The notes beneath the pieces were generated by a model, which saw only the letters and a list, made by a program, of their open reading frames with translations, searched no databases and had not been told where the DNA came from. The translations under genes were made by a program, and so were the position numbers. From Polynucleobacter sp. UK-Gri1-W3 (lineage in GTDB: Bacteria > Pseudomonadota > Gammaproteobacteria > Burkholderiales > Burkholderiaceae), in the NCBI RefSeq assembly GCF_018881595.1, contig NZ_JACVQA010000008.1:163735-227734 (forward strand): a stretch of DNA of 64,000 bases, in the 5' to 3' direction. Position 1 is the first letter of the stretch; each line of letters starts with the position of its first letter. This document shows positions 1 through 64,000 of the stretch, in pieces.

Positions 1-336
1 GTGAATCACATCAGTAACGCCAACCCATTTATTGCAGAGCGCCTCAATGCGATGCCACACTTGAGCAACCTCGGGCATGACATCTTTACCGTTGATTAAA
101 ACTGGAGTTTTGTCCAGGTTGCGTAGAGCAGAGTGAAGGGCGGGGCGATTCTCAGAGTTATTGACTGGCTTACCGGCAAATAGGTCGGCAATAAACTGCT
201 CTAAATGAGCATCTTTAGCCTGTTTAAAGAGAGATTTCCAGCTGGCAGCATCAATGCCTTGATACGCGCTATCTAAAACGATATCTTGGGCGCTGAATAG
301 GGTTTTCAGGTTATCTGCAGCTGGTTTTGAAGACAT
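1..336 (-). CDS. pgi: Glucose-6-phosphate isomerase, N-terminal part (cut by window edge)
   Basis: Reading leftward from an ATG at 336, an open frame of 112 codons runs off the left edge. The translation contains NRPALHSALRN, the conserved glucose-6-phosphate isomerase segment near residue 65, preceded by a typical LFAGKPVNNSE stretch. The enzyme interconverts glucose-6-phosphate and fructose-6-phosphate in the cytoplasm. Only about a fifth of the usual roughly 540 residues is visible, so the sugar-binding and catalytic parts cannot be checked. It is divergent from the oxidoreductase gene at 437. Confidence 0.85.
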   Translation of the reverse strand, partial: MSSKPAADNLKTLFSAQDIVLDSAYQGIDAASWKSLFKQAKDAHLEQFIADLFAGKPVNNSENRPALHSALRNLDKTPVLINGKDVMPEVAQVWHRIEALCNKWVGVTDVIH

Positions 337-436
337 CTAAAGATTTTATCAAGAAGTACCCCAAAACCCACTAAAACACTGAAAATGTTACGATTTCAGG
401 ATGCAAATAACAATAATTCAGGGCTTAGGCAGATAA

Positions 437-1570
437 ATGGATCAAGTCGACTGTGTCGTCATCGGTGCCGGGGTCGTTGGCCTGGCCGTTGCGAGGGAAA
501 TGGCCCTGCAGGGCCGCGAAACGATTTTGCTTGAGCGGGAAAGTGCTTTTGGCACGATTAGCAGTGCGCGTAATAGCGAAGTAATCCACGCTGGTATCTA
601 CTATCCAAAAGATTCACTCAAAGCCAAACTTTGCGTTGAAGGCAATCGCATGCTCTACGAGTATTGCCGCACTCACCATGTTGCCACTCAACCTTATGGA
701 AAATTGATCGTAGCCAGTGATGACTCTCAATTAGATGATCTCCATGCAATTCTGTACAAAGCACAGCAAAACGAAGTCCCAGAAATCAAAATGATTACTG
801 GTGATCAGGCTAAAGCAATGGAACCCGAACTTAATTGTGCGGCAGCAGTTCTCTCTGCTTCAACAGGCATTGTTGATAGCCATGGATTCATGCTTTCTCT
901 TCTTGGTGGCTTTGAGGATGCGGGTGGCATGGTGGCTTATCAGTCACCGCTGATGAGTGCAAAGCCTATCGGTGAAAACGCCAAAGATGGCTTTGAATTA
1001 GAAATTGGTGGCGCTGATGGAATGAAGATTCAAACCAAGCTTCTGATCAATTGTGCTGGTATGAGTGCACCAGCCATTGCGAGAAAGATAGAAGGACTCT
1101 CACAGGAACAAATCCCCAAAGCGTATTTTGCTAAAGGTAATTACTTTTCCCTTTCTGGAAAATCACCATTCAAACATTTGATTTATCCCGTCCCTGAACC
1201 TGGTGGTCTAGGCGTACATCTCACTTTGGATATGGGTGGGCAGGCCAAGTTTGGGCCCGACGTCGAATGGCTTGAAATCGATGAAGAAAGCCAAATTGAT
1301 TACACCGTAAATCCAAAGCGAGGTGAAGGTTTCTATGAGGCCGTAAGACGCTATTGGCCAGGCCTTAAGGACAATGCATTGCAACCTGATTACTCTGGGG
1401 TGAGGGCAAAGATAGTTCCGCCAAACGCGCCTGCAGGGGACTTTTGCTTCAATGCGCCCAAGGACCATGGCCTGGAAGGACTCTTTAATCTATATGGCTT
1501 TGAGTCCCCAGGATTAACCTCCAGCCTAGCTATTGCCAAGCATTTAGAAGGTTTAATTAAGAGGTCTTAA
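437..1570 (+). CDS. FAD-dependent oxidoreductase, L-2-hydroxyglutarate dehydrogenase (LhgO)-like
   Basis: A 377-residue protein of the DAO (glycine oxidase / LhgO) superfamily. The Rossmann motif GAGVVG at residues 10-15 binds FAD, and the segment RNSEVIHAGIYYP near residue 50 matches the active-site region typical of L-2-hydroxyglutarate dehydrogenases. A C-terminal LYGFESPGLTSSLAIAK segment is the usual second FAD-contact region. It probably oxidises a 2-hydroxy acid and passes electrons to the respiratory chain; the exact substrate is inferred from family resemblance only. It is a single gene whose 3' end overlaps the convergent toxin gene by 4 bases. Confidence 0.8.
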   Translation: MDQVDCVVIGAGVVGLAVAREMALQGRETILLERESAFGTISSARNSEVIHAGIYYPKDSLKAKLCVEGNRMLYEYCRTHHVATQPYGKLIVASDDSQLDDLHAILYKAQQNEVPEIKMITGDQAKAMEPELNCAAAVLSASTGIVDSHGFMLSLLGGFEDAGGMVAYQSPLMSAKPIGENAKDGFELEIGGADGMKIQTKLLINCAGMSAPAIARKIEGLSQEQIPKAYFAKGNYFSLSGKSPFKHLIYPVPEPGGLGVHLTLDMGGQAKFGPDVEWLEIDEESQIDYTVNPKRGEGFYEAVRRYWPGLKDNALQPDYSGVRAKIVPPNAPAGDFCFNAPKDHGLEGLFNLYGFESPGLTSSLAIAKHLEGLIKRS

Positions 1571-1986
1571 TCTACTTGAGCTCGATATTCGAATGGGTTC
1601 AGTAAATTAATTTTAAATCGTTTGAAGTCTTTTATATTTCTACTGACCACAATGAGTTTCTGATCAATAGCTGTCGCTGCGATCATGGCATCTTCCCAAA
1701 CGGTATTACTTTCTTTATGCATGAGCTTTGCCCACAATCTAAAGGTTGATCCCGTCATCGGTAAGACATGATGTGCATTTGAAACTTGTTGCAACCAACT
1801 CTCCAAAGACTCTGCTTTATTTTTATCTTGCTCACGAGTCAACTCAATGCCTGCTTGAATTTCACCGATCGAGACTGCGGAAATATAAAGATCATTATCT
1901 GAAATGTTCTCATACCACTCTAATACTGCTCCATGCGGTTTTGGTTTACGTAGTTCTGAAATAATATTGGTGTCTAGTAAGTACAT
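1567..1986 (-). CDS. vapC: PIN-domain toxin, VapC family
   Basis: A 139-residue PIN-domain protein. The acidic residues expected for the Mg-dependent RNase site are visible: D5 in LLDTN, E42 in SIGEIQAGI, D99 in VWEDAMIAA, and D120 after SRN. The length fits VapC toxins, which cleave tRNA or rRNA and stop growth when free of antitoxin. It lies 8 bases downstream of the antitoxin gene at 1995-2252, in the usual antitoxin-then-toxin order, so the two should be co-transcribed. The RNA target cannot be told from sequence. Confidence 0.88.
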   Translation of the reverse strand: MYLLDTNIISELRKPKPHGAVLEWYENISDNDLYISAVSIGEIQAGIELTREQDKNKAESLESWLQQVSNAHHVLPMTGSTFRLWAKLMHKESNTVWEDAMIAATAIDQKLIVVSRNIKDFKRFKINLLNPFEYRAQVD

Positions 1987-1994
1987 GAGCAGTC

Positions 1995-2252
1995 TTACAG
2001 TTTGATGGATTTTCGAAATACACCTTGGCCACGCTTTGGCAGCACTAGGTCACCCTTGGCTTGCTCTGAAAGCAAAAGCGATTTAAGAGAAGGTTTAGCT
2101 AACTTTTTCAATGTATTCCACTCCTGGATGGTGATTAATACGGCTGCTTCATGCCCCCGCTTAGTAACCACTTGTGGACCTTCTTCAAGGCAGGCGTTTA
2201 GTAACTCGCTAAATTTTGCTTTGGCATCTTGAACTGCCCAGTGCTTATTCAT
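1995..2252 (-). CDS. Phd/YefM-family antitoxin
   Basis: An 85-residue protein whose N-terminal half has the Phd/YefM pattern W-x-VQDAKAKFSEL followed by GPQVVTKRG and AAVLI, the dimeric DNA-binding fold. The C-terminal tail, rich in Lys and Leu, would wrap the toxin. The ATG at 2252 is preferred, with AGGAG 8 bases upstream; a GTG one codon earlier (2255) is an alternative with closer spacing. It would neutralise the VapC-type toxin downstream and repress their shared promoter. Pairing of a Phd-type antitoxin with a PIN toxin is common. Confidence 0.85.
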   Translation of the reverse strand: MNKHWAVQDAKAKFSELLNACLEEGPQVVTKRGHEAAVLITIQEWNTLKKLAKPSLKSLLLSEQAKGDLVLPKRGQGVFRKSIKL

Positions 2253-2263
2253 CACCCGTACTC

Positions 2264-2285
2264 CTGACTAGTTATCTGACTAGTT
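2264..2285. promoter_or_regulatory. Candidate antitoxin operator (TGACTAGTT direct repeat)
   Basis: TGACTAGTT occurs twice, 12 bases apart, directly upstream of the antitoxin start, each copy holding the palindrome ACTAGT. Repeated palindromes at this place are typical of Phd/YefM autoregulatory operators. The assignment is by position and symmetry only. Confidence 0.4.
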
Positions 2286-2420
2286 TATCAGAGAAAAGGC
2301 TATATCGGTTGGTGCACATAGAGTATTTAAGCCAATGGAAGCAATCTTTAGAAGGGGGCTTATTGCATTTTTAAGTAGTGGCTCACCGAATTCCTTATAA
2401 TCTAGTGCTGAAATCGCAAA

Positions 2421-2510
2421 GGAAGAGTGGCAGAGCGGTTGAATGCACCAGTCTTGAAAACTGGCGAGGATGAAAGTCCTCCGTGAGTTCGAATCTCACC
2501 TCTTCCGCCA
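2421..2510 (+). tRNA. tRNA-Ser (anticodon TGA)
   Basis: A 90-base cloverleaf with a long variable arm as expected for serine tRNA. The acceptor stem GGAAGAG pairs with CTCTTCC, the anticodon loop CTTGAAA carries TGA, the T-arm contains GTTCGAATC, and CCA is encoded at 2508-2510. It decodes UCA and other UCN codons. Confidence 0.97.
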
Positions 2511-2533
2511 TCAATATTCGTTACGACAGATCC

Positions 2534-3085
2534 TCAGATCTGCTTCCCGGTTACCGCCCCCATAAAGCCTTGTATGTAGGGCGCAGGAACATAAATCACA
2601 TTGCTATTGCCAGTCTGGGACTTAATCTCGAGCTGAAAGCCAGTCTTGCTATGACTTGCCAAGAATTTTGGATCGAGTTCGATCGCCATTAGCTCTTTAA
2701 AGATGCAACCTTGCTCTCCACAGATTCCAGCTTCGCGCGAAATCACGCTGAAGGTTTTGTTTGGTACGTTTTCTAGATTTGCTGAATCGTAATAGCGCCA
2801 TTTTGTAAAGTAAGTCAGCATGACGATCACGCGGTAGGAGATCACACCCTGAGGATTGGTGGTGCTCTCTAGGCTATACATTTGATAGGTATTTTGATCT
2901 CCCATCGTATTAATATGGGGCCCGATATAGCTTTTGATACCCATTGGTGTATTGGACACTAGGCGGGTGGACATGTATACCGATTGAGACTCTTGCTCGT
3001 TCACGAGCTTATCGGGATGGGAGCACCCAGTTACTCCAGCGATGACGGCGCAGAAGAGGGTAGCTAAAAAGAGACTGCGTTTCAT
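2534..3085 (-). CDS. Predicted lipoprotein of unknown function
   Basis: A protein of about 183 residues with a lipoprotein signal peptide ending in VTGC, the lipidated cysteine being residue 21 from the ATG at 3085. That ATG is preferred over a TTG at 3091 because AAGGA lies 7 bases upstream of it. The mature part has no motif I recognise; a Cys pair in GICGEQGC may form a disulfide. It lies 35 bases downstream of the RND outer-membrane channel gene on the same strand, so it may be the last gene of the efflux operon. Confidence 0.65.
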   Translation of the reverse strand: MKRSLFLATLFCAVIAGVTGCSHPDKLVNEQESQSVYMSTRLVSNTPMGIKSYIGPHINTMGDQNTYQMYSLESTTNPQGVISYRVIVMLTYFTKWRYYDSANLENVPNKTFSVISREAGICGEQGCIFKELMAIELDPKFLASHSKTGFQLEIKSQTGNSNVIYVPAPYIQGFMGAVTGKQI

Positions 3086-3120
3086 ATTCAATTCCTTGTA
3101 AGATTTATAGAGTTTACTAT

Positions 3121-4626
3121 TTACTTGTTTGCAAGCAGGCTGGCATCCCAGCCGCCGCCTAAGGAGGTAATCAGGCCTACATGGGCTGAAATTTGCCGAT
3201 TTAATAAGGACATGAGCGTACGCTCATTCGAGAGCTCAGTGGCTTGGGCGGTAGAGACGTTCAGGTAATTCACGATCCCCGACTTATATTGGTTCAAACT
3301 AATCCGTACCGCAGCTTGTGCATATTTCACAGCACTTGCTTGTGCCTTACTTTCGCTTTGGAGTAAGCGTAACGCAACTAAATTGTCTTCGACATTTTGA
3401 AAGGCACTCAGTACTGTCTGGCGATAAGTAGCCACATTTTGGTCATATGCGGCATCGGCTTGACGTAAGGCGCCCACGCGTAAACCGCCATCAAATAAGG
3501 GCTGGGCTAAGGCGGGCCCCCATGACCAATACCTAAGGGGCATACTGATTAGGTTCGGTAGTTCCACCCCTTGAAAGCCACCCGCAGCCGAAATAGTTAG
3601 TGTGGGAAAGAAAGCCGCGGTTGCCACGCCAATCTTGGCATTGGCTGCCGCCATTTGACGCTCAGCAGAGGCAATATCGGGTCTACGCTCTAACAATTGG
3701 GATGGTATGCCGATGGGAACATCTGGAAGCGAGGCGACTAACTTGGTCACAGGACTAACTACTAAGCCAGTTTGGGGGTCAATCGCATTTACTTGCGCCG
3801 GCAATGAAAAAGAGGAGGGTGTTTGACCAACTAAAACGGCGAGGGCATGCTCAAGCTGCGCACGCGTCAATTTCAGATCAATCGCAAGCGCCTTAGTCGA
3901 TTCCAATAAAGTTTGCGCTTGGGCAACGTCAAGTTGTGTAACGATCCCTGCGTCATATTGATTTTGGCTAATCGTGAGCGATTTTTGATAAGCGTCGATC
4001 GTGAAGTCATACATTTGCGTTTGCATATCAGCAATGCGCAAGGCGAAGTAGGTTTGCGCTAAGGTAGCCTGGGTTGAGAGGGTGATGGCTGCAATCTGAG
4101 CAGCGCTGGCCTGAGCATTTGCACCGCCCGCCTCAACATTGCGCCTGACTTGACCCCAAATATCCGGAATCCAACTGGCTCCAATATTGGCATTGGAGCT
4201 TTGCACTACTGAACTTGAGGTATTGCCATTATTGCTTGCAGTGCCCCGGGTGCCGCCGGCATTGCCTGTTAAGGTAGGAAAGAGACCCGCACGTGCTTGG
4301 GTCAATAGAGCGGTGGCTTGTCGATACTGTGCTTCGGCCGCAATCACATTTTGATTGTTAATGGCGATGTTAGTCATCAGCTCATCAAGCACGGGGTCGT
4401 GATACACCCTCCACCATTGGGTATCCATGCCCGCTTCGTTTGGCTCGGCAAGCTTCCAGCCGTCACCTGATTGACTACTGTCTAACTCTTTATAAGCCGG
4501 TGCAACCGGACTTGTGGGCTTCACATAATCTGGCCCGACCATACACCCAGCCATCAGCGCCGAAAAAATGGCTCCGATGAGAATGGGCTTGAGTTGCTGT
4601 GAATTCATGCTACCAATCTTACTCAT
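3121..4626 (-). CDS. RND efflux outer-membrane channel lipoprotein (NodT/OprM family)
   Basis: A 501-residue TolC-type outer-membrane factor. It has a lipobox LMAGC (Cys28) followed by MVGPDYVKP, the standard start of NodT/OprM-family mature proteins. Two long helical repeats each contain the family pattern around ERRPDIASAERQMAAANAKIGVA and YKSGIVNYLNV-like segments. It forms the trimeric exit duct for the MdtABC-type pump. The ATG directly follows the TAA of the upstream mdtC-like gene, so translation is probably coupled. It is the terminal pump component of a four-gene operon. Confidence 0.93.
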   Translation of the reverse strand: MSKIGSMNSQQLKPILIGAIFSALMAGCMVGPDYVKPTSPVAPAYKELDSSQSGDGWKLAEPNEAGMDTQWWRVYHDPVLDELMTNIAINNQNVIAAEAQYRQATALLTQARAGLFPTLTGNAGGTRGTASNNGNTSSSVVQSSNANIGASWIPDIWGQVRRNVEAGGANAQASAAQIAAITLSTQATLAQTYFALRIADMQTQMYDFTIDAYQKSLTISQNQYDAGIVTQLDVAQAQTLLESTKALAIDLKLTRAQLEHALAVLVGQTPSSFSLPAQVNAIDPQTGLVVSPVTKLVASLPDVPIGIPSQLLERRPDIASAERQMAAANAKIGVATAAFFPTLTISAAGGFQGVELPNLISMPLRYWSWGPALAQPLFDGGLRVGALRQADAAYDQNVATYRQTVLSAFQNVEDNLVALRLLQSESKAQASAVKYAQAAVRISLNQYKSGIVNYLNVSTAQATELSNERTLMSLLNRQISAHVGLITSLGGGWDASLLANK

Positions 4627-7600
4627 TTATTGACGCCCCCACCGCCATTGACGTAAGCGTTCCATGTAGAGGTACACCACTGGTGTGGTGTAAAGCGTTA
4701 AAAGTTGACTCACAATTAAGCCGCCCACAATGGAGATGCCCAGGGGGCGATGAAATTCAGCGCCATCACCCGAACCAATCGCTAAGGGAATGGCCCCTAA
4801 AATTGCCGCCATAGTCGTCATCATGATTGGCCGAAAGCGTAATAGGCAGGCCTTATAAATTGCATCATGCGGCGACAAGCCATCCGTACGCTGCGCATGA
4901 ATCGCGTAGTCAATCATCATGATCGCATTCTTTTTCACGATACCGATTAGCAAAATGACGCCAATCAAAGCGATGATGCTAAATTCCGTATTAAAGAGCA
5001 TTAGGGCTAAAAGTGCTCCGACACCAGCCGAGGGCAAGGTTGAGAGAATCGTAATGGGATGAATGAGGCTTTCATACAAGATGCCTAGAACAATGTAGAC
5101 CGTGATAAACGCTGCCAGAATCAGCCAGGGCTGACTTGAAAGGGAATCCTTAAAGGCTTTGGCAGTCCCTTGGAAGTTGCCTCGTACAGTATTGGGTACG
5201 TTCAATTTATCCATGGTCGCCATGATGGCCTCCGAGGCTTGACCCAAGGACACATTCGGCGCAAGGTTAAAGGAGATCGTCGTGGCAGTGAATTGGCTCT
5301 GATGATTGACTACTAAAGGGGTATTCGTTGGCGCATACGTGGCGATGGCGGAGAGGGGGACTTGTGCGGAAGTCACTTTGCTCCCCGGCGTATGAATCGC
5401 ACCGATCGGGGTCGTCGCGGCCGTAATCGACTGCGCTGCGCCCACTGAATACGAATTTGGGCGAGGCGCTCCTGTACTAATATAGATATCCTTCAAGGTA
5501 GCTGGGTTCTGCCAGTACTGGGGTGCGACTTCCATGACTACGTGATACTGATTGAGGGGATTAAAAATGGTCGACACTTGACGTTGACCAAAGGCGTCAT
5601 TCAGGGTGGTGTCAATCAAATTAGTTGTTAGACCCAACTTGGCAGCATCATCATGATTAATGGTCAAGGTGGTCTGAATCCCTTTATCTTGAGCATCGGT
5701 ATTCACATCCACGATTTCGGGTAAATCCATCATCGCAAATCGAATTTTAGGACCCCATATCCTCAGGTCCTCTAAGTTATCGCCCAGTAGGGTAAATTGA
5801 TAAAGTGCATTACTCGGTCTGCCCCCCATGCGAATATCTTGGACGGCCTGTAAATAGAGGGTTGCTCCCGCTACTGCGTTGAGTTTGCGGCGCATCCTGC
5901 TGATCACCTCATCAACATTGATCTTGCGCTCACTCAGAGGCTTGAGAGACATAAATAAACTGCCTGTATTGGTTTGACCTCCACCATTGAAACTCACTAC
6001 TTTATCGACTGCGGGATCTTGCATCACGATGTTCATAAACTGCGCCATCTTCTGTTGCATTGCCTGAAAGGAGATAGCTTGATCTGCTTGAATGTTGCCA
6101 ATTACCCTGCCGGTATCTTGTTGTGGAAAGAAGCCCTTGGGAATGGCGATATATAAATACACGTTCAGACCAATGACGGCAAACAAGATCAGCATGGTCA
6201 GTCGTTGATGGGACAAGGCATACTCTAAAGAGCTTGCATAGCGTTGGTTGAGTTTCTTGAAGAAGAGATCAATCTTGAGCATGAAACCCGTAGGTTCAGA
6301 ATGCACATGAGGCTTCAATAAGCGTGCGCAGAGCATCGGGGTAGCAGTTAAAGAGATCAGGAGCGAGACGGTAATCGCAACGGATAAAGTGATGGCAAAT
6401 TCACGGAAGAGTCTGCCGACGATGCCACCCATTAAGAGAATAGGAATAAATACCGCTACTAAAGACACCGTTATAGAGAGTACGGTGAAGCCGATTTCAC
6501 GTGAGCCCTTGAGGGCGGCGCTTAGTGGTGACTCACCATTCTCAATGCGACGTGCAATGACCTCCAACACGACAATGGCATCGTCCACGACGAAACCAGT
6601 AGCAATTGTGAGGGCCATCAGAGAGAGATTATTCAAAGAGAAGCCGCATAAATACATCGCGGCAAACGTACCTACTAGCGAGACTGGCACTGCAATACTC
6701 GGAATGATAGTGGCACGTACATTCCCTAGGAAAATAAAGACCACCATCACCACCAACATTACGGAAATCATGAGCGTGCGCTCCACCTCTTTCAGCGAGG
6801 CCCGAATAGTGGGCGTTCTATCCAGCGGCACTTCCATGTGGATTGCCGCAGGAATGGAGGCTTCTAATTGGGGAAGCAGGGCTCTAACACCATCCACTGT
6901 TTCAATAATATTAGCGCCTGGTTGACGCCAAATTACTAGTAACACTGCTGGCTTACCGTTGGCAAGACCGCCGTTGCGTAAATCTTCAACGGAGTCCACT
7001 ACTTGTGCAATATCGCCAATACGAACCGGAGAACCATTGTGGTAACCAATAATTACGGGAATGTAGTCTTGCGCCGTTGAAGAGGTATCGTTCGCAGTGA
7101 TTTGCCAGGCTCTTTCACCGCTCTCTATCTGCCCCTTAGGCCGCACCGTATTAGATGCCGCAATCGCGCTACGCACATCCTCGAAGCCAATCCCCAAGGC
7201 AGACATGACGGTAGGATTAATTTCTACTCGCACTGCCGGTAATGAACTCCCCCCGACAGAGACCTGACCGACTCCTTTAGATTGGGCAATTTTTTGCGCC
7301 AAAATAGTTGCGGCAGCATCATACAGCTGCGCTCTTGGCATCGTCTCCGATGTCAAACTCACAATCATGATGGGCGCATCTGCTGGATTGACTTTGCGAT
7401 AGGTTGGGTTGCTTGGCAATCCCGTCGGTAGCAAGCTACGCGCTGCATTAATTGCCGCCTGAACATCATTCGCAGCGCCATCAATATTACGGCTGAGATC
7501 AAATTGCAATGTGATACGAGTGGATCCCAATGAACTTGATGAGGTCATTTCTGAAACACCTGCAATCCGGCCTAGAGATCGCTCCAAGGGAGTGGCAACA

Positions 7601-7785
7601 GTTGCCGCCATGGTTTCTGGGCTTGCGCCAGGAAGGTTGGCTGAAACAGAGATGGTAGGGAAGTCGATTTGCGGTAAGGGCGATACTGGCAGTAATTGAA
7701 AGGCAGTAGCACCGGCCAGCATGATGGCCAACATCATGAGGGTGGTAGCAACAGGTCGGTGGATAAATGGGGCGGAGAAATTCAT
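4627..7785 (-). CDS. mdtC: RND multidrug efflux permease, MdtC-like
   Basis: A 1052-residue inner-membrane RND transporter. It starts with the HAE1 N-terminus [19 protein letters not shown], followed by [13 protein letters not shown], and has the transmembrane-4 proton-relay motif [11 protein letters not shown], the FxGN loop, two large periplasmic loops, and the C-terminal half repeat with [15 protein letters not shown]. The length matches MdtC (about 1025-1050). Paired with the adjacent MdtB-like permease it should form a heteromultimeric proton-driven pump. It sits 22 bases after mdtB and touches the channel gene. Confidence 0.93.
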
Positions 7786-7807
7786 CGACTCAATGAGATT
7801 CCCATAG

Positions 7808-10800
7808 TTATCCTTTGCGGCTGGCTTGGTAGGCTTTTAGGCGCAGCGATAGGCGATCAAATGCCAAATAAATGACTGGTGTTGTAAACAGAGTCAGTAC
7901 TTGACTGAACAATAAACCGCCGACCATCGTGATGCCGAGTGGGTGGCGCAACTCAGAGCCGGTACCTGTACCCAGCATGAGAGGAAGGGCGCCTAGAAGG
8001 GCTGCAAAGGTAGTCATTAAAATGGGGCGTAAGCGCAAGAGGCAAGCCTCATAAATGGCTTCCCGAGGCGACTTACCTTGGGTGCGCTCTGCCTCTAAAG
8101 CAAAGTCAATCATCATGATGGCATTTTTCTTGACGATACCAATGAGCAAGATAATGCCAATCACGCCAATAATATCCAGATCATTACCCGTGATCATGAG
8201 CGAGAGTAAGGCGCCTACTCCGGCTGAGGGAAGGGTGGATAGAATCGTGATCGGGTGAATATAGCTTTCGTACAAAATGCCCAGCACAATATACATACAG
8301 ATAATGGCTGCCACAATGAGTACGACTGTATTACTTAAAGAAGCATTAAAGGCTTTGGAAGCGCCTTGAAAGCGAGTGATTAAACTCGCCGGCACTTGAA
8401 TTTCTGCTTGCGCTGCGGTGATCGCGGCAACTGCATCTCCCAATGAGGCAGTACGACTTAAGTTAAACGATATCGTTGTGGCCGGAAATTGCCCTTGATG
8501 ATTGATATTGAGTGGGCCATAGCGTTCTTCAATTTGAGCGAGTACGCTTAACTGAATTTGTTTGCCAGAGGTGCTAGGTACATAGATCGCATCTAAAGCG
8601 TTGAGGCCAGGCTCCTCACTCTGCGCCGCTTGCAAGACCACACGATATTGGTTGGTTTGGGTAAAGATGGTGGAGATCAGACGTTGACCATAGGCATTGT
8701 ATAAAGCGTTATCGATCGCCGCGATCGTCACACCCAAGCGCGCCGCAACATCGCGATCAATCGCAATGTAGGATTGCAAACCTTTGTTTTGAAGATCGCT
8801 TGTGACGCTACTGAGTTCGGGGACGGTATTGAGCTTTTCAATAATCTTTGGGGTCCACTCATTTAACTCGGTTGGGCTGGCGTCTTCTAGCGTGAATTGA
8901 TATTGCGTCCGACTCACCCGATCCTCGATGGTGAGATCTTGCACTGGCTGCAAGAAGAGTTTGATATCAGTGAGTCGATCCACCTGATTTTGGATTCTGG
9001 CTAAAACTGTTTTGACGCTATCCCGGTCAGCATGGGGCTTAAGATTAATCAGCATCCGCCCACTATTGAGCGTGGCGTTTGTACCATCCACCCCGATAAA
9101 TGAGGACAAGCTATCCACATCAGGATCTTTGAGGATGATGTCTGCTAAAGCTTGTTGACGCTGCGCCATCGCTGCATAAGAAATCGATTGCGGCGCCTCG
9201 GAAATACCTTGAATCATGCCAGTATCTTGGCTCGGGAAGAATCCCTTTGGTATAAAAATATAAAGCAAGATGGTGAGTACTAAGGTCAAGAAAGCAACTG
9301 CTAGGGTTGCTTTTTCACGATCCAAAACCCAATTGAGGCCAAGACTATATTGGTGAATGAGGCGATCGAATTGTTGGCCGCTCCAGTGATAAAACTTTGA
9401 TTGCTGACTTTCTGGAATGTGATGCAATAGCAGGGCGCACATCATTGGCGTTAGAGTCAGAGATACCACTGCAGAGATAACGATCGCGACTGCTAATGTG
9501 ACCGCAAATTCCCTAAAGAGTCTGCCCACCACATCTCCCATAAAGAGCAGGGGGATGAGTACTGCCAGAAGCGATACGGTTAAGGAGATGATCGTAAAGC
9601 CAATTTGCTTTGAGCCCTTTAAGGCTGCTTCAAGCGGATTATCACCTTCCTCGATATAGCGTGAGATATTCTCAATCATCACAATGGCATCATCCACGAC
9701 AAAACCAGTGGCAATTGTTAAGGCCATGAGCGATAAATTATTTAATGAAAAGCCAACCCATTGCATGATGCCGAAGGTGCCGATGAGTGAGAGGGGTACG
9801 GCAATGCCGGGAATAATGGTGGCCGGCACACTGCGCAGGAAAACATAAATTACCAGCACCACTAACAGAATCGAAAACAGCAGTTCAACTTGCACGTCAT
9901 GTACTGAAGCGCGGATGGTGCTCGTACGGTCAGTTAATATTTTGACTTCCAGTGCTTGCGGCAGACTAGCTGAGAGTTGGGGCAATAGCGTTTTGATTTG
10001 ATCCACTACCTCAATTACATTGGCGCCAGGTTGGCGTTGGATATTGAGGATGATGGCGGGTTGCTGATTGGCCCATGCCCCAAGACGAACATTCTCGGGG
10101 CCATTAATAACCCGTGCGACATCGGAAATACGTACCGGAGCGCCATTGTTGTAAGTGATGATGAGATCTTTGTAGCCTTCAGCCGATTTGATTTGATCAT
10201 TGGCATCAATCGTGGAGGACTGATAAGGACCATCAAAGCTACCTTTAGCTGAATTGATATTGGCGTTACCAATCGCTACGCGGACATCATCAAGACTTAA
10301 GCCTTTGCTGGCCAGCGCTCCTGGGTTGGCAATGATGCGTACAGCGGGTCTTTGCCCTCCTGAGACGCTCACGAGACCGACGCCAGGAATTTGAGAAATC
10401 TTTTGCGCTAGGCGAGTGTCTACTAAATCTTCGACCCGCGTTAATGGCAGCGTGGCAGAAGTAATTGCCAGCGTGAGGATGGGGGTGTCAGCCGGATTGA
10501 CTTTGTTATAAATCGGTGGCGCAGGCAGATCTCCCGGTAACAACGAATTTGCTGCATTAATTGCGGCTTGCACTTCTTGCTCAGCAACATCCAAACTCAT
10601 TTCTAGGCCAAATTGCAGGACAATGACGGATGCGCCTCCCGAGCTCACTGAAGACATTTGATTGAGTCCAGGCATTTGACCAAACTGGCGCTCAAGTGGA
10701 GCGGTGACTAGAGAAGCCATCACATCTGGGCTACCACCGGGATATAAAGTAACTACCTGAATGGTGGGATAGTCAACCTGGGGTAAAGAGGAAATTGGTA

Positions 10801-10894
10801 AGCCACGATAGGCTAAAAGCCCCCCAAGCAAAATTGCCACCATCAGGAGCGAGGTGGCAATTGGGCGGAGGATAAATATTCGTGAGGGGTTCAT
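7808..10894 (-). CDS. mdtB: RND multidrug efflux permease, MdtB-like
   Basis: A permease of about 1028 residues, paralogous to the next gene. HAE1 hallmarks include [32 protein letters not shown], the TM4 proton-relay motif [13 protein letters not shown] near residue 405, and [15 protein letters not shown] in the second half. In E. coli-type MdtABC systems MdtB and MdtC act together and are needed in a 2:1 complex. The ATG at 10894 is preferred over the TTG at 10897. It is the second gene of the mdtABC-channel operon, 36 bases downstream of the adaptor gene. Confidence 0.93.
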
Positions 10895-10930
10895 CAATAA
10901 CTGAAAAGTCGATGCAACTGGATAGCTACC

Positions 10931-12442
10931 TTAATTACCCTGAGCAGCACGTTTAGATTTTTTTGAGCTACCCCAGCCAGATTTTGAGTCCGGGTTCACT
11001 GCACTGGAAGCTTTGCCAACCATGACCTTGGAACCATTGCGCAACTTATCCGTGCCATCCACCACCACAATATTGCCTGCAGAAAGACCATCCAGCACTT
11101 GCTGGTTGTAGCCATCTATCGGCCCCAACTTCACTGGCACGACCGAGACAGTGTTGTTGTTATTTAAGCGGTAAACAAAAGTACCCGGAGTTCCGCGCTG
11201 AATAGCGGGCACAGGAATCACGAGTGTATTTTTGAGGGTTTCAAGGACGACCCGTACATTAACAAATTGATTCGGGAAGAGATTGAGATTCTCATTGGCA
11301 AAAATACCGCGTAATTTGACGGTACCGGTGGTGATATCGATTTCATTGTCGATACTTTCCAAAAACCCAGTGGCTAATTTCACTTTGTTATCACTACTCC
11401 AAGCCTCCACTGGGATTAGTATCTTTTCAGCTAGGGGTGATGCGCTCGTTTGAGTGCCATTGCTAGCTGTAGGAGCTGAAGCCGGAGCCGGAGCGGGAGC
11501 ATTCTCAGGAGGAGGTGGCTCTTCTAGGAATTTCTTAAATGCTGGAATTACTTCTTGAGGCACCGAAAATAGGACGGTAGTGGGTTGAAGTTGTGTAATC
11601 ACGAACAACCCACTAGCGTCACTAGGCTGAACTAAGTTACCAGGGTCAACAAAACGCAAACCAATGCGACCATTGATCGGTGAGGTGATATGCGAAAACT
11701 CGAGCTGTAATTTAGCGGCACTGACAGAGCCTTCATCAGTTAAAACATTACCCTTGTATTGCTGAACCAAGGCCTTTTGAGTTGCGTAGACCTGCTTAGA
11801 AATAGAGTCTTGTTTGAGCAAGATATCGTAGCGCTTCAAGTCAGTTTCAGCATTGCTGAGTAAAGCCTGATCCTTGTCGAGTGTGCCCTGTGCCTGCTTC
11901 AGTGCAGCCTCAAAAGGACGCGGATCAACTTGGGCTAGTAATTGGCCAGCCTTTACTAAATCACCCTCTCTAAAGTAGAGCTTACTTAGAATGCCACTGA
12001 CTTGGGTGCGCACAGTGACCACATTACGAGGAGTAACTGTACCCAAAGCAGTTTGGATCACGGTAATGTCGCCACGTTCAATAGGTGAGGTCACAACTGA
12101 TACGGGCCTGTTACGGGCATCGCGCGCTTTAGAATCTGACAGAAAGCCGCTGATGAAATTCCATACAAAACTCAGGACTAGGTAGACGGCAATATAAAAG
12201 AGAATCTGTGTGAATCTTCTACTGATCTTGAATTCAGGTTTTCTAGTAATGAACCGCGCGAGTTTTTCCAAACGGGGCTGTACATAATCGGTCATGCGCT
12301 GATTGAATTCCACCAGTCGCAGACGTCCCAACGCATACTTTTTTTGAGAAAAGCGCCACCATTTTGGCCAAATTGGATTATCCCGAATGCGCAGGGCTAA
12401 ACGGTAGAGTGCTTGACCAATTTTGTGCAGGAAAGGTTTCAT
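10931..12442 (-). CDS. mdtA: RND periplasmic adaptor, MdtA-like, with long N-terminal extension
   Basis: A 503-residue membrane-fusion protein. The adaptor core begins near residue 112 and shows the MdtA pattern: a beta-barrel and lipoyl half motif VRTQVSGILSKLYFREGD, an alpha-hairpin, a second lipoyl half around SPINGRIGLRFVDPGN, and the membrane-proximal domain near the C-terminus. Unusually, about 77 mostly basic residues precede the single transmembrane helix (about 78-100). A Pro/Ala-rich insert near residue 310 is linker-like. It is the first gene of the efflux operon. No regulator pair such as BaeSR adjoins it. Confidence 0.9.
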   Translation of the reverse strand: MKPFLHKIGQALYRLALRIRDNPIWPKWWRFSQKKYALGRLRLVEFNQRMTDYVQPRLEKLARFITRKPEFKISRRFTQILFYIAVYLVLSFVWNFISGFLSDSKARDARNRPVSVVTSPIERGDITVIQTALGTVTPRNVVTVRTQVSGILSKLYFREGDLVKAGQLLAQVDPRPFEAALKQAQGTLDKDQALLSNAETDLKRYDILLKQDSISKQVYATQKALVQQYKGNVLTDEGSVSAAKLQLEFSHITSPINGRIGLRFVDPGNLVQPSDASGLFVITQLQPTTVLFSVPQEVIPAFKKFLEEPPPPENAPAPAPASAPTASNGTQTSASPLAEKILIPVEAWSSDNKVKLATGFLESIDNEIDITTGTVKLRGIFANENLNLFPNQFVNVRVVLETLKNTLVIPVPAIQRGTPGTFVYRLNNNNTVSVVPVKLGPIDGYNQQVLDGLSAGNIVVVDGTDKLRNGSKVMVGKASSAVNPDSKSGWGSSKKSKRAAQGN

Positions 12443-12525
12443 GGGGCTACATTAGGAAAAAGTGCAAATTGGAGTGGTGGTTTTAGTGCTTTAAGCCTCA
12501 GGCAACATCATAAGCCCTTGGGTTC

Positions 12526-12678
12526 TCAAGCCAAGAAAATCTCTTGCAAATTGTTTAAATAGCGCAAACCTTGTTCCGTGGGCCTGAGTAAAGAGGGGTT
12601 GGGGTCCAGCAAGCCTTTTTGACAAGCTTCTGCAAGGGGTTTTGCAATGACATTCAAGGGTATCCCCTTGTTAAGATA
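12526..12678 (-). pseudogene. Decayed fragment of a hemW 3' end
   Basis: On the minus strand about 50 codons ending in TGA at 12526-12528 translate to a sequence closely matching the last 47 residues of the intact HemW at 19389-20576. GLRYLNNLQE is identical, KGLLD and PLNVI are shared, and the rest is diverged. No start codon, radical-SAM cysteines or other HemW parts are nearby. It is a remnant of a duplicated or displaced hemW copy about 7 kb from the real gene, directly upstream of mdtA. Confidence 0.7.
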
Positions 12679-12722
12679 CTTCTTCTGTGTACCTTTATGT
12701 GTACCATTTTACAGGGGATGTT

Positions 12723-12857
12723 ATGAGTCTCCTAGTGATATCTTTTGGTAACATCATTGAAAAAATACATACGTTTAAGTGCTTACAAGGCTATTTTAGG
12801 AATTTCATGGAGTCTTATGGTTCTATAGATTTGCAGACACCTCTTCCACCAAGTTAA
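12723..12857 (+). CDS. Possible small protein (44 codons), unrecognised
   Basis: An ATG at 12723 has AGGGG 6 bases upstream and opens 44 codons ending in TAA, five bases before a strong hairpin terminator. The product begins MSLLVISFGNIIEKIHTF and resembles nothing I know. Imperfect inverted repeats (ATCCCCTTGT at 12662 and ACAGGGGAT near 12711) precede it and would partly hide the ribosome site. It could equally be the body of a noncoding RNA or debris next to the hemW fragment. Confidence 0.25.
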   Translation: MSLLVISFGNIIEKIHTFKCLQGYFRNFMESYGSIDLQTPLPPS

Positions 12858-12861
12858 ATGT

Positions 12862-12892
12862 AAAAAGCCCAGCAACTACTTGCTGGGCTTTT
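12862..12892. terminator. Bidirectional rho-independent terminator
   Basis: AAAGCCCAGCA and TGCTGGGCTTT form an 11-bp stem with a 6-base loop, with T-runs on both strands. It should end transcription of the leftward gene at 12932-13513 and any rightward transcript from 12.7 kb. Confidence 0.8.
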
Positions 12893-12931
12893 ATCTTTTC
12901 AGCTACTAAAAAGAGCTACTGCATTTCTGGA

Positions 12932-13513
12932 TTACTTCTTAGCAGCTGGTGCGCTTACTACTGCGGCAATTGCTTCTGTGTAAACCACTTTTACTTGATC
13001 GTTTACAGCGATATCTTTCATCAAGTCAGGGTTCTGAACCTTCACCTTGAAGATGTTTCCTTGCGGACCTTTTAAAGTAACAACATTCTTAGCTGTGTCA
13101 ATTGCTTCAACATTAGCAGTTGCAGTAACGGTATTAGTAGTGATCATGCCTGGCTTGTCGCCTTTTGGGGCAGTTGCTGTGCTAGTAGTAACTTGCTCGC
13201 TAGTTACGCCTGGATTTTTAACCTTAACCAATTCAATCGCTACAGCCATTTCATAAACAACATCAAAATGGTCGCCTACTTTAATTTCAGCAAAGTTCTT
13301 CACTTCAGGGCCGGCAACGATAGAAGTCTCGCCATCTTTGTTTTTTAGAGTAACTGTGCGTGTTGCAGCATCAACTTTAGTTACTTCACCGTCATAAATA
13401 AGTGCGGCTTCTTGAGCGGCTACTCCAGCAATAGGTGCTTTTGGTTTAGTAAGGTAAAAGTAACTGCCAACTGCGATTGCAGCAATAACGACAGCAATGA
13501 TAATTTTTTTCAT
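12932..13513 (-). CDS. Membrane-anchored/secreted protein with two tandem domains, unknown function
   Basis: A 193-residue protein from the ATG at 13513, chosen because AAGGA lies 9 bases upstream and it places an uncleaved-looking signal or anchor helix at the N-terminus (MKKIIIAVVIAAIAVG). The rest holds two copies of one small domain. Each reads roughly V-x-x-(V/I)D-x-A-x-x-x-VTLK-x-x-x-G, then a Pro, then I-x-V-x-D-x-x-x-VVY-x-x-A-x-A. The first copy spans about residues 40-95 and the second about 130-185, joined by a Thr/Ala-rich linker. The pattern resembles small periplasmic beta-barrel domains, but no function can be assigned. Confidence 0.7.
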   Translation of the reverse strand: MKKIIIAVVIAAIAVGSYFYLTKPKAPIAGVAAQEAALIYDGEVTKVDAATRTVTLKNKDGETSIVAGPEVKNFAEIKVGDHFDVVYEMAVAIELVKVKNPGVTSEQVTTSTATAPKGDKPGMITTNTVTATANVEAIDTAKNVVTLKGPQGNIFKVKVQNPDLMKDIAVNDQVKVVYTEAIAAVVSAPAAKK

Positions 13514-13612
13514 AATGGTTTGATCCTTAAGATATTTGAAGTACATCACCATTAGATGGCGATGCGGAAATGTCTAAATACTAGTAATTTAGTACTTGCT
13601 TCTATTGTATTG

Positions 13613-14566
13613 CTAGAAGCTTGCCGCTAGCCCGATAGAGGTGCCATGCACTTTTTGTCCAAATTGGTAGCGAAATACAACCCTAACCCTAGTAAATATA
13701 GGGTCAGAGGCACTTCGATCCAATTCTATACCGGTGCCAACTGAGGATAGGGAATTGAACCCGAGCGCTCCCCGTAGGTCTCCTAGAAACTCCGTATGTG
13801 CCAACTCAAATACAGCTCTTAAGGGTCTATCTAATAGTGTTATCGGTGTTGGAATGCGACTGCGGGCCCAAAGTGCCAGACTTTGCGAGTCTGCTGATCC
13901 CTGAACCGCGGTAGATGTCGCAAATGTTTGGACCGGAATATTGGTGTAACGCAACTCCACATCAATCTCTTGATCGGGTTTGTAATTTTCATAATCGAGC
14001 ATGACTGAGCCACCTAAACCATAAGAGTTCATGCGACCACCGTTCAGGAATTGCAAATCAATCCCTTTCTGATTTTGAATGACTCGAGAAGCAATAGAGA
14101 GATCGCTCTCTAGGTGCCCCAGCATGACATTGGCAATAGGGCGAAAGCGCAGTTCATTTGTAATCGGAAAATCCCAGCCAACACCTCCAGTGCCAGTCAC
14201 GCTATTCCAGTGAACTGGCACAGTAATAGAGCTGTTCCCAATCCCATCGGTAAAAGTAGGGTTGTAACGATTTACTGCCAGAGTACCCTCTAAGTAGAGT
14301 GGAAAATTAGCGCTAATACGGTCACCGCCACCTAAAGAGATCATTTGTAAGTCAGCATTATCGCCACCGTTGTTGCGAATAGATAAGGAGCCTGTAGTGA
14401 TATCTGGCGTGAGAGAGTAGCCGGTAATTGTCATAAAGGCATCAGCACGCTTTTTAAGGTAATTATTTGCGGCGTTATAGAGGGCGGATTGGGCATGTGC
14501 AAAGCTAATCCCAGCGGCAAATAGGGTGACAAAGAAAAGGAGCTGGGTTCTACTAAAAAGCCGCAT
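13613..14566 (-). CDS. Outer-membrane beta-barrel protein, solitary autotransporter-barrel type
   Basis: A 317-residue exported protein. The signal peptide is RTQLLFFVTLFAAGISFAHA with likely cleavage after HAQ near residue 26. Alternating hydrophobic strands follow (for example GGVGWDFPITNELRFRPIAN), and the chain ends in Phe (IGLAASF), the outer-membrane targeting signature. The length suits a 12-strand barrel, and the protein resembles solitary autotransporter barrel domains without a passenger. Substrate or role is unknown. It is divergent from the histidine kinase gene 45 bases away. Confidence 0.65.
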   Translation of the reverse strand: MRLFSRTQLLFFVTLFAAGISFAHAQSALYNAANNYLKKRADAFMTITGYSLTPDITTGSLSIRNNGGDNADLQMISLGGGDRISANFPLYLEGTLAVNRYNPTFTDGIGNSSITVPVHWNSVTGTGGVGWDFPITNELRFRPIANVMLGHLESDLSIASRVIQNQKGIDLQFLNGGRMNSYGLGGSVMLDYENYKPDQEIDVELRYTNIPVQTFATSTAVQGSADSQSLALWARSRIPTPITLLDRPLRAVFELAHTEFLGDLRGALGFNSLSSVGTGIELDRSASDPIFTRVRVVFRYQFGQKVHGTSIGLAASF

Positions 14567-14611
14567 TATTCGATTTTAGCGATTCAATTCAGTGGATGTA
14601 CTATAGCGAAC

Positions 14612-16060
14612 ATGAAGGTTCTAATTTCTATCTACTTCTTTATTCTCGCCATCATTCAGATGGGCTTATTTTTGGGTATTTATCATTATTACCGCTCCCA
14701 AAGCCTTCTTAAACCTAGTTTCTATTGGATGTTCTCAATAATAGTTAGCGTGGCGGGCTTATTAACTTTTGGCGCTGGAGCTGTCACTCTACAAAATATT
14801 GTGAACCCTGAATTTAATTTCACGGTAGCTAATAGCCTTTTTTATATCGCTGCGTTATTGCAAGTCTTATTTTGTCAGTCGCTTAATCGAGAGGTCTCAA
14901 AGCAAACAAAGATCTATGCCTTAGCTTCAGTCCTCATTTTCATTCTTACATTCGAATACATGCGCCTACACGGTACTTTTGAGATTCGAACTGCTGTAAT
15001 GGCTGCCATTGCCAGTATTTTTTATTGCTGGCAAATTTATGAGTTGGCCGTCAAAAGAAAAACTTCACCCTCAAAACAGTTGCTTTATATGCAATGTGCA
15101 AGCTTTGCAGAAATATTTTTTGCGATAGGCCGTTTTTTAATATTAGTTACATCTGCTGTTGCGATTACGCGTGTTGAGCAAATTCCGCAAATACTGATTA
15201 TCTTTACTATCTCTCAGTTGGTTATGAATACGCTCTCTTATATAGCCATTGGTAGTTATTGGGCTGAGCAAGTCGTTGTCGCCAACATCAATGTGATAGC
15301 CGAAAATGAGACAACTAAAAAACTATTGCAAGAGCGAGACCTTTTGATTGCCTCATTATTAAAGGCTAACAAGACCGCTAGCACTGGGGCTTTATCAGCA
15401 TCCATTGCGCATGAGCTGAATCAACCTTTAGGTGCTTCAAACCTAAATATACAATTCCTACAAAAAAAATTAACTGAAGGAAGTGTAGATCCTGAGTTGC
15501 AAAAAGAAATTTTAGATTCATTGCTATCGGATAACCAGCGAGCAGCAAACATCATTCGATCCCTCAGATCTGTTTTTGCTGATGAAAAAATCCTGACATC
15601 CAAAGTGGATGTCGCTGATTTAATAGACTTAGTGCTTACTATCGCTAGCCCTGAGATTGCTAAGCAAAATATTCAAATAGTATTGAAGTTAGAAAAAGAT
15701 TTATTTATAACGGCAAATAAGAGCGAGCTACAACAGGTTCTTTTGAATCTATTGAACAACGCCATTGATGCCTTGAAGTCCTCGGATAAAGCAGATAAGA
15801 CAATCACCATTTTGGGTAAGCATATTGGATCTGAGATTCAAATATCGATCACAGATAGTGGTTTAGGGATTGACCAGGATGTCCAGACCCATATGTTTGA
15901 ACTCCTCTCGACTACCAAAAGCTCGGGAATGGGCATTGGTCTGTGGTTATGTAAGCATATTATTTCTAGGCATGGTGGCTCTATTTGGTTTGAGTCTTTT
16001 GCCGGTAAAGGAACCACCTTTTTTGTACGTTTGCCTTTGGTTGCGCAGTATTCAATTTAA
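14612..16060 (+). CDS. Membrane sensor histidine kinase with multi-helix N-terminus
   Basis: A 482-residue kinase. About seven hydrophobic helices fill residues 1-220. A HisKA dimerisation domain follows with phospho-acceptor His267 in IAHELNQPLG, then an HATPase domain with N-box LLNLLNNAIDAL, G1 DSGLGID and G2 GMGIGLWLCKHI. It should sense a membrane or small-molecule signal and phosphorylate a response regulator. No response regulator is adjacent, so it is an orphan kinase here. The HELNQPL form is typical of DctB/NtrB-like kinases. Confidence 0.88.
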   Translation: MKVLISIYFFILAIIQMGLFLGIYHYYRSQSLLKPSFYWMFSIIVSVAGLLTFGAGAVTLQNIVNPEFNFTVANSLFYIAALLQVLFCQSLNREVSKQTKIYALASVLIFILTFEYMRLHGTFEIRTAVMAAIASIFYCWQIYELAVKRKTSPSKQLLYMQCASFAEIFFAIGRFLILVTSAVAITRVEQIPQILIIFTISQLVMNTLSYIAIGSYWAEQVVVANINVIAENETTKKLLQERDLLIASLLKANKTASTGALSASIAHELNQPLGASNLNIQFLQKKLTEGSVDPELQKEILDSLLSDNQRAANIIRSLRSVFADEKILTSKVDVADLIDLVLTIASPEIAKQNIQIVLKLEKDLFITANKSELQQVLLNLLNNAIDALKSSDKADKTITILGKHIGSEIQISITDSGLGIDQDVQTHMFELLSTTKSSGMGIGLWLCKHIISRHGGSIWFESFAGKGTTFFVRLPLVAQYSI

Positions 16061-16154
16061 TCCTTCCATCTTTGTTATTGGCTGTAGGGCTAATTGCTAT
16101 GGATTTGCTCAAACATATCATTAAAGTAATAAAACATCTCTTCTTTAGGCTCTT

Positions 16155-18260
16155 ATGAAAATCAAACTTACCAAAATTTCTTTTGCAGTTGGCATGCTGA
16201 CCTCTGGCTTAGTTCTCGCTGCTGGTGGCGGTGGAGTTGTTGCCGATCCAGGTGCTATGCAAGGCAAGCACTTTGATGAGAAGGGTAAAGCACCATCTAG
16301 TTACACTGTTGAGCTACAAAACGGGCTTCGCAAGACTCTGCCATTTGAAGATAGGCGAGATTTTGAAGAGTCAAAGAGAGGTTTTATCGCCGCGCCTCCC
16401 TATAAGACCATCATGGCCGATGCGGGTAATGTTGCCTGGGACATGGGAAGCTATGACTTCTTATTGCAAGGTAAAGACTTTGATAGTGTCCATCCTTCGT
16501 TACAACGCCAAGCCATTCTGAATATGAGTTATGGCTTGTATGAAGTAGTGCCAGGAAAAATCTATCAAGTTCGCGGCTTTGATTTGGCCAATATTAGTTT
16601 TGTTAAAACCAATAGCGGCTGGATTGTGTTTGATCCATTGACTGCCAAAGAAACAGCGCGTGCTGCTCTAGAGTTGGTAAATGAAAAGCTTGGTAAGCTT
16701 CCAGTGGTAGCGGTGGTGTATTCCCATTCACACGGAGATCACTTCGGTGGTGTGAGAGGGGTAGTGGATGAGGCGGATGTCAAGAGTGGCAAGGTAAAGA
16801 TCATTGCCCCGGCTGGCTTTATGGATCATGCGATTGCTGAGAACGTCTATGCCGGTAATGCCATGACCCGCAGAATGTACTTCCAATACGGAGTGTTATT
16901 GCCAAGAAGTCCCTTTGGACATGTGGATCAATCGATCGGCAAAAATACTGCAGCAGGCAATTTAGGTCTTATTGAGCCTAACGTCTATATCAATCAGCCA
17001 TACGAAAAAATGACGGTTGATGGCGTGGAAATGGAATTCCAAAACACTCCAGGCACTGAAGCTCCTGCCGAGATGAATACCTACTTCCCGCAATTTAAAG
17101 CCTTCTGGGCGGCAGAAAATATCACCGGTACGATTCACAATATTTACACCTTGCGGGGTGCTTTAGTTCGTGACTCCTTGGCATGGTCTAAGAATATCAA
17201 CAACGCCTTATATCGCTATGGCAATGAAAGTGAAGTCATGTTTGCATCACATACATGGCCGCGTTGGGGTAATGAACGTATTCAGGAAGTGATGCGTACG
17301 CAGCGCGATAGTTATGCACACTTGCATAACGAAGTCCTTCACCTAGCAAACAATGGTGTCACCATTAATGAAATCCAGAATGTCTATAAACAGCCTGAGA
17401 GCTTGAAGAAGCAATGGGCCGCTCATAGCTATCACGGATCTGAAGAGCACAATAGCCGTGCCGTTATTAATCGTTATTTGGGCTATTGGGATGCCAATCC
17501 AGCAACGCTAGCGCCATTATCGCCAAAAGATTCTGCGCCACTCTATGTAGAGATGATGGGTGGTTCAGCCAAGATCATGGCAAAGGGTAAAGAGCTCTAT
17601 AAGCAGGGCAAGTACCGCGAGGCAATGGAGATCGTAAATAAATTAGTCTACGCACAGCCGAACAATACTGCCGCGAAAGACTTGCTTGCTGACATCTTTG
17701 AGCAAATCGGCTACCAAAAAGAAAGCCCAAGTATGCGTAATAGCTTCTTGGGAGCTGCTTATGAACTTCGTCATGGCATGCCATCAGGTGCCTCGCCAAA
17801 GTCTAATGGCCCAGACATGATCAAAGGCATGACAACCGAACTCTGGCTCAATGCCTTAGCCATCAGCATGGATAGTAAAAAAGCAGCAGGTATGAATTTC
17901 GTCATCAATCTTTCTACTCCAGACAATGGCGAAAAGTTTGTGATTGAAATGAGTAACTCTGCATTGACCAACATTAAAGGTCAGCAAGCCAAGAACCCCA
18001 ATCTGACTATTACGCTGAATCGAAGTGATCTTGAGCAAGTAATGGGCGGCCAAACGACTTTTGACAAACTCTTAGCCGAAGGCAAGGTAAAGTTTGATGG
18101 TGATCGCAAGCCTTTTGATCAGCTTAGGAGCACCTTGACTGTCTTTGTGCCTGATTTTGAATTAATGCCAGGGACAAAAGGAAAGGCTGCTCCCAAATCC
18201 GCAGCTCCAGCCAAAGATCCATTTGCAGCGCAAGAGATGGCGATTACAGCTGGAGAGTAG
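16155..18260 (+). CDS. Alkyl sulfatase (SdsA1-type, metallo-beta-lactamase fold)
   Basis: A 701-residue secreted enzyme with a signal peptide (residues 1-22, ending LVLAAGG). It has the metallo-beta-lactamase motif HSHGDH at 191-196 for the two zinc ions, an AENITGTIHNIYTLRG segment, an alkylsulfatase dimerisation domain (about 430-560) and a C-terminal SCP2-like domain that holds alkyl chains. It hydrolyses primary alkyl sulfates such as SDS to alcohols and sulfate. Length and domain order match SdsA1. It is a single gene followed by its own terminator. Confidence 0.92.
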   Translation: MKIKLTKISFAVGMLTSGLVLAAGGGGVVADPGAMQGKHFDEKGKAPSSYTVELQNGLRKTLPFEDRRDFEESKRGFIAAPPYKTIMADAGNVAWDMGSYDFLLQGKDFDSVHPSLQRQAILNMSYGLYEVVPGKIYQVRGFDLANISFVKTNSGWIVFDPLTAKETARAALELVNEKLGKLPVVAVVYSHSHGDHFGGVRGVVDEADVKSGKVKIIAPAGFMDHAIAENVYAGNAMTRRMYFQYGVLLPRSPFGHVDQSIGKNTAAGNLGLIEPNVYINQPYEKMTVDGVEMEFQNTPGTEAPAEMNTYFPQFKAFWAAENITGTIHNIYTLRGALVRDSLAWSKNINNALYRYGNESEVMFASHTWPRWGNERIQEVMRTQRDSYAHLHNEVLHLANNGVTINEIQNVYKQPESLKKQWAAHSYHGSEEHNSRAVINRYLGYWDANPATLAPLSPKDSAPLYVEMMGGSAKIMAKGKELYKQGKYREAMEIVNKLVYAQPNNTAAKDLLADIFEQIGYQKESPSMRNSFLGAAYELRHGMPSGASPKSNGPDMIKGMTTELWLNALAISMDSKKAAGMNFVINLSTPDNGEKFVIEMSNSALTNIKGQQAKNPNLTITLNRSDLEQVMGGQTTFDKLLAEGKVKFDGDRKPFDQLRSTLTVFVPDFELMPGTKGKAAPKSAAPAKDPFAAQEMAITAGE

Positions 18261-18287
18261 GCTGCCTTTCTTATCGAGACTGATAAC

Positions 18288-18314
18288 AAAAGGACCCTGA
18301 TGGGTCCTTTTGGT
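18288..18314 (+). terminator. Rho-independent terminator after the alkylsulfatase gene
   Basis: AAAAGGACCC and GGGTCCTTTT form a 10-bp stem with loop TGAT. The flanking A- and T-runs let it act in both directions, also closing the convergent Bug gene. Confidence 0.85.
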
Positions 18315-18329
18315 CATTTGATTTAATGA

Positions 18330-19343
18330 TTAATTGAGATCCACTTGTAGTTTGGCGTCTTTTACTAGCTTAGCCCATTGATTTCTGTCTTTAACAATAA
18401 ACTTGCTAAAAGCTGCTGGTGAACCGCCACCATCTTCTGCACCGACCTCGGCTAACTTGGCCTGTACTTCAGGTTTGCGTAATATGGTATTCACATCAGC
18501 ATTAATCTTATCCACGATCTTTGGATCAAGCTTTGCTGGGCCCATGAGACCGTACCAAGCTGTTGCTTCAAATCCTGCATAACCAAGTTGTTCCATAGTC
18601 GGCAGGCTAGGGTAGGCGGCTGAGCGCTTAGTGCGGGTTTGCGCGAGAGCGATAACTTTGCCGCTTTGAATATGCGGCGTTGCTGCCCCCATAGTTTCAA
18701 ATGCATAAGTAATATGTCCAGCCATTAGATCAACCAAAACAGGTCCGCTGCCTTTGTATGGAATATGGAGTGCTTGTGTGCCAGACATATGCATCAATAA
18801 TTCAAAGGCCAGATGTTGAGTGCTTCCATTTCCGGCTGATCCAAAACTAACCTTGCCAGGGTTTTGTTTCATATAGGCAACCAAATCTTTGACGTTCTTG
18901 GCTGGAGCATCAACGTTGGCAATCAGAATGTTTGGTGTAACGCCGAGCAAAACAATTGGCGTAAAGTCAGTAGTGGCGTTATATGCCATCTTTTGACCTA
19001 GCGCTGGAATGATCGAGAGCGCATTGACATGCGCAAGACCAAGGGTGTATCCATCAGCTGGAGATTTGGCAACAAGATCGGCAGCAATTGTTCCGGCGGC
19101 ACCGCCGCGGTTATCAACGATGACCTGTTGACCCCACATTTGGGATAGATTGATGGAGATAATGCGGGCAATCGCATCTGAGCCTCCACCTGGCGGAAAT
19201 CCAACGATTAATTTAATTGGCTTATCTGGCCATGATTTGGCTTGCGCAAAGGTGTTGGTAGAGATAGAAATTGCGCTAATGGCAAACGCGCATAAAAACA
19301 GAACCCGTGCATACGCACTGCCAGCTAACTTACTTTGAATCAT
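18330..19343 (-). CDS. Bug-family (TctC-type) periplasmic solute-binding protein
   Basis: A 337-residue periplasmic protein with a signal peptide (ISISTNTFAQA) followed by WPDKPIKLIVGFPPGGGSD, the signature start of Bug/TctC receptors. Later family blocks are present: LVAKSPADGYTLG and GSAGNGSTQHLAFE. Such proteins bind carboxylates or aromatic compounds, usually for tripartite tricarboxylate transporters. No TctA/TctB genes adjoin it, as is usual for the many orphan Bug genes of this family, so the ligand is unknown. Confidence 0.9.
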   Translation of the reverse strand: MIQSKLAGSAYARVLFLCAFAISAISISTNTFAQAKSWPDKPIKLIVGFPPGGGSDAIARIISINLSQMWGQQVIVDNRGGAAGTIAADLVAKSPADGYTLGLAHVNALSIIPALGQKMAYNATTDFTPIVLLGVTPNILIANVDAPAKNVKDLVAYMKQNPGKVSFGSAGNGSTQHLAFELLMHMSGTQALHIPYKGSGPVLVDLMAGHITYAFETMGAATPHIQSGKVIALAQTRTKRSAAYPSLPTMEQLGYAGFEATAWYGLMGPAKLDPKIVDKINADVNTILRKPEVQAKLAEVGAEDGGGSPAAFSKFIVKDRNQWAKLVKDAKLQVDLN

Positions 19344-19388
19344 TGCTTGTCTCCGAATCGGATTTTTATATTTATTAAGTTAATTACT

Positions 19389-20576
19389 TTAACTGAGAAA
19401 CAGCTCTTGAAGATTATTGAGATAGCGTAAACCCTGATCAGTAGCCTTTAGTTTCGAAGGGTTTTGATCCAGCAAGCCTTTTTTACTTGCCACATCTAAA
19501 TCTTTGCTAATCACATTTAACGGAAGTCCGGTACGCTCGCTAAAGGTGCTGGTATCAACCCCGTCCTTCAATCTTAAGACGTTAAGCATAAATTCAAAAG
19601 GGAGATCCTGGGGTTCAATAACTTTGTTTTCAATTAAGGCGTTGCCCTTGGATTCCATTGCCTGCATATAGGTTTCAGGGTGGCGTTCACGTACTTGACG
19701 TGTAATCTTGTCCGGGTAGGAAATCTTTCCATGAGCGCCGGCGCCAATACCAATGTAATCGCCAAAGCGCCAGTAGTTCAGATTATGTTTGCACTCTTGG
19801 TTCTTCTGGGCGTAAGCAGAAACCTCATAGCGTTTGTAACCTGCCTTTGTAAGTAAATCCACATTCTGTTCAAAGATGGCATCGACTTCATCATCGCTTG
19901 GTAATTGCGGTGGAAAGTTTGCGAAGTAGGTATTAGGCTCTAGCGTGAGGTTATAAAAGGATAGATGGGGTGTTTTAAAAGAAAGTGCTGTCTCTACATC
20001 TGCCTTGGCTAACTCTAATGTCTGCTTAGGGAGGCCATACATGAGATCAAGATTCACCGATTTGAAATGTTTCAGCGCAATCTCAATTGCGCGCCTAGCT
20101 TCCTCACCATTGTGAATGCGCCCCAAGGCTTTAAGCTGTTCATCCTGAAAGCTCTGAACTCCTATCGACACCCGATTAATGCCTGCCTTTGCAAATCCTG
20201 CAAATTTATCGGCTTCGATAGATCCTGGGTTGGCCTCCATGGTGATCTCAGCATCAGGCTCTAGGTTAACGCGAGCACGTACAGCGCAGAGTAATCGATC
20301 CATACCTTCTGCAGACAAAAGGCTAGGTGTGCCGCCACCAATAAAAATACTATGAACCTGACGCCCCCACGTATTGGCTAGTTCAGTTTCTAAATCGGCG
20401 ATGAGTACATTGATATAACGATCCTCATCAAAGCCTGCTTTAGATACGCCATTTTTAATTTGATGGGAGTTGAAATCGCAATAGGGGCATTTTTTTTCGC
20501 ACCAAGGAAAGTGAATGTACAAAGCCAGAGGTGGCAATGCAGTAAGACTAACTTTATTGGGATTTGAACTAAGCAC
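19389..20576 (-). CDS. hemW: Radical SAM heme chaperone HemW
   Basis: A radical SAM protein with the cluster motif CEKKCPYC near its N-terminus, YIHFPWC before it, and GGGTPS, MEANPGS and GVQSFQ blocks, plus a C-terminal HemW domain ending YLNNLQELFLS. HemW binds heme and delivers it to respiratory enzymes; it was long annotated as oxygen-independent coproporphyrinogen oxidase. The GTG at 20576 overlaps the rdgB stop by 8 bases and gives 395 residues. An upstream ATG at 20618 would add 14 residues and overlap rdgB by 50 bases. Confidence 0.9.
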   Translation of the reverse strand: MLSSNPNKVSLTALPPLALYIHFPWCEKKCPYCDFNSHQIKNGVSKAGFDEDRYINVLIADLETELANTWGRQVHSIFIGGGTPSLLSAEGMDRLLCAVRARVNLEPDAEITMEANPGSIEADKFAGFAKAGINRVSIGVQSFQDEQLKALGRIHNGEEARRAIEIALKHFKSVNLDLMYGLPKQTLELAKADVETALSFKTPHLSFYNLTLEPNTYFANFPPQLPSDDEVDAIFEQNVDLLTKAGYKRYEVSAYAQKNQECKHNLNYWRFGDYIGIGAGAHGKISYPDKITRQVRERHPETYMQAMESKGNALIENKVIEPQDLPFEFMLNVLRLKDGVDTSTFSERTGLPLNVISKDLDVASKKGLLDQNPSKLKATDQGLRYLNNLQELFLS

Positions 20577-21159
20577 GAGATTTGAGTTGGGCAATGAGCT
20601 CACGCAAAGCTTGGCCACGGTGACTGATTAAATTCTTTTGCGCAGGATCTAGTTGTGCTGCAGTGAGTTTTTGCTCAGGTAAAAAGAAGTGGGGGTCGTA
20701 ACCAAAGCCATTAGAACCTGTTGCCTGTTCAATAATTTGGCCATACCAACGGGTTTGCACAATGATGGGTTCCGGATCATTGACGCCGTTGACGAACACT
20801 AGAGCGCAAACATAATGAGCGCCTCGATCTGCCTGACCCTTTAATTCTTGGATGAGTTTTTGATTGTTGGCTGCATCATTGCCTTGATCTCCCGCATAGC
20901 GAGCCGACAATACGCCTGGCATGCCATCCAAAGCATGGGCGCAAATACCGGAATCATCAGCTAAGGCAGGCAAGCCAGATAGAGCGCTAGCATGCCGTGC
21001 TTTAGCAAGGGCGTTTTCAACAAATGTGTGGTGCGGCTCTTCTGCGGAAGGAATGCCTAATTCACCTTGCGGGATGACTTGAAAGTTCAGGGGTGCTAAA
21101 AGCGCCTGAAATTCTTTTACCTTGCCAGCATTGTTGGATGCGAGAACGAGCTTTTGCAT
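20569..21159 (-). CDS. rdgB: Non-canonical purine NTP pyrophosphatase (RdgB/HAM1)
   Basis: A 196-residue ITPase-family enzyme. It shows the substrate-binding start LVLASNNAGKVKEF, the catalytic LADDSGICAHALDGMPGVLSARY region and the closing SNGFGYDPHF and SHRGQAL blocks. It removes dITP and XTP from the nucleotide pool. It lies 19 bases after rph and overlaps hemW, so rph-rdgB-hemW form one leftward operon, a common arrangement in Burkholderiales. Confidence 0.96.
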   Translation of the reverse strand: MQKLVLASNNAGKVKEFQALLAPLNFQVIPQGELGIPSAEEPHHTFVENALAKARHASALSGLPALADDSGICAHALDGMPGVLSARYAGDQGNDAANNQKLIQELKGQADRGAHYVCALVFVNGVNDPEPIIVQTRWYGQIIEQATGSNGFGYDPHFFLPEQKLTAAQLDPAQKNLISHRGQALRELIAQLKSRA

Positions 21160-21178
21160 TAATTAAGTAAATATCAGT

Positions 21179-21919
21179 TTATTTAAGCGAGTCAATTTGC
21201 AATTGCGTGAGCTCTTGAATGCCTTGCTCAGCTAAATCCAATAAAGCATTCAGTTCAGATCTCGAAAAGGAAACACCTTCAGCGGTACCTTGCACCTCAA
21301 TCATTCCGCCTTTACCAGTCATGACGACATTCATATCGGTATCGCAAGAAGAATCTTCCGGGTAATCTAAATCTAGCACTGCTACCCCTTGATAAATACC
21401 AACTGAAATTGCAGCAACGCTATCAATGATGGGGTCCTTAGTGAGTGCGCCACTTTTCAATAGTTGATTTACTGCATCGCGAGCAGCAACATAGGCGCCA
21501 GTAATGGAAGCTGTGCGTGTGCCGCCGTCTGCTTGCAATACATCGCAATCGAGGTGAATTGTTCTTTCACCGAGAACTTTTAAGTCAAAGACGCTACGCA
21601 TAGCGCGGCCAATCAAGCGCTGAATTTCTTGAGTACGACCGGATTGTTTGCCGCGGGCTGCTTCACGGTCGCTGCGGGTATGGGTAGAGCGGGGCAGCAT
21701 GCCGTACTCGGCCGTAACCCAGCCTTCGCCTGAGCCCTTCTTATGAGGAGGCACCTTTTCTAGGATGCTGGCAGTACACAGAACCTTGGTATCCCCAAAA
21801 GCGATCAAAACGGATCCTTCAGCATGCTTAGTAAAGGCCCTGGAGATGGTTACTGGGCGTAAATCGGTTGGCTTACGTCCGCTAGGGCGGGCAATATTGG
21901 CTGGGTTAGCAGTGCTCAT
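21179..21919 (-). CDS. rph: Ribonuclease PH
   Basis: A 246-residue phosphorolytic 3' exonuclease for tRNA maturation. Visible signatures are [19 protein letters not shown] at the N-terminus, [14 protein letters not shown], the RAMRSVFD helix and [20 protein letters not shown] containing the phosphate and metal site. The length matches RNase PH (about 238-245). It is first in the rph-rdgB-hemW operon and divergent from yicC, 55 bases away. Confidence 0.97.
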
Positions 21920-21974
21920 AAAGAGGGTCCTGTGAGGTTGGTGTCTAGATTAATAATGAATCTACAATGTCCAT

Positions 21975-22904
21975 ATGATATCGAGCATGACTGGTTATGG
22001 CAGCGCTTCTCGCCAAGTCTCCTTAGGAGCTGGTGTAGTTGCTGATCTGCAGGTGGAATGTCGGGCTGTTAATAGCCGCTTTCTGGATCTTGGATTTCGT
22101 CTTCCGGACGAATGCCGCGGGGCGGAGCCTGCCTTGCGAGAAATGGCCACCCAAAGCCTTTCTCGAGGCAAGGTGGAGTTTAGGGCGGCATGGCGAGTCA
22201 ATAGCGCTGCTGCGGGCGCCGCCAAAAGTAATCCACATGCCTTGGGGGCCATTAATCGAGATCGCCTTGATGCTTTATATACCCTCCAAGAACAAGCCCA
22301 AGAATCTTTCCCAAAAGCACAAGAGCTCAGCATTGCTGAAGTCCTGCGTTGGCCTGGCGTTGTCTCTGAACCGCGGGGTGAAGAAGATAGCTGGATTACT
22401 GCCGCGGTCGAAGCCGGGCGCGCAGCCCTAGCCGTTCTCATGGAAAGTCGTCATGCTGAAGGTAAAGCCTTGGTTGGTGTATTAACCAGCATTACCGGGA
22501 AGATGCGTGACATCGTTAAGGCCATAGAGCCTAAGATTCCTGAATATGTAGCGCAATATCAAGAAAAGCTCACCGAGCGTTTAGCAGAAGCGCTAGCAAC
22601 GCAAGAGCAAGCAAAGGCTGGCACTGAGTTGATGGAGCGCATTCGTCAAGAGGTTGTCCTATACGCAGTCCGCATTGATGTAGCTGAAGAATTCGCGCGC
22701 TTAAAGACCCATCTTCAGGCGGTTGATAATGCACTTGCAGGCAAAGGCCCAGTCGGCAAGCGCTTGGATTTTCTGATGCAAGAACTCAATCGCGAAGCCA
22801 ATACCTTAAGTTCGAAGTCTGTATCTGAAGAATGCACGCAGGCTGCTCTGGAGCTCAAGCTGATGATTGAGCAAATGCGTGAGCAAGTTCAAAATCTCGA
22901 GTAA
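21975..22904 (+). CDS. yicC: YicC/YloC-family endoribonuclease
   Basis: A 309-residue protein that starts MISSMTGYGSASR, the family signature, and ends with the conserved block GKRLDFLMQELNREANTLSSK. YicC proteins are endoribonucleases implicated in sRNA turnover in E. coli. It lies 15 bases upstream of gmk on the same strand, consistent with a yicC-gmk-rpoZ-spoT operon. Confidence 0.93.
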   Translation: MISSMTGYGSASRQVSLGAGVVADLQVECRAVNSRFLDLGFRLPDECRGAEPALREMATQSLSRGKVEFRAAWRVNSAAAGAAKSNPHALGAINRDRLDALYTLQEQAQESFPKAQELSIAEVLRWPGVVSEPRGEEDSWITAAVEAGRAALAVLMESRHAEGKALVGVLTSITGKMRDIVKAIEPKIPEYVAQYQEKLTERLAEALATQEQAKAGTELMERIRQEVVLYAVRIDVAEEFARLKTHLQAVDNALAGKGPVGKRLDFLMQELNREANTLSSKSVSEECTQAALELKLMIEQMREQVQNLE

Positions 22905-22919
22905 TCTATTGATTGATTT

Positions 22920-23558
22920 ATGACTAACCTTAATCTGACTCCATCGTATCAAGGCAGCATGCTGATGATTGTTGCGCCTTCAGGTGCAGGCAAATCTTCA
23001 TTAGTGAATGCCTTGCTAAAAGAAGATGCTGGACTTAAATTATCTTTATCAACAACTACTCGTACGCCAAGACCCGGTGAAGTCGATGGCAAGGATTATC
23101 GATTTCTGGCTAAAGAGGATTTTCTGCAAGAGCGTGACAAGGGTCATTTTTTAGAATGGGCAGAAGTTCACGGGCATTTTTATGGCACTTCAAAACTATG
23201 GATTGAATCTCAAATGCAGGCGGGTAGCGATGTCATGTTGGAGATTGATTGGCAGGGAGCTCAACAAATTCGGAAGCTAATTCCCTCAGTCCAGTGGATC
23301 TTCATCTTCCCGCCCTCAATAGAGGCTTTGGAAGAGCGTCTACGTAAGCGTGGTCAAGATGATGAGGCAACTATCCAGCGCCGCCTAGCAGCCGCTCACG
23401 TAGAGCTTCAGCATGCTCCTGAGGCAGATTACATCGTGGTAAACGATTCTTTTGGTCAGGCATTGGTCGATTTAAAGCATATTTTGGCTTCAAGCCGCCT
23501 ACGTTCCGGTCCCAGCATGGCCAGAAATCCAGCTCTTTTAAAGCGCCTTGGGGTCTAA
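22920..23558 (+). CDS. gmk: Guanylate kinase
   Basis: A 212-residue kinase converting GMP to GDP. The P-loop [10 protein letters not shown] is at about residues 19-28. The GMP-binding [17 protein letters not shown] and HGHFYGTS segments follow, with the lid region [17 protein letters not shown]. Complete family length. It sits between yicC and rpoZ, the standard order that couples GTP supply and the stringent response. Confidence 0.97.
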
Positions 23559-23602
23559 TCAGTTATCCTATAGGTATTGAAGCTAAATTAAGTGAGTCCA
23601 GC

Positions 23603-23806
23603 ATGGCACGTATTACTGTAGAAGATTGCCTTAAAACTATCCCCAATCGTTTTGAATTGGTTTTGGCCGCGACTTATCGCGCTCGCCAATTGGTACAAGG
23701 TCACTCCCCACGTGTTGAGTCCAGAGATAAAGCTACTGTAGTTGCTTTGCGCGAAGTAGCCGCTGGTGTGACTGACCGTGACATGTTGACCAAAGTACCT
23801 CTGTAA
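23603..23806 (+). CDS. rpoZ: RNA polymerase omega subunit
   Basis: A 67-residue omega subunit that starts [11 protein letters not shown] and contains [16 protein letters not shown], the part that clamps the beta-prime subunit. It assists polymerase assembly and forms part of the ppGpp binding site. It is 15 bases upstream of spoT. Confidence 0.97.
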
Positions 23807-23821
23807 TTAAGGAGTTCCGGT

Positions 23822-26215
23822 GTGGAGCTTCCTTTAGGATTGGTCAAAACATCGGAAAAAGTAGGAAGCATCTTGCCTAAAGATGCTTCGCTTGGCTCAG
23901 CTCAAGCACAGTTGTTAGATGAAGAATCTGACACCCCAATTCAAAGCGGTAAAAAATCAATTATTGCCAGTTTGTTGGCTCAATCGAGCCGTCATTTATT
24001 TGGCCCAACTTCTGCACCCAGTCTTCCACTAAAGCATCAGGTGGTTTCGATAGAGGGCTTGCTTGCAAAACTCTCTTACCTCAAGCCTGAAGAGATTGTG
24101 CAAATCAAAAAGGCATTTCAGTTTTCTGATGCCGCCCATTTAGGGCAATACCGTCATAGCGGCGAACCATACATTACCCACCCAGTTGCTGTAGCAGAGC
24201 TTTGTGCGACGTGGCGTTTAGATGCGCCATCCATCATGGCCGCCTTAATGCATGATGTGATTGAAGATACTGGCTGTACAAAAGCAGACTTAGTTGAAAA
24301 GTTCGGCAATAAAGTAGCTGAGCTAGTTGAGGGTTTAACGAAGCTCGATAAATTAGAGTTTCAAAGTCATGCAGAAGCTCAAGCAGAGAGCTTTCGCAAA
24401 ATGTTTATGGCAATGGCGCGCGATGTCCGCGTCATCTTAGTAAAGCTTGCTGACCGTACTCACAATATGCGCACCCTAGATGCGGTGCCGATGGAGAAGC
24501 GTCGTCGTGTAGCTGCTGAAACAATCGAAATCTACGCACCTATTGCACATCGTCTTGGATTAAATGTCATTTATCGCGACCTTCAGGATTTGAGTTTTCG
24601 CTACTCCATGCCTATGCGCTTTCGGGTTATTGAGGGCGCAGTAAAGCGGGCGCGTGGCAATCGCAAGGAGATGGTTGAAAAGATTTTGCAATCCTCTCGT
24701 ATGGCTTTTGCGAAGGCCAACTTAGAGGTTGATCTACGCGGTCGTGAAAAGACCCTCTTTAGTATTTATCACAAGATGCGCTCGAAGCATCTAAGCTTTT
24801 CACAAGTATTGGATGTTTATGCATTCCGCGTAACGGTGAATTCGATTGATGAATGCTATCGCGCTCTTGGTATCTTGCATGCGCTATATAAGCCCATGCC
24901 CGGTAAGTTTAAGGATTACATTGCTATTCCTAAATTAAATGGCTATCAATCCTTACATACGACTTTATTGGGTCCATCTGGTGTGCCGGTAGAGTTTCAG
25001 ATTCGCACCACTGAAATGCATGCGGTTGCTGAAGCTGGCGTGGCAGCACACTGGGCTTATAAAGATGGCTCTCCAGATATGAGTGAGGTGCAGAACCGCG
25101 CGCACCAATGGTTACAGTCTTTAATTGATATTCAGGATAGTAGTGGTGACTCTCAAGAATTCTTAGAGCACGTCAAAATTGATTTATTCCCTGATGCAGT
25201 TTATGTGTTCACGCCAACTGGACAGATCAGGGCATTACCAAGAGGGGCGACAGCCCTAGACTTTGCCTATTCGATTCATAGTGATCTGGGCAATACTTGC
25301 GTGGCTGTGAAGATTAATGGCCTGCAATTGCCTTTGCGTAGCGAACTAAAAAATAGCGATATCGTTGAAGTGATTACTTCTGCAAACTCGCAGCCTAACC
25401 CAGGTTGGTTAGCATTTGTGCGAACCGGTAAGGCCCGCGCATCCATTCGCCACTCTCTCAAAACAAAACACTATTCTGAATCGCTTCAGCTGGGCGAGCG
25501 TCTATTGGCAAATGCTTTGCGTCAGCAAGGTGTAGATGCTGCTTTACTCAGTCCTGAGATTTGGGAAAAGCTGACGCATTGGACTGGTGATAAAACCCGC
25601 GAAGAAGCTTGCGTCAATATCGCCTTGGGTAGACGTTCCCCGCAGGAGCTCGCTATTCGTCTCAAAATTATTATTGATGATGAGGGCGGTGCTGAGCAGA
25701 TGCGTTTAGGTGTTGCGGACTGGGTTGCGCCAAATCAAGAAATGGGGCATCACCACCAACGTCAAGCTATCTTGGTCGATGGGCGTGAGGGCAACTCTAT
25801 TCACTTTCAAACCTGCTGCCATCCTATACCAGGCGACAACATCATTGGTTACCTTGGCAAAGGCGAAGGATTGCAAGTTCACACTAATGATTGTCCAGTG
25901 GCATTGCGCATGCTTTCTAAGGATAGCGACAAGTGGGTTGAGGTGGAGTGGGGTAAAGAACTCAATCGTGAGTTTGAATTGGATCTAGCCATTGATACAC
26001 TACAAGGTAAAGGTGTTTTAGCCAGAGTGGCGAGCAGTGTTACTTCTGCAGATTCAAACATCATGAATGTATCTATGGAAGATCGCTTTAAAGAAGATTC
26101 AGTCACTATCCGCTTTACGATCCAGGTTTACGATCGTCTGCATCTCTCTAAAGTGATGCGCAGCCTACGCGCCAATCCTGATGTCATGCGAGTCACTCGT
26201 ACTCGCGCGACATAG
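23822..26215 (+). CDS. spoT: Bifunctional (p)ppGpp synthetase/hydrolase SpoT/RelA
   Basis: A 797-residue stringent-response enzyme. It starts at GTG 23822, with AAGGAG 6 bases upstream. The domains run as follows: a 75-residue unusual N-terminal leader; the HD hydrolase with HDVIEDT (the metal-binding HD is intact); the synthetase with FKDYIAIPKLNGYQSLHT; a TGS domain near ALPRGATALDFAYSIHS; a helical/zinc-finger-like region with CCHPIPGD; and a C-terminal ACT domain. Hydrolase residues are present, so both activities are likely. It is last in the gmk-rpoZ-spoT operon. Confidence 0.94.
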   Translation: MELPLGLVKTSEKVGSILPKDASLGSAQAQLLDEESDTPIQSGKKSIIASLLAQSSRHLFGPTSAPSLPLKHQVVSIEGLLAKLSYLKPEEIVQIKKAFQFSDAAHLGQYRHSGEPYITHPVAVAELCATWRLDAPSIMAALMHDVIEDTGCTKADLVEKFGNKVAELVEGLTKLDKLEFQSHAEAQAESFRKMFMAMARDVRVILVKLADRTHNMRTLDAVPMEKRRRVAAETIEIYAPIAHRLGLNVIYRDLQDLSFRYSMPMRFRVIEGAVKRARGNRKEMVEKILQSSRMAFAKANLEVDLRGREKTLFSIYHKMRSKHLSFSQVLDVYAFRVTVNSIDECYRALGILHALYKPMPGKFKDYIAIPKLNGYQSLHTTLLGPSGVPVEFQIRTTEMHAVAEAGVAAHWAYKDGSPDMSEVQNRAHQWLQSLIDIQDSSGDSQEFLEHVKIDLFPDAVYVFTPTGQIRALPRGATALDFAYSIHSDLGNTCVAVKINGLQLPLRSELKNSDIVEVITSANSQPNPGWLAFVRTGKARASIRHSLKTKHYSESLQLGERLLANALRQQGVDAALLSPEIWEKLTHWTGDKTREEACVNIALGRRSPQELAIRLKIIIDDEGGAEQMRLGVADWVAPNQEMGHHHQRQAILVDGREGNSIHFQTCCHPIPGDNIIGYLGKGEGLQVHTNDCPVALRMLSKDSDKWVEVEWGKELNREFELDLAIDTLQGKGVLARVASSVTSADSNIMNVSMEDRFKEDSVTIRFTIQVYDRLHLSKVMRSLRANPDVMRVTRTRAT

Positions 26216-26227
26216 ACTCCTTTGACT

Positions 26228-26728
26228 CTATAAATACTGAACGTCTAAGATTTCAATTTCAGCAGGGCCTGTTGGTGTTTGTATAAAGACGCAATCTCCG
26301 ATCCGGGATTTGATCAAGGCTTTTGCTATAGGTGATACCCAGCTGACGTGCCCCTTATCTAAGTCCACCTCGTCCACGCCAACAATCGTGATGGTGGTTT
26401 CTTTCCCGGCCTGGTCGCCCTCTAGGGTTGAGTAAGTCACAGTAGCGCCAAAGAAAACCTGTTCGGAGTCATTTTCACCAGATTTTCGGGCGGCATTATC
26501 GACAACTACCGCAAATTCAAGACGTTTGTTCAGGAAGCGGATTCGCCGATCTATCTCCCTAAGACGCTTTTTTCCGTAGATGTAGTCCCCATTTTCAGAC
26601 CGGTCACCATTGCTGGCAGCCCAGTGGACTACCTTCACAACCTCCGGTCTATCAAGGTTTAGGAGCTGTAGGAGCTCGGTCTTGATGCGTTCGTGACCAG
26701 CGGGGGTGATGTAGTTCTTCTCTTCCAT
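26228..26728 (-). CDS. greB: Transcription elongation factor GreB
   Basis: A 166-residue Gre factor starting at the ATG at 26728 (MEEKNYITPAGHERI). The N-terminal coiled coil carries the acidic tip with DRSENGDYIYGKKRLREIDRRI, where SENGDYIYGK is diagnostic for GreB rather than GreA. The C-terminal FKBP-like domain contains VSWVSPIAKALI. It inserts into backtracked RNA polymerase and stimulates RNA cleavage. A longer open frame to 26824 exists but reads antisense through tRNA-Arg and is not used. Confidence 0.95.
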   Translation of the reverse strand: MEEKNYITPAGHERIKTELLQLLNLDRPEVVKVVHWAASNGDRSENGDYIYGKKRLREIDRRIRFLNKRLEFAVVVDNAARKSGENDSEQVFFGATVTYSTLEGDQAGKETTITIVGVDEVDLDKGHVSWVSPIAKALIKSRIGDCVFIQTPTGPAEIEILDVQYL

Positions 26729-26746
26729 GGCATAATTATGGCTGTT

Positions 26747-26823
26747 GCGGCTGTAGCTCAGCTGGATAGAGTACTTGGCTACGAACCAAGGGGTCGTGGG
26801 TTCAATTCCTGCCAGCCGCACCA
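26747..26823 (+). tRNA. tRNA-Arg (anticodon ACG); integration site
   Basis: A 77-base cloverleaf: acceptor GCGGCTG pairs with CAGCCGC, the D-arm contains AGCTCAGCTGGATAG, the anticodon loop CTACGAA carries ACG, and the T-arm contains GGTTCAATTCC. CCA is encoded at 26821-26823. The ACG anticodon (A34 becoming inosine) reads CGU, CGC and CGA. The 3' half is the attachment site of the integrative element and remains identical after integration, so the tRNA stays functional. Confidence 0.97.
26775..26823. repeat. attL: 49-bp attachment repeat (left copy)
   Basis: The sequence from TTGGCTACGAACC to GCCGCACCA is identical at 56475-56523. It covers the tRNA-Arg anticodon arm, variable loop, T-arm, acceptor 3' strand and CCA, the usual crossover region for tyrosine integrases that target tRNAs. 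Confidence 0.95.
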
Positions 26824-26828
26824 ACTAT

Positions 26829-26852
26829 AAGGGCCTCCTGTCGGGGGCCCTT
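26829..26852 (+). terminator. Terminator of tRNA-Arg supplied by the element
   Basis: AAGGGCCTCC and GGGGGCCCTT form a 10-bp stem (one T-G pair) with loop TGTC. It lies inside the element, 5 bases after the tRNA. A related but different hairpin follows attR at 56532-56557, so the element appears to bring its own replacement terminator. Confidence 0.7.
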
Positions 26853-26855
26853 ACC

Positions 26856-26889
26856 TTTTGTGCAATAGAACTGCTTTTGTGCAATAGAA
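26856..26889. repeat. Direct repeats at left end (candidate integrase arm sites)
   Basis: TTTTGTGCAATAGAA occurs at 26856-26870 and again at 26875-26889, a 19-base period, between attL and the integrase stop codon. Short direct repeats flanking the core are typical arm-type binding sites of tyrosine integrases. A near-identical pair with the same spacing is at 56561-56594. Confidence 0.55.
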
Positions 26890-26897
26890 ATAGCCCT

Positions 26898-27998
26898 CTA
26901 AGAGGCCTTTTTCATACCTAAAGATGCGATTTTTTCGGGCTTGCGACGGTAGATTTTGTCAGTAGTTCTACCATCGGCGTGACTTAGTAGGGCTCTAGCG
27001 TGCTCTAAAGTCTCAGCGTCAGAGGCGCATTTAGCTCGTAAATCATGCTCCGTAAAGCCAAGATCAACCTTCGTTTCTTTGAGCACTCTTGCACAAAAGC
27101 GCTGCCACATAGAATCCCAGCCATTTGCCTTACCAGTCTCCTCATTGAAGTACCCATGACCATCTTTCTTGCAAAAAAGGAACGTAGAGAGCGCAGGACG
27201 GGCTGCCTTGGCCTTTTCAACACAATCCCTAAGCTCAGGGTCCCATAAGTAGATCGTGCGCTTACCAGTCGATTTAGCAGTTTTATGGCGTTGGATGTGA
27301 ATTCCGTCCTCTTTTAAATTGGACATAGTGAGTCGCAATAAGTCCGACCTAGCCATTCCGGTGATAATTTTGAGTCGAATATAGGCTTGAATTGCGCGAA
27401 CACTGCCTTTAATACGTTGAGCTTTCATTGAAAGCATCTCTAAAATTTCCCAATCCTCAATATATCTATCGCGTGATTTCTCCCCTTTTAGACGAACTTC
27501 GTTTTTAAACGGGTGGCGATGAATGTAGCCCCACTCCACGGCCTTAGTAAAGCAGTGAGAAAGCACCTCCATTTCACGATGCGCCGTAGTTTTGCCGCCG
27601 GACATATTTCCATTTTCATTCAGCTTTTTTGTGGTTCTCATATCAACATATTTGTAAATATGCTGAGGTTGGATTGCGCTCAGCTTTAGAGTGCCGAAAA
27701 CGGATCTAATTTGTTTGATCCAGATTAAATTGGATTCGCGACTTGAAATGGCTTTAGTTGGGACAACTTCAATTAAATAGCGGTCAAGTAGTTCTGAAAT
27801 ATTTTGTGCGTTATTTTGCGCTCCTATGCGCTCAGCCCACTTTGCGTATGCTTGCGGCAATGTTTTGCCTAAGCGGAATTGTTTTTTTCCTTCCCATAGA
27901 TGTTCTAAGCCTACGGGGACTGAAAAATAATATGCTCCGTGATATGAGCGCCAGCGTTCAGGTAGTCCCTTGTTTTCTGATTTTCTTGGCTTAGGCAT
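26898..27998 (-). CDS. int: Tyrosine-type site-specific integrase
   Basis: A 366-residue tyrosine recombinase of the phage type. An N-terminal arm-binding domain is followed by a core-binding domain (about 65-170). The catalytic domain has R217 in TGMARSDLLRL, a Lys near 240, H318 and R321 in EHDLR, H340 in LLSHADGRTTDK, and nucleophile Y350. All active residues are intact. It should catalyse insertion into and excision from the tRNA-Arg site 75 bases downstream. Its ATG abuts the TAA of the small gene upstream, so translation is coupled. Confidence 0.94.
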   Translation of the reverse strand: MPKPRKSENKGLPERWRSYHGAYYFSVPVGLEHLWEGKKQFRLGKTLPQAYAKWAERIGAQNNAQNISELLDRYLIEVVPTKAISSRESNLIWIKQIRSVFGTLKLSAIQPQHIYKYVDMRTTKKLNENGNMSGGKTTAHREMEVLSHCFTKAVEWGYIHRHPFKNEVRLKGEKSRDRYIEDWEILEMLSMKAQRIKGSVRAIQAYIRLKIITGMARSDLLRLTMSNLKEDGIHIQRHKTAKSTGKRTIYLWDPELRDCVEKAKAARPALSTFLFCKKDGHGYFNEETGKANGWDSMWQRFCARVLKETKVDLGFTEHDLRAKCASDAETLEHARALLSHADGRTTDKIYRRKPEKIASLGMKKAS

Positions 27999-28211
27999 TT
28001 AAATAGCGCTCCAGTTTGGTTCGATTGGTTTTTTATTTCGTGTTCTAGGCTCACTCAAACCTAGCGTCTGCTCGATATATGACCTCAGTACGGCTACGCT
28101 GCCGTCCGGTCTTAACTTATGCTCTATCCCCATGGAGCGCAATGCGCATGCCTGTGCTTTTCTTTGAATTTTTCCAGTTAGCTCATGGAGCTCAGCAAGG
28201 GTTAAGAACAT
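27999..28211 (-). CDS. Small DUF4224-like protein, possible excision partner
   Basis: A 70-residue protein whose start, FLTLAELHELTGKIQRKAQ, then MGIEHKLRPDGSVAVLRSYIE, fits the DUF4224 pattern found immediately upstream of phage and island integrases. The fold suggests a short DNA-binding helix pair. It overlaps nothing, and its TAA is directly followed by the integrase ATG. A role as recombination directionality factor is inferred from position only. Confidence 0.6.
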   Translation of the reverse strand: MFLTLAELHELTGKIQRKAQACALRSMGIEHKLRPDGSVAVLRSYIEQTLGLSEPRTRNKKPIEPNWSAI

Positions 28212-28301
28212 AATTTGTTTTTCCGCGGTTTCTGTAGTTATAAGTTGTGCATCTATGTAGTCATTAAATCAGTGTTTGATGCATTTTGGTCTGCCGAATA
28301 A

Positions 28302-28337
28302 CGGTCATAAAGTGTACATACCGGCACTTTACGACCG
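28302..28337. promoter_or_regulatory. 13-bp inverted repeat upstream of the int operon
   Basis: CGGTCATAAAGTG (28302-28314) and CACTTTACGACCG (28325-28337) are inverted with one mismatch around a 10-base spacer. The site lies between the stop of the gene at 28348 and the start of the DUF4224-int operon at 28211. No T-run follows on either strand, so an operator is more likely than a terminator. Confidence 0.45.
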
Positions 28338-28347
28338 TAACCGACAC

Positions 28348-29214
28348 TTATCTTGTCCGCTCAGGTGATTTCTCTGGAACTCTTTCGCTTTCCTTTGCTT
28401 TCTCGCGCTCAATTTCTCCTGCAGCCCTGATTTCTTGTAGCACCGAGTCAACAGTTTTCACGCTAGTTTTTTCTGCGCTAACTTTGTAATCAGAGGCTTC
28501 CCATTTCTTCTGCTCTGGGGTTTCTATCGGCGCATGATCTTTACGAACGATCGGAGGAGCTTCAGTCTCTTTTTTGACAGTTTGCGCTTGATCGGGTGGG
28601 GAGGCAGTTCGAGCAGCAGCATCTTGTGCGGGCTCGCCATATTTGCGAACGGTAGGCTCTTTGTGCTCTTGAACCTTTATAGTTGTCGTTGCATGACTCG
28701 GCGCATCAGCCCAAGTCCTGTGTTGAGCAGGCTCCATGCTCGAAGAGGGGCCATTGGGACGAACTTGACCATATATAGGCGAGTTGTTTTGACTTGAATC
28801 ACGTTCGCGAGATTTTTTTGGTTCCTGAGCTCTTGCTTGATGTTCAGCATTACGTGCTGAACCTTCGCTGGGTCGCGCAGACTGAGGTGATGATCTGGCT
28901 TCATTTTTATTTGAAGACGGCTCCCTCGAATCTTGCTTAATCTCCTTCACCGCGTCTTTGAGGCCTTCAATGATCGACTTTCCACCTGCTGCGAGACCAT
29001 CGCCAACACCTTTTACTGTGCCAGCGACCAAATCGACTGGCAGTCTCAGAATATCTTTGACGCCTTGTTCCAAAAAGTTACCGATCGCGTTGCCTAACTG
29101 AGTCATCCAATCCCCAGACCCGCCACCACCTTCACGAATAAATCGGGTCTCATTGCCAGGCGGCTTTGCTTCTGGCGGAAGGTGGGCTTGTTTTACATCT
29201 CCGAATTCAGGCAT
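28348..29214 (-). CDS. Hypothetical protein with Gly-rich amphipathic segment and charged tail
   Basis: A 288-residue protein I do not recognise. Residues 28-85 include a Gly/Ala-rich amphipathic stretch (LVAGTVKGVGDGLAAGGKS) with zipper-like glycine spacing that could contact a membrane. From about residue 95 the chain is polar, low in complexity and rich in Ser, Pro, Glu, Lys and Gln, probably disordered, and ends in a Glu/Lys/Arg-rich helix. The tail style resembles the C-terminus of the relaxase in this element. It is read leftward between the int operon and the replication block. Confidence 0.5.
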   Translation of the reverse strand: MPEFGDVKQAHLPPEAKPPGNETRFIREGGGGSGDWMTQLGNAIGNFLEQGVKDILRLPVDLVAGTVKGVGDGLAAGGKSIIEGLKDAVKEIKQDSREPSSNKNEARSSPQSARPSEGSARNAEHQARAQEPKKSRERDSSQNNSPIYGQVRPNGPSSSMEPAQHRTWADAPSHATTTIKVQEHKEPTVRKYGEPAQDAAARTASPPDQAQTVKKETEAPPIVRKDHAPIETPEQKKWEASDYKVSAEKTSVKTVDSVLQEIRAAGEIEREKAKESERVPEKSPERTR

Positions 29215-29322
29215 ATCAATTCCTTTTCTAAAAGCGGGGCATGATTGCCGGGCTATTTAATACATGTACAAAGCGACGCTTTGATAGCTTGGCGGATACC
29301 CAAATCAAAGAAGAAATTGCTA

Positions 29323-30099
29323 TTAATCGCATTGATACAAAGCTATGCAATCAAGCTCTGGAAAGCGATTGTTGAATTCAATTAAAACGTTATGAGCCGT
29401 CGAGATACATTTTTCTTTAACGATTACTTGGCTAAGATGTAAGAAAAAATCTTTTCGACCAACTTTTTTCTCAATAGAGATTACAAGCTGTGTAGGTTCA
29501 TAAATGTAGGAGTCTGTCAGTCGACCAGAAATTAAATATGTTGGTTGTTCGCGCATCATCATGCCAATTGACTTCATAAAAAATGAGTCGCAGGCTTGAA
29601 AGTAAATTTTATGACCGGGTAAGTAACTAATTCTCATATGTGGATTACTTATCGCAGCATTGTCTATAAATTCGTTGAATGCTTCGACAGCTATAACGAG
29701 ACCATCAACATCGGTTCGTATCTTTATTAGATCGGTGCGATGTGGCCACAAACTGGAGCTAGAAAGCAGGACCGGCGAGCGCACGACCTGCAAAAATGGT
29801 TTTGATGCAGTCATTAACGCGTCAATAATTGATAAAGACTCGACCGCATACCATTCAGTTTTACCGTCACCAGGGAACCTATGCGTATCCTTACGATTCA
29901 TCCCGTGGAGCTTGTGTTGAAATGACCTTTCGTGCCGATGAGCTTCTTCTATGGTTTTAAATTCGTAGGTGACTATGTCTGTTAGATCAAAATTATTTAA
30001 TCCGATACGTGAAAGTCGGGCCCATACATCATTACTCCATCCCATCTTTCGCGCACTAATACTTCGATGCTTAGCTGAATATAAATAGCTTTGACTCAA
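29323..30099 (-). CDS. Hypothetical protein with divergent GIY-YIG-like N-terminus
   Basis: A 258-residue protein. Residues 1-90 look like a degenerate GIY-YIG (T5orf172/MUG113-type) nuclease domain: SYLYSAKHRSISARKMGWSN, an Arg in WARLSRIG, then HRHERSFQHKLHG and GKTEWYAVE, matching the family Glu-x3-His-x3 and EWF blocks. The rest (about 95-258) has no recognised domain. It overlaps the sigma-like gene by 4 bases, so both belong to the leftward early operon. Nuclease activity is uncertain because the first motif is weak. Confidence 0.45.
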   Translation of the reverse strand: MSQSYLYSAKHRSISARKMGWSNDVWARLSRIGLNNFDLTDIVTYEFKTIEEAHRHERSFQHKLHGMNRKDTHRFPGDGKTEWYAVESLSIIDALMTASKPFLQVVRSPVLLSSSSLWPHRTDLIKIRTDVDGLVIAVEAFNEFIDNAAISNPHMRISYLPGHKIYFQACDSFFMKSIGMMMREQPTYLISGRLTDSYIYEPTQLVISIEKKVGRKDFFLHLSQVIVKEKCISTAHNVLIEFNNRFPELDCIALYQCD

Positions 30100-30644
30100 A
30101 ATAAATCAATTTGTGTTGTTGGCTCACAAGCTCTTTTTGATTCGCTTGCCAATCGTCTATTCATAACGCTTAGGCAGGAAACACCCATCTGATCTCCGTA
30201 TTTGCTCATGATTTCGCGTCCAGTTAAGGAAGTCTCAAGTGCCAAAATGAGTGCTTGGGTACGACTCGGCAATTCAGCAATAGCGGCGTCGAGGTCAACT
30301 TCTCTTTGCAACATATCAAGCTTAAGCTCAAGCGCATCTTCTGCGGATTCGGCATAACCGATCTCAAGCTCATTTCTTTCTTTGTCGGTATTTGAGTTTA
30401 CACAGCCACCTTTTGAGCCACGGCCAAGGCCACATGACTTAGTTAAATCAGTGACTTTTTGCAAAAGCTTCTTTTCAAATAGTTGATCGGTAACTACGAT
30501 CGAGGTATCAAATTCAGCTAAAAGTAGCCAAGCTTCACTTTCAACTTCTTTTACATCCAGCCCTTTGATAGATGCGAGCTTTTTTATGGTCTTGCTGTAC
30601 TTGTTTAGTACGTTTACTGTGCTTTCGAATTTCATATTGTTCAT
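30096..30644 (-). CDS. Sigma-70-like / HTH protein of the replication block
   Basis: A 182-residue protein. Residues 8-45 (VLNKYSKTIKKLASIKGLDVKEVESEAWLLL) resemble sigma region 2 helices. Residues about 125-170 (IAELPSRTQALILALETSLTGREIM then SVMNRRLASE) resemble region 4 with a helix-turn-helix. This two-part layout suits a small phage-type sigma factor or a structural relative; promoter-melting residues cannot be confirmed. Starts at residue 1 or at the second Met (residue 4) are both possible. It is transcribed leftward with the GIY-YIG-like gene. Confidence 0.4.
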   Translation of the reverse strand: MNNMKFESTVNVLNKYSKTIKKLASIKGLDVKEVESEAWLLLAEFDTSIVVTDQLFEKKLLQKVTDLTKSCGLGRGSKGGCVNSNTDKERNELEIGYAESAEDALELKLDMLQREVDLDAAIAELPSRTQALILALETSLTGREIMSKYGDQMGVSCLSVMNRRLASESKRACEPTTQIDLF

Positions 30645-30740
30645 TTTTTTAGCTTCCGTAAGTAATTTTGTTTCGTTGAATCCATTGTAATACAGTAATC
30701 ATCAAGATACAACAATTATTTTTATTTATTTGTTGTCCAT

Positions 30741-31664
30741 TTACATTTCAAGATCGCCTAAATATTTGTGTGGATCCGCAAATGATGAATCTAAAAATTG
30801 AGAACTTTTTGGATCAAACCACAGCGCTATCTTGCCTTCCCATTCGCCGTTTCTTTGTTTCCTACATAACAGTGCTGCGTCAGGTATCGAGTTGTCGGGA
30901 AGACGATTGTTTGCCGTTTCATTCTCCTTATCTTTGTTTCTCCAGACCATGAAAATATTGTCTACTTGATCTGCAATTGACCCAGTCCCTTTAATATCGC
31001 TTTTATCGGGCTCAGATGACTCCTTTTCGCCTTTACGCAGATGGTGTACTAGGTGCATATGAACGCCAGTGTCATGTGAAAGTGCGCATATTTTTGTCAC
31101 AAAGTCTTTTTGCTGGTCGTAATCTGTTTCTTTTGGTATGCAGCGCATAAGATTATCGATAACGATATGCTTTACACCTTTCTCTTTAATTGCATAACGA
31201 CAGATTGCAATAATTGTGCTGGGGTCAATCATTCCATGATGATCGAGTACATAAACTTGATCTCTCTTCCAATCCCAAAATTTCTTTTGATTTACTGTAG
31301 TAAGTGTGTCGCCGCCAATCGCTTGCATCATCATGCGCAAAAGAGTTCTTTTTGGAGCCATTTCGAAACTACAAATCAATATCTTTTCACCTTGCTCTGC
31401 AAGAGTTAGCATTACCTGACCCACCAGCAGACTCTTACCGTGACCATTCACCCCAGCCCAGCAGGACGTCTCACCTTCGCGAAGGCCAATGTATTCGCCA
31501 GCCAAATCCCAGGGTGTATGTTTACCCTTGCGGATACCAGGATTCGCAATGAATTCGGCTACATCTTCTTCATAATCTGACTTTTCAAAAACTGCTCTTG
31601 ACGGTTCAGTCTCTGCATAGTATTTTTGAAAATCAATATTGTCTGTTCTTAAGATGCTTGCCAT
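30741..31664 (-). CDS. DnaB/RecA-type replicative helicase-like ATPase
   Basis: A 307-residue P-loop ATPase starting at the ATG at 31664, with GGAG 8 bases upstream. Walker A is GVNGHGKSLL, Walker B KHIVIDNLMRC, followed by HLVHHLRKGE and the DnaB/Twinkle-like block DIKGTGSIADQVDNIFMVWR, then CRKQRNGEWEGKIALWF. This is the helicase domain alone, as in phage replicative helicases lacking the DnaG-interacting N-terminal domain. It should unwind DNA during replication of the excised element. It overlaps the upstream small gene by 16 bases. Confidence 0.8.
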   Translation of the reverse strand: MASILRTDNIDFQKYYAETEPSRAVFEKSDYEEDVAEFIANPGIRKGKHTPWDLAGEYIGLREGETSCWAGVNGHGKSLLVGQVMLTLAEQGEKILICSFEMAPKRTLLRMMMQAIGGDTLTTVNQKKFWDWKRDQVYVLDHHGMIDPSTIIAICRYAIKEKGVKHIVIDNLMRCIPKETDYDQQKDFVTKICALSHDTGVHMHLVHHLRKGEKESSEPDKSDIKGTGSIADQVDNIFMVWRNKDKENETANNRLPDNSIPDAALLCRKQRNGEWEGKIALWFDPKSSQFLDSSFADPHKYLGDLEM

Positions 31665-31975
31665 GTATTTAATTCTCCGGTTGTGTCTATTCCAATGAGT
31701 TGTTGCGGATCTACTGCAATAAAAGCGAGCCACCACTTGGTGTAATGCTCGATAGTTGTATCTAATCCAGGTATTAGGTGAATAGTTATGTTGGTGGCCC
31801 ACCTAAGGTCTGCACGTGATGGTGAAGAACCTTCGGTCCATATATCTATAGAGTTGCTGCCGCACTCAATTTGATTCTCATGGTCGCCTGGTGGAGCATG
31901 CTTAATGCGAACAAATGCTTCGGCCGGAGTAAGGCCTCCCATGCGACACTTAATTATCTGGAGATGGCCGATCAT
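31649..31975 (-). CDS. Hypothetical protein in replication operon
   Basis: A 108-residue protein of no family I know. It contains EAFVRIKHAPPGDHE and IDIWTEGSSPSRADLRWA and no signal peptide. It overlaps the gene before it by 4 bases (ATGA-type) and the helicase gene by 16 bases, so it is translated as part of the tightly packed replication operon. A replication accessory role is inferred from position only. Confidence 0.55.
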   Translation of the reverse strand: MIGHLQIIKCRMGGLTPAEAFVRIKHAPPGDHENQIECGSNSIDIWTEGSSPSRADLRWATNITIHLIPGLDTTIEHYTKWWLAFIAVDPQQLIGIDTTGELNTWQAS

Positions 31976-32658
31976 ATATTTGCGTAGCCTGAAGCCATTG
32001 ATCCACTTGAGGCCGCCTTGCTACGTGATGCATCTTGCTTAATAACCCAGTTTCTCCATGTCGCAAACCAATCTGCCTTTAGACCTTTTGATCCCGCAGT
32101 ACCAGCCCAGTAATTTTTGAATACTTCAAAAACATCGTGAGGGTGTAGATCTGGCCTTTTTGACTTGCAATATGCTATCCATTCTTCGCCAATTTCTTCC
32201 TCGACACTAAATCGTGTACCTTTGGATTGCGTTGAAGCAGGCGTTTTGAATTCTTTAGAGGAGGTAGCGACGCCTTCTTTTTCATCATATTGCTGGCTTG
32301 CTTGATTTGATTTTTCTATTGGTAGATCACTTATTCCAGCTGGCGGCGCTGGAAACTTGCTTTTTGGGTAGCGGAGCCTTTGCTGAAACCTTGGAATAAA
32401 AATAAATCGCACTCCGGCAGAGTCATAGAGTCGGACTAGGTCTTGATCGGCAAGTTCTGAGAGTAAAACTTCCATCCTATTGGCTTCCATCGACCTGCCA
32501 GAAAAACAGCGAGCCCGCAAACTCCAGTTATTCCCGGTATATCTTGCTGTGTCATCAGCGCAGAGCAAAAGGTGAACGAACAATATCTTTGCTTCGTCAC
32601 AAACGTTCCAATACGCCTCTGAAGTCAGGAGTTCCTCTCTAATTACTCGTTGTGGCAT
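31972..32658 (-). CDS. Phage-type replication organiser / helicase-loader-like protein
   Basis: A 228-residue protein. The N-terminal 110 residues look like a winged-helix domain (VIREELLTSEAYWNVCDEAKILFVHLLLCADD) typical of phage replication initiators. A variable Ser/Thr/Gln linker follows. The C-terminal block FEVFKNYWAGTAGSKGLKADWFATWRNWV matches the conserved end of DnaT-like or phage replication proteins. It is first in the leftward replication operon and directly downstream of a good promoter at 32730-32757. It would recognise the origin and recruit the helicase encoded two genes on. Confidence 0.65.
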   Translation of the reverse strand: MPQRVIREELLTSEAYWNVCDEAKILFVHLLLCADDTARYTGNNWSLRARCFSGRSMEANRMEVLLSELADQDLVRLYDSAGVRFIFIPRFQQRLRYPKSKFPAPPAGISDLPIEKSNQASQQYDEKEGVATSSKEFKTPASTQSKGTRFSVEEEIGEEWIAYCKSKRPDLHPHDVFEVFKNYWAGTAGSKGLKADWFATWRNWVIKQDASRSKAASSGSMASGYANI

Positions 32659-32729
32659 TACGAGTTTCCCTTGCAGATTGTCAAATTATTGTGGGGCTGG
32701 AGTATTGGTGTGTAAGTGTTCATTGATCA

Positions 32730-32757
32730 ATAATACATCAATTTCAATTGTTGTCAA
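32730..32757 (-). promoter_or_regulatory. Sigma70-type promoter for the leftward replication operon
   Basis: On the minus strand TTGACA (32757-32752), a 16-base spacer and TATTAT (32735-32730) form a near-consensus promoter about 72 bases upstream of the ATG at 32658. A second TTGACA lies just upstream. Confidence 0.55.
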
Positions 32758-32856
32758 TCAAATTGTCAAATATATATTTTAGGGGAGATAGCTTAAAAGT
32801 CATATAAATAATGGATTTAAGACCAATTATCATTATTTTTTCATATTTATTTATAT

Positions 32857-32884
32857 TTGACATACTAAATTTGAGTGTTACTAT
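32857..32884 (+). promoter_or_regulatory. Sigma70-type promoter for the rightward HTH/nuclease-like gene
   Basis: TTGACA (32857-32862), a 16-base spacer and TACTAT (32879-32884) precede the ATG at 32945. The expected start point is near 32891, so the palindrome CGTGTACACG at 32897 sits just downstream of +1, a repressor position. Confidence 0.6.
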
Positions 32885-32896
32885 CTACAAATAAGT

Positions 32897-32906
32897 CGTG
32901 TACACG
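32897..32906. promoter_or_regulatory. Palindrome CGTGTACACG (copy 1), candidate operator
   Basis: A perfect 10-bp palindrome immediately downstream of the predicted promoter. Copies 2 and 3 are at 33638-33647 and 33727-33736. The following bases (CATTTACCAAAGC) also recur, in similar form, after copy 2. Confidence 0.5.
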
Positions 32907-32944
32907 CATTTACCAAAGCAAACATTAAGGAAAGAACTCTAAAG

Positions 32945-33421
32945 ATGGAAGAATCAAAAAAAACGCGACACCCGAACGCTCCTTTACTAATTCTTGCGGC
33001 ACGCAATCGGAATCCAAATGCAACCGCGGCGGCTATAGCTAGGGAAATAGGGGGGGGAATAACGCGTGCTCGCGTGAGTCAGTTGCTAGCAGAAATGGGA
33101 TTAGAAACTAGAGTAACTTTTAAAAGATCCCCCGATTCGGCTCTAGATACAAATTTAATTGCTGAGATGGCAGTTGTCCATAATTTGGTATCGAGGGGTT
33201 TTGAGGTTTATAGATCTGTATCAAACAGTCACGCTAAGTTCGACGTAATTGCATCGACAAGGGCCGGCAAGCTTATTAAGATTGATGTGAGATCAGAGCG
33301 CTTTAACAAATATCAGTCTGGATTAGATGCAGCATTTGACTACATTGCCTTTGTCAGTGGTACTGGAAAAATTAGTTACGAGCCCGAATTAGATGTGCTT
33401 TTGCCTGATCTTGTTAAATAA
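32945..33421 (+). CDS. HTH protein fused to a PD-(D/E)XK nuclease-like domain
   Basis: A 158-residue protein. Residues 20-55 look like a helix-turn-helix (ATAAAIAREIGGGITRARVSQLLAEMG). Residues 73-120 look like a restriction-endonuclease-like core: an N-terminal helix with Glu, FDVIAS, then KLIKIDVRSE, matching the D-x(n)-(D/E)-x-K-type motif with ID-V in place of E-x-K, so catalysis is uncertain. It is alone on the rightward strand, driven by its own promoter and flanked by CGTGTACACG palindromes. A DNA-binding regulator or origin nuclease are both possible. Confidence 0.5.
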   Translation: MEESKKTRHPNAPLLILAARNRNPNATAAAIAREIGGGITRARVSQLLAEMGLETRVTFKRSPDSALDTNLIAEMAVVHNLVSRGFEVYRSVSNSHAKFDVIASTRAGKLIKIDVRSERFNKYQSGLDAAFDYIAFVSGTGKISYEPELDVLLPDLVK

Positions 33422-33453
33422 CCGATATGACGAGTAGACTTGGGCGGGCTTAT

Positions 33454-33497
33454 GGACTTAAGACGGGCTTAAGTCAGACTTAAGACTTACTCAAGAC
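33454..33497. repeat. Four 11-bp-phased iterons (consensus RGACTTAAGAC)
   Basis: Four consecutive 11-base units: GGACTTAAGAC, GGGCTTAAGTC, AGACTTAAGAC and TTACTCAAGAC. The core CTTAAG (CTCAAG in the last) recurs at 33457, 33468, 33479 and 33490, exactly one helical turn apart. Arrays like this bind replication initiators or partition proteins. It lies between the replication operon and the structured region. Confidence 0.7.
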
Positions 33498-33501
33498 TGC
33501 T

Positions 33502-33541
33502 GAAGAGAAGAGAAGAGAAGAGAAGAGAAGAGAAGAGAAGA
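33502..33541. repeat. Pentanucleotide tandem repeat (GAAGA)8
   Basis: Eight perfect copies of GAAGA directly follow the iterons, giving a 40-base purine-only strand. Such tracts can be unwound easily or form triplexes, and their copy number can change by slippage. Confidence 0.9.
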
Positions 33542-33637
33542 GAGCATTTACCTCTTCGAGGTACCCAACTATTTAGATTGATAATTAGTCTTTATGAAGA
33601 CAATGTTTTTAAATAAACCCAATCCCTAACATCGTTG

Positions 33638-33742
33638 CGTGTACACGTATAAACCTTTACCCAAAGCAGAGAAGCTACGCTTCACTCCGCCAGACTTGTG
33701 CTCCAGGTCCTAACTACGCGTAATACCGTGTACACGGATTAC
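33638..33742. promoter_or_regulatory. CGTGTACACG copies 2 and 3, the third inside a larger palindrome
   Basis: Copy 2 is at 33638-33647 and copy 3 at 33727-33736. Copy 3 is extended to CCGTGTACACGG and further to GTAAT and ATTAC arms (33720-33742), interrupted by one unpaired A. The symmetry suggests a dimeric DNA-binding protein; the HTH protein encoded at 32945 is one candidate. Confidence 0.5.
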
Positions 33743-33808
33743 CAGCAGGTAATAGCAATCCGTAAGTAACCAAAGGGGAGGGTTCAATCCCCTTTTCTGC
33801 TTTGGTAA
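33657..33808 (+). other. 152-nt foldable segment with tRNA-like T-arm (RNA or DNA structure)
   Basis: TTACCCAAAGCAGA (33657-33670) pairs with TCTGCTTTGGTAA (33796-33808), with one bulged C. Directly stacked on it, AAAGGGGA and TCCCCTTT close a loop GGGTTCAA (33772-33795); read as a tRNA arm it is GAGGG-TTCAATC-CCCTT. Inside are GAAGC-TAC-GCTTC (33671-33683), the 33720-33742 palindrome and ATTACC-AGCA-GGTAAT. There is no CCA and no anticodon arm, so it is not a tRNA. It may be a noncoding RNA, a long leader of the gene at 33868, or a DNA structure at an origin. Confidence 0.4.
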
Positions 33809-33867
33809 GTCAGTAGCAACTAGGTTCACTTAGCACATTCAATGTAACCACCAAAGGAACATTGAAT

Positions 33868-34725
33868 ATGAATCTCAAATTAATCCCGCTTTGTATAGCT
33901 GCAATCTTTACTCTGAGCGCTTGCGACAAACTCGGCTCATTTGGCTTTAGCTTAGATAAAACTGAGTCCACTTCAAGTGATCAGTCAAAGTCGATTACAA
34001 AAGACCGTTCGATCGGAGTCAGCGACTCAAACCAATTTTCAGTAAAAATGCCAGCGGCAGCTCTGATTGCAGAGTCAATGCGTGATTTTCTAGCTCAGCA
34101 GGGCATCAAGCCACCATTTAGAAAAGCATTCATTGGCTCAGGCTCAGCAACGCTCTCTGGAAAAGTGTCGACATCAACCCTGAATCCGGCTTACGTAGCT
34201 GCTGCGCTCGCAATTTCAGCAAGCTATGAGCCAGCTCTCGCCTGGCCTTCATTTATCAATGACCACGACTTCATGATTCGCGGTGCTGCAATGAGTGATT
34301 TTGCAAACTCCATCTCTACAGAAATCGTATCAAAAATCAGCTCCCAGGCGCTTCAAAACCCTGACGATGCAAAAGCCAAAATCATACTAGAGCTAGGCAA
34401 AATCCCATCCGCCACTCTCGAAGCAATTTATTCAAAAGCTTTAGCCGGCGCGAAAGCATCTCAACTCACACAAAATCTAGCTGGCAGTTCATCCCCTATC
34501 GAATACAAAATTGGCGACAGCGCAGTGAGCGCAGGCTCAAACGGATTTCAAGTCGCGAAGAACGGTCTTACGTGGTTCGGAGGCGGCGCTCTCTCTGGTA
34601 AGTCATATGACATCTCAATGTCATCTTCTCTCTCGACTGCACTTAATCAAAGACTCGACTTGAATACAAAAGAATCCTCGGGCTCAAGCGAGACAGCAAA
34701 GATTTCAGCGGACATTAAGCATTAA
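33868..34725 (+). CDS. Predicted lipoprotein of unknown function
   Basis: A 285-residue lipoprotein starting at the ATG at 33868 (AAAGGA upstream; a TTG at 33862 is too close to it). The signal peptide ends in LSAC with the cysteine near residue 19. A Ser/Lys-rich linker follows, then an Ala/Ser-rich region with possible helices (SMRDFLAQQGIKPPFRKAF, SNSISTEIVSKISSQAL-like). The C-terminus is Ser-rich and repetitive. I recognise no family. It opens a seven-gene block of small exported or membrane proteins. Confidence 0.6.
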   Translation: MNLKLIPLCIAAIFTLSACDKLGSFGFSLDKTESTSSDQSKSITKDRSIGVSDSNQFSVKMPAAALIAESMRDFLAQQGIKPPFRKAFIGSGSATLSGKVSTSTLNPAYVAAALAISASYEPALAWPSFINDHDFMIRGAAMSDFANSISTEIVSKISSQALQNPDDAKAKIILELGKIPSATLEAIYSKALAGAKASQLTQNLAGSSSPIEYKIGDSAVSAGSNGFQVAKNGLTWFGGGALSGKSYDISMSSSLSTALNQRLDLNTKESSGSSETAKISADIKH

Positions 34726-34782
34726 AGCGCAGGCGTTCACATTTAACTAGTAAGTCAATTTAACTAAAACAGAAAGAAAATC

Positions 34783-35202
34783 ATGGAAATCATCATCAAG
34801 AAACTCGCGTTATACGTAACAGTCATCGCTTTGGCATCACTAACCGCTTTAGCCCTCATCCCGCCCGCAAATGCCGCAAGCGCTAACAACGCAGATGCAA
34901 TTGAGCAAGGTTTAAAAAATCAATGTCTTACGACATTTCGCGCTGGAAACACCCAATTCATCGGCACAGGATGTGAAGAGTACTCACTGATTGCGATTGA
35001 TACAGAGCGAAAACTCTCAGTAATGATCGACCCCAGCTCAGAAGTAGTCGAAGGCTTTAAGCAGCTCGGCACTATTGGATTGCTATCTAGATACGACGAT
35101 GTAACGAAGATTTTGGCAGTCGATGCTAAAAATATTGATGTGAAGGCTGCTGAGAAGTTCTTCAACGATGCGCTTATTGCCGCCGCCGGAGAGTCCAAAT
35201 GA
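34783..35202 (+). CDS. Small exported protein, unknown function
   Basis: A 139-residue protein with a signal peptide (LALYVTVIALASLTALALIPPANA, likely cut after ANA near residue 31). The mature part of about 108 residues has two cysteines (QCLTTF and GTGCEEY) that could form a disulfide. The leader upstream (TTCAC then TTAACTAA then AGAAAG) resembles those of 35665 and 46865. It overlaps the next gene by 4 bases. Confidence 0.55.
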   Translation: MEIIIKKLALYVTVIALASLTALALIPPANAASANNADAIEQGLKNQCLTTFRAGNTQFIGTGCEEYSLIAIDTERKLSVMIDPSSEVVEGFKQLGTIGLLSRYDDVTKILAVDAKNIDVKAAEKFFNDALIAAAGESK

Positions 35203-35612
35203 ATTTCTATTGGATAGCTGCTCCCTTGCTCGTCCTCGGCGTTGTAGCCCTGTTTTTGATAGAAACCAAACTCCTGGGGCTTGTTTTGAGTGGTGCAGCA
35301 GCTCTATTCCTCGTGCTCCAGTTTTACAGCGACTTCTCAGCCACTAAAAATGCTAATCGCTCAAATAACCAGGCAAGTGAGGCTCAGTTCGAGGTTGAGT
35401 GGGCATCTGCTCGTGGCGCATCAAGCGAGAAGGTATCTGCGCTAGAACTCGAAGCAAAGCGCTTAAAAGAGCTTGCAGCTATGACAGAAGAAGAGCGAAA
35501 AACAGTGCAAGAGGCTAATGCAGCAGCAAGAGCTCCGCTTGTAAATGCTCTCAATAAGCAAGTCAGTGAAGCCGCAGCAGACAGCAACGAGCCGCTCGTA
35601 ATTAAGAAATAG
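35199..35612 (+). CDS. Small inner-membrane protein with coiled-coil tail
   Basis: A 137-residue protein. Two transmembrane helices (about 5-22 and 25-44) are followed by a long Ala/Glu/Lys-rich helical tail (about 60-120) with coiled-coil character, probably cytoplasmic. No family is recognised. Its ATG overlaps the stop of the exported-protein gene before it (ATGA), so the two are co-translated and may act together in the envelope. Confidence 0.55.
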   Translation: MNFYWIAAPLLVLGVVALFLIETKLLGLVLSGAAALFLVLQFYSDFSATKNANRSNNQASEAQFEVEWASARGASSEKVSALELEAKRLKELAAMTEEERKTVQEANAAARAPLVNALNKQVSEAAADSNEPLVIKK

Positions 35613-35664
35613 CCCAGCGCTTCACATTATCACTAATTGAACTTAACTAAAAAGGAAGCAAAGT

Positions 35665-36066
35665 ATGAAAACAGTAAAACCCCGCGCAACAGCATCTATG
35701 AAGCTAGCAGTAGCTTTGGCGAAGCAAGCCGCATTCAACAACAAAGTCGCAGAATTAAAGCGAGCAGTAACAAGCGCGGCTGAAGCTGATATTCGTGGCC
35801 TGCAACTCAAGATTGGAAAGCTGGCTGAAGAGTTTGGCATTTTGAATCTTCCGGACGCAGTCCTCCGTAAGGCATTCGCTGATATTTCTAAGTTGAATGG
35901 AGCAAAACCGCAGCCAGCCCCTTCAGTTACAGAAGTTAAGGCCGTAGCTACGCCTGAGCCGGCAAACCCATTTGAGCCCGTTATTGCAGCCGCTCCTGTC
36001 CCAACTCCAACTGTTGAAGCAGTAAAAGCAGTCGAAGAGAAGAAAGGAGGACTGTTCGGTCGATAA
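35665..36066 (+). CDS. Helical Pro/Ala-tailed protein, weakly like conjugal TraD/MobC-type proteins
   Basis: A 133-residue cytoplasmic-looking protein. Residues 10-75 are helical; the stretch LQLKIGKLAEEFGILNLPDAVLRKAF loosely recalls the short TraD/MobC-type mobilisation proteins of Ti-like and IncQ systems, but the match is weak. Residues 80-120 are a Pro/Ala/Val-rich linker and the end is basic, KKGGLFGR. AAGGA lies 9 bases before the ATG. It is followed at once by a strong terminator, so it ends the first part of the block. Confidence 0.45.
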   Translation: MKTVKPRATASMKLAVALAKQAAFNNKVAELKRAVTSAAEADIRGLQLKIGKLAEEFGILNLPDAVLRKAFADISKLNGAKPQPAPSVTEVKAVATPEPANPFEPVIAAAPVPTPTVEAVKAVEEKKGGLFGR

Positions 36067-36069
36067 ATA

Positions 36070-36105
36070 AATTGGCCGCCTCGCTCCCGAGGTGGCCAAT
36101 TTTTT
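36070..36105 (+). terminator. Strong rho-independent terminator
   Basis: AATTGGCCGCCTCG and CGAGGTGGCCAATT form a stem of about 14 pairs (one mismatch, loop CTCC), followed by TTTTT. It ends transcription of the 33868-36066 cluster. Confidence 0.9.
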
Positions 36106-36124
36106 GAACACAGAAAGAGACACT

Positions 36125-36670
36125 ATGAAAACCAAAGCAAATACATCCGCGCTCAAAAAATTGTCAATGCCAGAGAAATGCGCTTCGCTTACGACAGTTC
36201 AGAAAACGCTTGCAATGAATCATTTCAAAGATGCACATTGCTTGACTAATAAGAACATTGTTGAATTATTGGCGATTGAGGGATTTCACATCTCAGCATC
36301 GTCACTTTCGAGTTATATGCAGGGAAATGTACTGGGTACAGATAACAGGAACTGGTCAGCCGTTGATCGTTGTCCGCCTGACGGAGACCATGTAAGCCAC
36401 ATTTATAACGAATTTCAAAAACTAGAGCAGAAGTACGGGGTTGTCTATAAGAAATTATTGAGCGTCTCAATGCGCGATCTTATCGACTCCTGGTATCGAG
36501 TTTTGAATTTCGAGGCTGGATCTAGCAGTCGTAAGTTGTCAAAGATCCTTGGTGTAGGCCATACAACTCTTTTCAAGTGGTATCGAGATAACAGGCACCC
36601 AGGCTCTATTAAAACTCTGCTGACAATTACGCGAACTATTACGAAGCACTTAGCGTCGATCAGAACATAA
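36125..36670 (+). CDS. HTH-containing protein, possible regulator
   Basis: A 181-residue protein from the ATG at 36125, with AAGAG upstream; a longer frame from a GTG at 36092 would start inside the terminator and is rejected. Two helix-turn-helix-like segments are visible: TNKNIVELLAIEGFHISASSL near residue 42 and SRKLSKILGVGHTTLFKWYRDN near residue 135. The second resembles helix-turn-helix domains of phage and plasmid regulators. No family name can be given. It may control the exported-protein genes downstream. Confidence 0.5.
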   Translation: MKTKANTSALKKLSMPEKCASLTTVQKTLAMNHFKDAHCLTNKNIVELLAIEGFHISASSLSSYMQGNVLGTDNRNWSAVDRCPPDGDHVSHIYNEFQKLEQKYGVVYKKLLSVSMRDLIDSWYRVLNFEAGSSSRKLSKILGVGHTTLFKWYRDNRHPGSIKTLLTITRTITKHLASIRT

Positions 36671-36707
36671 CTATAAGAAGCATTTAACCAAATACAGAAA
36701 GAAAACC

Positions 36708-37004
36708 ATGAAAAAGACATTATTAAGCTTAGCGGTAGTTGGAATGACATTAGCCTCAGGTTTTGCCCAAGCATCAAACGAGAACCTCTTACATGATCTT
36801 ACCCAGTTTTGCGCTTCAAATGGTCAGGTGGCGACTAAAAAGGAGATGCAAGCTTGCAAAATCACATTTTCAAAGCTAGTAAGTGAATGTTCGCCAGGAA
36901 AAGATTGTGACATCTTCAAACTTGCATCACATGCAATTAGTGATGAGGTGACTAACAAAACAGCGTGGGCTAAGACAAATGGCTTATTGGACGGCGCTAA
37001 ATAA
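36708..37004 (+). CDS. Small exported Cys-containing protein, unknown function
   Basis: A 98-residue protein with a clear signal peptide (LLSLAVVGMTLASGFAQA, cut near residue 22). The mature part of about 76 residues has four cysteines (FCASN, QACKI, ECSP, DCDIF) that could form two disulfides. Its TAA overlaps the ATG of the next gene by one base, so translation is coupled. No family recognised. Confidence 0.55.
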   Translation: MKKTLLSLAVVGMTLASGFAQASNENLLHDLTQFCASNGQVATKKEMQACKITFSKLVSECSPGKDCDIFKLASHAISDEVTNKTAWAKTNGLLDGAK

Positions 37005-37894
37005 TGAAAAAATTACTTATCTCCTCAATGATTTCAGCTTGCTTGATTACAACTTTTGCACAGGCTCAGACTTATAACGCTACGGGTAGCGAACGTCAAG
37101 CTGCAAGTAATGACATGGGGATGTATCAGTTGACTTTAGAGGCATTCAGGAAAAGCCAGTATTACCTCAATCCACAAACACGGCAGGCCAAGATTGTTCA
37201 TGACGTTATCGATATAACAAGTTTCGGCGTTGGGCGGCAGGTTCTAATTCTCCCGAACGGACAAATTACTTCATTCAAAACTGGAAGCTCCGACAATTTA
37301 ATTGAGATAACAAAGTGGAAGAAGGATGGGTATAGTAATAAATATGATGCATCGTTAATTGAAGATTCCGCGCTTACATTAAGTGAGTTTAATAAAACGG
37401 CAGCATATCAACGTGTTGTTTATCTATCATTTTCAGATATAGCTGAAAAATCCTTCCCAGTTATTCGTAGTAAAAAAATGAATAGGCAGGCAGCAATTAA
37501 ATATTTATCTCAGCGCATTGACTCGGAGTTATCAGATTTAATTATGCAAAATAATATCGAGGTATATAACCCTAGAATGACTTCATCCGGGCCTTCTACT
37601 TCAACTCAAGGCGCAGAGTCTGGCATCGCTCCAAGGTGTGGCGCAGTGCAATGTTTCCCAGTCGATGGCCATGGGTACTTAATGGTTGCAAATAATAACG
37701 TAGTGATTGGTGGGTTTAATGAATGGTCAGCAATTTGGGATGACGGAGTAGTCCTCAAGTCAAATTATGGTCAGGTCGATTTATTAAATCGTGGCAGACC
37801 TTGGTTTTCTGAATCCGGTATTAAGGGCGAAAAGTTAAGCATCGCAGGTTCCAGCGATAAGGGTTCCTCAACCTCACAGAAGCGTGGGGAGTAA
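37004..37894 (+). CDS. Exported protein of unknown function
   Basis: A 296-residue protein with a signal peptide (ISSMISACLITTFAQA, cut near residue 21). It has a lone Cys pair (RCGAVQC) near residue 213, a polar Ser-rich segment before it, and a Ser/Lys-rich disordered end. The middle part suggests mixed helices and strands. I recognise no family. It is the second gene of a coupled trio of exported proteins read toward the oriT-like region. Confidence 0.55.
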   Translation: MKKLLISSMISACLITTFAQAQTYNATGSERQAASNDMGMYQLTLEAFRKSQYYLNPQTRQAKIVHDVIDITSFGVGRQVLILPNGQITSFKTGSSDNLIEITKWKKDGYSNKYDASLIEDSALTLSEFNKTAAYQRVVYLSFSDIAEKSFPVIRSKKMNRQAAIKYLSQRIDSELSDLIMQNNIEVYNPRMTSSGPSTSTQGAESGIAPRCGAVQCFPVDGHGYLMVANNNVVIGGFNEWSAIWDDGVVLKSNYGQVDLLNRGRPWFSESGIKGEKLSIAGSSDKGSSTSQKRGE

Positions 37895-37896
37895 TT

Positions 37897-38220
37897 ATGA
37901 AAAAGTTACTTAATGCTCTAGCGCTATCCACCATCTTCATTTCAGGAGTTGGCGCAGCCCAATCTCGTTACCAGCTCCCTGAAAATTCACCATGCGCGTA
38001 TGCTGCCCAGCAGATTACACGCGTAATTGTTGAGGCAGACCAAAGACGTATGCGTCCGGAGCAAACAGAGACGTGGCAGCAACTTAAGAGCGAGCCAGGG
38101 CTGAATGGGATTAATCTATCGGGACTCTTGCGTGAGGGGATGGATATCAAAATGAATATTGCAAATCCTACGGCTCGAGATATATTCGGTGGAATTGAAA
38201 TTGCATGCAAAAGGCACTAG
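37897..38220 (+). CDS. Small exported protein, unknown function
   Basis: A 107-residue protein with a signal peptide (LNALALSTIFISGVGAA, cut near residue 21). Two cysteines (SPCAYA and IACKRH) lie near the ends of the mature part and could bridge them. It begins 2 bases after the stop of the preceding exported protein. It is the last gene before the 480-base noncoding oriT-like region. No family recognised. Confidence 0.55.
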   Translation: MKKLLNALALSTIFISGVGAAQSRYQLPENSPCAYAAQQITRVIVEADQRRMRPEQTETWQQLKSEPGLNGINLSGLLREGMDIKMNIANPTARDIFGGIEIACKRH

Positions 38221-38234
38221 GTGGACTGGCTGCT

Positions 38235-38689
38235 GATTACGTTAGTTTTAATAGGTAACGTAATCGAAAATTTATTGCGACATGTAAATTAATACGAGTT
38301 AAATCCCGCTTACAAGAATTCAAATGCATTTTTGTGGGCGGGAGGCATCTTTACTTAGCTATGCGTATTGGTTAAGAGTGTTCAATCGTTAATTTTATAG
38401 ACAGACATTACGCACGTCGGCTTCGCCGCCTTGGAAATCTCCCGTAAAGCGTCAACCTCAACAGCTAAAAGCCTCTCCTGTCGTCTTACGGCGAATTACC
38501 GCAGTTAAAGTTTCGCGCTCCTTCGTAATACGTTTGTAATACGACTTTTTAAACCTCAATGAATTCAATGGTCTAGTCCGTATTACTTCGTATTACGCAA
38601 AACTCCAAAATTGTTAGTTTTCACCTTCAAATTGCACATATTGCGCAGGTGAGCGCATAGATAGGTAAGCAACATATCTGACAATTTTG
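38235..38689. other. oriT: Candidate origin of transfer (oriT) region
   Basis: This noncoding region directly precedes the RHH-coupling protein-relaxase genes, as in R388. It holds a perfect 10-bp inverted repeat (GATTACGTTA/TAACGTAATC, 38235-38265) and a second one (TCCCGC/GCGGGA, 38304-38343). The sequence TGCGTATTG at 38362-38370 equals the R388 nic-proximal sequence as I recall it. Two CGTAATACG-type boxes (38524, 38535) face two inverted ones (38579, 38589). A 12-bp inverted repeat (38606-38617 and 38678-38689) ends at the ribosome site of the RHH gene. The exact nic base is not established. Confidence 0.55.
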
Positions 38690-38697
38690 AGGAGTAA

Positions 38698-39048
38698 ATG
38701 ATGGCAAAACCCAATATCAGCATTCGACTGGATGATTGGATTACTAATGAATTAAGCGAGTTATCGAAAGCACGGGGCGTAGCTCCATCTGCATTAATCC
38801 GTGAATTTGTTGTTTCAGGCTTGGATAAGCAAAATTCGATGGGCGATCATTTTGACGCTGAATCAGCAAAGATTGATCAGCTAAGCAGTCAATTAAAGCT
38901 GATTACTGATACTGTCCTCGGCACTCTTTATCACACTGTTGCATACAGAAACCTTGATGCCCAGTCAAACCCGTCCCGTGAAAAGACAGAAGAAATCATC
39001 TCAATTGGTACAAATATTGCAGCAAAACTATTAGAAAGCAGAGCTTAA
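38698..39048 (+). CDS. Ribbon-helix-helix relaxosome accessory protein (TrwA/MobC-like)
   Basis: A 116-residue protein. Residues 4-40 fit a ribbon-helix-helix DNA-binding domain: PNISIRLDDWITNELSELSKARGVAPSALIREFV. The rest is a helical oligomerisation part. It precedes a TrwB-like and a TrwC-like gene and follows the oriT-like repeats, the place of TrwA in R388. It should bind the repeats, assist nicking and repress its own operon. Two adjacent ATGs exist (38698, 38701); the second has better spacing from GAGGAG. Confidence 0.7.
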   Translation: MMAKPNISIRLDDWITNELSELSKARGVAPSALIREFVVSGLDKQNSMGDHFDAESAKIDQLSSQLKLITDTVLGTLYHTVAYRNLDAQSNPSREKTEEIISIGTNIAAKLLESRA

Positions 39049-39050
39049 TT

Positions 39051-39419
39051 ATGTTCACAAACCTTAATCACGATCCACTAGAAGACTCATTTACCTCATG
39101 CCTTGAGGATTTAGTTAATGGCATTTATCAAGAACAGCGCCTTACTTTGCGTGAACCAAGTCGCAATCACGACATTATCTTCAGGTTCTTTTATACGAAC
39201 ACTATTGACGATTTCAGCGTTGTTGACGTCATCAAGTCGAGCGTAGGTAACGATATTTTGTTCGCCGATTTTATTAAGTTACCGACAGGCGAATGGAGAA
39301 ACTCAAGCGGAGACGTAAAGCCGTGCTTTATTGATTTCTTCCCAAGTCTCGAGAATTACATCCTTGTGGCGGATGAAGTGGGTGATGTTATTGAAATCAC
39401 GGGAGGTGATCATGCTTGA
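39051..39419 (+). CDS. Hypothetical protein in mobilisation operon
   Basis: A 122-residue acidic protein with no signal peptide or membrane helix and no family I know. It begins 2 bases after the RHH gene stop and overlaps the coupling-protein start by 8 bases, so it is part of the mobilisation operon. R388 has no gene at this place, so it may be an extra relaxosome or regulatory part specific to this element type. Confidence 0.55.
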   Translation: MFTNLNHDPLEDSFTSCLEDLVNGIYQEQRLTLREPSRNHDIIFRFFYTNTIDDFSVVDVIKSSVGNDILFADFIKLPTGEWRNSSGDVKPCFIDFFPSLENYILVADEVGDVIEITGGDHA

Positions 39420-41466
39420 TATTAAAAATGCAAATATGATTGCTGGTACAGCGTTGGAAACGCTTAGAACAAAGGGTAAGTTTATTGCCCGTGGCTGGAT
39501 GTATGCTGGCGCTGCGGGATTAGCCCCAACAGTTCTCATCTTACTAATTTGGCTAATTCTTATATCTCCAATGACCTTTTCGGTGGTGTCGAATAGCTAT
39601 GTCAGCTCTGATACGCCGATTACTTGGCGGGTAAAGGATGTTGCCGGAAAAGCTCATCGAATTCAAATTCAGGATGCTTCCGGTGTTACTAAAGACAAGT
39701 TAACCAGCGAAGAATATTCGGATGCTATTAGTGGTTTTGTGTCGGAAAACTACTGGATTAATCCGGTCTGGACAATCAATGTCCTGCTATTCATTGCTAT
39801 GGGGCTGTTCTGGCCAATAACAAAAAGAGCGCACAAACTCTTCTTTGAACTCGGTCAAAAGACGATAACGAATAAACGATTAAAAGGTGCTTTGGACGTT
39901 GTAACCTCTAAAGAACTCGATGCATTAGTACGAGAAGATGGCGGTGGCGACTGGACAATTTGCGATGTAGCGTTCCCTGATAACGCCTTTAAATACGGCA
40001 CAGGAATTTCGGGTCAACAGCGCTCAGGTAAATCTTTGGTCATGCACGATTTAATTAAACAAGCATCCAACAAGAAGGTTCGCCTGTTTATTCATGACCC
40101 ACAAGCAGAATTTTATGAGGCTAATTTCCGTCCCGGTATCGATTGTTTCTTTAATCCAGCAATGATCGGCAGCATTCCTTGGTCAATATTTTTAGAGTTG
40201 TTAACCGAAAACGATGCTCGTGAACTTGCTCAAGCCGCTATCCCTGTAACGGCAAATGCTGGTGCAAATGCCTTCTTTGATGATGCAGCCAGATCACTAT
40301 TAAGCGCATTAATTATTTCATTAGCCAAACGTGGCGTTACTGACTCAAGTGAGTTGGCAAGAGCATTCTTTTCCGCTACGCATGAGGAAATGGTTGAGTT
40401 TGTCAAAGGAACCAATGCTGCATTCTTAGTCTCAGATAACGCAAAAGGAATGACAGATTCAATCAAAGCGAGCGCTGGCATCTATTTAAATGGAATTTTA
40501 AGCATCCAGCCTGGCGCTTGGACTTTGCGCGATTTCTTAGCCCAACCCGAAGGTAACCTTTACATTCTCGGCGACGATTCAGAGTTATCACCAGTCAAGC
40601 GGATGCTTGTAATGGCTTTAACTGCAACCATTGCCAAGGCTGCAATTAAGACTCACGAGCCTAAGTTTTTGTTTCTTTTGGACGAATATCAGCTTCTGGG
40701 AGATTGCAAGGTAGACAAAATGTTATCAGCCCTTGCTAAGTTTGGCGTTGCAGTAGTTGTCGGGATGCAATCAGAAACTCAGCTTGTAAATGTCATGGGT
40801 GAGAGCCGCGCCGCTGCTACATTAGGACTGTTTGGTAACTACCTCCAGCTCAAAATCAACGGAAAGGATGCTCAAGATAAAGCATCAGGTCGCTTTGGAA
40901 TGCAGCTACAAGAGGTTGTATCTACATCCCAACAGTTATCGGTAACGGAGGCTCGCGACTCAATCGGCATCAGTAAAGCGCAACAAGATAAGCCAATTAT
41001 CATGGGAACCGAGTTCGGAATGTTGCCACCGCTAACAGGCTACTTAAAGCTCTCCGGCGATACAAGAACTTACCCTGCGGCTAAGGTTGACTACATGTCT
41101 TGGCTAAAAAAAGATGCAGATGGCCATTCATTTGCAGATGAGCTTCAGTTGCAAGTTGCAGATCTACCGGCGACTGACTCTAGATTCGACATTGTTCGTC
41201 AAGTTGGCGACGACTATAAGCGCAATCTGGCAATTAACATTCTAGGTCAACAGATTGTTAAGTTGGAATTGCGCCAGGGTAATCTAAGTCAAGCTAAAGC
41301 GATAGAGGCGATCAAAGCTCAAATTTTCCGCAAGAAAGAGGCGATGCAAGAGTTGATTGATGGTGGCGAAATTAAAGATGAGGTCGAGTTGGATGAAGAT
41401 ATTAATCAAGTAGAGCCAGAAAAGGAGATTGTTAAGCTCTCCACGCCGGAGTGGGGCGTTATCTAA
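39412..41466 (+). CDS. Type IV coupling protein (TrwB/TraD-like)
   Basis: A 684-residue protein starting at the ATG at 39412, with GGGAGGTG as an excellent ribosome site. Two transmembrane helices near the N-terminus (about 30-50 and 115-135) flank a periplasmic loop. Walker A is SGQQRSGKSLVMHDL, Walker B FLFLLDEYQLLG, and further TrwB/VirD4-type blocks include FFDDAARSLLSALI and VVVGMQSETQL. It forms the hexameric pump that links the relaxosome to a type IV secretion channel. The C-terminus is acidic. No channel genes are present in the element. Confidence 0.88.
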   Translation: MLDIKNANMIAGTALETLRTKGKFIARGWMYAGAAGLAPTVLILLIWLILISPMTFSVVSNSYVSSDTPITWRVKDVAGKAHRIQIQDASGVTKDKLTSEEYSDAISGFVSENYWINPVWTINVLLFIAMGLFWPITKRAHKLFFELGQKTITNKRLKGALDVVTSKELDALVREDGGGDWTICDVAFPDNAFKYGTGISGQQRSGKSLVMHDLIKQASNKKVRLFIHDPQAEFYEANFRPGIDCFFNPAMIGSIPWSIFLELLTENDARELAQAAIPVTANAGANAFFDDAARSLLSALIISLAKRGVTDSSELARAFFSATHEEMVEFVKGTNAAFLVSDNAKGMTDSIKASAGIYLNGILSIQPGAWTLRDFLAQPEGNLYILGDDSELSPVKRMLVMALTATIAKAAIKTHEPKFLFLLDEYQLLGDCKVDKMLSALAKFGVAVVVGMQSETQLVNVMGESRAAATLGLFGNYLQLKINGKDAQDKASGRFGMQLQEVVSTSQQLSVTEARDSIGISKAQQDKPIIMGTEFGMLPPLTGYLKLSGDTRTYPAAKVDYMSWLKKDADGHSFADELQLQVADLPATDSRFDIVRQVGDDYKRNLAINILGQQIVKLELRQGNLSQAKAIEAIKAQIFRKKEAMQELIDGGEIKDEVELDEDINQVEPEKEIVKLSTPEWGVI

Positions 41467-41485
41467 TAGGGTGGTCAAAAAGATG

Positions 41486-41541
41486 AGGGGCTTGTGTCGC
41501 AAGGTAAAGAAGGTTTGCTAAGCATATAGACACAGGCCCCT
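41486..41541 (+). promoter_or_regulatory. Large stem-loop in front of the relaxase gene
   Basis: AGGGGCTTGTGTC (41486-41498) pairs with GACACAGGCCCCT (41529-41541), 13 pairs with one G-U. A small inner GCAA/TTGC helix lies in the 30-base loop. It ends 19 bases before the relaxase ATG, which has no clear ribosome site, so it may limit relaxase expression. Confidence 0.5.
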
Positions 41542-41560
41542 AACTTATTGAAAGTAAATA

Positions 41561-44500
41561 ATGATTCGATGCACTCCGATTACCTCCGGCGAAGGAGCCG
41601 CTAAATACTTCTTTGATTACGCGAACGAAGCTTCAAATGGTGAATGGGGCGGCAGAGCTGCTGAAATTATGGGGCTGGAAGGCACATCTGCCACTCGCGA
41701 AGATTTTATAAATACTCTTGAAGGAAAATTGACAAATCAGCAGACGGGGCAATTTCAAGACTTAGGAATTAACTCAAAAGAACGTCGGTCTGGATACGAT
41801 ATGACGTTTTCTGCACCGAAAAGCGCGAGCATTGCAGCGCTAGTTTACGGTGACACGAGGATTGCGGACGCTTATCGTGAGTCTGTTAAAACTGCGCTAG
41901 CTCAGATGGAAGATTTGGGGGCTCAATATCGGCAGAGAGAAGGCGGCCAGCCGGTGACCTACGCGTCTAATTCACTAGCTTATGTAACGTTTGAACACGA
42001 AACATCGCGTGATGGCGACCCGCAATTGCATATTCACGCAGTTATTGCGTCAATCACTGTCGATTCACAGGGCAAATTTCACTCCCTAACGAATGATGAG
42101 TTGATTCAGCACAAAGCCTACCTAAAGATCGGTGAAATGCAGCAGCATGATTTCGCCCGCCGGTGCTCGGATTTGGGGTACACAGTAGTTAAAGATGCGA
42201 AAGGTAACTTTGAGCTCGCCGAAATCAGCGCCAGGACGATTGCCTCTATGTCAAAAAGGTCAGAGGGAATTAAAGAGCATCTTAAGTCAATGGGCATTAA
42301 TCCAGATAAGGCAAGTTTTGAACAAAAACGCGCAGCATCTCTCAATACGCGCCAAGATAAAGTTGAGACAAGTCGCGAAGAGAATGTCGCTAGGTGGAAA
42401 GCTGAGACTGGAGATATTGCTTTTGCTAAAGAAGGGGGTGGAATTCAAAGGGTTATGACCGTCGAGACCGACAAGACATTTATTTCACAAGAAAAAATGG
42501 ATAAAGCCGTTGGACAAGCAATTTCTCATTTATCAGCAACTGAAAGCAGTTTTAGGGAGATTGACTTAATTAAGGAGGTGGGTAGATTTAGTGGGCATAC
42601 AGCAACTAACGCTCAAATAACTGCCGCTATTGCAGACATGAAGACGGACGGAAATATCGTACAACACGAGGGAGCTAACAGATTTATAACTACTCGTGAA
42701 CTCCAGCAAGAAGAGTTAAAGATGCTTGAAACCGCGACATCGACCATTGATAAATTCACACCAATCGTCAAAGGCCATGATAGAGCAGAGGAACTTCTTA
42801 AAAAAGCGGATGAGGCTCAGCTTGAAAAATCAACGTATGCATTATCTGGCGAGCAGAAAGCGGAGATTCTAGGTATTTTGAATTCTAAAGACGGTGTTAC
42901 TTTGGTTCAAGGCTCAGCAGGAACGGGAAAAACGTCAGCACTCAAAGTTATTAACGAGATAGCTCAATCTCAGGGCTATAAAGTTATAGGTACGGCGGTC
43001 TCATCTAAGGCAACCAACGAAATCATATCCGCAGGCATTGAGTCCAAAAATGCCGCAAAGTTTTTAGCCGACCTAAATTCGATTCCTCGTGAATTGCAAC
43101 GAAAGATAGAGATTGCAGAAGCAAGGCAAGCTAACTTATCGATCGGGAAAGTAAGCGTTGATGCCAACATTCGAACTTTAGGTATCGGACTATTTGCAGA
43201 TAAATATGTAGTTAACCTCAACGATATGACCGTTTACCGCTCAAATAGTACTGGTGGATTGAGTACTCCTTTAAAGACTGCGCTTTATTTTGTTGAGGCA
43301 GCAGCCAATAAAGTAGGCTATCAAAGTCTTAAAACAATGTCCAAGGCTGACACCTTGACCGGAAAAGCTAGCAATTTAATCATGTCTGCTACGGTCAGAG
43401 TTGCCGAGGCGATTATTAAGCCAGGTCCGGATAGCTTTAGACCTGTCTTGATGGGAGGGGTAGAGCATGCTGCCGCAACCGCATTAGCTATCTCAAAAAT
43501 TGCAATTGAAAAGATTGCGGCCCAAGTCGAGATTAGTACTCTAAGGACTCAACTTGATAACTTTAATAAAACAGGGAATGTGGACGGAAAGCGTCAGCTG
43601 ATGGTTCTTGACGAAGCGTCTATGATCGGCACGAAAGAAGTGGCTAAGATCATCGATTACTGCAAAAAAACAGAAACTAAGCTAATTATTCAGGGCGATT
43701 CAAAGCAACTTGGCTCCGTCAGCGGCGGAAGAGCATTCGACCAGTTAAAGCAAACCCAGCTTGCAACGCATAACTTAGTAGAAGCAGTTCGGTTTAAGAC
43801 TGAGCAGACTAAATCTATTAATGACTCTTTAAATAAGGGACAATACGACCAAGCAATTGAGAAGTGCAGTATTAAAGAGGTCGGCTTGAAAAAAGACGAT
43901 GCTAATTACTCAAAAGATGCTAACAACGCACTTTTATATGCAGAAACAGCTAAAGAGTATCTGAAAGAGATCGACACCAAGATCAAGGGCAGTGCAAACG
44001 CTTCGGTCGGGGTTGTTGTTACATCAAATGCAGATCGAATTGGTTGCAATGAGGCGGTGCGAGTTGAGCTTAAGGCTGCTGGAAAAATTGGCGAAAAGGA
44101 TTTTAAATTCGGGCATCGGGAGTCGACAAAGATGACTGATGCAGAGAAAAAGAATGTATCGATTTTGAAAGATAAGGGTGTAACGCACTTACAGGCCAAT
44201 CAAAATATTTCTCTCAAAACGCCCGGCGGCATAAGTATAAAAAAAGGTGAAGAGTTAAGGATTGTTAGCTGGAATACAGATAAGAATGAGTTGACTGTAA
44301 TTAGTGACAAGGGCGTGAGGGCGACAATTAATCCAGCTGAGATCAAGGGATTGGACCCGATGGACAGCAAACAAACCCGCGACTTCTCTAAAAGTGATCT
44401 TGTCGACGTTAGAGCAATCATTGGTAGTGAATACCAAATGAAAGATGGAAAGCCAGTTTTGAATGAGCAAACTGGGGATAAAGTGAAGAGCCCTGATTAT

Positions 44501-44929
44501 CTGTCGAACGGAGCAAATGGCAAGATTGAGTCAATTTCAGTACGTGGAGCAGAAATCAAATTCGATGATGGAAGGGTGATTAAAGTTTCTGCGGAAAATA
44601 TGGCAAAGGTTGATCATGCTTACGCTAGAACGGCTCACGGAAATCAAGGTAGAACTGTTGATAAAGCGATTGTTGCTATTAGCGAGGGTAGCGCTGGACT
44701 AGTTAATAAAGAGTCGGCATATGTAGCGCTAACGAGGGCTAAAGAGTCGGTAACAGTTGTCACTACTGCTAAAGATGCAGTAATAAGAAATGCAATCGAG
44801 ATGAGCGATAAAACTACCGCTCTTGATGCACCCCGTGTCAAAGAGCAGAGCTTTAAGCGTGAAACAACTAAAGACAGAGAAAAGGCCCCAGAGCAAAAAG
44901 AAGCCAAGAAACCAGACTTCACAAGATAG
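41561..44929 (+). CDS. MOBF relaxase-helicase (TrwC/TraI-like)
   Basis: A 1122-residue bifunctional protein. The N-terminal relaxase has Tyr residues at 16 and 20 for strand cleavage, GYDMTFSAPKSASI, and the metal site FEH...DPQLHIHAVI with three histidines. The C-terminal SF1 helicase has Walker A GSAGTGKTSA, Walker B LMVLDEASMIG, AYARTAHGNQGRTVDKAIV and motif VI AYVALTRAKE. It nicks oriT, stays bound to the 5' end and unwinds the strand for transfer. The tail is Lys/Glu-rich. The length is close to TraI/TrwC proteins with complete motifs. Confidence 0.93.
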   Translation: MIRCTPITSGEGAAKYFFDYANEASNGEWGGRAAEIMGLEGTSATREDFINTLEGKLTNQQTGQFQDLGINSKERRSGYDMTFSAPKSASIAALVYGDTRIADAYRESVKTALAQMEDLGAQYRQREGGQPVTYASNSLAYVTFEHETSRDGDPQLHIHAVIASITVDSQGKFHSLTNDELIQHKAYLKIGEMQQHDFARRCSDLGYTVVKDAKGNFELAEISARTIASMSKRSEGIKEHLKSMGINPDKASFEQKRAASLNTRQDKVETSREENVARWKAETGDIAFAKEGGGIQRVMTVETDKTFISQEKMDKAVGQAISHLSATESSFREIDLIKEVGRFSGHTATNAQITAAIADMKTDGNIVQHEGANRFITTRELQQEELKMLETATSTIDKFTPIVKGHDRAEELLKKADEAQLEKSTYALSGEQKAEILGILNSKDGVTLVQGSAGTGKTSALKVINEIAQSQGYKVIGTAVSSKATNEIISAGIESKNAAKFLADLNSIPRELQRKIEIAEARQANLSIGKVSVDANIRTLGIGLFADKYVVNLNDMTVYRSNSTGGLSTPLKTALYFVEAAANKVGYQSLKTMSKADTLTGKASNLIMSATVRVAEAIIKPGPDSFRPVLMGGVEHAAATALAISKIAIEKIAAQVEISTLRTQLDNFNKTGNVDGKRQLMVLDEASMIGTKEVAKIIDYCKKTETKLIIQGDSKQLGSVSGGRAFDQLKQTQLATHNLVEAVRFKTEQTKSINDSLNKGQYDQAIEKCSIKEVGLKKDDANYSKDANNALLYAETAKEYLKEIDTKIKGSANASVGVVVTSNADRIGCNEAVRVELKAAGKIGEKDFKFGHRESTKMTDAEKKNVSILKDKGVTHLQANQNISLKTPGGISIKKGEELRIVSWNTDKNELTVISDKGVRATINPAEIKGLDPMDSKQTRDFSKSDLVDVRAIIGSEYQMKDGKPVLNEQTGDKVKSPDYLSNGANGKIESISVRGAEIKFDDGRVIKVSAENMAKVDHAYARTAHGNQGRTVDKAIVAISEGSAGLVNKESAYVALTRAKESVTVVTTAKDAVIRNAIEMSDKTTALDAPRVKEQSFKRETTKDREKAPEQKEAKKPDFTR

Positions 44930-44974
44930 CGCAGCGATGTTTATACCTATGTACCGATACTAATAGGAAAAATC

Positions 44975-45154
44975 ATGTTGAAAGCAAATCTAGAACGCAG
45001 CAATTTAAGTCATCAGTTAAATATTAGAAGCTGGAATTTTGAGAGCAGGGATGAGGGCTTTAACAATAGTTCTGGTGAGCAACATTCATATAACAAGAGT
45101 GAGCTTGTTCAATACCTAAACTATCCTCAGATTAATAGGTATCAGGAGCACTAA
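44975..45154 (+). CDS. Small hypothetical protein (59 residues)
   Basis: An ATG at 44975 with AGGA 6 bases upstream opens 59 codons ending in TAA. The product is polar and Asn/Ser/Gln-rich, starts MLKANLERSNLSHQLN and ends with NYPQINRYQEH. No homologue is known to me. It lies 45 bases after the relaxase gene and before a terminator at 45225, so it would be the last gene of the mobilisation operon. Confidence 0.45.
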   Translation: MLKANLERSNLSHQLNIRSWNFESRDEGFNNSSGEQHSYNKSELVQYLNYPQINRYQEH

Positions 45155-45224
45155 AACCTAATCAATCAATGAATGCGTTCAATAGTCTCAAATCGCAAGG
45201 AGTCCATTTAACCTTCTAAGTAGA

Positions 45225-45249
45225 AAGCCGCATTCGTGTGGTTTTTTTC
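45225..45249 (+). terminator. Terminator after the mobilisation operon
   Basis: AAGCCGCA-TTCG-TGTGGTTT forms an 8-bp stem with a stable TTCG loop (two G-T pairs), followed by TTTTT. Confidence 0.75.
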
Positions 45250-45412
45250 TTTTCATGATTCCCGAAAGCCCATATTCTATATAGCTCTTAGAGGGTTTCA
45301 CATTGTAAGATAACTACAAATAATTAATTAATAACTAGTATCTTGCTGATTATTGTATTACAATAGATACATAGGCACAGAAAGCCATTAACCAATAAAA
45401 AGAAAGAATCAA

Positions 45413-45622
45413 ATGACTTTAAATCTTAAAACAACAATCGCAGCGATATTTTCACTATTAGCCATTGTTTATCTGGGGACATTAGCAGTAGCAATATTTT
45501 CACCTGAGTCAGCAAAGGTAGATGGGCTTGAGATGTATCTACCGGAAATTGCAACTGTTGCACATGATACCGCTCCAGCCATTGAATCTCCTGCAAATTT
45601 ACTTAACTACCTTACTAAATAA
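45413..45622 (+). CDS. Small single-pass membrane protein
   Basis: A 69-residue protein with one transmembrane helix (IAAIFSLLAIVYLGTLAVAIF, about 9-29) and a short, mildly acidic outer part. The leader before it contains TTAACCAATAAAAAGAAAG, like the leaders of other cargo genes here. No family recognised. It starts a group of three small genes read rightward. Confidence 0.5.
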   Translation: MTLNLKTTIAAIFSLLAIVYLGTLAVAIFSPESAKVDGLEMYLPEIATVAHDTAPAIESPANLLNYLTK

Positions 45623-45655
45623 GGCTGCCTTCATACTTTCTTAAAAAGACGACAA

Positions 45656-45865
45656 ATGACTAATTCAAACCACAAATCTCTAATGACTTCTGTCTATACA
45701 AAGCTACACACTGATGCGGGTTATAAGGGTAGTGAATTAAGTGTTTGGAACATGACGATAGAAGAACTTTTGGCGGTGAATTTTTCACCAGTGTCTTCTG
45801 TAAATAAAGTAAACGATAAGTATTTGGCAAAAGAAACAGTTAACAAGCTGTCCATCCACATTTAA
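45656..45865 (+). CDS. Small hypothetical protein
   Basis: A 69-residue soluble-looking protein without signal or membrane segment: SLMTSVYTKLHTDAGYKGSELSVWNMTIEELLAV is helical, the rest polar. No family recognised. It lies 33 bases after the small membrane protein gene and 15 bases before the next membrane protein gene, so probably one transcript. Confidence 0.45.
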   Translation: MTNSNHKSLMTSVYTKLHTDAGYKGSELSVWNMTIEELLAVNFSPVSSVNKVNDKYLAKETVNKLSIHI

Positions 45866-45880
45866 TAAGAACAATAAACC

Positions 45881-46405
45881 ATGAATTATCTAACAACTCG
45901 ACAGAACTATAAAATTCAGGCTATATCTGATGTTGACTACATTGACCTCAAGACAGGAATACTCCACGAGAAATTTTCATTCGGAAGAGTGCTGTTACGC
46001 CTAGTTGCATACGCCTGCACTAAAAAAGGCTTTTCTACCCTGGTGATTCTGTTGTTCGCTTCATTCTTGATTTGGAAAACCGTGAGTATTATCGGTAGGA
46101 TGCCGCAGACTGCCCAGGCAATTCAGCAAGTAGCTAATATTGATGATATTTCAATTAGCAATTTCCAGACTCAATTTCATTCAACTACCGCTAGAGTATT
46201 TTTAACCCTCTCTACTAACGGCAGAACTTCTGAATATCCCACCTTAGTTGTTAATTGGGTTGGAAGCGGCAAGGAATCTATACGGCTTACTTCGGCTGAT
46301 TATCCTCATCCAGCAGGCTTATTTCATGGCAGTCTTGATATTGATTTTTACATTCAAAAGCCTGCAAACTCAACGGCTTTGAGTATCTCAGCTCAATACG
46401 ATTGA
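45881..46405 (+). CDS. Single-pass membrane protein, unknown function
   Basis: A 174-residue protein. About 50 cytoplasmic residues precede one transmembrane helix (STLVILLFASFLIWKTVSI, about 52-70). The remaining 100 residues look like a beta-rich periplasmic domain (VFLTLSTNGRTSEYPTLVVNWVG). No family recognised. It is the last gene of the small cluster and convergent with the RHH-like gene at 46461. Confidence 0.5.
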   Translation: MNYLTTRQNYKIQAISDVDYIDLKTGILHEKFSFGRVLLRLVAYACTKKGFSTLVILLFASFLIWKTVSIIGRMPQTAQAIQQVANIDDISISNFQTQFHSTTARVFLTLSTNGRTSEYPTLVVNWVGSGKESIRLTSADYPHPAGLFHGSLDIDFYIQKPANSTALSISAQYD

Positions 46406-46460
46406 GCCATCGTCTTCCAAGGTGCTGCTCAGCGTCAAATTCGATCTTCAGATGAGTAAT

Positions 46461-46691
46461 TTATTTTTTCAGTTTATATGCGCTTAATGCAAGTCGTATG
46501 CCAGCACTAGCACTGCCATCACCGATCATTACCGCGTGCTCTTTTTCATCGTCAGTAAGTCGAACGTTTACTACGCTTGTTTTGGCAATTTCACCGGTTC
46601 CTTTGTCTGCAAATGACTTTCGACCAGCGCCTTCTCTAAATCCTCCAGCATTTGCTCGGGCACCGCCGTGACCATTTGCTTTCTTTTCCAT
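46461..46691 (-). CDS. Small Gly/Arg-rich protein with RHH-like C-terminus
   Basis: A 76-residue protein. The N-terminus GHGGARANAGGFREGAGRKS carries two GARxxAG/GAGRK-type motifs seen in small phage and plasmid DNA-binding proteins. The C-terminal part SVVNVRLTDDEKEHAVMIG with ASAGIRLAL fits a ribbon-helix-helix. It is read leftward, alone, from an AT-rich region. A plasmid-type repressor or copy-control protein is possible, but function is unknown. Confidence 0.5.
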   Translation of the reverse strand: MEKKANGHGGARANAGGFREGAGRKSFADKGTGEIAKTSVVNVRLTDDEKEHAVMIGDGSASAGIRLALSAYKLKK

Positions 46692-46864
46692 TTCTTGAGC
46701 CCTTTATTATTTATCTGAATACTGTAACACAATATTCAAGTAAAAAGTATTGAACAAAGATGTTATTGTTCGCCTGCTTAATAGATTTCCAAATTTAATA
46801 AATTTAGCGTCGCTTCGCGCATATCAACTGAAGCTTCACTTAACTAAATTTTAGGAAATTAAAT

Positions 46865-47629
46865 ATGAACAAGTTATCAGTCATTCTCAGCGCAGCATTA
46901 GTTCTAGCAGTTTCAAGCGCATCCGCACAGTCCCAGTTTGAAGGCTATTACGGTCAACTCGGCGTAGGATATTCATCCGTGACATCAAGCGTCTCCAACT
47001 CCAACCTAACTACTGCGCAGTCCGGGGCAACACAGTACGGTATGGGCTCTACTTCAAACTCTGCGAGTGGAATTAACAGTGCTTTTGCAGGTGGCTATAC
47101 GTGGATCTTGGCACCAAAATTCACAGTTGGATTGGGCGTTGATTACCAGCCGATCGCTGGACATGCTGCAACAGGATCCTTGAGTAATTCAACAGGGTTA
47201 GCAACAAGCGCCCCGATTACGCCTGCTTGTACTTTTTGCGCTCCAGTTGCGAAGACAGTTACGCCGTCCTCTATCAGCTCATCTTCTCAGCAAACCAATG
47301 CTTATGCTCTGTATGTTGCACCTGGCTATGTTATCGATGACGATAGCCTGGTTTATGGAAAGTTGGGTTACGCTGGAACACAAATTAAGACTACCTTGAG
47401 CGGCGGCTCAGCTCAATCGGCTAATTACAAAGGCTACCTCGTCGGAATCGGTTACAAACAGATTATCAGTGGCGGCCTCTACGGATTCGTAGAAGGTAAT
47501 TACACGGCTTATGGCAGTCAGACTCAGAATGCTAGCGGCAGCTTAGGAAATGTGACGACTTACAACATCAGTACTACAAATAAAGTCAGCTCTTACAACA
47601 CGATGATCGGTGTTGGTTACAAGTTCTAA
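46865..47629 (+). CDS. Outer-membrane beta-barrel protein (OmpA/OmpX-like barrel)
   Basis: A 254-residue exported protein with a signal peptide (SVILSAALVLAVSSASA, cut near residue 21). It then shows the barrel pattern FEGYYGQLGVGYSS, FAGGYTWILAPKFTVGLGVDY, LVYGKLGYAGTQI and GYLVGIGYKQI, ending VGVGYKF with the C-terminal Phe signal. Eight strands are likely. Ser/Thr-rich loops face outside. Surface change, receptor or adhesion roles are possible. It is the only barrel protein in the element. Confidence 0.65.
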   Translation: MNKLSVILSAALVLAVSSASAQSQFEGYYGQLGVGYSSVTSSVSNSNLTTAQSGATQYGMGSTSNSASGINSAFAGGYTWILAPKFTVGLGVDYQPIAGHAATGSLSNSTGLATSAPITPACTFCAPVAKTVTPSSISSSSQQTNAYALYVAPGYVIDDDSLVYGKLGYAGTQIKTTLSGGSAQSANYKGYLVGIGYKQIISGGLYGFVEGNYTAYGSQTQNASGSLGNVTTYNISTTNKVSSYNTMIGVGYKF

Positions 47630-47648
47630 GAATTAAGAAATGTTGCTT

Positions 47649-47674
47649 AAAAGCCGCCTACGAGCGGTTTTTTT
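47649..47674 (+). terminator. Terminator after the barrel protein gene
   Basis: AAAAGCCGC and GCGGTTTTTT form the stem around CTACGA, ending in a run of seven T. Confidence 0.8.
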
Positions 47675-47727
47675 GCTTTTACCGATATGTAAAGTGCTAT
47701 AGATTGCGAATAATGCCATCAAATGCT

Positions 47728-47753
47728 GTCGTGATTATCGTAATAATCACGAC
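47728..47753. promoter_or_regulatory. Perfect 11-bp inverted repeat, candidate operator
   Basis: GTCGTGATTAT and ATAATCACGAC flank CGTA, 30 bases before the ATG of the MarR-like gene. The perfect symmetry, position and lack of a T-run fit an autoregulatory operator. Confidence 0.6.
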
Positions 47754-47782
47754 ACAGAACCTGATAGGAGTAGCATTAACGC

Positions 47783-48139
47783 ATGACAAAACCTAATTCT
47801 TATATTCGGTTTCTCAAGTTGGTTGATGTATTAAATACTAAAAGTAGCATCCGCAGGTTGGACTCTATTGAGGCCTTACTTTTAAATAGCATCATGATCG
47901 ATGATCAGGCCGGCCGTTCTATTCTTGTCGGGGATCTGATTAATCTAAAATTATTGGGCTCTCAAGCTACTCTGCACAAACGAGTAACGAATCTTCGGTC
48001 ACTTGGCTACATCAGCCTCATAGCTCAGAGTGATGCTCGTAAGAAGAGGGTGATGCCAACAAAACTCTCGTACAAGAGACTTGAGTCCCTTTCAAGCTGT
48101 ATGGAGCAAGCTACAAAAGCTCTTACTTCTAAGGCTTAA
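47783..48139 (+). CDS. Winged-helix (MarR-like) transcriptional regulator
   Basis: A 118-residue protein. The region SIEALLLNSIMIDDQAGRSILVGDLINLKLLGSQATLHKRVTNLRSLGYISL fits a MarR-type winged helix with recognition helix near LGSQATLHKRV and a wing with DARKKRVM. It lacks the long N-terminal dimer helices of full MarR proteins. A perfect inverted repeat just upstream suggests self-control. The 3' end overlaps the convergent gene at 48129 by 11 bases. Confidence 0.65.
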   Translation: MTKPNSYIRFLKLVDVLNTKSSIRRLDSIEALLLNSIMIDDQAGRSILVGDLINLKLLGSQATLHKRVTNLRSLGYISLIAQSDARKKRVMPTKLSYKRLESLSSCMEQATKALTSKA

Positions 48140-48557
48140 AGCGCTGACGCACTATTTTTTCGACTGGTATTGCTTGTGCTCTGCCCCTGTTTTCTCTTTG
48201 TTGTTCTTCTACCGCTTTTGCGAACTCAATCTCTGAGATTGCCTTTTCCTCAGCCCGCTTACTGAGTTCTGATGCTGGGATAACTGAGCCCAGGGCTTTA
48301 AGAGTATCGACTGTAGGTTTGCCCGTCTTAATTATTCCGGAAGGGGGGTTCATCATTTTGTGTAATGTCGTCGCCAGAATTTTTCCTTCTGCGTCCAGGT
48401 CTGATTCTTGCACTCCAAACCAGTTATTTATGACTTCTGCGCCTATCTTTTCGATATTTTCCAAAGTTCGGTAGTAGATTGAATGTTCCTCCGCGCCTGT
48501 CTTTAGATTCTTTCTTTTGGAGGAATAAACGCGAATAGTATGGCTTGGACCATCCAT
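48129..48557 (-). CDS. Hypothetical protein downstream of hsd operon
   Basis: A 142-residue protein without signal peptide: GPSHTIRVYSSKRKNLKTGAEEHSIYY at the start, a helical middle and a Glu/Arg-rich C-terminus (EFAKAVEEQQRENRGR). No family recognised. Its ATG overlaps the stop of the small exported-protein gene before it by one base, so the two are coupled. It is the last gene of the leftward group that begins with hsdM. Confidence 0.5.
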   Translation of the reverse strand: MDGPSHTIRVYSSKRKNLKTGAEEHSIYYRTLENIEKIGAEVINNWFGVQESDLDAEGKILATTLHKMMNPPSGIIKTGKPTVDTLKALGSVIPASELSKRAEEKAISEIEFAKAVEEQQRENRGRAQAIPVEKIVRQRFKP

Positions 48558-48859
48558 TACCAGCCTTTTAGTACTGGTGCCTGTGGAGCTTGGCGGGGAG
48601 TATTGATCGTGGCGTTCGGCATAGCGGGGGCCGGGGTGGCCGTGGTAGTACCTTGATAGGTGCCAGTGGGTGAGTAGTAGTTAGTCTGCCCGTTATCCAC
48701 CTGTGATGAGCCAATACTTTGTCCTTGGGGGGTGTATGTAGTGGTTACTCCGCTCGGCGAGGTCTGCTGATAGCCTTTGTAGGCTCCGTTAGCGTCATAG
48801 ATTGCTTGTGCGCTGGCAATAAGCGGAAAAAGTATTAGTAAGGCAGCTAAATATCTCAT
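48557..48859 (-). CDS. Small exported protein with repeated Gly/Tyr units
   Basis: A protein of about 100 residues. From the ATG at 48859 it has a signal peptide (RYLAALLILFPLIASAQA); an ATG four codons earlier (48871) is also possible. The mature part repeats a short pattern, AIYDANGAYKGYQQTSPSG and YYSPTGTYQGTT, like hair-pin repeats in small envelope proteins. The tail is Pro/Ala-rich. Function unknown. It starts just downstream of hsdR on the same strand. Confidence 0.5.
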   Translation of the reverse strand: MRYLAALLILFPLIASAQAIYDANGAYKGYQQTSPSGVTTTYTPQGQSIGSSQVDNGQTNYYSPTGTYQGTTTATPAPAMPNATINTPRQAPQAPVLKGW

Positions 48860-48876
48860 TAAATAGTCCAAGTTAA

Positions 48877-51744
48877 CTAAACGCTTCCACCCATGCCTTC
48901 AATATAGGTAGTCACAAAGTGCCTTACCTTTTCAGCTATACGATCTAAGATTGATTTGCTTTCAATCACACCAGGTGAGTACTCTAGGGCCTGCTTGATC
49001 TGTTGGTTACGCGGAAACTTATTGGCAAAGAGATAGTCATTAATCAGCTTTTCCATCTGCTCTGGGTTGATTTTCTCGTCAGCACACATGTCCTTAAATG
49101 CCTGAGCTCTATGGTTAGACCAAAAACTCTCGAATTCACCGATAACATTGTCGTTGGGGTTGAGTTTGGGTAGATTTTCCTCAATGAATCTCTCAATGAG
49201 CTCTCGCTTGCTGCGTAACTGCACCTCACCAGCAACGAGATCAATGATCTCTTTATGACGCTGCTTAGCCTCATCAGGCGGAAGTTTTTTAAGGCTTACG
49301 AGCAGATTTAGGATGTAGGCTACATTGATCTCATCCCTATGTATCAGACTGAGCTCGAAATCAATATCCTCGAGTACTGACACTCGATTCTCTTCGGTAG
49401 CTTTTTTAACTTTATCGTGAATATCAAGGTATTTACTCTTATAGTCCTCGAACGTCTGAGCTGTAATACCCAAGTCCTCGTCCTTAAAGTCTGAGAACGT
49501 TGTGAGGATATTCTTGATCCTCAGCAGTTCACGGAATCTAGTTACAAAGATGAGCTCTTCTTTTTCATCTCGCAACGAATCAACGCTACCCACGGTTGGA
49601 GCAATATCTAATAATTGTTCGGTCGCCTTATTAAACTGAGTTACATAATCCTCGTAGGGCTCAAGTAGCACAGTCTCTTTGGCATTCTTATTAGAGAAGA
49701 GGGCGATTGCCTCGTCAGTTGCCTCTTTGAGATTACGGAAGCAAACAATATTCCCCTGAGACTTCTTCTCATTGAGAATTCGGTTCGTGCGCGAGAGTGC
49801 CTGAATTAGTCCGTGGAACTTTAGATTCTTATCAACATAAAGTGTGTTGAGTCTTGGACTATCAAAGCCAGTCAAGAACATGTTTACCACCAGAAGAATG
49901 TCAATTTCGCCTTGTCTCACACGCTTAGCGATATCTTGATAGTAGTTGTAGAAGGACTGACTATCGTTCGTCGAGTACTTTGTCCCAAACATCACGTTGT
50001 AATCCTGAATAAAGCTATCAAGGTGATCGCGACTGTATTGATTAACTTTTGCACCTTCGGTAGGAGGATTTTCTTCTGGAATGATTCCGCTAATTAGGCC
50101 GTTATCTAGACCATTGGCGGTAGGGTCGGCTTCGTTAGCGGCATAACTGAAGATCGTCGCAATCCGCAGCGGCTTTGCTAATCCCTCTTGCTTCTGTTTA
50201 AATAGTTGATAGTACTGAATGAGGTTCTCTACACTGCTAACGCAAAACATCGCTGTAAATTCAGGTGACTTAGTCTTTTGCCTGTGATGCTCAAGTATGT
50301 AGTCGGTAATTTTGCTTAGGCGCTTAGGACTGTCAAGCAGGCCTTTTGTATCAATTGCCTCGACATCAATATCAAGTTCGCTGGCAGACTCTTTCCGCTG
50401 GTACTTGCCTACGTACTCAACTGCAAAACGTAAAACATTCTCATCTTTAATTGCATCAACAATGACGTATTTATGTAGGCATTCACCAAACAGACTTTTG
50501 GTAGTCTGCTTATTGCCTTCGCTACCAGTAGCATTCTCTGCAAGGATTGGCGTGCCAGTAAATCCAAACATTTGAGCGTTCTTAAAGAAGGTCTTAATGT
50601 TCTGGTGCGTATCGCCAAACTGGCTTCGGTGGCACTCATCAAAGATAAATACGATCTTTTTATCCTGTAAATGACCAATCTTTGAAAGATATTTGCCATT
50701 CATGATTGCGTTGTTTAGCTTTTGGATCGTAGTTAATACAAGCTTTGGAGTTTCTTCACTTAATTGCTTGACTAGGGTGCTGGTATCTCCAGTAATGTCG
50801 ATACTCCCCTTAGCGAATGAGTTGAATTCTCGAGCCGTTTGATAGTCTAAGTCCTTGCGGTCAACTACAAAGATGACCTTATGAACCTTTGGCATGTTGA
50901 CAATAATTTGACTAGCTTTAAATGAAGTGAGCGTTTTGCCGGAACCGGTAGTGTGCCAAATATAAGCATTGGCATTACTGGCTTTAACTTGATTAATCAA
51001 AGCTTCGGCAGCGTAAAACTGATATGGGCGCAGTACTTTAATAATCTGATCTTGAGTGAGCACCATGTACTGGGTGATCATCTTTGCGATATGACAAGGC
51101 TTTAAGAACTCGGCGCTGAACTCATTTAAATCGGATAGGCGATTATTAAGTTTGTCTGTCCAAAAGAATGTTTGCTCGAAAGGGGCCTTCTTATTGTTGG
51201 AGTAGTACTTAGTATTGACGCCGTTACTAATGATAAATAGTTGTACATACTGAAATAGACCATAGCCTGCATCGTAGGAGGTATGGTGGTAGCGCTGAAT
51301 CTGATTGAACGCTTCTTTTAATTCAATCCCACGCCGTTTTAGCTCAATTTGGATTAGCGGCAACCCATTAATCAAGATGGTGACGTCATAGCGGGTCTTG
51401 CGACGACCTTCTATGGAAATCTGATTGGTAACCTGGAACTCGTTCAAGCACCAATCTTCGCTATTAATAAAACTAATGCGGATCTCTTCGCCGTTCTCGC
51501 GCTTAATAGGAAAAGGCTTATCTCTGAGAATGCCAGCTCTAGTAAATACGTCGCCTGTATTAAGGCGATTTAATACCTTATCGAACTCTTCGTTTGAGAG
51601 GGTAACTTTGTTATGAATCTCTAGTTGGCGCTTGAGATTAGCAAGCATGCAACCTTCATCGTCAATCGTTACGCGGGAATATTCCATCCCCTCCAACTGC
51701 TTAATTAGGGATTCTTCGAGAGCGTATTCAGATTGAGTAGACAT
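48877..51744 (-). CDS. hsdR: Type I restriction endonuclease subunit R (HsdR)
   Basis: A 955-residue restriction subunit. The N-terminal PD-(D/E)XK nuclease shows YDVTILINGLPLIQIELKRRG. The SF2 translocase has Walker A WHTTGSGKTLTS, DEAD-type FIFDECHRSQFG, GFTGTPI, VVNMFLTGFDSPRLNTLY and QALSRTNRIL. The C-terminal helical domain (about 700-955) binds HsdM. It translocates DNA using ATP and cuts unmethylated foreign DNA at a distance. It is complete and last of the hsdM-hsdS-hsdR operon. Confidence 0.95.
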   Translation of the reverse strand: MSTQSEYALEESLIKQLEGMEYSRVTIDDEGCMLANLKRQLEIHNKVTLSNEEFDKVLNRLNTGDVFTRAGILRDKPFPIKRENGEEIRISFINSEDWCLNEFQVTNQISIEGRRKTRYDVTILINGLPLIQIELKRRGIELKEAFNQIQRYHHTSYDAGYGLFQYVQLFIISNGVNTKYYSNNKKAPFEQTFFWTDKLNNRLSDLNEFSAEFLKPCHIAKMITQYMVLTQDQIIKVLRPYQFYAAEALINQVKASNANAYIWHTTGSGKTLTSFKASQIIVNMPKVHKVIFVVDRKDLDYQTAREFNSFAKGSIDITGDTSTLVKQLSEETPKLVLTTIQKLNNAIMNGKYLSKIGHLQDKKIVFIFDECHRSQFGDTHQNIKTFFKNAQMFGFTGTPILAENATGSEGNKQTTKSLFGECLHKYVIVDAIKDENVLRFAVEYVGKYQRKESASELDIDVEAIDTKGLLDSPKRLSKITDYILEHHRQKTKSPEFTAMFCVSSVENLIQYYQLFKQKQEGLAKPLRIATIFSYAANEADPTANGLDNGLISGIIPEENPPTEGAKVNQYSRDHLDSFIQDYNVMFGTKYSTNDSQSFYNYYQDIAKRVRQGEIDILLVVNMFLTGFDSPRLNTLYVDKNLKFHGLIQALSRTNRILNEKKSQGNIVCFRNLKEATDEAIALFSNKNAKETVLLEPYEDYVTQFNKATEQLLDIAPTVGSVDSLRDEKEELIFVTRFRELLRIKNILTTFSDFKDEDLGITAQTFEDYKSKYLDIHDKVKKATEENRVSVLEDIDFELSLIHRDEINVAYILNLLVSLKKLPPDEAKQRHKEIIDLVAGEVQLRSKRELIERFIEENLPKLNPNDNVIGEFESFWSNHRAQAFKDMCADEKINPEQMEKLINDYLFANKFPRNQQIKQALEYSPGVIESKSILDRIAEKVRHFVTTYIEGMGGSV

Positions 51745-51752
51745 TGTGTGGT

Positions 51753-52997
51753 TTAAACGAACATTTGCTGTAGAAGACCTTGCTTGTACTCTTTGGCAGC
51801 CTCTAGCTGGGCTTTAACGTTCATGATCTTGTCATCAATGGCGGCGAGGAAATTGGCAATTTTGATTTGCTCGTCAAGGCAAGGAAGACTAATTTCCATC
51901 GATTTAATAATTTGCAAATTTAAGCCCCCTCTGCCTCCATCACCAGCTGATAGCGATCTAAGCTCATCATACCTAGCCTCTAAATTTTGATAAAGGTAGC
52001 GCGTATTAAATATTGTTGGATTTGGCAGAATTGCAGCAATTGATTGATTTGTACATAACTCAACTAAATTCATCGCTACAGTTCCGCGTGTTTTACCTTG
52101 GCCAGCTAAACCAATTAAGACACAATTTTTTGGAATTAATTTAGTACTCGAATTTTCTAATCCAGCTTGAGTTATGCGATTTTCAACTTCGAAAACCACC
52201 TTGAGATTAAGTTCGCCAGAATTCATCCATCGAATACTTCCGCCCCAATATTCCTTTTTTAGTGTGCTGGGCGTACCGCCAGCAGTAATTTTGCTTGATA
52301 TTTCACCAATTGTTGTAAGTTCCCACTCCGGAAACTCCCGCCTGTCATCATCCTTAAAGCGCAACTCCTGATTGAAAATCTTCTGCATCACTCCTTTTTT
52401 ATAGGAGGAGAGTAATTCATATTTCTTGGTAAGCTGGGAGATCTTGGCGTCAACGGTTGTGAGGAAGTTGGCGATTTTGGTTTGTTCAGGTAGCTCGGGA
52501 GTGCAAATTGGTATTGCTGATAGAGATTCCTGGCCGATGTTGTATCTTGTTGCGCCACCACTTCTTTGAGTTATCTGATCCCTAACCGAACTTGTCTTTA
52601 AAAGATGGTGTGAAAAGATCGGATCTATTTCAACTTCAGCACGTCCTCTGATAACAAAGCCACCAAAGGTAACTGGGCGTACACCCAAATAAACATTTGA
52701 TTGGCCGACATCTTCTCTTGTCTCAGAGCTCCTTTGAAAAAGAATGTCCCCATATTTAATTTCATTCTTGGAAAATTCAACATCTGAAATATTTACAGAG
52801 CCAATAATACTTTCGTAGCTAATATAGTCATTATTAATAATATCTAATACATTAATAAACTTATATCCGCTTCCATATTGCGACTTCTCGGCATTAACAC
52901 CGTTTTTAAAAGAATAAATGGCACCCAGCAACCGATGGTTCCAATCGTTTTGAAATTCTTTAAATCTTAGCTTTGGCGCCACTACTTTCGTAGTCAT
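51753..52997 (-). CDS. hsdS: Type I restriction-modification specificity subunit S (HsdS)
   Basis: A 414-residue specificity subunit from the ATG at 52997, one base after the hsdM stop. Two target-recognition domains are visible (about 10-190 and 220-400). Each ends in a conserved helix start: LPEQTKIANFLTTVDAKISQL and LDEQIKIANFLAAIDDKIM. The two helices are the spacer region that sets the gap between half-sites. The sequence recognised cannot be read from the protein. Both halves look complete. Confidence 0.93.
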   Translation of the reverse strand: MTTKVVAPKLRFKEFQNDWNHRLLGAIYSFKNGVNAEKSQYGSGYKFINVLDIINNDYISYESIIGSVNISDVEFSKNEIKYGDILFQRSSETREDVGQSNVYLGVRPVTFGGFVIRGRAEVEIDPIFSHHLLKTSSVRDQITQRSGGATRYNIGQESLSAIPICTPELPEQTKIANFLTTVDAKISQLTKKYELLSSYKKGVMQKIFNQELRFKDDDRREFPEWELTTIGEISSKITAGGTPSTLKKEYWGGSIRWMNSGELNLKVVFEVENRITQAGLENSSTKLIPKNCVLIGLAGQGKTRGTVAMNLVELCTNQSIAAILPNPTIFNTRYLYQNLEARYDELRSLSAGDGGRGGLNLQIIKSMEISLPCLDEQIKIANFLAAIDDKIMNVKAQLEAAKEYKQGLLQQMFV

Positions 52998-52998
52998 C

Positions 52999-54600
52999 TT
53001 ATTTCCCTGCTGGCGCAAACGGCGGCTCAATACCAAGCTCTTTACAAAAGTTTGCGATGATCTGATCGGTTGCTTTGCTCTCTTGATCTAGTTGAGCGAG
53101 TTGCTTTGAGATTGCATTCAGATCGATAAACTCTTCTGCCTCAAACGTATCGACATATCTTGGAATATTCAGATTCCAGTCGTTAGCCTTGATTGATTCA
53201 ATGGTGGCTAGGGCGCTGTATTTATCTTCACTGCTTCGGGCTTTATAGGTTTCGACAATCTTTTGAATATGCTCTGGCCGCATCACATTGGTGGTCTTGA
53301 CCTTCTCAAAGTGATTGCTGGCATCAATAAAGAGGATATCGTCTGGATTCTTGCGACATTTCTTAAAGACGAGGACACAAGTGGGAATGGAGGTGCCATA
53401 AAAGATATTGGCTGGCAGGCCGATCACGGCATCTAAGCAATTGAGCTCTTCGATTAGGTATTGGCGAATATGGCCTTCTGCCGCCCCTCTAAATAAGACA
53501 CCATGAGGTAGAACAACTGCCATCGTGCCTTCTTCGGCTAGTTGGTAGACCATGTGCTGCACAAAGGCCATATCGGCTTTAGAGCTTGGAGCTAATCTGC
53601 CATAGACACTAAAGCGATCATCACTCATAAAGAGTGGACTGGCGCTCCATTTTGCAGAGAAGGGCGGATTTGCTACGATTGCATCAAAGCGTAGATCTCT
53701 GTGCTGCGGATTCTCTAAGGTATCTTCTTGCTTGATATCAAAATCAGAGTAATGAACGTCATGCAAAATCATGTTCATTCGTGCTAGGTTATAAGTAGTG
53801 CGGTTTAGCTCTTGACCATAGATCCTGCCTACTTGTTCGGCCTCTCTTTTAACTCGTAAGAGCAGGGAGCCGCTACCGCACGTTGGGTCATAGACGCTTT
53901 TAAGTTTCTTGTTATTAGCAGTAACCAGCTTAGCTAAGAGCGTGGACACGGGTTGGGGCGTATAAAACTCACCAGCCTTCTTTCCGGCCCCGCTCGCAAA
54001 TTCACCGATTAGGTATTCGTAGGCATCGCCCAAAACATCGGCAGTAGCATCAGACAAGTTGAAGTCGATCTTGTCTAAGTGAATGAGCACCTTAGCAATC
54101 AGATCATTTTTCTCAGCCTCAGTTTTGCCGAGCTTCATTGAGGTGAGGTCTATATCTTCGAAGAGGTTTGCAAACTCTTCTTCACTTCCTGTCCCCATGG
54201 TGCTTTGCTCAATATTCTTGAGGATGCGGGTTAGATCTCCCAAGATGAAGTTATGGCTGCTACCTTCGTTTTTGGTATCGAGCTGATTATTGCCTTTAAG
54301 CGCAATTGCATGAAATAACTCGCTAGGCTTTAAAAAGTAACCCAATTCATCCAGGGCAGCAGAGTCGAGGGCTTCAATGTAGGCTTTGCCTTTGCTCGTT
54401 GACTCATCTAGTGATGCGAACTTAAGGTTTTCTTGTTCTAGCTGGGTATCAGCGAAGCGTTCAATCTTCTCGGAGAGGTATTTGTAGAAGATAAAGCCAA
54501 GGATATAGTCACGAAACTCATCTGCACCCATCTTGCCGCGAAGGGTATTTGCGATGTTCCAAAGTTGCTGTTGTAGCTGACGGCGCTGTTCTTCTGACAT
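52999..54600 (-). CDS. hsdM: Type I restriction-modification DNA methyltransferase subunit M (HsdM)
   Basis: A 533-residue adenine N6-methyltransferase. The N-terminal helical part (QRRQLQQQLWNIANTLRGK) is followed by the AdoMet motif YDPTCGSGSLL and the catalytic DAIVANPPFSAKW (NPPF). The ends are complete. Two copies with HsdS form the modification enzyme that protects the host. It is first of the operon, directly followed by hsdS. Confidence 0.96.
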   Translation of the reverse strand: MSEEQRRQLQQQLWNIANTLRGKMGADEFRDYILGFIFYKYLSEKIERFADTQLEQENLKFASLDESTSKGKAYIEALDSAALDELGYFLKPSELFHAIALKGNNQLDTKNEGSSHNFILGDLTRILKNIEQSTMGTGSEEEFANLFEDIDLTSMKLGKTEAEKNDLIAKVLIHLDKIDFNLSDATADVLGDAYEYLIGEFASGAGKKAGEFYTPQPVSTLLAKLVTANNKKLKSVYDPTCGSGSLLLRVKREAEQVGRIYGQELNRTTYNLARMNMILHDVHYSDFDIKQEDTLENPQHRDLRFDAIVANPPFSAKWSASPLFMSDDRFSVYGRLAPSSKADMAFVQHMVYQLAEEGTMAVVLPHGVLFRGAAEGHIRQYLIEELNCLDAVIGLPANIFYGTSIPTCVLVFKKCRKNPDDILFIDASNHFEKVKTTNVMRPEHIQKIVETYKARSSEDKYSALATIESIKANDWNLNIPRYVDTFEAEEFIDLNAISKQLAQLDQESKATDQIIANFCKELGIEPPFAPAGK

Positions 54601-54800
54601 TTTTACCTAGTTATATGGTTTATATGCATTCTACAGGGTCAAAAAATAGCATAAAAAGGGCTCTAATCCCTAATTTATGGGGCTGGCTAAAAATAGGGGT
54701 TGATAAATGGCCAGATCAACTCAATAGGGAATAGGATTAAAAATCCTGCCCAACATATTGGCCTTACATACCAATCCCACCCTTGAAAGTGATTTAACCG

Positions 54801-55025
54801 ATGCGTAAACTCCTATTGCTGACCCCTCTACTTCTCGTTGTTGGGTGCGCTACACACGTTGTTAGTTCATCTCCGCGATCCGTTGTTGTCGAATCTCAGT
54901 CCTTAAATGCGGGAGAGGCTCAGAGTCAAGCCGACCAGGAGTGCGCTAAATTTAAGAAATTCGCGCAAATGACCTCGAAAGGCAGTTACTGGGAGAGAAA
55001 TTACACCTTCGCTTGTGTTGATTGA
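54801..55025 (+). CDS. Small predicted lipoprotein
   Basis: A 74-residue protein with a lipoprotein signal peptide ending VVGC (cysteine 16). The mature part of 59 residues has two more cysteines (QECAKF and FACVD) and is Ser-rich at its start. It is divergent from hsdM, 200 bases away. No family is recognised. Confidence 0.6.
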   Translation: MRKLLLLTPLLLVVGCATHVVSSSPRSVVVESQSLNAGEAQSQADQECAKFKKFAQMTSKGSYWERNYTFACVD

Positions 55026-55089
55026 TTAAGAGTTGCGAAAATATGGCCGAAGTCTTGGCGTCCAAACAATTTAAATTGCGGTGGGTTAC

Positions 55090-55866
55090 ATGACAACAAC
55101 ATTATTTGATCAATATGCATCAGTCATTAAAAATTTAAGTCCTGAAGAGCTCAGTGATGTTGGGTCACTACCATCTAGTCTCGAGATGGAGAGAGATGGG
55201 CCCATATCAAGCTACTACATTCCATTCGAGCATGTAAATACACAAGCTAAAATTGTGCTCGTTGGAATTACTCCTGGTTTCACTCAAACTCACAATGCTC
55301 TCCTTGAAGCGCAAAAGCAATTAAAAGCTGGAGCAAGCAATCAATTTGCGCTTCAAGCAGCTAAACAGACCGGGGCATTTTCTGGGCCAATGCGCCCAAA
55401 CTTAGTGGTTATGCTTGATTACTTAAAGATAAATGAATGGCTTAGAATTAAAACTTGCGATGACTTATTCGGTTTATCAAGTCATTTAGTGCAAACAACG
55501 TCGGCTTTGAGGTTCCCTGTATTTGTAAATAATGAAAATTACAACGGCACCCCAAATATGACAAAACATCCGCTGCTGAGAAAGCTTCTAAAGGAATACT
55601 TCTCTGAAGAGGCTGGAATGCTTAAAGATGCAATTTATATACCGTTAGGGCCTAAGGTATCTGAGGCGCTTAACTGGCTGGGGTCAGAGGGTTTGATAGA
55701 TGCCTCACGTGTATTTGATGGGATGCCTCATCCATCTGGTGCTAATGCAGAGCGAATAGCTTATTTTTTAGATAAAAAACTAAGAGCAGATTTATCTATT
55801 AAAACTGATCCAGATAAGATCGATAGAGCAAAGGCGGCGTTGATTGCAAAGATTGCGAATATTTAA
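55090..55866 (+). CDS. Uracil-DNA glycosylase superfamily-like protein
   Basis: A protein of about 258 residues from the ATG at 55090 (a GTG at 55081 is an alternative). Two marks of the UDG superfamily are visible: VLVGITPGF, corresponding to the G-x-x-PG motif I region, and GMPHPSGANAERIAYF, corresponding to the HPS motif II. The usual catalytic Asp or Asn after motif I is replaced by Thr/Gln, so base excision is not certain. It sits beside the restriction-modification operon, which suggests a defence or DNA-modification-sensing role. Confidence 0.55.
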   Translation: MTTTLFDQYASVIKNLSPEELSDVGSLPSSLEMERDGPISSYYIPFEHVNTQAKIVLVGITPGFTQTHNALLEAQKQLKAGASNQFALQAAKQTGAFSGPMRPNLVVMLDYLKINEWLRIKTCDDLFGLSSHLVQTTSALRFPVFVNNENYNGTPNMTKHPLLRKLLKEYFSEEAGMLKDAIYIPLGPKVSEALNWLGSEGLIDASRVFDGMPHPSGANAERIAYFLDKKLRADLSIKTDPDKIDRAKAALIAKIANI

Positions 55867-56211
55867 CGGTTTAGCGTCAAAAGTAGGTAAGTTACATAGG
55901 TAAATCCAGCAAAGCTAACCAGCCCGAATACTTTCCAGCTTAACTCTCTACTGGAATCATCTTCCTCAAGCGGTAATTGATTTTGCTCTTCGATGGGCTC
56001 TACATGGCTGGCATGCTCATTGCTCTCTGAATTATCTAAACGTTGTCGATAGCTAATTCCTGAGCCTGGTAATCCGACACTGTCAGTAACTCTATCGCCG
56101 CGTATGTTTAGTTTTGCTCCACGGCCCAACGCTTACGCTTGCTCCAGTCTTGCTTAGATTCATTATGAAGCCTTTAAATAAGGTGATTCGCTTTTGAAAT
56201 CGTAATCCCAT
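55863..56211 (-). pseudogene. Frameshifted DUF4236 membrane protein gene
   Basis: Two frames together encode a DUF4236 protein. From an ATG at 56211 one reads MGLRFQKRITLFKGFIMNLS and then TGASVSVG. From about 56128 the continuation GRGAKLNIRGD, VGLPGSGISYRQ and a C-terminal transmembrane helix (about 20 residues before LLLTLNR) lies in another frame. The break near 56122-56128 (GGGCCGTGG) needs a one-base insertion or two-base deletion to be explained. The 88-codon downstream frame from TTG 56129 could still make a shortened product. Confidence 0.7.
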
Positions 56212-56348
56212 GACGTGGGCCTTTACTTGATTTGGGATAGGTTGGATATTTAAGTGTAGTCATCTAATGAGAGATTTGGTGATGTCGGGAAATGTAAATC
56301 AAAGGCTCCATAGCAAAGAGAGGATCTGCATAAATTTGACTCTAAATC

Positions 56349-56421
56349 TGCATAATAGAACTAGTAGCAAACCAATAGAAACAAGGGGTTACGAGCCCCT
56401 GAGCGCCAATTCTATTATGCA
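56349..56421. repeat. Inverted repeat near right end of the element
   Basis: TGCATAATAGAA (56349-56360) and TTCTATTATGCA (56410-56421) are perfect 12-bp inverted arms. Between them AGGGG/CCCCT (56384-56400) forms a smaller hairpin. The arm resembles the TGTGCAATAGAA repeats at the left end, so it may be a right-arm integrase or excisionase site. Confidence 0.5.
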
Positions 56422-56474
56422 AATTACTACTTGTAAGTCATTGATTCATATAAAGAAAGTGTCACTCAAGTACA

Positions 56475-56523
56475 TTGGCTACGAACCAAGGGGTCGTGGG
56501 TTCAATTCCTGCCAGCCGCACCA
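56475..56523. repeat. attR: 49-bp attachment repeat (right copy)
   Basis: Identical to 26775-26823. It is only the 3' half of tRNA-Arg, without the 5' half, so it is the right junction and not a second gene. Confidence 0.95.
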
Positions 56524-56531
56524 TACTACAT

Positions 56532-56594
56532 AAGGGTCTCCCGTCAGGGAGACCCTTTCTATTTGTGCAATAGAACTGTATTTGTGCAATAGAA
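56532..56594 (+). other. Original-type tRNA terminator plus direct repeats right of attR
   Basis: AAGGGTCTCCC and GGGAGACCCTT form a perfect 11-bp terminator stem (56532-56557). After it ATTTGTGCAATAGAA occurs at 56561-56575 and 56580-56594 (19-base period), and TGTGCAATAG again at 56681. The layout copies the left end inside the element (26829-26889). The rest of 56595-56870 shows no gene or other clear signal. Confidence 0.7.
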
Positions 56595-56870
56595 TCAGGT
56601 TTTTATCGTTATTTATCCAGATTTACCGCCATGAGAGCCATATAAAATAGGGGCCTTCTATTTAGCCTGCATTTTTAGCTTGTGCAATAGGGTTAATTCG
56701 TTCTTTTGTCATTAGTCTGACTCTTCGTAATCACATCACCATCACTTAATTGGGTTGTTGTGCTCTGCAAGCATCATTACATTTGACTGCTTACATGCCT
56801 ATTGCGGCCACTCAAAAGGCCTCTCTTTATTGATTCTGACTGGCAGAGAGCGGCCAGTAACGGCCCTTAC

Positions 56871-57221
56871 TCAGAGAAGTTGGATCCCAAAACCCTTCAT
56901 CACAAGGGCAAATAATCCAAAGCAAATAACCGTTACCACTACGCATACACCCATGGTTATCCAGAACCCCAGCTTTGGAAGTAAGTATGGAAATAATAGA
57001 AACATAGGCAATGTTGGAATCACATACCAGAAGGTGTAATAAGCGTGATTAGCTATCTTCTCTTCAGGCTGGTTTTCTAAATAAAGCCATAAAAGAGTTA
57101 AAAGAGTCATTACGGGCAATGCCGCAATAAAGCCACCTAACCTATCACTTCGTTTGGCAACTTCAGAAATGAATACAACCATTCCTGCGGTTAGAAGATA
57201 TTTGGTAATGATCCAAGCCAT
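56871..57221 (-). CDS. Four-helix membrane protein, DUF3147/GlpM-like
   Basis: A 116-residue protein with four hydrophobic helices: ITKYLLTAGMVVFISEVAKR, FIAALPVMTLLTLLWLYLE, YVIPTLPMFLLFPYLLP and ITMGVCVVVTVICFGLFAL. This fits the DUF3147/GlpM family of small integral membrane proteins, whose role is unclear. It is read leftward on the chromosomal side of attR, alone. Confidence 0.7.
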   Translation of the reverse strand: MAWIITKYLLTAGMVVFISEVAKRSDRLGGFIAALPVMTLLTLLWLYLENQPEEKIANHAYYTFWYVIPTLPMFLLFPYLLPKLGFWITMGVCVVVTVICFGLFALVMKGFGIQLL

Positions 57222-57325
57222 TTGAGCCTCTAAATGATAAGTTGCAGTTCAGTTTATAGAAACCTAGACATGCTGCCTAGATAGGCATAGGATGAAACTA
57301 GGTGCTTAGCCTAATGGAGGGTGAT

Positions 57326-57448
57326 ATGAATCAATTTATGGATGGCTCAATGATGGGTGGAATGGGGTTGATTGGAATCTTAGTTTTGATTGTCCTTGTC
57401 CTTTCAATTGCCGCTTTAACGAAATATCTCTTTTTTAGTAAAAAATAG
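57326..57448 (+). CDS. Small single-helix membrane protein (40 residues)
   Basis: An ATG at 57326 with GGAGGGTGAT upstream opens 40 codons to TAG. The product has a Met/Gly-rich start (MNQFMDGSMMGGMG) and one transmembrane helix followed by a Lys end. Met-rich short membrane proteins like this commonly accompany copper or silver resistance genes. It precedes the copper-type cluster on the same strand. Confidence 0.6.
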   Translation: MNQFMDGSMMGGMGLIGILVLIVLVLSIAALTKYLFFSKK

Positions 57449-57507
57449 CGTTTTTCATTTGTGCCATTGGGAAAGCAGGCTTTTGCAAAAGTAGCTAGAA
57501 TCACTAA

Positions 57508-57858
57508 ATGCCTCGCGTTTGCCTACTTATCCTGTTAGTTGTCCTATTACCCATTCGCTCTTTTGCGTTTGAGAGCATGGGATTTAGTGTGGCTCAGCCA
57601 ACGCATTCCATGGAAATGATGGCTGATAGCGATGCAAGTCATTGCGAGATGATGCAAAGCTCTAGCAAGCAAGACCCTCAATCTGAGCAACATGACAAAC
57701 CCACTTGTAATGCCTGCTCCTTGTGTATGGCATTTGCATTTGCGTCGCCATCCATAGCAATGAATTTTAAGCAACTCTCGTATCAATTTGTACAGCAAGA
57801 GCCATTATTCGTATATGGCGCACTCTTAGCTCTACCCATCAAGCCACCCATTTTGTAA
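57508..57858 (+). CDS. Exported Cys/Met/His-containing protein (DUF2946-like)
   Basis: A 116-residue protein with a signal peptide (PRVCLLILLVVLLPIRSFAF). The mature part has MEMMADSDASHCEMMQSS and CNACSLCMAF, giving Met, His and Cys ligands suitable for copper, and a weak hydrophobic segment near the end. The pattern fits the small DUF2946-type proteins near metal-efflux genes. It starts the rightward periplasmic metal-handling group, 70 bases before the CusF-like gene. Confidence 0.6.
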   Translation: MPRVCLLILLVVLLPIRSFAFESMGFSVAQPTHSMEMMADSDASHCEMMQSSSKQDPQSEQHDKPTCNACSLCMAFAFASPSIAMNFKQLSYQFVQQEPLFVYGALLALPIKPPIL

Positions 57859-57929
57859 TCCCCCTAGCAGTAGTCCGTCCAAAATTTGGATGGAGTTGTT
57901 TATCTAATTAACTTTCCTTTGGGGGAAAC

Positions 57930-58211
57930 ATGAAAAAATTTGTATTGGGTATTTTATTTCTCATCACTTCACTATCTTGGGCGGCGCCTGATTGGACCAA
58001 AGCACAAGTAGTCAAAGTAGAGCCTGAGCGTCATCGTATTGTGCTCAAACATGAGCGGATTCAAAGCATTGATATGGATGCTATGACTATGCTTTTTGAT
58101 ACTGCGCCCAAGTTAAATCTTAAAAGCTATAAAGCGGGTGATCAGGTACGCTTTCAGGTCAAAATCAGTGATGGGGCGCTAGAAGTAGTTGCCCTGGAGA
58201 AGGCGCCATGA
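57930..58211 (+). CDS. CusF-like periplasmic copper-binding protein
   Basis: A 93-residue protein with a signal peptide (cut near residue 18, SWAAPDW). The fold shows the CusF pattern VVKVEPERHRIVLKHERI followed by DMDAMTMLFD, giving the His and two Met ligands; the cation-contact Trp of CusF is not at its usual place. Such proteins hold Cu(I) or Ag(I) for efflux. The ATG of the next gene overlaps its stop by 4 bases. Confidence 0.8.
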   Translation: MKKFVLGILFLITSLSWAAPDWTKAQVVKVEPERHRIVLKHERIQSIDMDAMTMLFDTAPKLNLKSYKAGDQVRFQVKISDGALEVVALEKAP

Positions 58212-58846
58212 GGTCATGGCTTGTGTTCATAGGTAGTCTTTTAGTCAGCCTTACCGCTCAAGCGGCGCCGATGGGATTTAAGGATAGCTGGATGACGATG
58301 GGTGATTTTAGTAAAACCTTTCGAGAGCAAACAGCTAACTACGCCTTGACTCCTAGAGATGCTATTGGTGTGACTTCGACCTATATGCAAACGAATAACT
58401 ATTCGCAAACTCAGCTTAATAATGAGCTCACCTACACTCGATTAGTTAAGCGTTGGAATATGCCAGAAGCACAAGCCAATATTTGGTTTATCGGCGGCGT
58501 TGGCGAGACCACAGGCAATTACTTTAGCGGAACTAAAGCTACGGTATCCCCTGGCATTCAGGCTGATTATGAGACTACTCGTTTGTATGCTTCAGCTAAT
58601 ACTCGCATCTATGTGGCTGATGGCATTACCAATAATGTAGTTTCGGCAAGAGCTGGCTTTTCTTTCTATGAAGCGAACTACGATGAGACCCAACCATGGT
58701 TGATCGTGGAAGCTAGAAGAATGTCGATGGTATCAACCCAGTATGAAGTAACGCCTATGCTTCGGCTGATTCATAACCGCTTTTTTGTAGAGGCAGGGGC
58801 GAACCTTCATGGCCAACCCCGCCTGAGCTTTATGTATGTCTACTAA
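58208..58846 (+). CDS. Exported protein, probably outer-membrane associated, in metal cluster
   Basis: A 212-residue protein with a signal peptide (FIGSLLVSLTAQA, cut near residue 20). The mature part has alternating strands (ANIWFIGGVGETTGNY, TRLYASANTRIYVADG, AGFSFYEANYD) and ends SFMYVY with a terminal aromatic, as in outer-membrane barrels. No family recognised. It is translationally coupled to the CusF-like gene, so a role in metal handling is likely by context. Confidence 0.55.
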   Translation: MRSWLVFIGSLLVSLTAQAAPMGFKDSWMTMGDFSKTFREQTANYALTPRDAIGVTSTYMQTNNYSQTQLNNELTYTRLVKRWNMPEAQANIWFIGGVGETTGNYFSGTKATVSPGIQADYETTRLYASANTRIYVADGITNNVVSARAGFSFYEANYDETQPWLIVEARRMSMVSTQYEVTPMLRLIHNRFFVEAGANLHGQPRLSFMYVY

Positions 58847-58868
58847 ATGAACTAACAAGGATTACAAA

Positions 58869-59195
58869 ATGAAAAAGATTTTTATAGCAACGCTCTTAGC
58901 CCTCACTTTATCCCCAGCATTTGCTGTAACTAGCATGAAAGCAACAGTTAATGGCATGGTCTGCGCTTTTTGTGCGCAAGGCATTGAAAAGCGGATTTCA
59001 AAAATGCCATCAACCAAGGCCGTCTATGTGGATCTCAAACAAAAGACCGTTGTTGTTGAGCCAAAAGAGGGCATGGCTTTAGATCAAAAAGCCATCATTG
59101 AGGAAGTCAAGGACGCAGGGTATGACATCGTCAAAGTAGAGTCAGTACCTAAAAGTGTTGCAGAACTCAAAGCAGAACTGGTGGCCAACAAATGA
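58869..59195 (+). CDS. MerP/CopZ-type periplasmic heavy-metal-binding protein
   Basis: A 108-residue protein with a signal peptide (TLLALTLSPAFA) and one HMA domain with the metal motif GMVCAFCAQGIEKR (CxxC). The family binds Hg(II), Cu(I) or Zn(II) and hands it to a membrane transporter. The ATG of the MerT-like gene overlaps its stop by 4 bases, as in mer operons. Typical MerP has GMTCxxC; the AF between the cysteines does not tell the metal. Confidence 0.85.
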   Translation: MKKIFIATLLALTLSPAFAVTSMKATVNGMVCAFCAQGIEKRISKMPSTKAVYVDLKQKTVVVEPKEGMALDQKAIIEEVKDAGYDIVKVESVPKSVAELKAELVANK

Positions 59196-59587
59196 TTCCT
59201 GAAAAAATGATCGCACCCAAAAGCAATCTCCTTACCAGTGTTGCGACGCTCTTTGCCAGTTCAAGCACTTTGATCTGTTGCGCTATTCCAGCACTTTTAG
59301 TGGCATTAGGTGCGGGCGCTACTTTATCCACCTTTATTTCCATCTTTCCAAAGATTGTATGGATTAGCGAGCACAAGGTAGAAGTATTTATTTTTGCGGG
59401 AGTGATGCTCTCTATTAGTGGTTATATGCAATGGCGCGGTAGATTTGCTCCATGCCCAACTGATCCCACATTAAGAGATGCCTGCATGAGAACGCGCAAG
59501 GCTTCATTAATCGTTTATAGCCTGAGCTTATTGCTTTATTTAACCGGGGGTTGGTTTGCTTTTGTGCAACCTCTGATCTCGAGTTAA
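59192..59587 (+). CDS. MerT-like small heavy-metal transport membrane protein
   Basis: A 131-residue membrane protein with three or four helices. The first contains STLICCAIPALLVALGAGA, with a Cys-Cys pair as in MerT helix 1. A second pair (FAPCPTDPTLRDACMR) lies in the loop before the last helix, also as in MerT. It would take metal from the adjacent MerP-like protein into the cell or membrane. No merA or merR gene is here, so mercury is not shown to be the substrate. Confidence 0.75.
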   Translation: MIPEKMIAPKSNLLTSVATLFASSSTLICCAIPALLVALGAGATLSTFISIFPKIVWISEHKVEVFIFAGVMLSISGYMQWRGRFAPCPTDPTLRDACMRTRKASLIVYSLSLLLYLTGGWFAFVQPLISS

Positions 59588-59617
59588 AAAGTTCATAGGC
59601 GTATCTACATTCAATCT

Positions 59618-59641
59618 AAACCACCTTCGGGTGGTTTTTCT
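59618..59641 (+). terminator. Terminator after MerT-like gene
   Basis: AAACCACC-TTCG-GGTGGTTT, an 8-bp stem with a stable loop, followed by TTTC and TTTTT. Confidence 0.85.
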
Positions 59642-59778
59642 TTTTATGACTGCTTTGGGTCGATATTTGCCTCCAGTAGCTAACTAGCTTGAATGACTGC
59701 TTTTGAGATTTCTAGAGTCCTTGCTGATGCCATTAATTCAGCGCAAAGTGGTATTCCCTTTCACATAAGGAGAATGTC

Positions 59779-60402
59779 ATGGAACAGCTTATTGCAACTA
59801 CGCATAAAGAACCCTGGAACAAAGGCAAACTGACAGGGCAGAAAGCACCACTTAAGTTAAAAGATATTTGGGCCATTCGGGTCCGACTTCAACTAAATGT
59901 CAACAAGCGGGATTTAGCTTTATTTAATTTGGCTATCGACAGCAAATTAAGAGCTTGTGACCTAGTTAAGTTAAAAGTTCGAGATATCGCGACTGGAGAC
60001 CATGTTTCATCTAGAGCCAACATATTGCAACAAAAGACCTATCGACCAGTTCAGTTTGAAATTACTGAATTAACAAGGACTGCAGTTGAGCAATGGATTC
60101 AGGCGGATGGCTTGCACCTGGAGGATTATCTATTCCCCAGTCGGATTAAAGAATCCCCACATTTATCGACTAGGCAGTACGCTAGGATTGTGCATAGTTG
60201 GGTTAGCTCTATTGGCTTGGAATCAGCAAACTATGGAACGCACACCATGCGCCGCACTAAGGTTTCTTTAATCTATCGCCGGACTAAAAACCTACGAGCA
60301 ATTCAGTTGCTGCTGGGTCATACCAAGCTGGAAAGTACAGTTCGTTACCTAGGCATTGAAGTGGATGATGCTTTGGAGATGGCAGAACAAACTGAGGTTT
60401 GA
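59779..60402 (+). CDS. Stand-alone tyrosine recombinase (catalytic domain)
   Basis: A 207-residue integrase-family protein without a large N-terminal arm domain. The active residues are visible: R in KLRACDLVKLKV, H and R in THTMRRTKVSL, H in LLLGHTKLESTVRY, and the nucleophile Tyr in RYLG. The size matches FimB/XerC-like short recombinases found in accessory islands. It is alone between the MerT-like gene and the Met-rich gene. It may mobilise the metal-resistance segment or be a leftover of an island. Confidence 0.85.
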   Translation: MEQLIATTHKEPWNKGKLTGQKAPLKLKDIWAIRVRLQLNVNKRDLALFNLAIDSKLRACDLVKLKVRDIATGDHVSSRANILQQKTYRPVQFEITELTRTAVEQWIQADGLHLEDYLFPSRIKESPHLSTRQYARIVHSWVSSIGLESANYGTHTMRRTKVSLIYRRTKNLRAIQLLLGHTKLESTVRYLGIEVDDALEMAEQTEV

Positions 60403-60548
60403 AATTGGGGAGGCTGCGTTAATGCCATCGCCGCAGTCTACCCCTCTCTCATAAGCAGACAGTCAGATGGACTTTGGCCGATAGGCTCAATCCGACCCAA
60501 GGGAGACCTTGGAGGACAAGTCCAGTAACTCATCCCCCTAGTGTGTTA

Positions 60549-61049
60549 CTACCTTGACCGATCCATCCACATATAGTTCTGCTGCATCATTTGGTTCATC
60601 ATGTTCTGCTGCATACCCATGTATTGATCCATCATGTATTGGCGTTGCTTTAACTGCTCAGGTGTTAATTTAGAGTAATAGGGGCCCATACCATTCCAAC
60701 CCATCATGTGTCCACCCATCATGCCGCCGTTACCACCACAACAACCCATCATTCCCGAGCCCCACATGCCTTGCATCATATTCATGTTGCCCTGCATTGT
60801 GCTCCAGTGAGCCTGCATCAGCTTTTGCCTTTCTTGCGGATCTTGAGTTGCACGGATCTGATCCATCTGCTGTTGCATCTTTTTAAAGTTCTCTTGAATT
60901 TGAGCGGCTTGCTTATCAAACTCCGCTACATCAACATTTTTTTGTTGTGTCTGTGAGGCTTTAGTGCCCGCCCCTGCTGTTTGCGCCAAAACGGGCGCAC
61001 TTAGTAAAACACCTAAACTTAAAATCGCAACCCATCCTAGCTTTTTCAT
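60549..61049 (-). CDS. Met/Gln-rich periplasmic protein
   Basis: A 166-residue protein from the ATG at 61049, with AAGGAG upstream; the longer frame to 61166 is rejected because it overlaps the ATPase gene end. A signal peptide (WVAILSLGVLLSAPVLAQ) precedes a Lys/Gln helical part. Then come many Met, His and Cys residues (GMMGCCGGNGGMMGGHMMGW, MDQYMGMQQNMMNQMMQ), suited to bind copper or silver in the periplasm. It lies just after the P-type ATPase gene on the same strand. Confidence 0.7.
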   Translation of the reverse strand: MKKLGWVAILSLGVLLSAPVLAQTAGAGTKASQTQQKNVDVAEFDKQAAQIQENFKKMQQQMDQIRATQDPQERQKLMQAHWSTMQGNMNMMQGMWGSGMMGCCGGNGGMMGGHMMGWNGMGPYYSKLTPEQLKQRQYMMDQYMGMQQNMMNQMMQQNYMWMDRSR

Positions 61050-61090
61050 TTTAGTACTCCTTGAGTTAACTGCTTGATATGAACTAACAC

Positions 61091-63271
61091 CTAGCTTCTT
61101 AATAACCGCAATCCATTTGCCACTACTAGCAAGCTCGCACCCATATCCGCAAATACCGCCATCCACATCATGGCTTGCCCTGTAAAGGTAAGCACAAGGA
61201 AAATAGCTTTAATGCCAAGAGCAAGAACAATGTTTTGAGTCAGAATTAGAGCGGTTGATTTGGATAGCCGAATAAAGGTAGCAATCTTGCGTAAATCATC
61301 ATCCATTAGCGCAACATCAGCAGTCTCTATCGCAGTATCGGTTCCAGCCGCCCCCATCGCAAATCCAATACTTGCTCTTGCTAAAGCGGGGGCATCATTA
61401 ATGCCATCTCCAACCATGCCTACCTTTACATAGGGATCCTTTTTTAGGCGACTGTCAATTATTTTGAGCTTATCTTCAGGCAATAAATTACCCATAATCT
61501 CATGGACACCCACCTGTTTACCTATTGCCTTTGCGGTGTGCTGATTGTCACCAGTGAGCATGATGGTAGTCACGCCTAATTGGTGAAGCTCATCAATAGC
61601 CTGCTTGCTTATTTCTCTAACAGTATCGGCCACCGCAATAATGGCTAAAACCTCTGTTTGGTTGGTAAGCAATACGGCCGTTTTGCCTTGCTGCTCTAGT
61701 GGTAATAAACGATTCTCAATATCATCAGAGCACAAACCCAATTCTTCAATCAGTCGATGATTGCCAAGGTAATACAAATTACCCTCAATAACGCCTTTGA
61801 CACCGCGACCCAGAATCGCCTCAAAGCTATCTACAGTCTTTAAATCATTCTTTTGCTCTTGATTAGCATGGGCAATTGCTAGAGATACGGGATGATCAGA
61901 TCGCGCTGCAAGACTAATGGCAATTTCGTGAATATGCTTGTCATTGCTTCTTAATGCAAAAAAGTCCGTTTGTGCAGGCTTCCCGTAGGTTAGTGTCCCT
62001 GTCTTATCTACTGCTAAGACCTTCATGCTCCGTCCTGCTTCTAAAAAAGCGCCTCCTTTAATTAAGATGCCTTTTCTTGCAGCGGCTGCTAAGCCACTCA
62101 CAATCGTTACTGGTGTTGAGATCACCAAAGCACAAGGGCAGGCAATCACTAACATGACTAATGCTTTATAGATCCACTCTTGCCATGACTGCGCCATTAA
62201 CAATGGAGGCAAAACAGCGACTAACACCGCAAGCAAAAAAACAGCTGGCGTATAGATCTTGGCGAATTGATCAACAAAACGCTGGGTGGGCGCACGACTT
62301 CCTTGCGCTGCTTCAACTGCATGAATAATTCGAGCTAGCGTTGAATGAGTCGCTTCTGCAGTAACTTTGTATTCGAACGATCCTGTCTGATTGATCGTTC
62401 CTGCAAATACCTCATCGCCAACTATCTTATCGACGGGTAGGCTCTCACCCGTGATTGGCGCTTGATTTGCTGCCGAGTTACCACTTATTAATATGCCGTC
62501 TAAAGCTATTCGCTCTCCAGGACGCACTCGAACTAAAGCACCTAAAGCGATAGCCTTTACATCCGTTAGCACCCAAGAGCCATCGGCTTGCTGAACGGTT
62601 GCGGTTTCAGGGGTGAGGTCTAATAAGCCACGAATCGCATTACGAGCACGATCTAATGACTTGGCTTCAATTACTTCAGCTAGAGTAAATAAGAACATCA
62701 CCATGGCGGCTTCTGGCCAACTTCCAATCGCCATCGCGCCTGTGACTGCAATTGACATTAAGGCATTGATATTAAGATTGCCATTCTTTAATGCAATCCA
62801 GCCCTTTTTATAGGTGGTCAGGCCACCTGAAGCAATTGAGGCGATTACTAGAGCAATGACAATCCACTGATTACCAAGTTGCAGCAATTCCATGATTTCA
62901 GCCAAGGTTGCAGTGATACCTGCAACAGCCAATGGCCACCAATTTTTTTTAGGTATAGGCTCAATCGAGCTGTCCTTTGTAGAAGTCTGACCACTTTGTA
63001 GCACCGCCTGCATTCCAATTGAACCCAAAGCGGACTCGATAGCGTCAAGTGAGTTGAGATTGTGACCAACCGTGAGTATCCTTTGCATTAAGTTAAAGTC
63101 CAGCGACTCAATGCCGCTTACACTAACTAGCTTTTTGCGAATAAGCGCCTCTTCAGTTGGGCAGTCCATATTTTCAATGCGATAGATGGCCTTATTCTTG
63201 CTCCGTATCTCAGAAGCCTTTGTCACAGGGGTTGATGTAGAACAACTACAGGAGGTATTGCATTCGCTCAT
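61091..63271 (-). CDS. cadA: Heavy-metal translocating P-type ATPase (Zn/Cd/Pb type)
   Basis: A 726-residue P1B ATPase. The N-terminus is Cys-rich (MSECNTSCSCSTST), then an HMA domain has IENMDCPTEEAL. The metal-translocation motif is IACPCALVIS, the phosphorylation site DKTGTLTYG, and the hinge GDGINDAPALA. Helix 8 carries an Asp near the end (MAVFADMGASL), as in Zn/Cd/Pb-type pumps (ZntA, CadA). It exports divalent soft metals with ATP. It is divergent from the MerR-type gene, with a MerR-type promoter between them. Confidence 0.93.
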   Translation of the reverse strand: MSECNTSCSCSTSTPVTKASEIRSKNKAIYRIENMDCPTEEALIRKKLVSVSGIESLDFNLMQRILTVGHNLNSLDAIESALGSIGMQAVLQSGQTSTKDSSIEPIPKKNWWPLAVAGITATLAEIMELLQLGNQWIVIALVIASIASGGLTTYKKGWIALKNGNLNINALMSIAVTGAMAIGSWPEAAMVMFLFTLAEVIEAKSLDRARNAIRGLLDLTPETATVQQADGSWVLTDVKAIALGALVRVRPGERIALDGILISGNSAANQAPITGESLPVDKIVGDEVFAGTINQTGSFEYKVTAEATHSTLARIIHAVEAAQGSRAPTQRFVDQFAKIYTPAVFLLAVLVAVLPPLLMAQSWQEWIYKALVMLVIACPCALVISTPVTIVSGLAAAARKGILIKGGAFLEAGRSMKVLAVDKTGTLTYGKPAQTDFFALRSNDKHIHEIAISLAARSDHPVSLAIAHANQEQKNDLKTVDSFEAILGRGVKGVIEGNLYYLGNHRLIEELGLCSDDIENRLLPLEQQGKTAVLLTNQTEVLAIIAVADTVREISKQAIDELHQLGVTTIMLTGDNQHTAKAIGKQVGVHEIMGNLLPEDKLKIIDSRLKKDPYVKVGMVGDGINDAPALARASIGFAMGAAGTDTAIETADVALMDDDLRKIATFIRLSKSTALILTQNIVLALGIKAIFLVLTFTGQAMMWMAVFADMGASLLVVANGLRLLRS

Positions 63272-63302
63272 AGCGGAAACCTAAATGATGAAGACATAGA
63301 AC

Positions 63303-63333
63303 ATTTAACACCCTATAGTAACTATAGAGTCAA
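63303..63333 (-). promoter_or_regulatory. MerR-family-controlled promoter of the ATPase gene
   Basis: On the minus strand TTGACT (63333-63328), a 19-base spacer and TTAAAT (63308-63303). The overlong spacer holds the palindrome CTATAGTTACTATAG (63313-63327). This is the classic MerR/ZntR layout, where the regulator twists DNA to align the boxes. Confidence 0.85.
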
Positions 63334-63369
63334 GGGATTAGAATAAAAATGTAAAAACTTGGAGGTCAA

Positions 63370-63768
63370 ATGAGAATTGGTGAACTAGCAACAGCCACAG
63401 GCACTCAAGTGGAAACTATTCGGTTTTATGAGCAAGAGGGTTTGTTAGCAAAACCGGCTCGATCTGAGGGTAACTTCCGAATCTACGGGGATCAGCACCT
63501 GCAACGCCTTACATTTATTCGCCACTGCCGCTCGCTGGACATGACCTTAAGTGAAATTCGTCAATTACTTCGCTTAAAAGATTTGCCCGATGAAAACTGT
63601 GATGCAGTAAATGAATTGCTTGATGCCCATATTGAAGGTGTAAGCAATCGAATTAATGAGCTACGCCAACTTGAGCGACAATTAAAGCTGCTCAGAAAAC
63701 AATGTCATGCGAATCAGGACTCAGCACACTGCGGGATCTTAAATAAATTATCGCTACCCGTGAAGTAA
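63370..63768 (+). CDS. cadR: MerR-family metal-responsive regulator (CadR/PbrR-like)
   Basis: A 132-residue regulator. A helix-turn-helix (MRIGELATATGTQVETIRFYEQEGLL) is followed by a long dimer helix. Metal ligands typical of CadR/PbrR are visible: Cys in ENCDAV near residue 77, Cys in KQCHANQ near 113, and Cys in AHCGIL near 120, plus His in the tail. It should sense Cd, Pb or Zn and activate the divergent ATPase promoter. It is preceded by GGAGGT before the ATG. Confidence 0.92.
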   Translation: MRIGELATATGTQVETIRFYEQEGLLAKPARSEGNFRIYGDQHLQRLTFIRHCRSLDMTLSEIRQLLRLKDLPDENCDAVNELLDAHIEGVSNRINELRQLERQLKLLRKQCHANQDSAHCGILNKLSLPVK

Positions 63769-63770
63769 AA

Positions 63771-63793
63771 AAGAGGTGACACTACCGCCTCTT
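63771..63793 (+). terminator. Weak terminator-like hairpin after cadR
   Basis: AAGAGG and CCTCTT pair around a 11-base loop; no long T-run follows. Confidence 0.35.
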
Positions 63794-63802
63794 ATTGGTC
63801 GA

Positions 63803-64000
63803 GGCTGTGTAAAAACCCCCAATAATCTCCCTGTTTTTGTAAACACCTAAGCACCCTCAAACGTTAATTAAGTATCACTAATTAACGGATGTTCATGAAG
63901 ATGAAACGATTCATTACTGGCCAAGATCGAACCCAAAGTACTTTATTACCTGAGCTGCTTGATGAGTACATCACCGAAGAAAACCCCGTACGCGTCATTG
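63803..64000 (+). mobile_element. Left end of an IS1182-like insertion sequence (cut by window edge)
   Basis: A transposase start at 63895 is preceded by GGCTGTGTAAAAACC near 63803, a form of terminal repeat frequent in IS5/IS1182-type elements. The right end is outside the window, so the terminal repeat and target duplication cannot be checked. Confidence 0.5.
63895..64000 (+). CDS. IS1182-family transposase, N-terminal part
   Basis: An ATG at 63895 (or 63901) opens a frame of 35 codons running off the right edge. It reads KRFITGQDRTQSTLLPELL then DEYITEENPVRVI, which matches the conserved N-terminus of IS1182-family DDE transposases (FxxGxDRxQSTLFPExLDDYIxEDNPVRVID). The catalytic part lies outside. 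It sits directly after the metal-resistance genes, fitting an accessory region. Confidence 0.85.
   Translation, partial: MKMKRFITGQDRTQSTLLPELLDEYITEENPVRVI

Follow-up and report, generated by a model that had tools for sequence, protein, structure and literature searches.

A phased iteron array and GAAGA tract in an integrated Polynucleobacter element: a likely replication origin outside its initiator gene

The question raised by this locus is what a short, regularly phased repeat array does in noncoding DNA a few hundred base pairs from a replication gene. The array lies in a 64,000-nucleotide stretch of the genome of Polynucleobacter sp. UK-Gri1-W3, called the window here, and an earlier note had read it as a candidate replication origin, or a partition centromere, of a new type. 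The four iterons in 11-bp phase and the GAAGA tract that follows them are real, and were placed correctly to within a few bases, as judged by TRF and by lag-11 identity. The units start at 33455 (GACTTAAGACG), 33466 (GGCTTAAGTCA), 33477 (GACTTAAGACT) and 33488 (TACTCAAGACT), the fourth being degenerate. TRF gave a score of 44 for the 11-bp repeat (33455-33497) and 84 for the 5-bp repeat (33502-33543, 100% matches). The tract had been taken as (GAAGA)8, 40 bases long and directly abutting the iterons; it is slightly longer, with 8.4 copies in 42 bases, and three bases, GCT, separate it from the last unit.

We found no match to the array elsewhere in the window. Lag-11 identity across the 44 bases of 33455-33498 was 25/33, a value reached at none of the 63,812 positions outside 33400-33545 (highest value 19); among four-unit stretches with periods from 8 to 14, none outside that interval had an equal identity fraction. 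The period-5 run at 33502-33543 is perfect over its 42 bases, and the runner-up in the window is 13 bases long. Units 1 to 3 are near-palindromes around CTTAAG, each with 8/10 self-complementary positions, compared with 4/10 in unit 4. The hexamer CTTAAG occurs 19 times in the window against 20 expected; the unusual feature of the array is its phasing, not the abundance of CTTAAG. Each of units 1 to 3 places a TAA in a different frame, closing all three forward frames. The tract has no T on the + strand and carries all its T residues on the - strand, as (CTCTT)n; its A+T content is 60%, compared with 58% in the surroundings. No listed open reading frame of at least 60 aa and no promoter-like match covers the tract, and Rfam matches at the array were all far below gathering scores. 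A lone ATGGATTTAAGAC at 32811-32823, upstream of the rep gene, is identical at 12/13 positions to ATGGACTTAAGAC at 33452, and is possibly an extra Rep site or a chance occurrence.

The array is located in an integrated element of about 29.7 kb, as indicated by a duplicated 49-bp end of a tRNA-Arg (Table 1). The leftward operon of this element encodes Rep, a 108-aa protein and a DnaB-like helicase. The earlier note had placed the array beside this operon; they are indeed neighbors, but not immediate ones, since an intervening gene on the + strand (32945-33421) separates them, and about 800 bp lie between the array and the start codon of rep (32658). There was no mating-pore protein recognized by Pfam among 30 open reading frames, so the element may be mobilizable rather than self-transmissible.

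Table 1. Features of the integrated element and of its repeat array (window coordinates).
Feature	Position	Strand	Basis or remark
attL, 3' part of tRNA-Arg	26775..26823	+	49-bp identical copy at 56475-56523
Tyrosine integrase of element	26898..27998	-	PF00589, PHROG 1
DnaB-like helicase, predicted Rep partner	30741..31802	-	PF03796 E 9.3e-17; PHROG 5482 E 1.3e-60, PHROG 239 E 1.3e-58
Small ORF, 108 aa, between rep and helicase	31649..31975	-	No family match
Rep, replication initiator, predicted N-terminal winged helix	31972..32658	-	PHROG 1408 (replication initiation protein) E 8.6e-20
158-aa protein, between rep and array	32945..33421	+	Weak MarR-type and PD-(D/E)XK Pfam matches, below curated cut-offs
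Four 11-bp iterons, core GACTTAAG(A/T)C	33455..33498	+	Predicted Rep binding sites; like units in rep genes of L166, L164/L165
3-bp spacer GCT	33499..33501	+	L166: likewise few bases between fourth unit and tract
(GAAGA)8.4 tract	33502..33543	+	Predicted unwinding / helicase-loading tract; short-unit A-rich, T-poor tracts recur 3' of relatives' iterons
TrwB-type coupling protein	39331..41466	+	PF10412 E 4.9e-52
TrwC-type relaxase-helicase	41561..44929	+	PF08751 E 5.1e-62
attR, 49-bp copy of tRNA-Arg 3' part	56475..56523	+	Identical to attL copy

The tRNA-Arg region has matches in Cupriavidus and Variovorax replicons (90-96%), in a Legionella plasmid (90%) and in a Photobacterium one (83%). A near search of plasmid records gave seven matches to the element, all of them at the tRNA end only. 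Among 5.8 billion proteins searched, the product of gene 32945 has two relatives apart from the entry of its own genome, one of them (P0061) 86% identical. It had no relative in viral contigs or in any of the 185 other genomes of the genus (1/186 counting the window's own), and its structure model (mean pLDDT 54) was left unused. Several other features of the element were observed. A type I restriction-modification operon with HsdR, HsdS and HsdM matches (48877-54600) is cargo of the element. The palindrome CGTGTACACG has three exact copies within 840 bp (32897-32906, 33638-33647 and 33727-33736) and no others in the window; the first is just upstream of gene 32945 and the other two precede the operon at 33862. 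These copies are possible operators of a regulator of the element. Between the array and that operon there is a structured noncoding region (33655-33810) with 14-nt arms at 33661-33674 and 33792-33805 (fold of 33600-33830, z -3.0). It contains a tRNA-like T-arm sequence, GGTTCAATCC; tRNA-like matches in 33600-33900 were given by ARAGORN at lowered thresholds only, and none by Rfam. Beside attL are two identical 16-bp direct repeats of CTTTTGTGCAATAGAA (26855-26870 and 26874-26889), with an inverted near-copy at 27086, which are possible integrase arm sites.

Rep was characterized by its sequence and by its predicted structure. No Pfam family matched it at E ≤ 1, and an iteron plasmid oriV with a Rep_3 or RepA_N initiator was rejected on that basis; among 20 aligned Rep relatives, one had a weak RepA_N match (E 3.3e-4). 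The AF2 model has a mean pLDDT of 65.8. Confidence is highest at residues 11-90 (pLDDT 81-92), where the predicted elements fit a winged helix; the C-terminal helical domain is less confidently modeled, and the linker between them (112-151) is of low confidence. That linker is where relatives carry an array. Matches of the model in BFVD are phage replisome organizers, with E-values from 2.3e-9, and the best viral match is so named. A fold search of the PDB with the model gave no match at E ≤ 0.001, the weaker ones including many winged-helix regulators, and the best E-value of the Rep sequence against PDB chains was 0.32. One homologue, P0002, is 73% identical; the longest contig listed for it, of 40,299 bases, is probably the same one as that listed for P0061. 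There were matches to Rep in 8 of 200 relatives' genomes including the window's own, none of the others covering more than about half of Rep, and two plasmid records matched it weakly at the protein level (27% and 30%). The relatives sampled were the best 80 of 335 viral contigs, 73 genome contigs and these 8 of 200 relatives' genomes. In a tandem-repeat listing, many of the Rep relatives among the matches listed have 10- to 12-bp iterons, followed immediately by a short-unit tract, inside the rep gene. In contrast, TRF found no array in the rep gene of the window.

We compared the window array with in-gene arrays at the DNA level. Viral contigs were scanned with a two-iteron pattern, GACTYAAGNCNGACTYAAGNC, alone; the pentamer was not part of the pattern. 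Five contigs matched (L163-L167). In three of these (L164, L165 and L166, two of them distinct, as L164 and L165 are the same at this place) the match falls inside the gene for a Rep homologue, and GA-rich pentamers follow it; L163 and L167 had no Rep match. A close counterpart is L166 (IMGVR_UViG_3300047548_000322), with a Rep that shares 52% identity with that of the window across residues 1-135. The four units of the L166 array are GACTTAAGTCA GACTCAAGACG TACCTAAGTCA GTCTCAAGTCA, followed by a short spacer and (AAGAG)4.6. The two arrays have in common four 11-bp iterons, a short spacer, a GA pentamer tract and the polarity of the whole; they differ in that the L166 array is in-gene, has CTCAAG and CCTAAG variants, and has 4.6 pentamers compared with 8.4. 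The local score of the window array against the L166 rep gene was 72, compared with 32 for the best of 300 shuffles. For the iterons alone it was 39, compared with 29 in shuffles, and because L164-L166 were found by an iteron pattern this similarity is partly ascertained. The Rep of L164/L165 is 34% identical to window Rep over residues 1-109, and its gene carries iterons of the GACTCAAGTCA type with a tract of GAAGT pentamers.

The in-gene copies of L164-L166 have CTCAAG or CCTAAG where CTTAAG would give an in-frame TAA. An in-gene copy cannot hold CTTAAG in all three frames without a TAA. In the window copy, CTTAAG recurs in three consecutive units and closes every forward frame; this copy is therefore kept as DNA and not as protein. 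The in-gene arrays are translated and should therefore be detectable in protein relatives as linker peptides. A KRREEKR-like stretch, which the tract would encode, follows the N-terminal domain in 38/38 relatives (P0003-P0040), and a DLSQTQD-like stretch, corresponding to the iterons, in 30/38 of them; both motifs are loose and were composed after the linkers had been inspected. Window Rep has neither peptide, and P0002 has the tract-like one only. The arrays of L164/L165 and L166 are thus seen as DNA, and those of the other homologues are deduced from protein linkers. The earlier note's reading of the array as an origin is well supported by these homologues, which hold a like array in their own genes, with the same kind of unit, the 11-bp phase, the GA pentamer tract and the same order. 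That note had also named relatives with the same replication genes and no iterons as evidence against an origin; the more distant relatives on which this was checked have iterons in-gene.

Since a homologous array lies in-gene in a related viral contig, we consider it quite likely that the window array is the replication origin of the element, probably recognized by its own Rep (31972-32658) and probably moved out of rep to a noncoding site about 800 bp away on the opposite strand. Directly visible in the DNA are the array with the order of its parts, the match between it and the array within a homologous rep gene, and the lack of an array in the window rep gene. Most simply, the exit of the origin from the gene would date to the ancestor shared by window Rep and P0002, or to the lineage of the window, and the origin would since have been kept as DNA only.

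The array could also be a relic, a non-functional piece left over from an earlier rep copy or from a prophage. Stop codons close every forward frame of the array stretch, which is consistent with this, as is the extent of the similarity to Rep, which is confined to the linker. When the Rep of L166, P0003 and P0008 were compared with the whole window by tblastn, they matched the rep gene and the array (33455-33555), the latter via linker residues 116-146 only, a result that also counts in favor of an origin moved out of rep. The array matches run through stop codons, with best E-values of 0.048 (L166 Rep), 0.011 (P0003) and 0.001 (P0008); P0010 gave nothing at the array. All four queries also matched 49.2-49.7 kb at E 0.20-0.98, which we took as chance, so that array E-values of 0.01-0.05 are weak on their own. 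The alignments of L166 Rep to window Rep end by residue 162 of 234, leaving the C-terminal parts unaligned. However, tblastn detected no N- or C-terminal rep similarity flanking the array, the tract is perfect over its 42 bases, and the window rep gene has no array of its own. We regard a relic as improbable.

The match to a viral contig could have another meaning, in which the array mimics the origin of L166-like phages and titrates their initiator, protecting the host or the element, while the element replicates otherwise. Ectopic copies of the lambda origin arrest lambda replication, according to the part of PMC4488673 that deals with them, and the element also carries the restriction-modification system described above. 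Against such a decoy, the element encodes a Rep of that family whose gene has no internal array, so that the element would itself need such an origin, and a single integrated copy would be a weak decoy. This explanation has, in our view, about the same small chance as a relic.

Other functions of short repeats fit the locus less well still. Phased short repeats in noncoding DNA are also typical of centromeres, and the earlier note had offered a partition centromere (parS) of the element as an alternative to an origin. We did not retain it and consider it very improbable: there is no ParA/ParB-like protein among the 30 open reading frames by Pfam, and the arrays homologous to this one lie within genes for initiators. 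Slippage is common in pure pentamer runs, and the GAAGA tract might be a contingency tract that switches a gene, or the repeats might act in the RNA downstream of gene 32945, as a terminator or hairpin. Folding of the + strand RNA across 33425-33560 is somewhat better than that of shuffled sequences (z -2.26; 2/200 as good), and the end of the tract is overlapped by a terminator-like match on the - strand (33557-33537). In contrast, the + strand has no such match at the array, the tract is in no listed frame and under no promoter-like match, and neither a contingency tract nor an RNA element accounts for the match to the in-gene arrays of Rep homologues. We give these possibilities as little weight as a centromere.

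No displaced array of this clade other than that of the window emerged from a limited search. Order-wide, 0/399 genomes matched a strict iteron pattern, but this pattern misses the window's own array, in which unit 2 begins GGCT, and the result is therefore uninformative. A looser pattern gave a second match in the genome of the window (contig C7, L169); it has no GA tract within 450 bases and was taken as chance.

We surveyed initiator genes of the family to determine how general the arrangement is. In this survey, 114 non-redundant initiator genes were compared with 1074 gene-sized background windows from the same loci, using TRF criteria. The genes came from 164 loci examined, of which 163 had a match; one was dropped as too short and the rest were clustered. 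Iterons followed by a tract were found in 29/114 initiator genes compared with 2/1074 background windows, and two of the 29 (L164 and L166) had come via the iteron pattern. The reverse order, tract then iterons, was found in 1/114 genes compared with 5/1074 windows. The window array shares the polarity of the family. Each part was also enriched separately, with an iteron array in 74/114 genes compared with 148/1074 windows and a short tract in 80/114 compared with 116/1074. By the same criteria the full pair was absent from 85/114 initiator genes, and an in-gene tract was absent at 44/163 loci. Palindromic iterons, a feature of units 1 to 3 in the window, were unsupported as a family-wide trait (35/62 units above their own shuffled mean, 0.48 compared with 0.44).

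The in-gene tracts have a characteristic composition. Unit sizes among the 80 tracts are 5 bases (10), 6 (25), 7 (41) and 8 (4). Neither the units of 5 and 7 bases nor the 11-bp iterons make up a whole number of codons, suggesting a repeat of DNA rather than of peptide. The tracts average 47.6% A and 9.3% T, compared with 28.2% and 20.5% in the genes, and their mean A+T content (57.0%, compared with 48.6%) exceeds that of the gene in 59/80 cases. The 159 control short tracts outside rep genes average 21.0% A and 16.4% T. T exceeds A in 58 of these controls and in 4/80 rep-gene tracts, and T is at or below 15% in 93/159 and 60/80, respectively. The mark of rep-gene tracts is an asymmetry of A over T more than T-poverty alone.

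Because the TRF criteria had been fixed after a first look at the same loci, we applied them unchanged to a hold-out of 32 new genes, obtained with a different query, and 216 windows. The query returned 80 loci, 73 of them new, and 41 of those were dropped as already seen, redundant or short. Iterons then tract occurred in 9/32 genes compared with 1/216 windows, and the reverse order in 0/32 and 0/216. An iteron array was found in 16/32 compared with 42/216, and a tract in 28/32 compared with 18/216. The query, P0047, has a different precomputed domain (PF07120), and the hold-out therefore tests the family rule and not the clade of the window.

Outside rep genes there were 14 further pairings of iterons and tract, in 11 loci. 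The pairing in the viral contig L002 falls inside a second initiator-like ORF. This contig has two different initiator-like ORFs on opposite strands (2725-3520 and 4057-4872); the second has an in-gene array of iterons and tract, and the first has an in-gene short tract and a weak iteron call. In L113 (6377-6930 and 6990-8408), from Thioalkalivibrio, many 22-bp iterons of the CTCAGGGGGACAAATACCCCCT type lie upstream of an initiator gene and adjoin a run of CCTTTG-like units. The C-terminal domain alone of that initiator resembles window Rep; its N-terminal part is presumably plasmid-like, resembling a plasmid Rep_3 protein, and given this we took L113 to have an ordinary plasmid-type layout and rejected it as a displaced array. 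At the other nine loci, the pairings are 0.9 to 7 kb from rep; they lie in at least one open frame of 100 codons at six loci and do not at three (L019, L025 and L141).

The locus has the traits of a replisome-organizer-type origin, namely regular iterons (4, 11 bp apart), an initiator of the family and a DnaB-family helicase encoded alongside. By analogy with lambda O and SPP1 gp38, as the relevant parts of PMC7466680 and PMC6316719 describe them, Rep, once bound to the iterons, would open the neighboring tract and pass it on to the DnaB-like helicase, and we presume Rep to be the cognate initiator of the array. We envisage that the element excises and that the N-terminal winged helix of Rep then binds the 11-bp sites, which at about one helical turn apart would place a row of Rep molecules on one face of the DNA. 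This complex would open the adjacent pentamer tract, and the (CTCTT)n strand, which holds all the T residues of the tract, may be the strand gripped as single-stranded DNA. The C-terminal domain of Rep would load the element's helicase (30741-31802) at the opened tract, and the host replisome would then copy the circle. The short-unit tract is in the usual place and polarity of the family beside the iterons, and its role in unwinding is predicted. At only 60% A+T, if it does open first, the composition of its strands or a bound protein, rather than a low melting point alone, would be responsible.

A broader proposal, which we put forward tentatively and hold to be somewhat short of an even chance, is that the initiators of this family share a flexible origin grammar. 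It would consist of iterons and then, on the 3' side, an A-rich, T-poor ladder of 5- to 7-base units that acts, as the phage equivalent of a DnaA-trio, as a track for single-strand loading, and the whole would normally lie within the initiator coding sequence. The element would have cut this origin out, inverted it and freed it from coding, with the iterons drifting back to the CTTAAG palindrome.

Origins inside genes are hard to dissect, as a change in the DNA can also alter the initiator. Here the cis-acting part has apparently been separated from the gene by evolution, and can be tested on its own. The rule from the survey (iterons, then an A-rich, T-poor short-unit tract, in fixed polarity) could serve as an origin predictor for many uncharacterized phages. 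The element itself combines a relaxase with a phage-type replication module, which would give the excised circle its own replication. Replication of integrative and conjugative elements is known by other routes, such as relaxase and oriT for ICEBs1 in the text of PMC4489591 on that element.

Several known systems resemble the locus. The origin of lambda and Stx phages has initiator-binding iterons (four in lambda) and an unwinding tract in the middle of the O gene, as described in sections of PMC7466680, and this in-gene layout is common to many relatives of window Rep. The element differs from lambda in that its array lies beyond the initiator gene, on the opposite strand, with iterons 11 bp long and a tract made of tandem short units (60% A+T). 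An in-gene origin of the lambda type was rejected for the window, given the positions of array (33455-33543) and rep (31972-32658) and the lack of a TRF array in rep; the analyses run here did not show homology of Rep to lambda O. SPP1 has oriL inside gene 38 and an intergenic oriR, both bound by the replisome organizer gp38 (G38P), according to the passages of PMC6316719 on these origins. As that account has it, SPP1 is like the window element in having direct repeats with an unwinding region, a replisome organizer and its own DnaB-family helicase, both binding and unwinding being predictions for the element, and the SPP1 oriR indicates that such an origin can sit outside the gene. SPP1 keeps an in-gene origin too, whereas the only array found in the window is outside. 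SPP1 is also a lytic phage, whereas the window element is integrated and has a relaxase, and the likeness of Rep to gp38 is by description.

The tract has parallels in the DNA unwinding elements (DUE) of oriC and of iteron plasmids. Their repeats are often T-rich, lie as short repeats beside the double-strand sites of the initiator and are bound by it as single strands; plasmid Rep proteins bind one strand of the unwinding element, and thymidines matter there (PMC10797057, a review, in its text on these repeats). Like DnaA-trio and DUE repeats, the tracts of the window family are a short repeated motif beside the double-strand sites of an initiator; the unit is 5-7 bp instead of 3 or 13, the initiator family is different, and strand binding is predicted. 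In the open-licence PubMed Central literature, we found no report that phage initiator genes have short-unit tracts as a rule, or that a mobile element has transferred an in-gene origin to a place outside the gene. Lambda and SPP1 (oriL and oriR) already provide examples of iterons next to an unwinding region, both within and outside the initiator gene, and the "new type" of the earlier note was too strong for a layout that these origins share. The novelty lies in where the array sits in this element, outside the initiator gene, and in the recurrence of the short-unit tract across the family. The window array is best read as a displaced variant of replisome-organizer origins.
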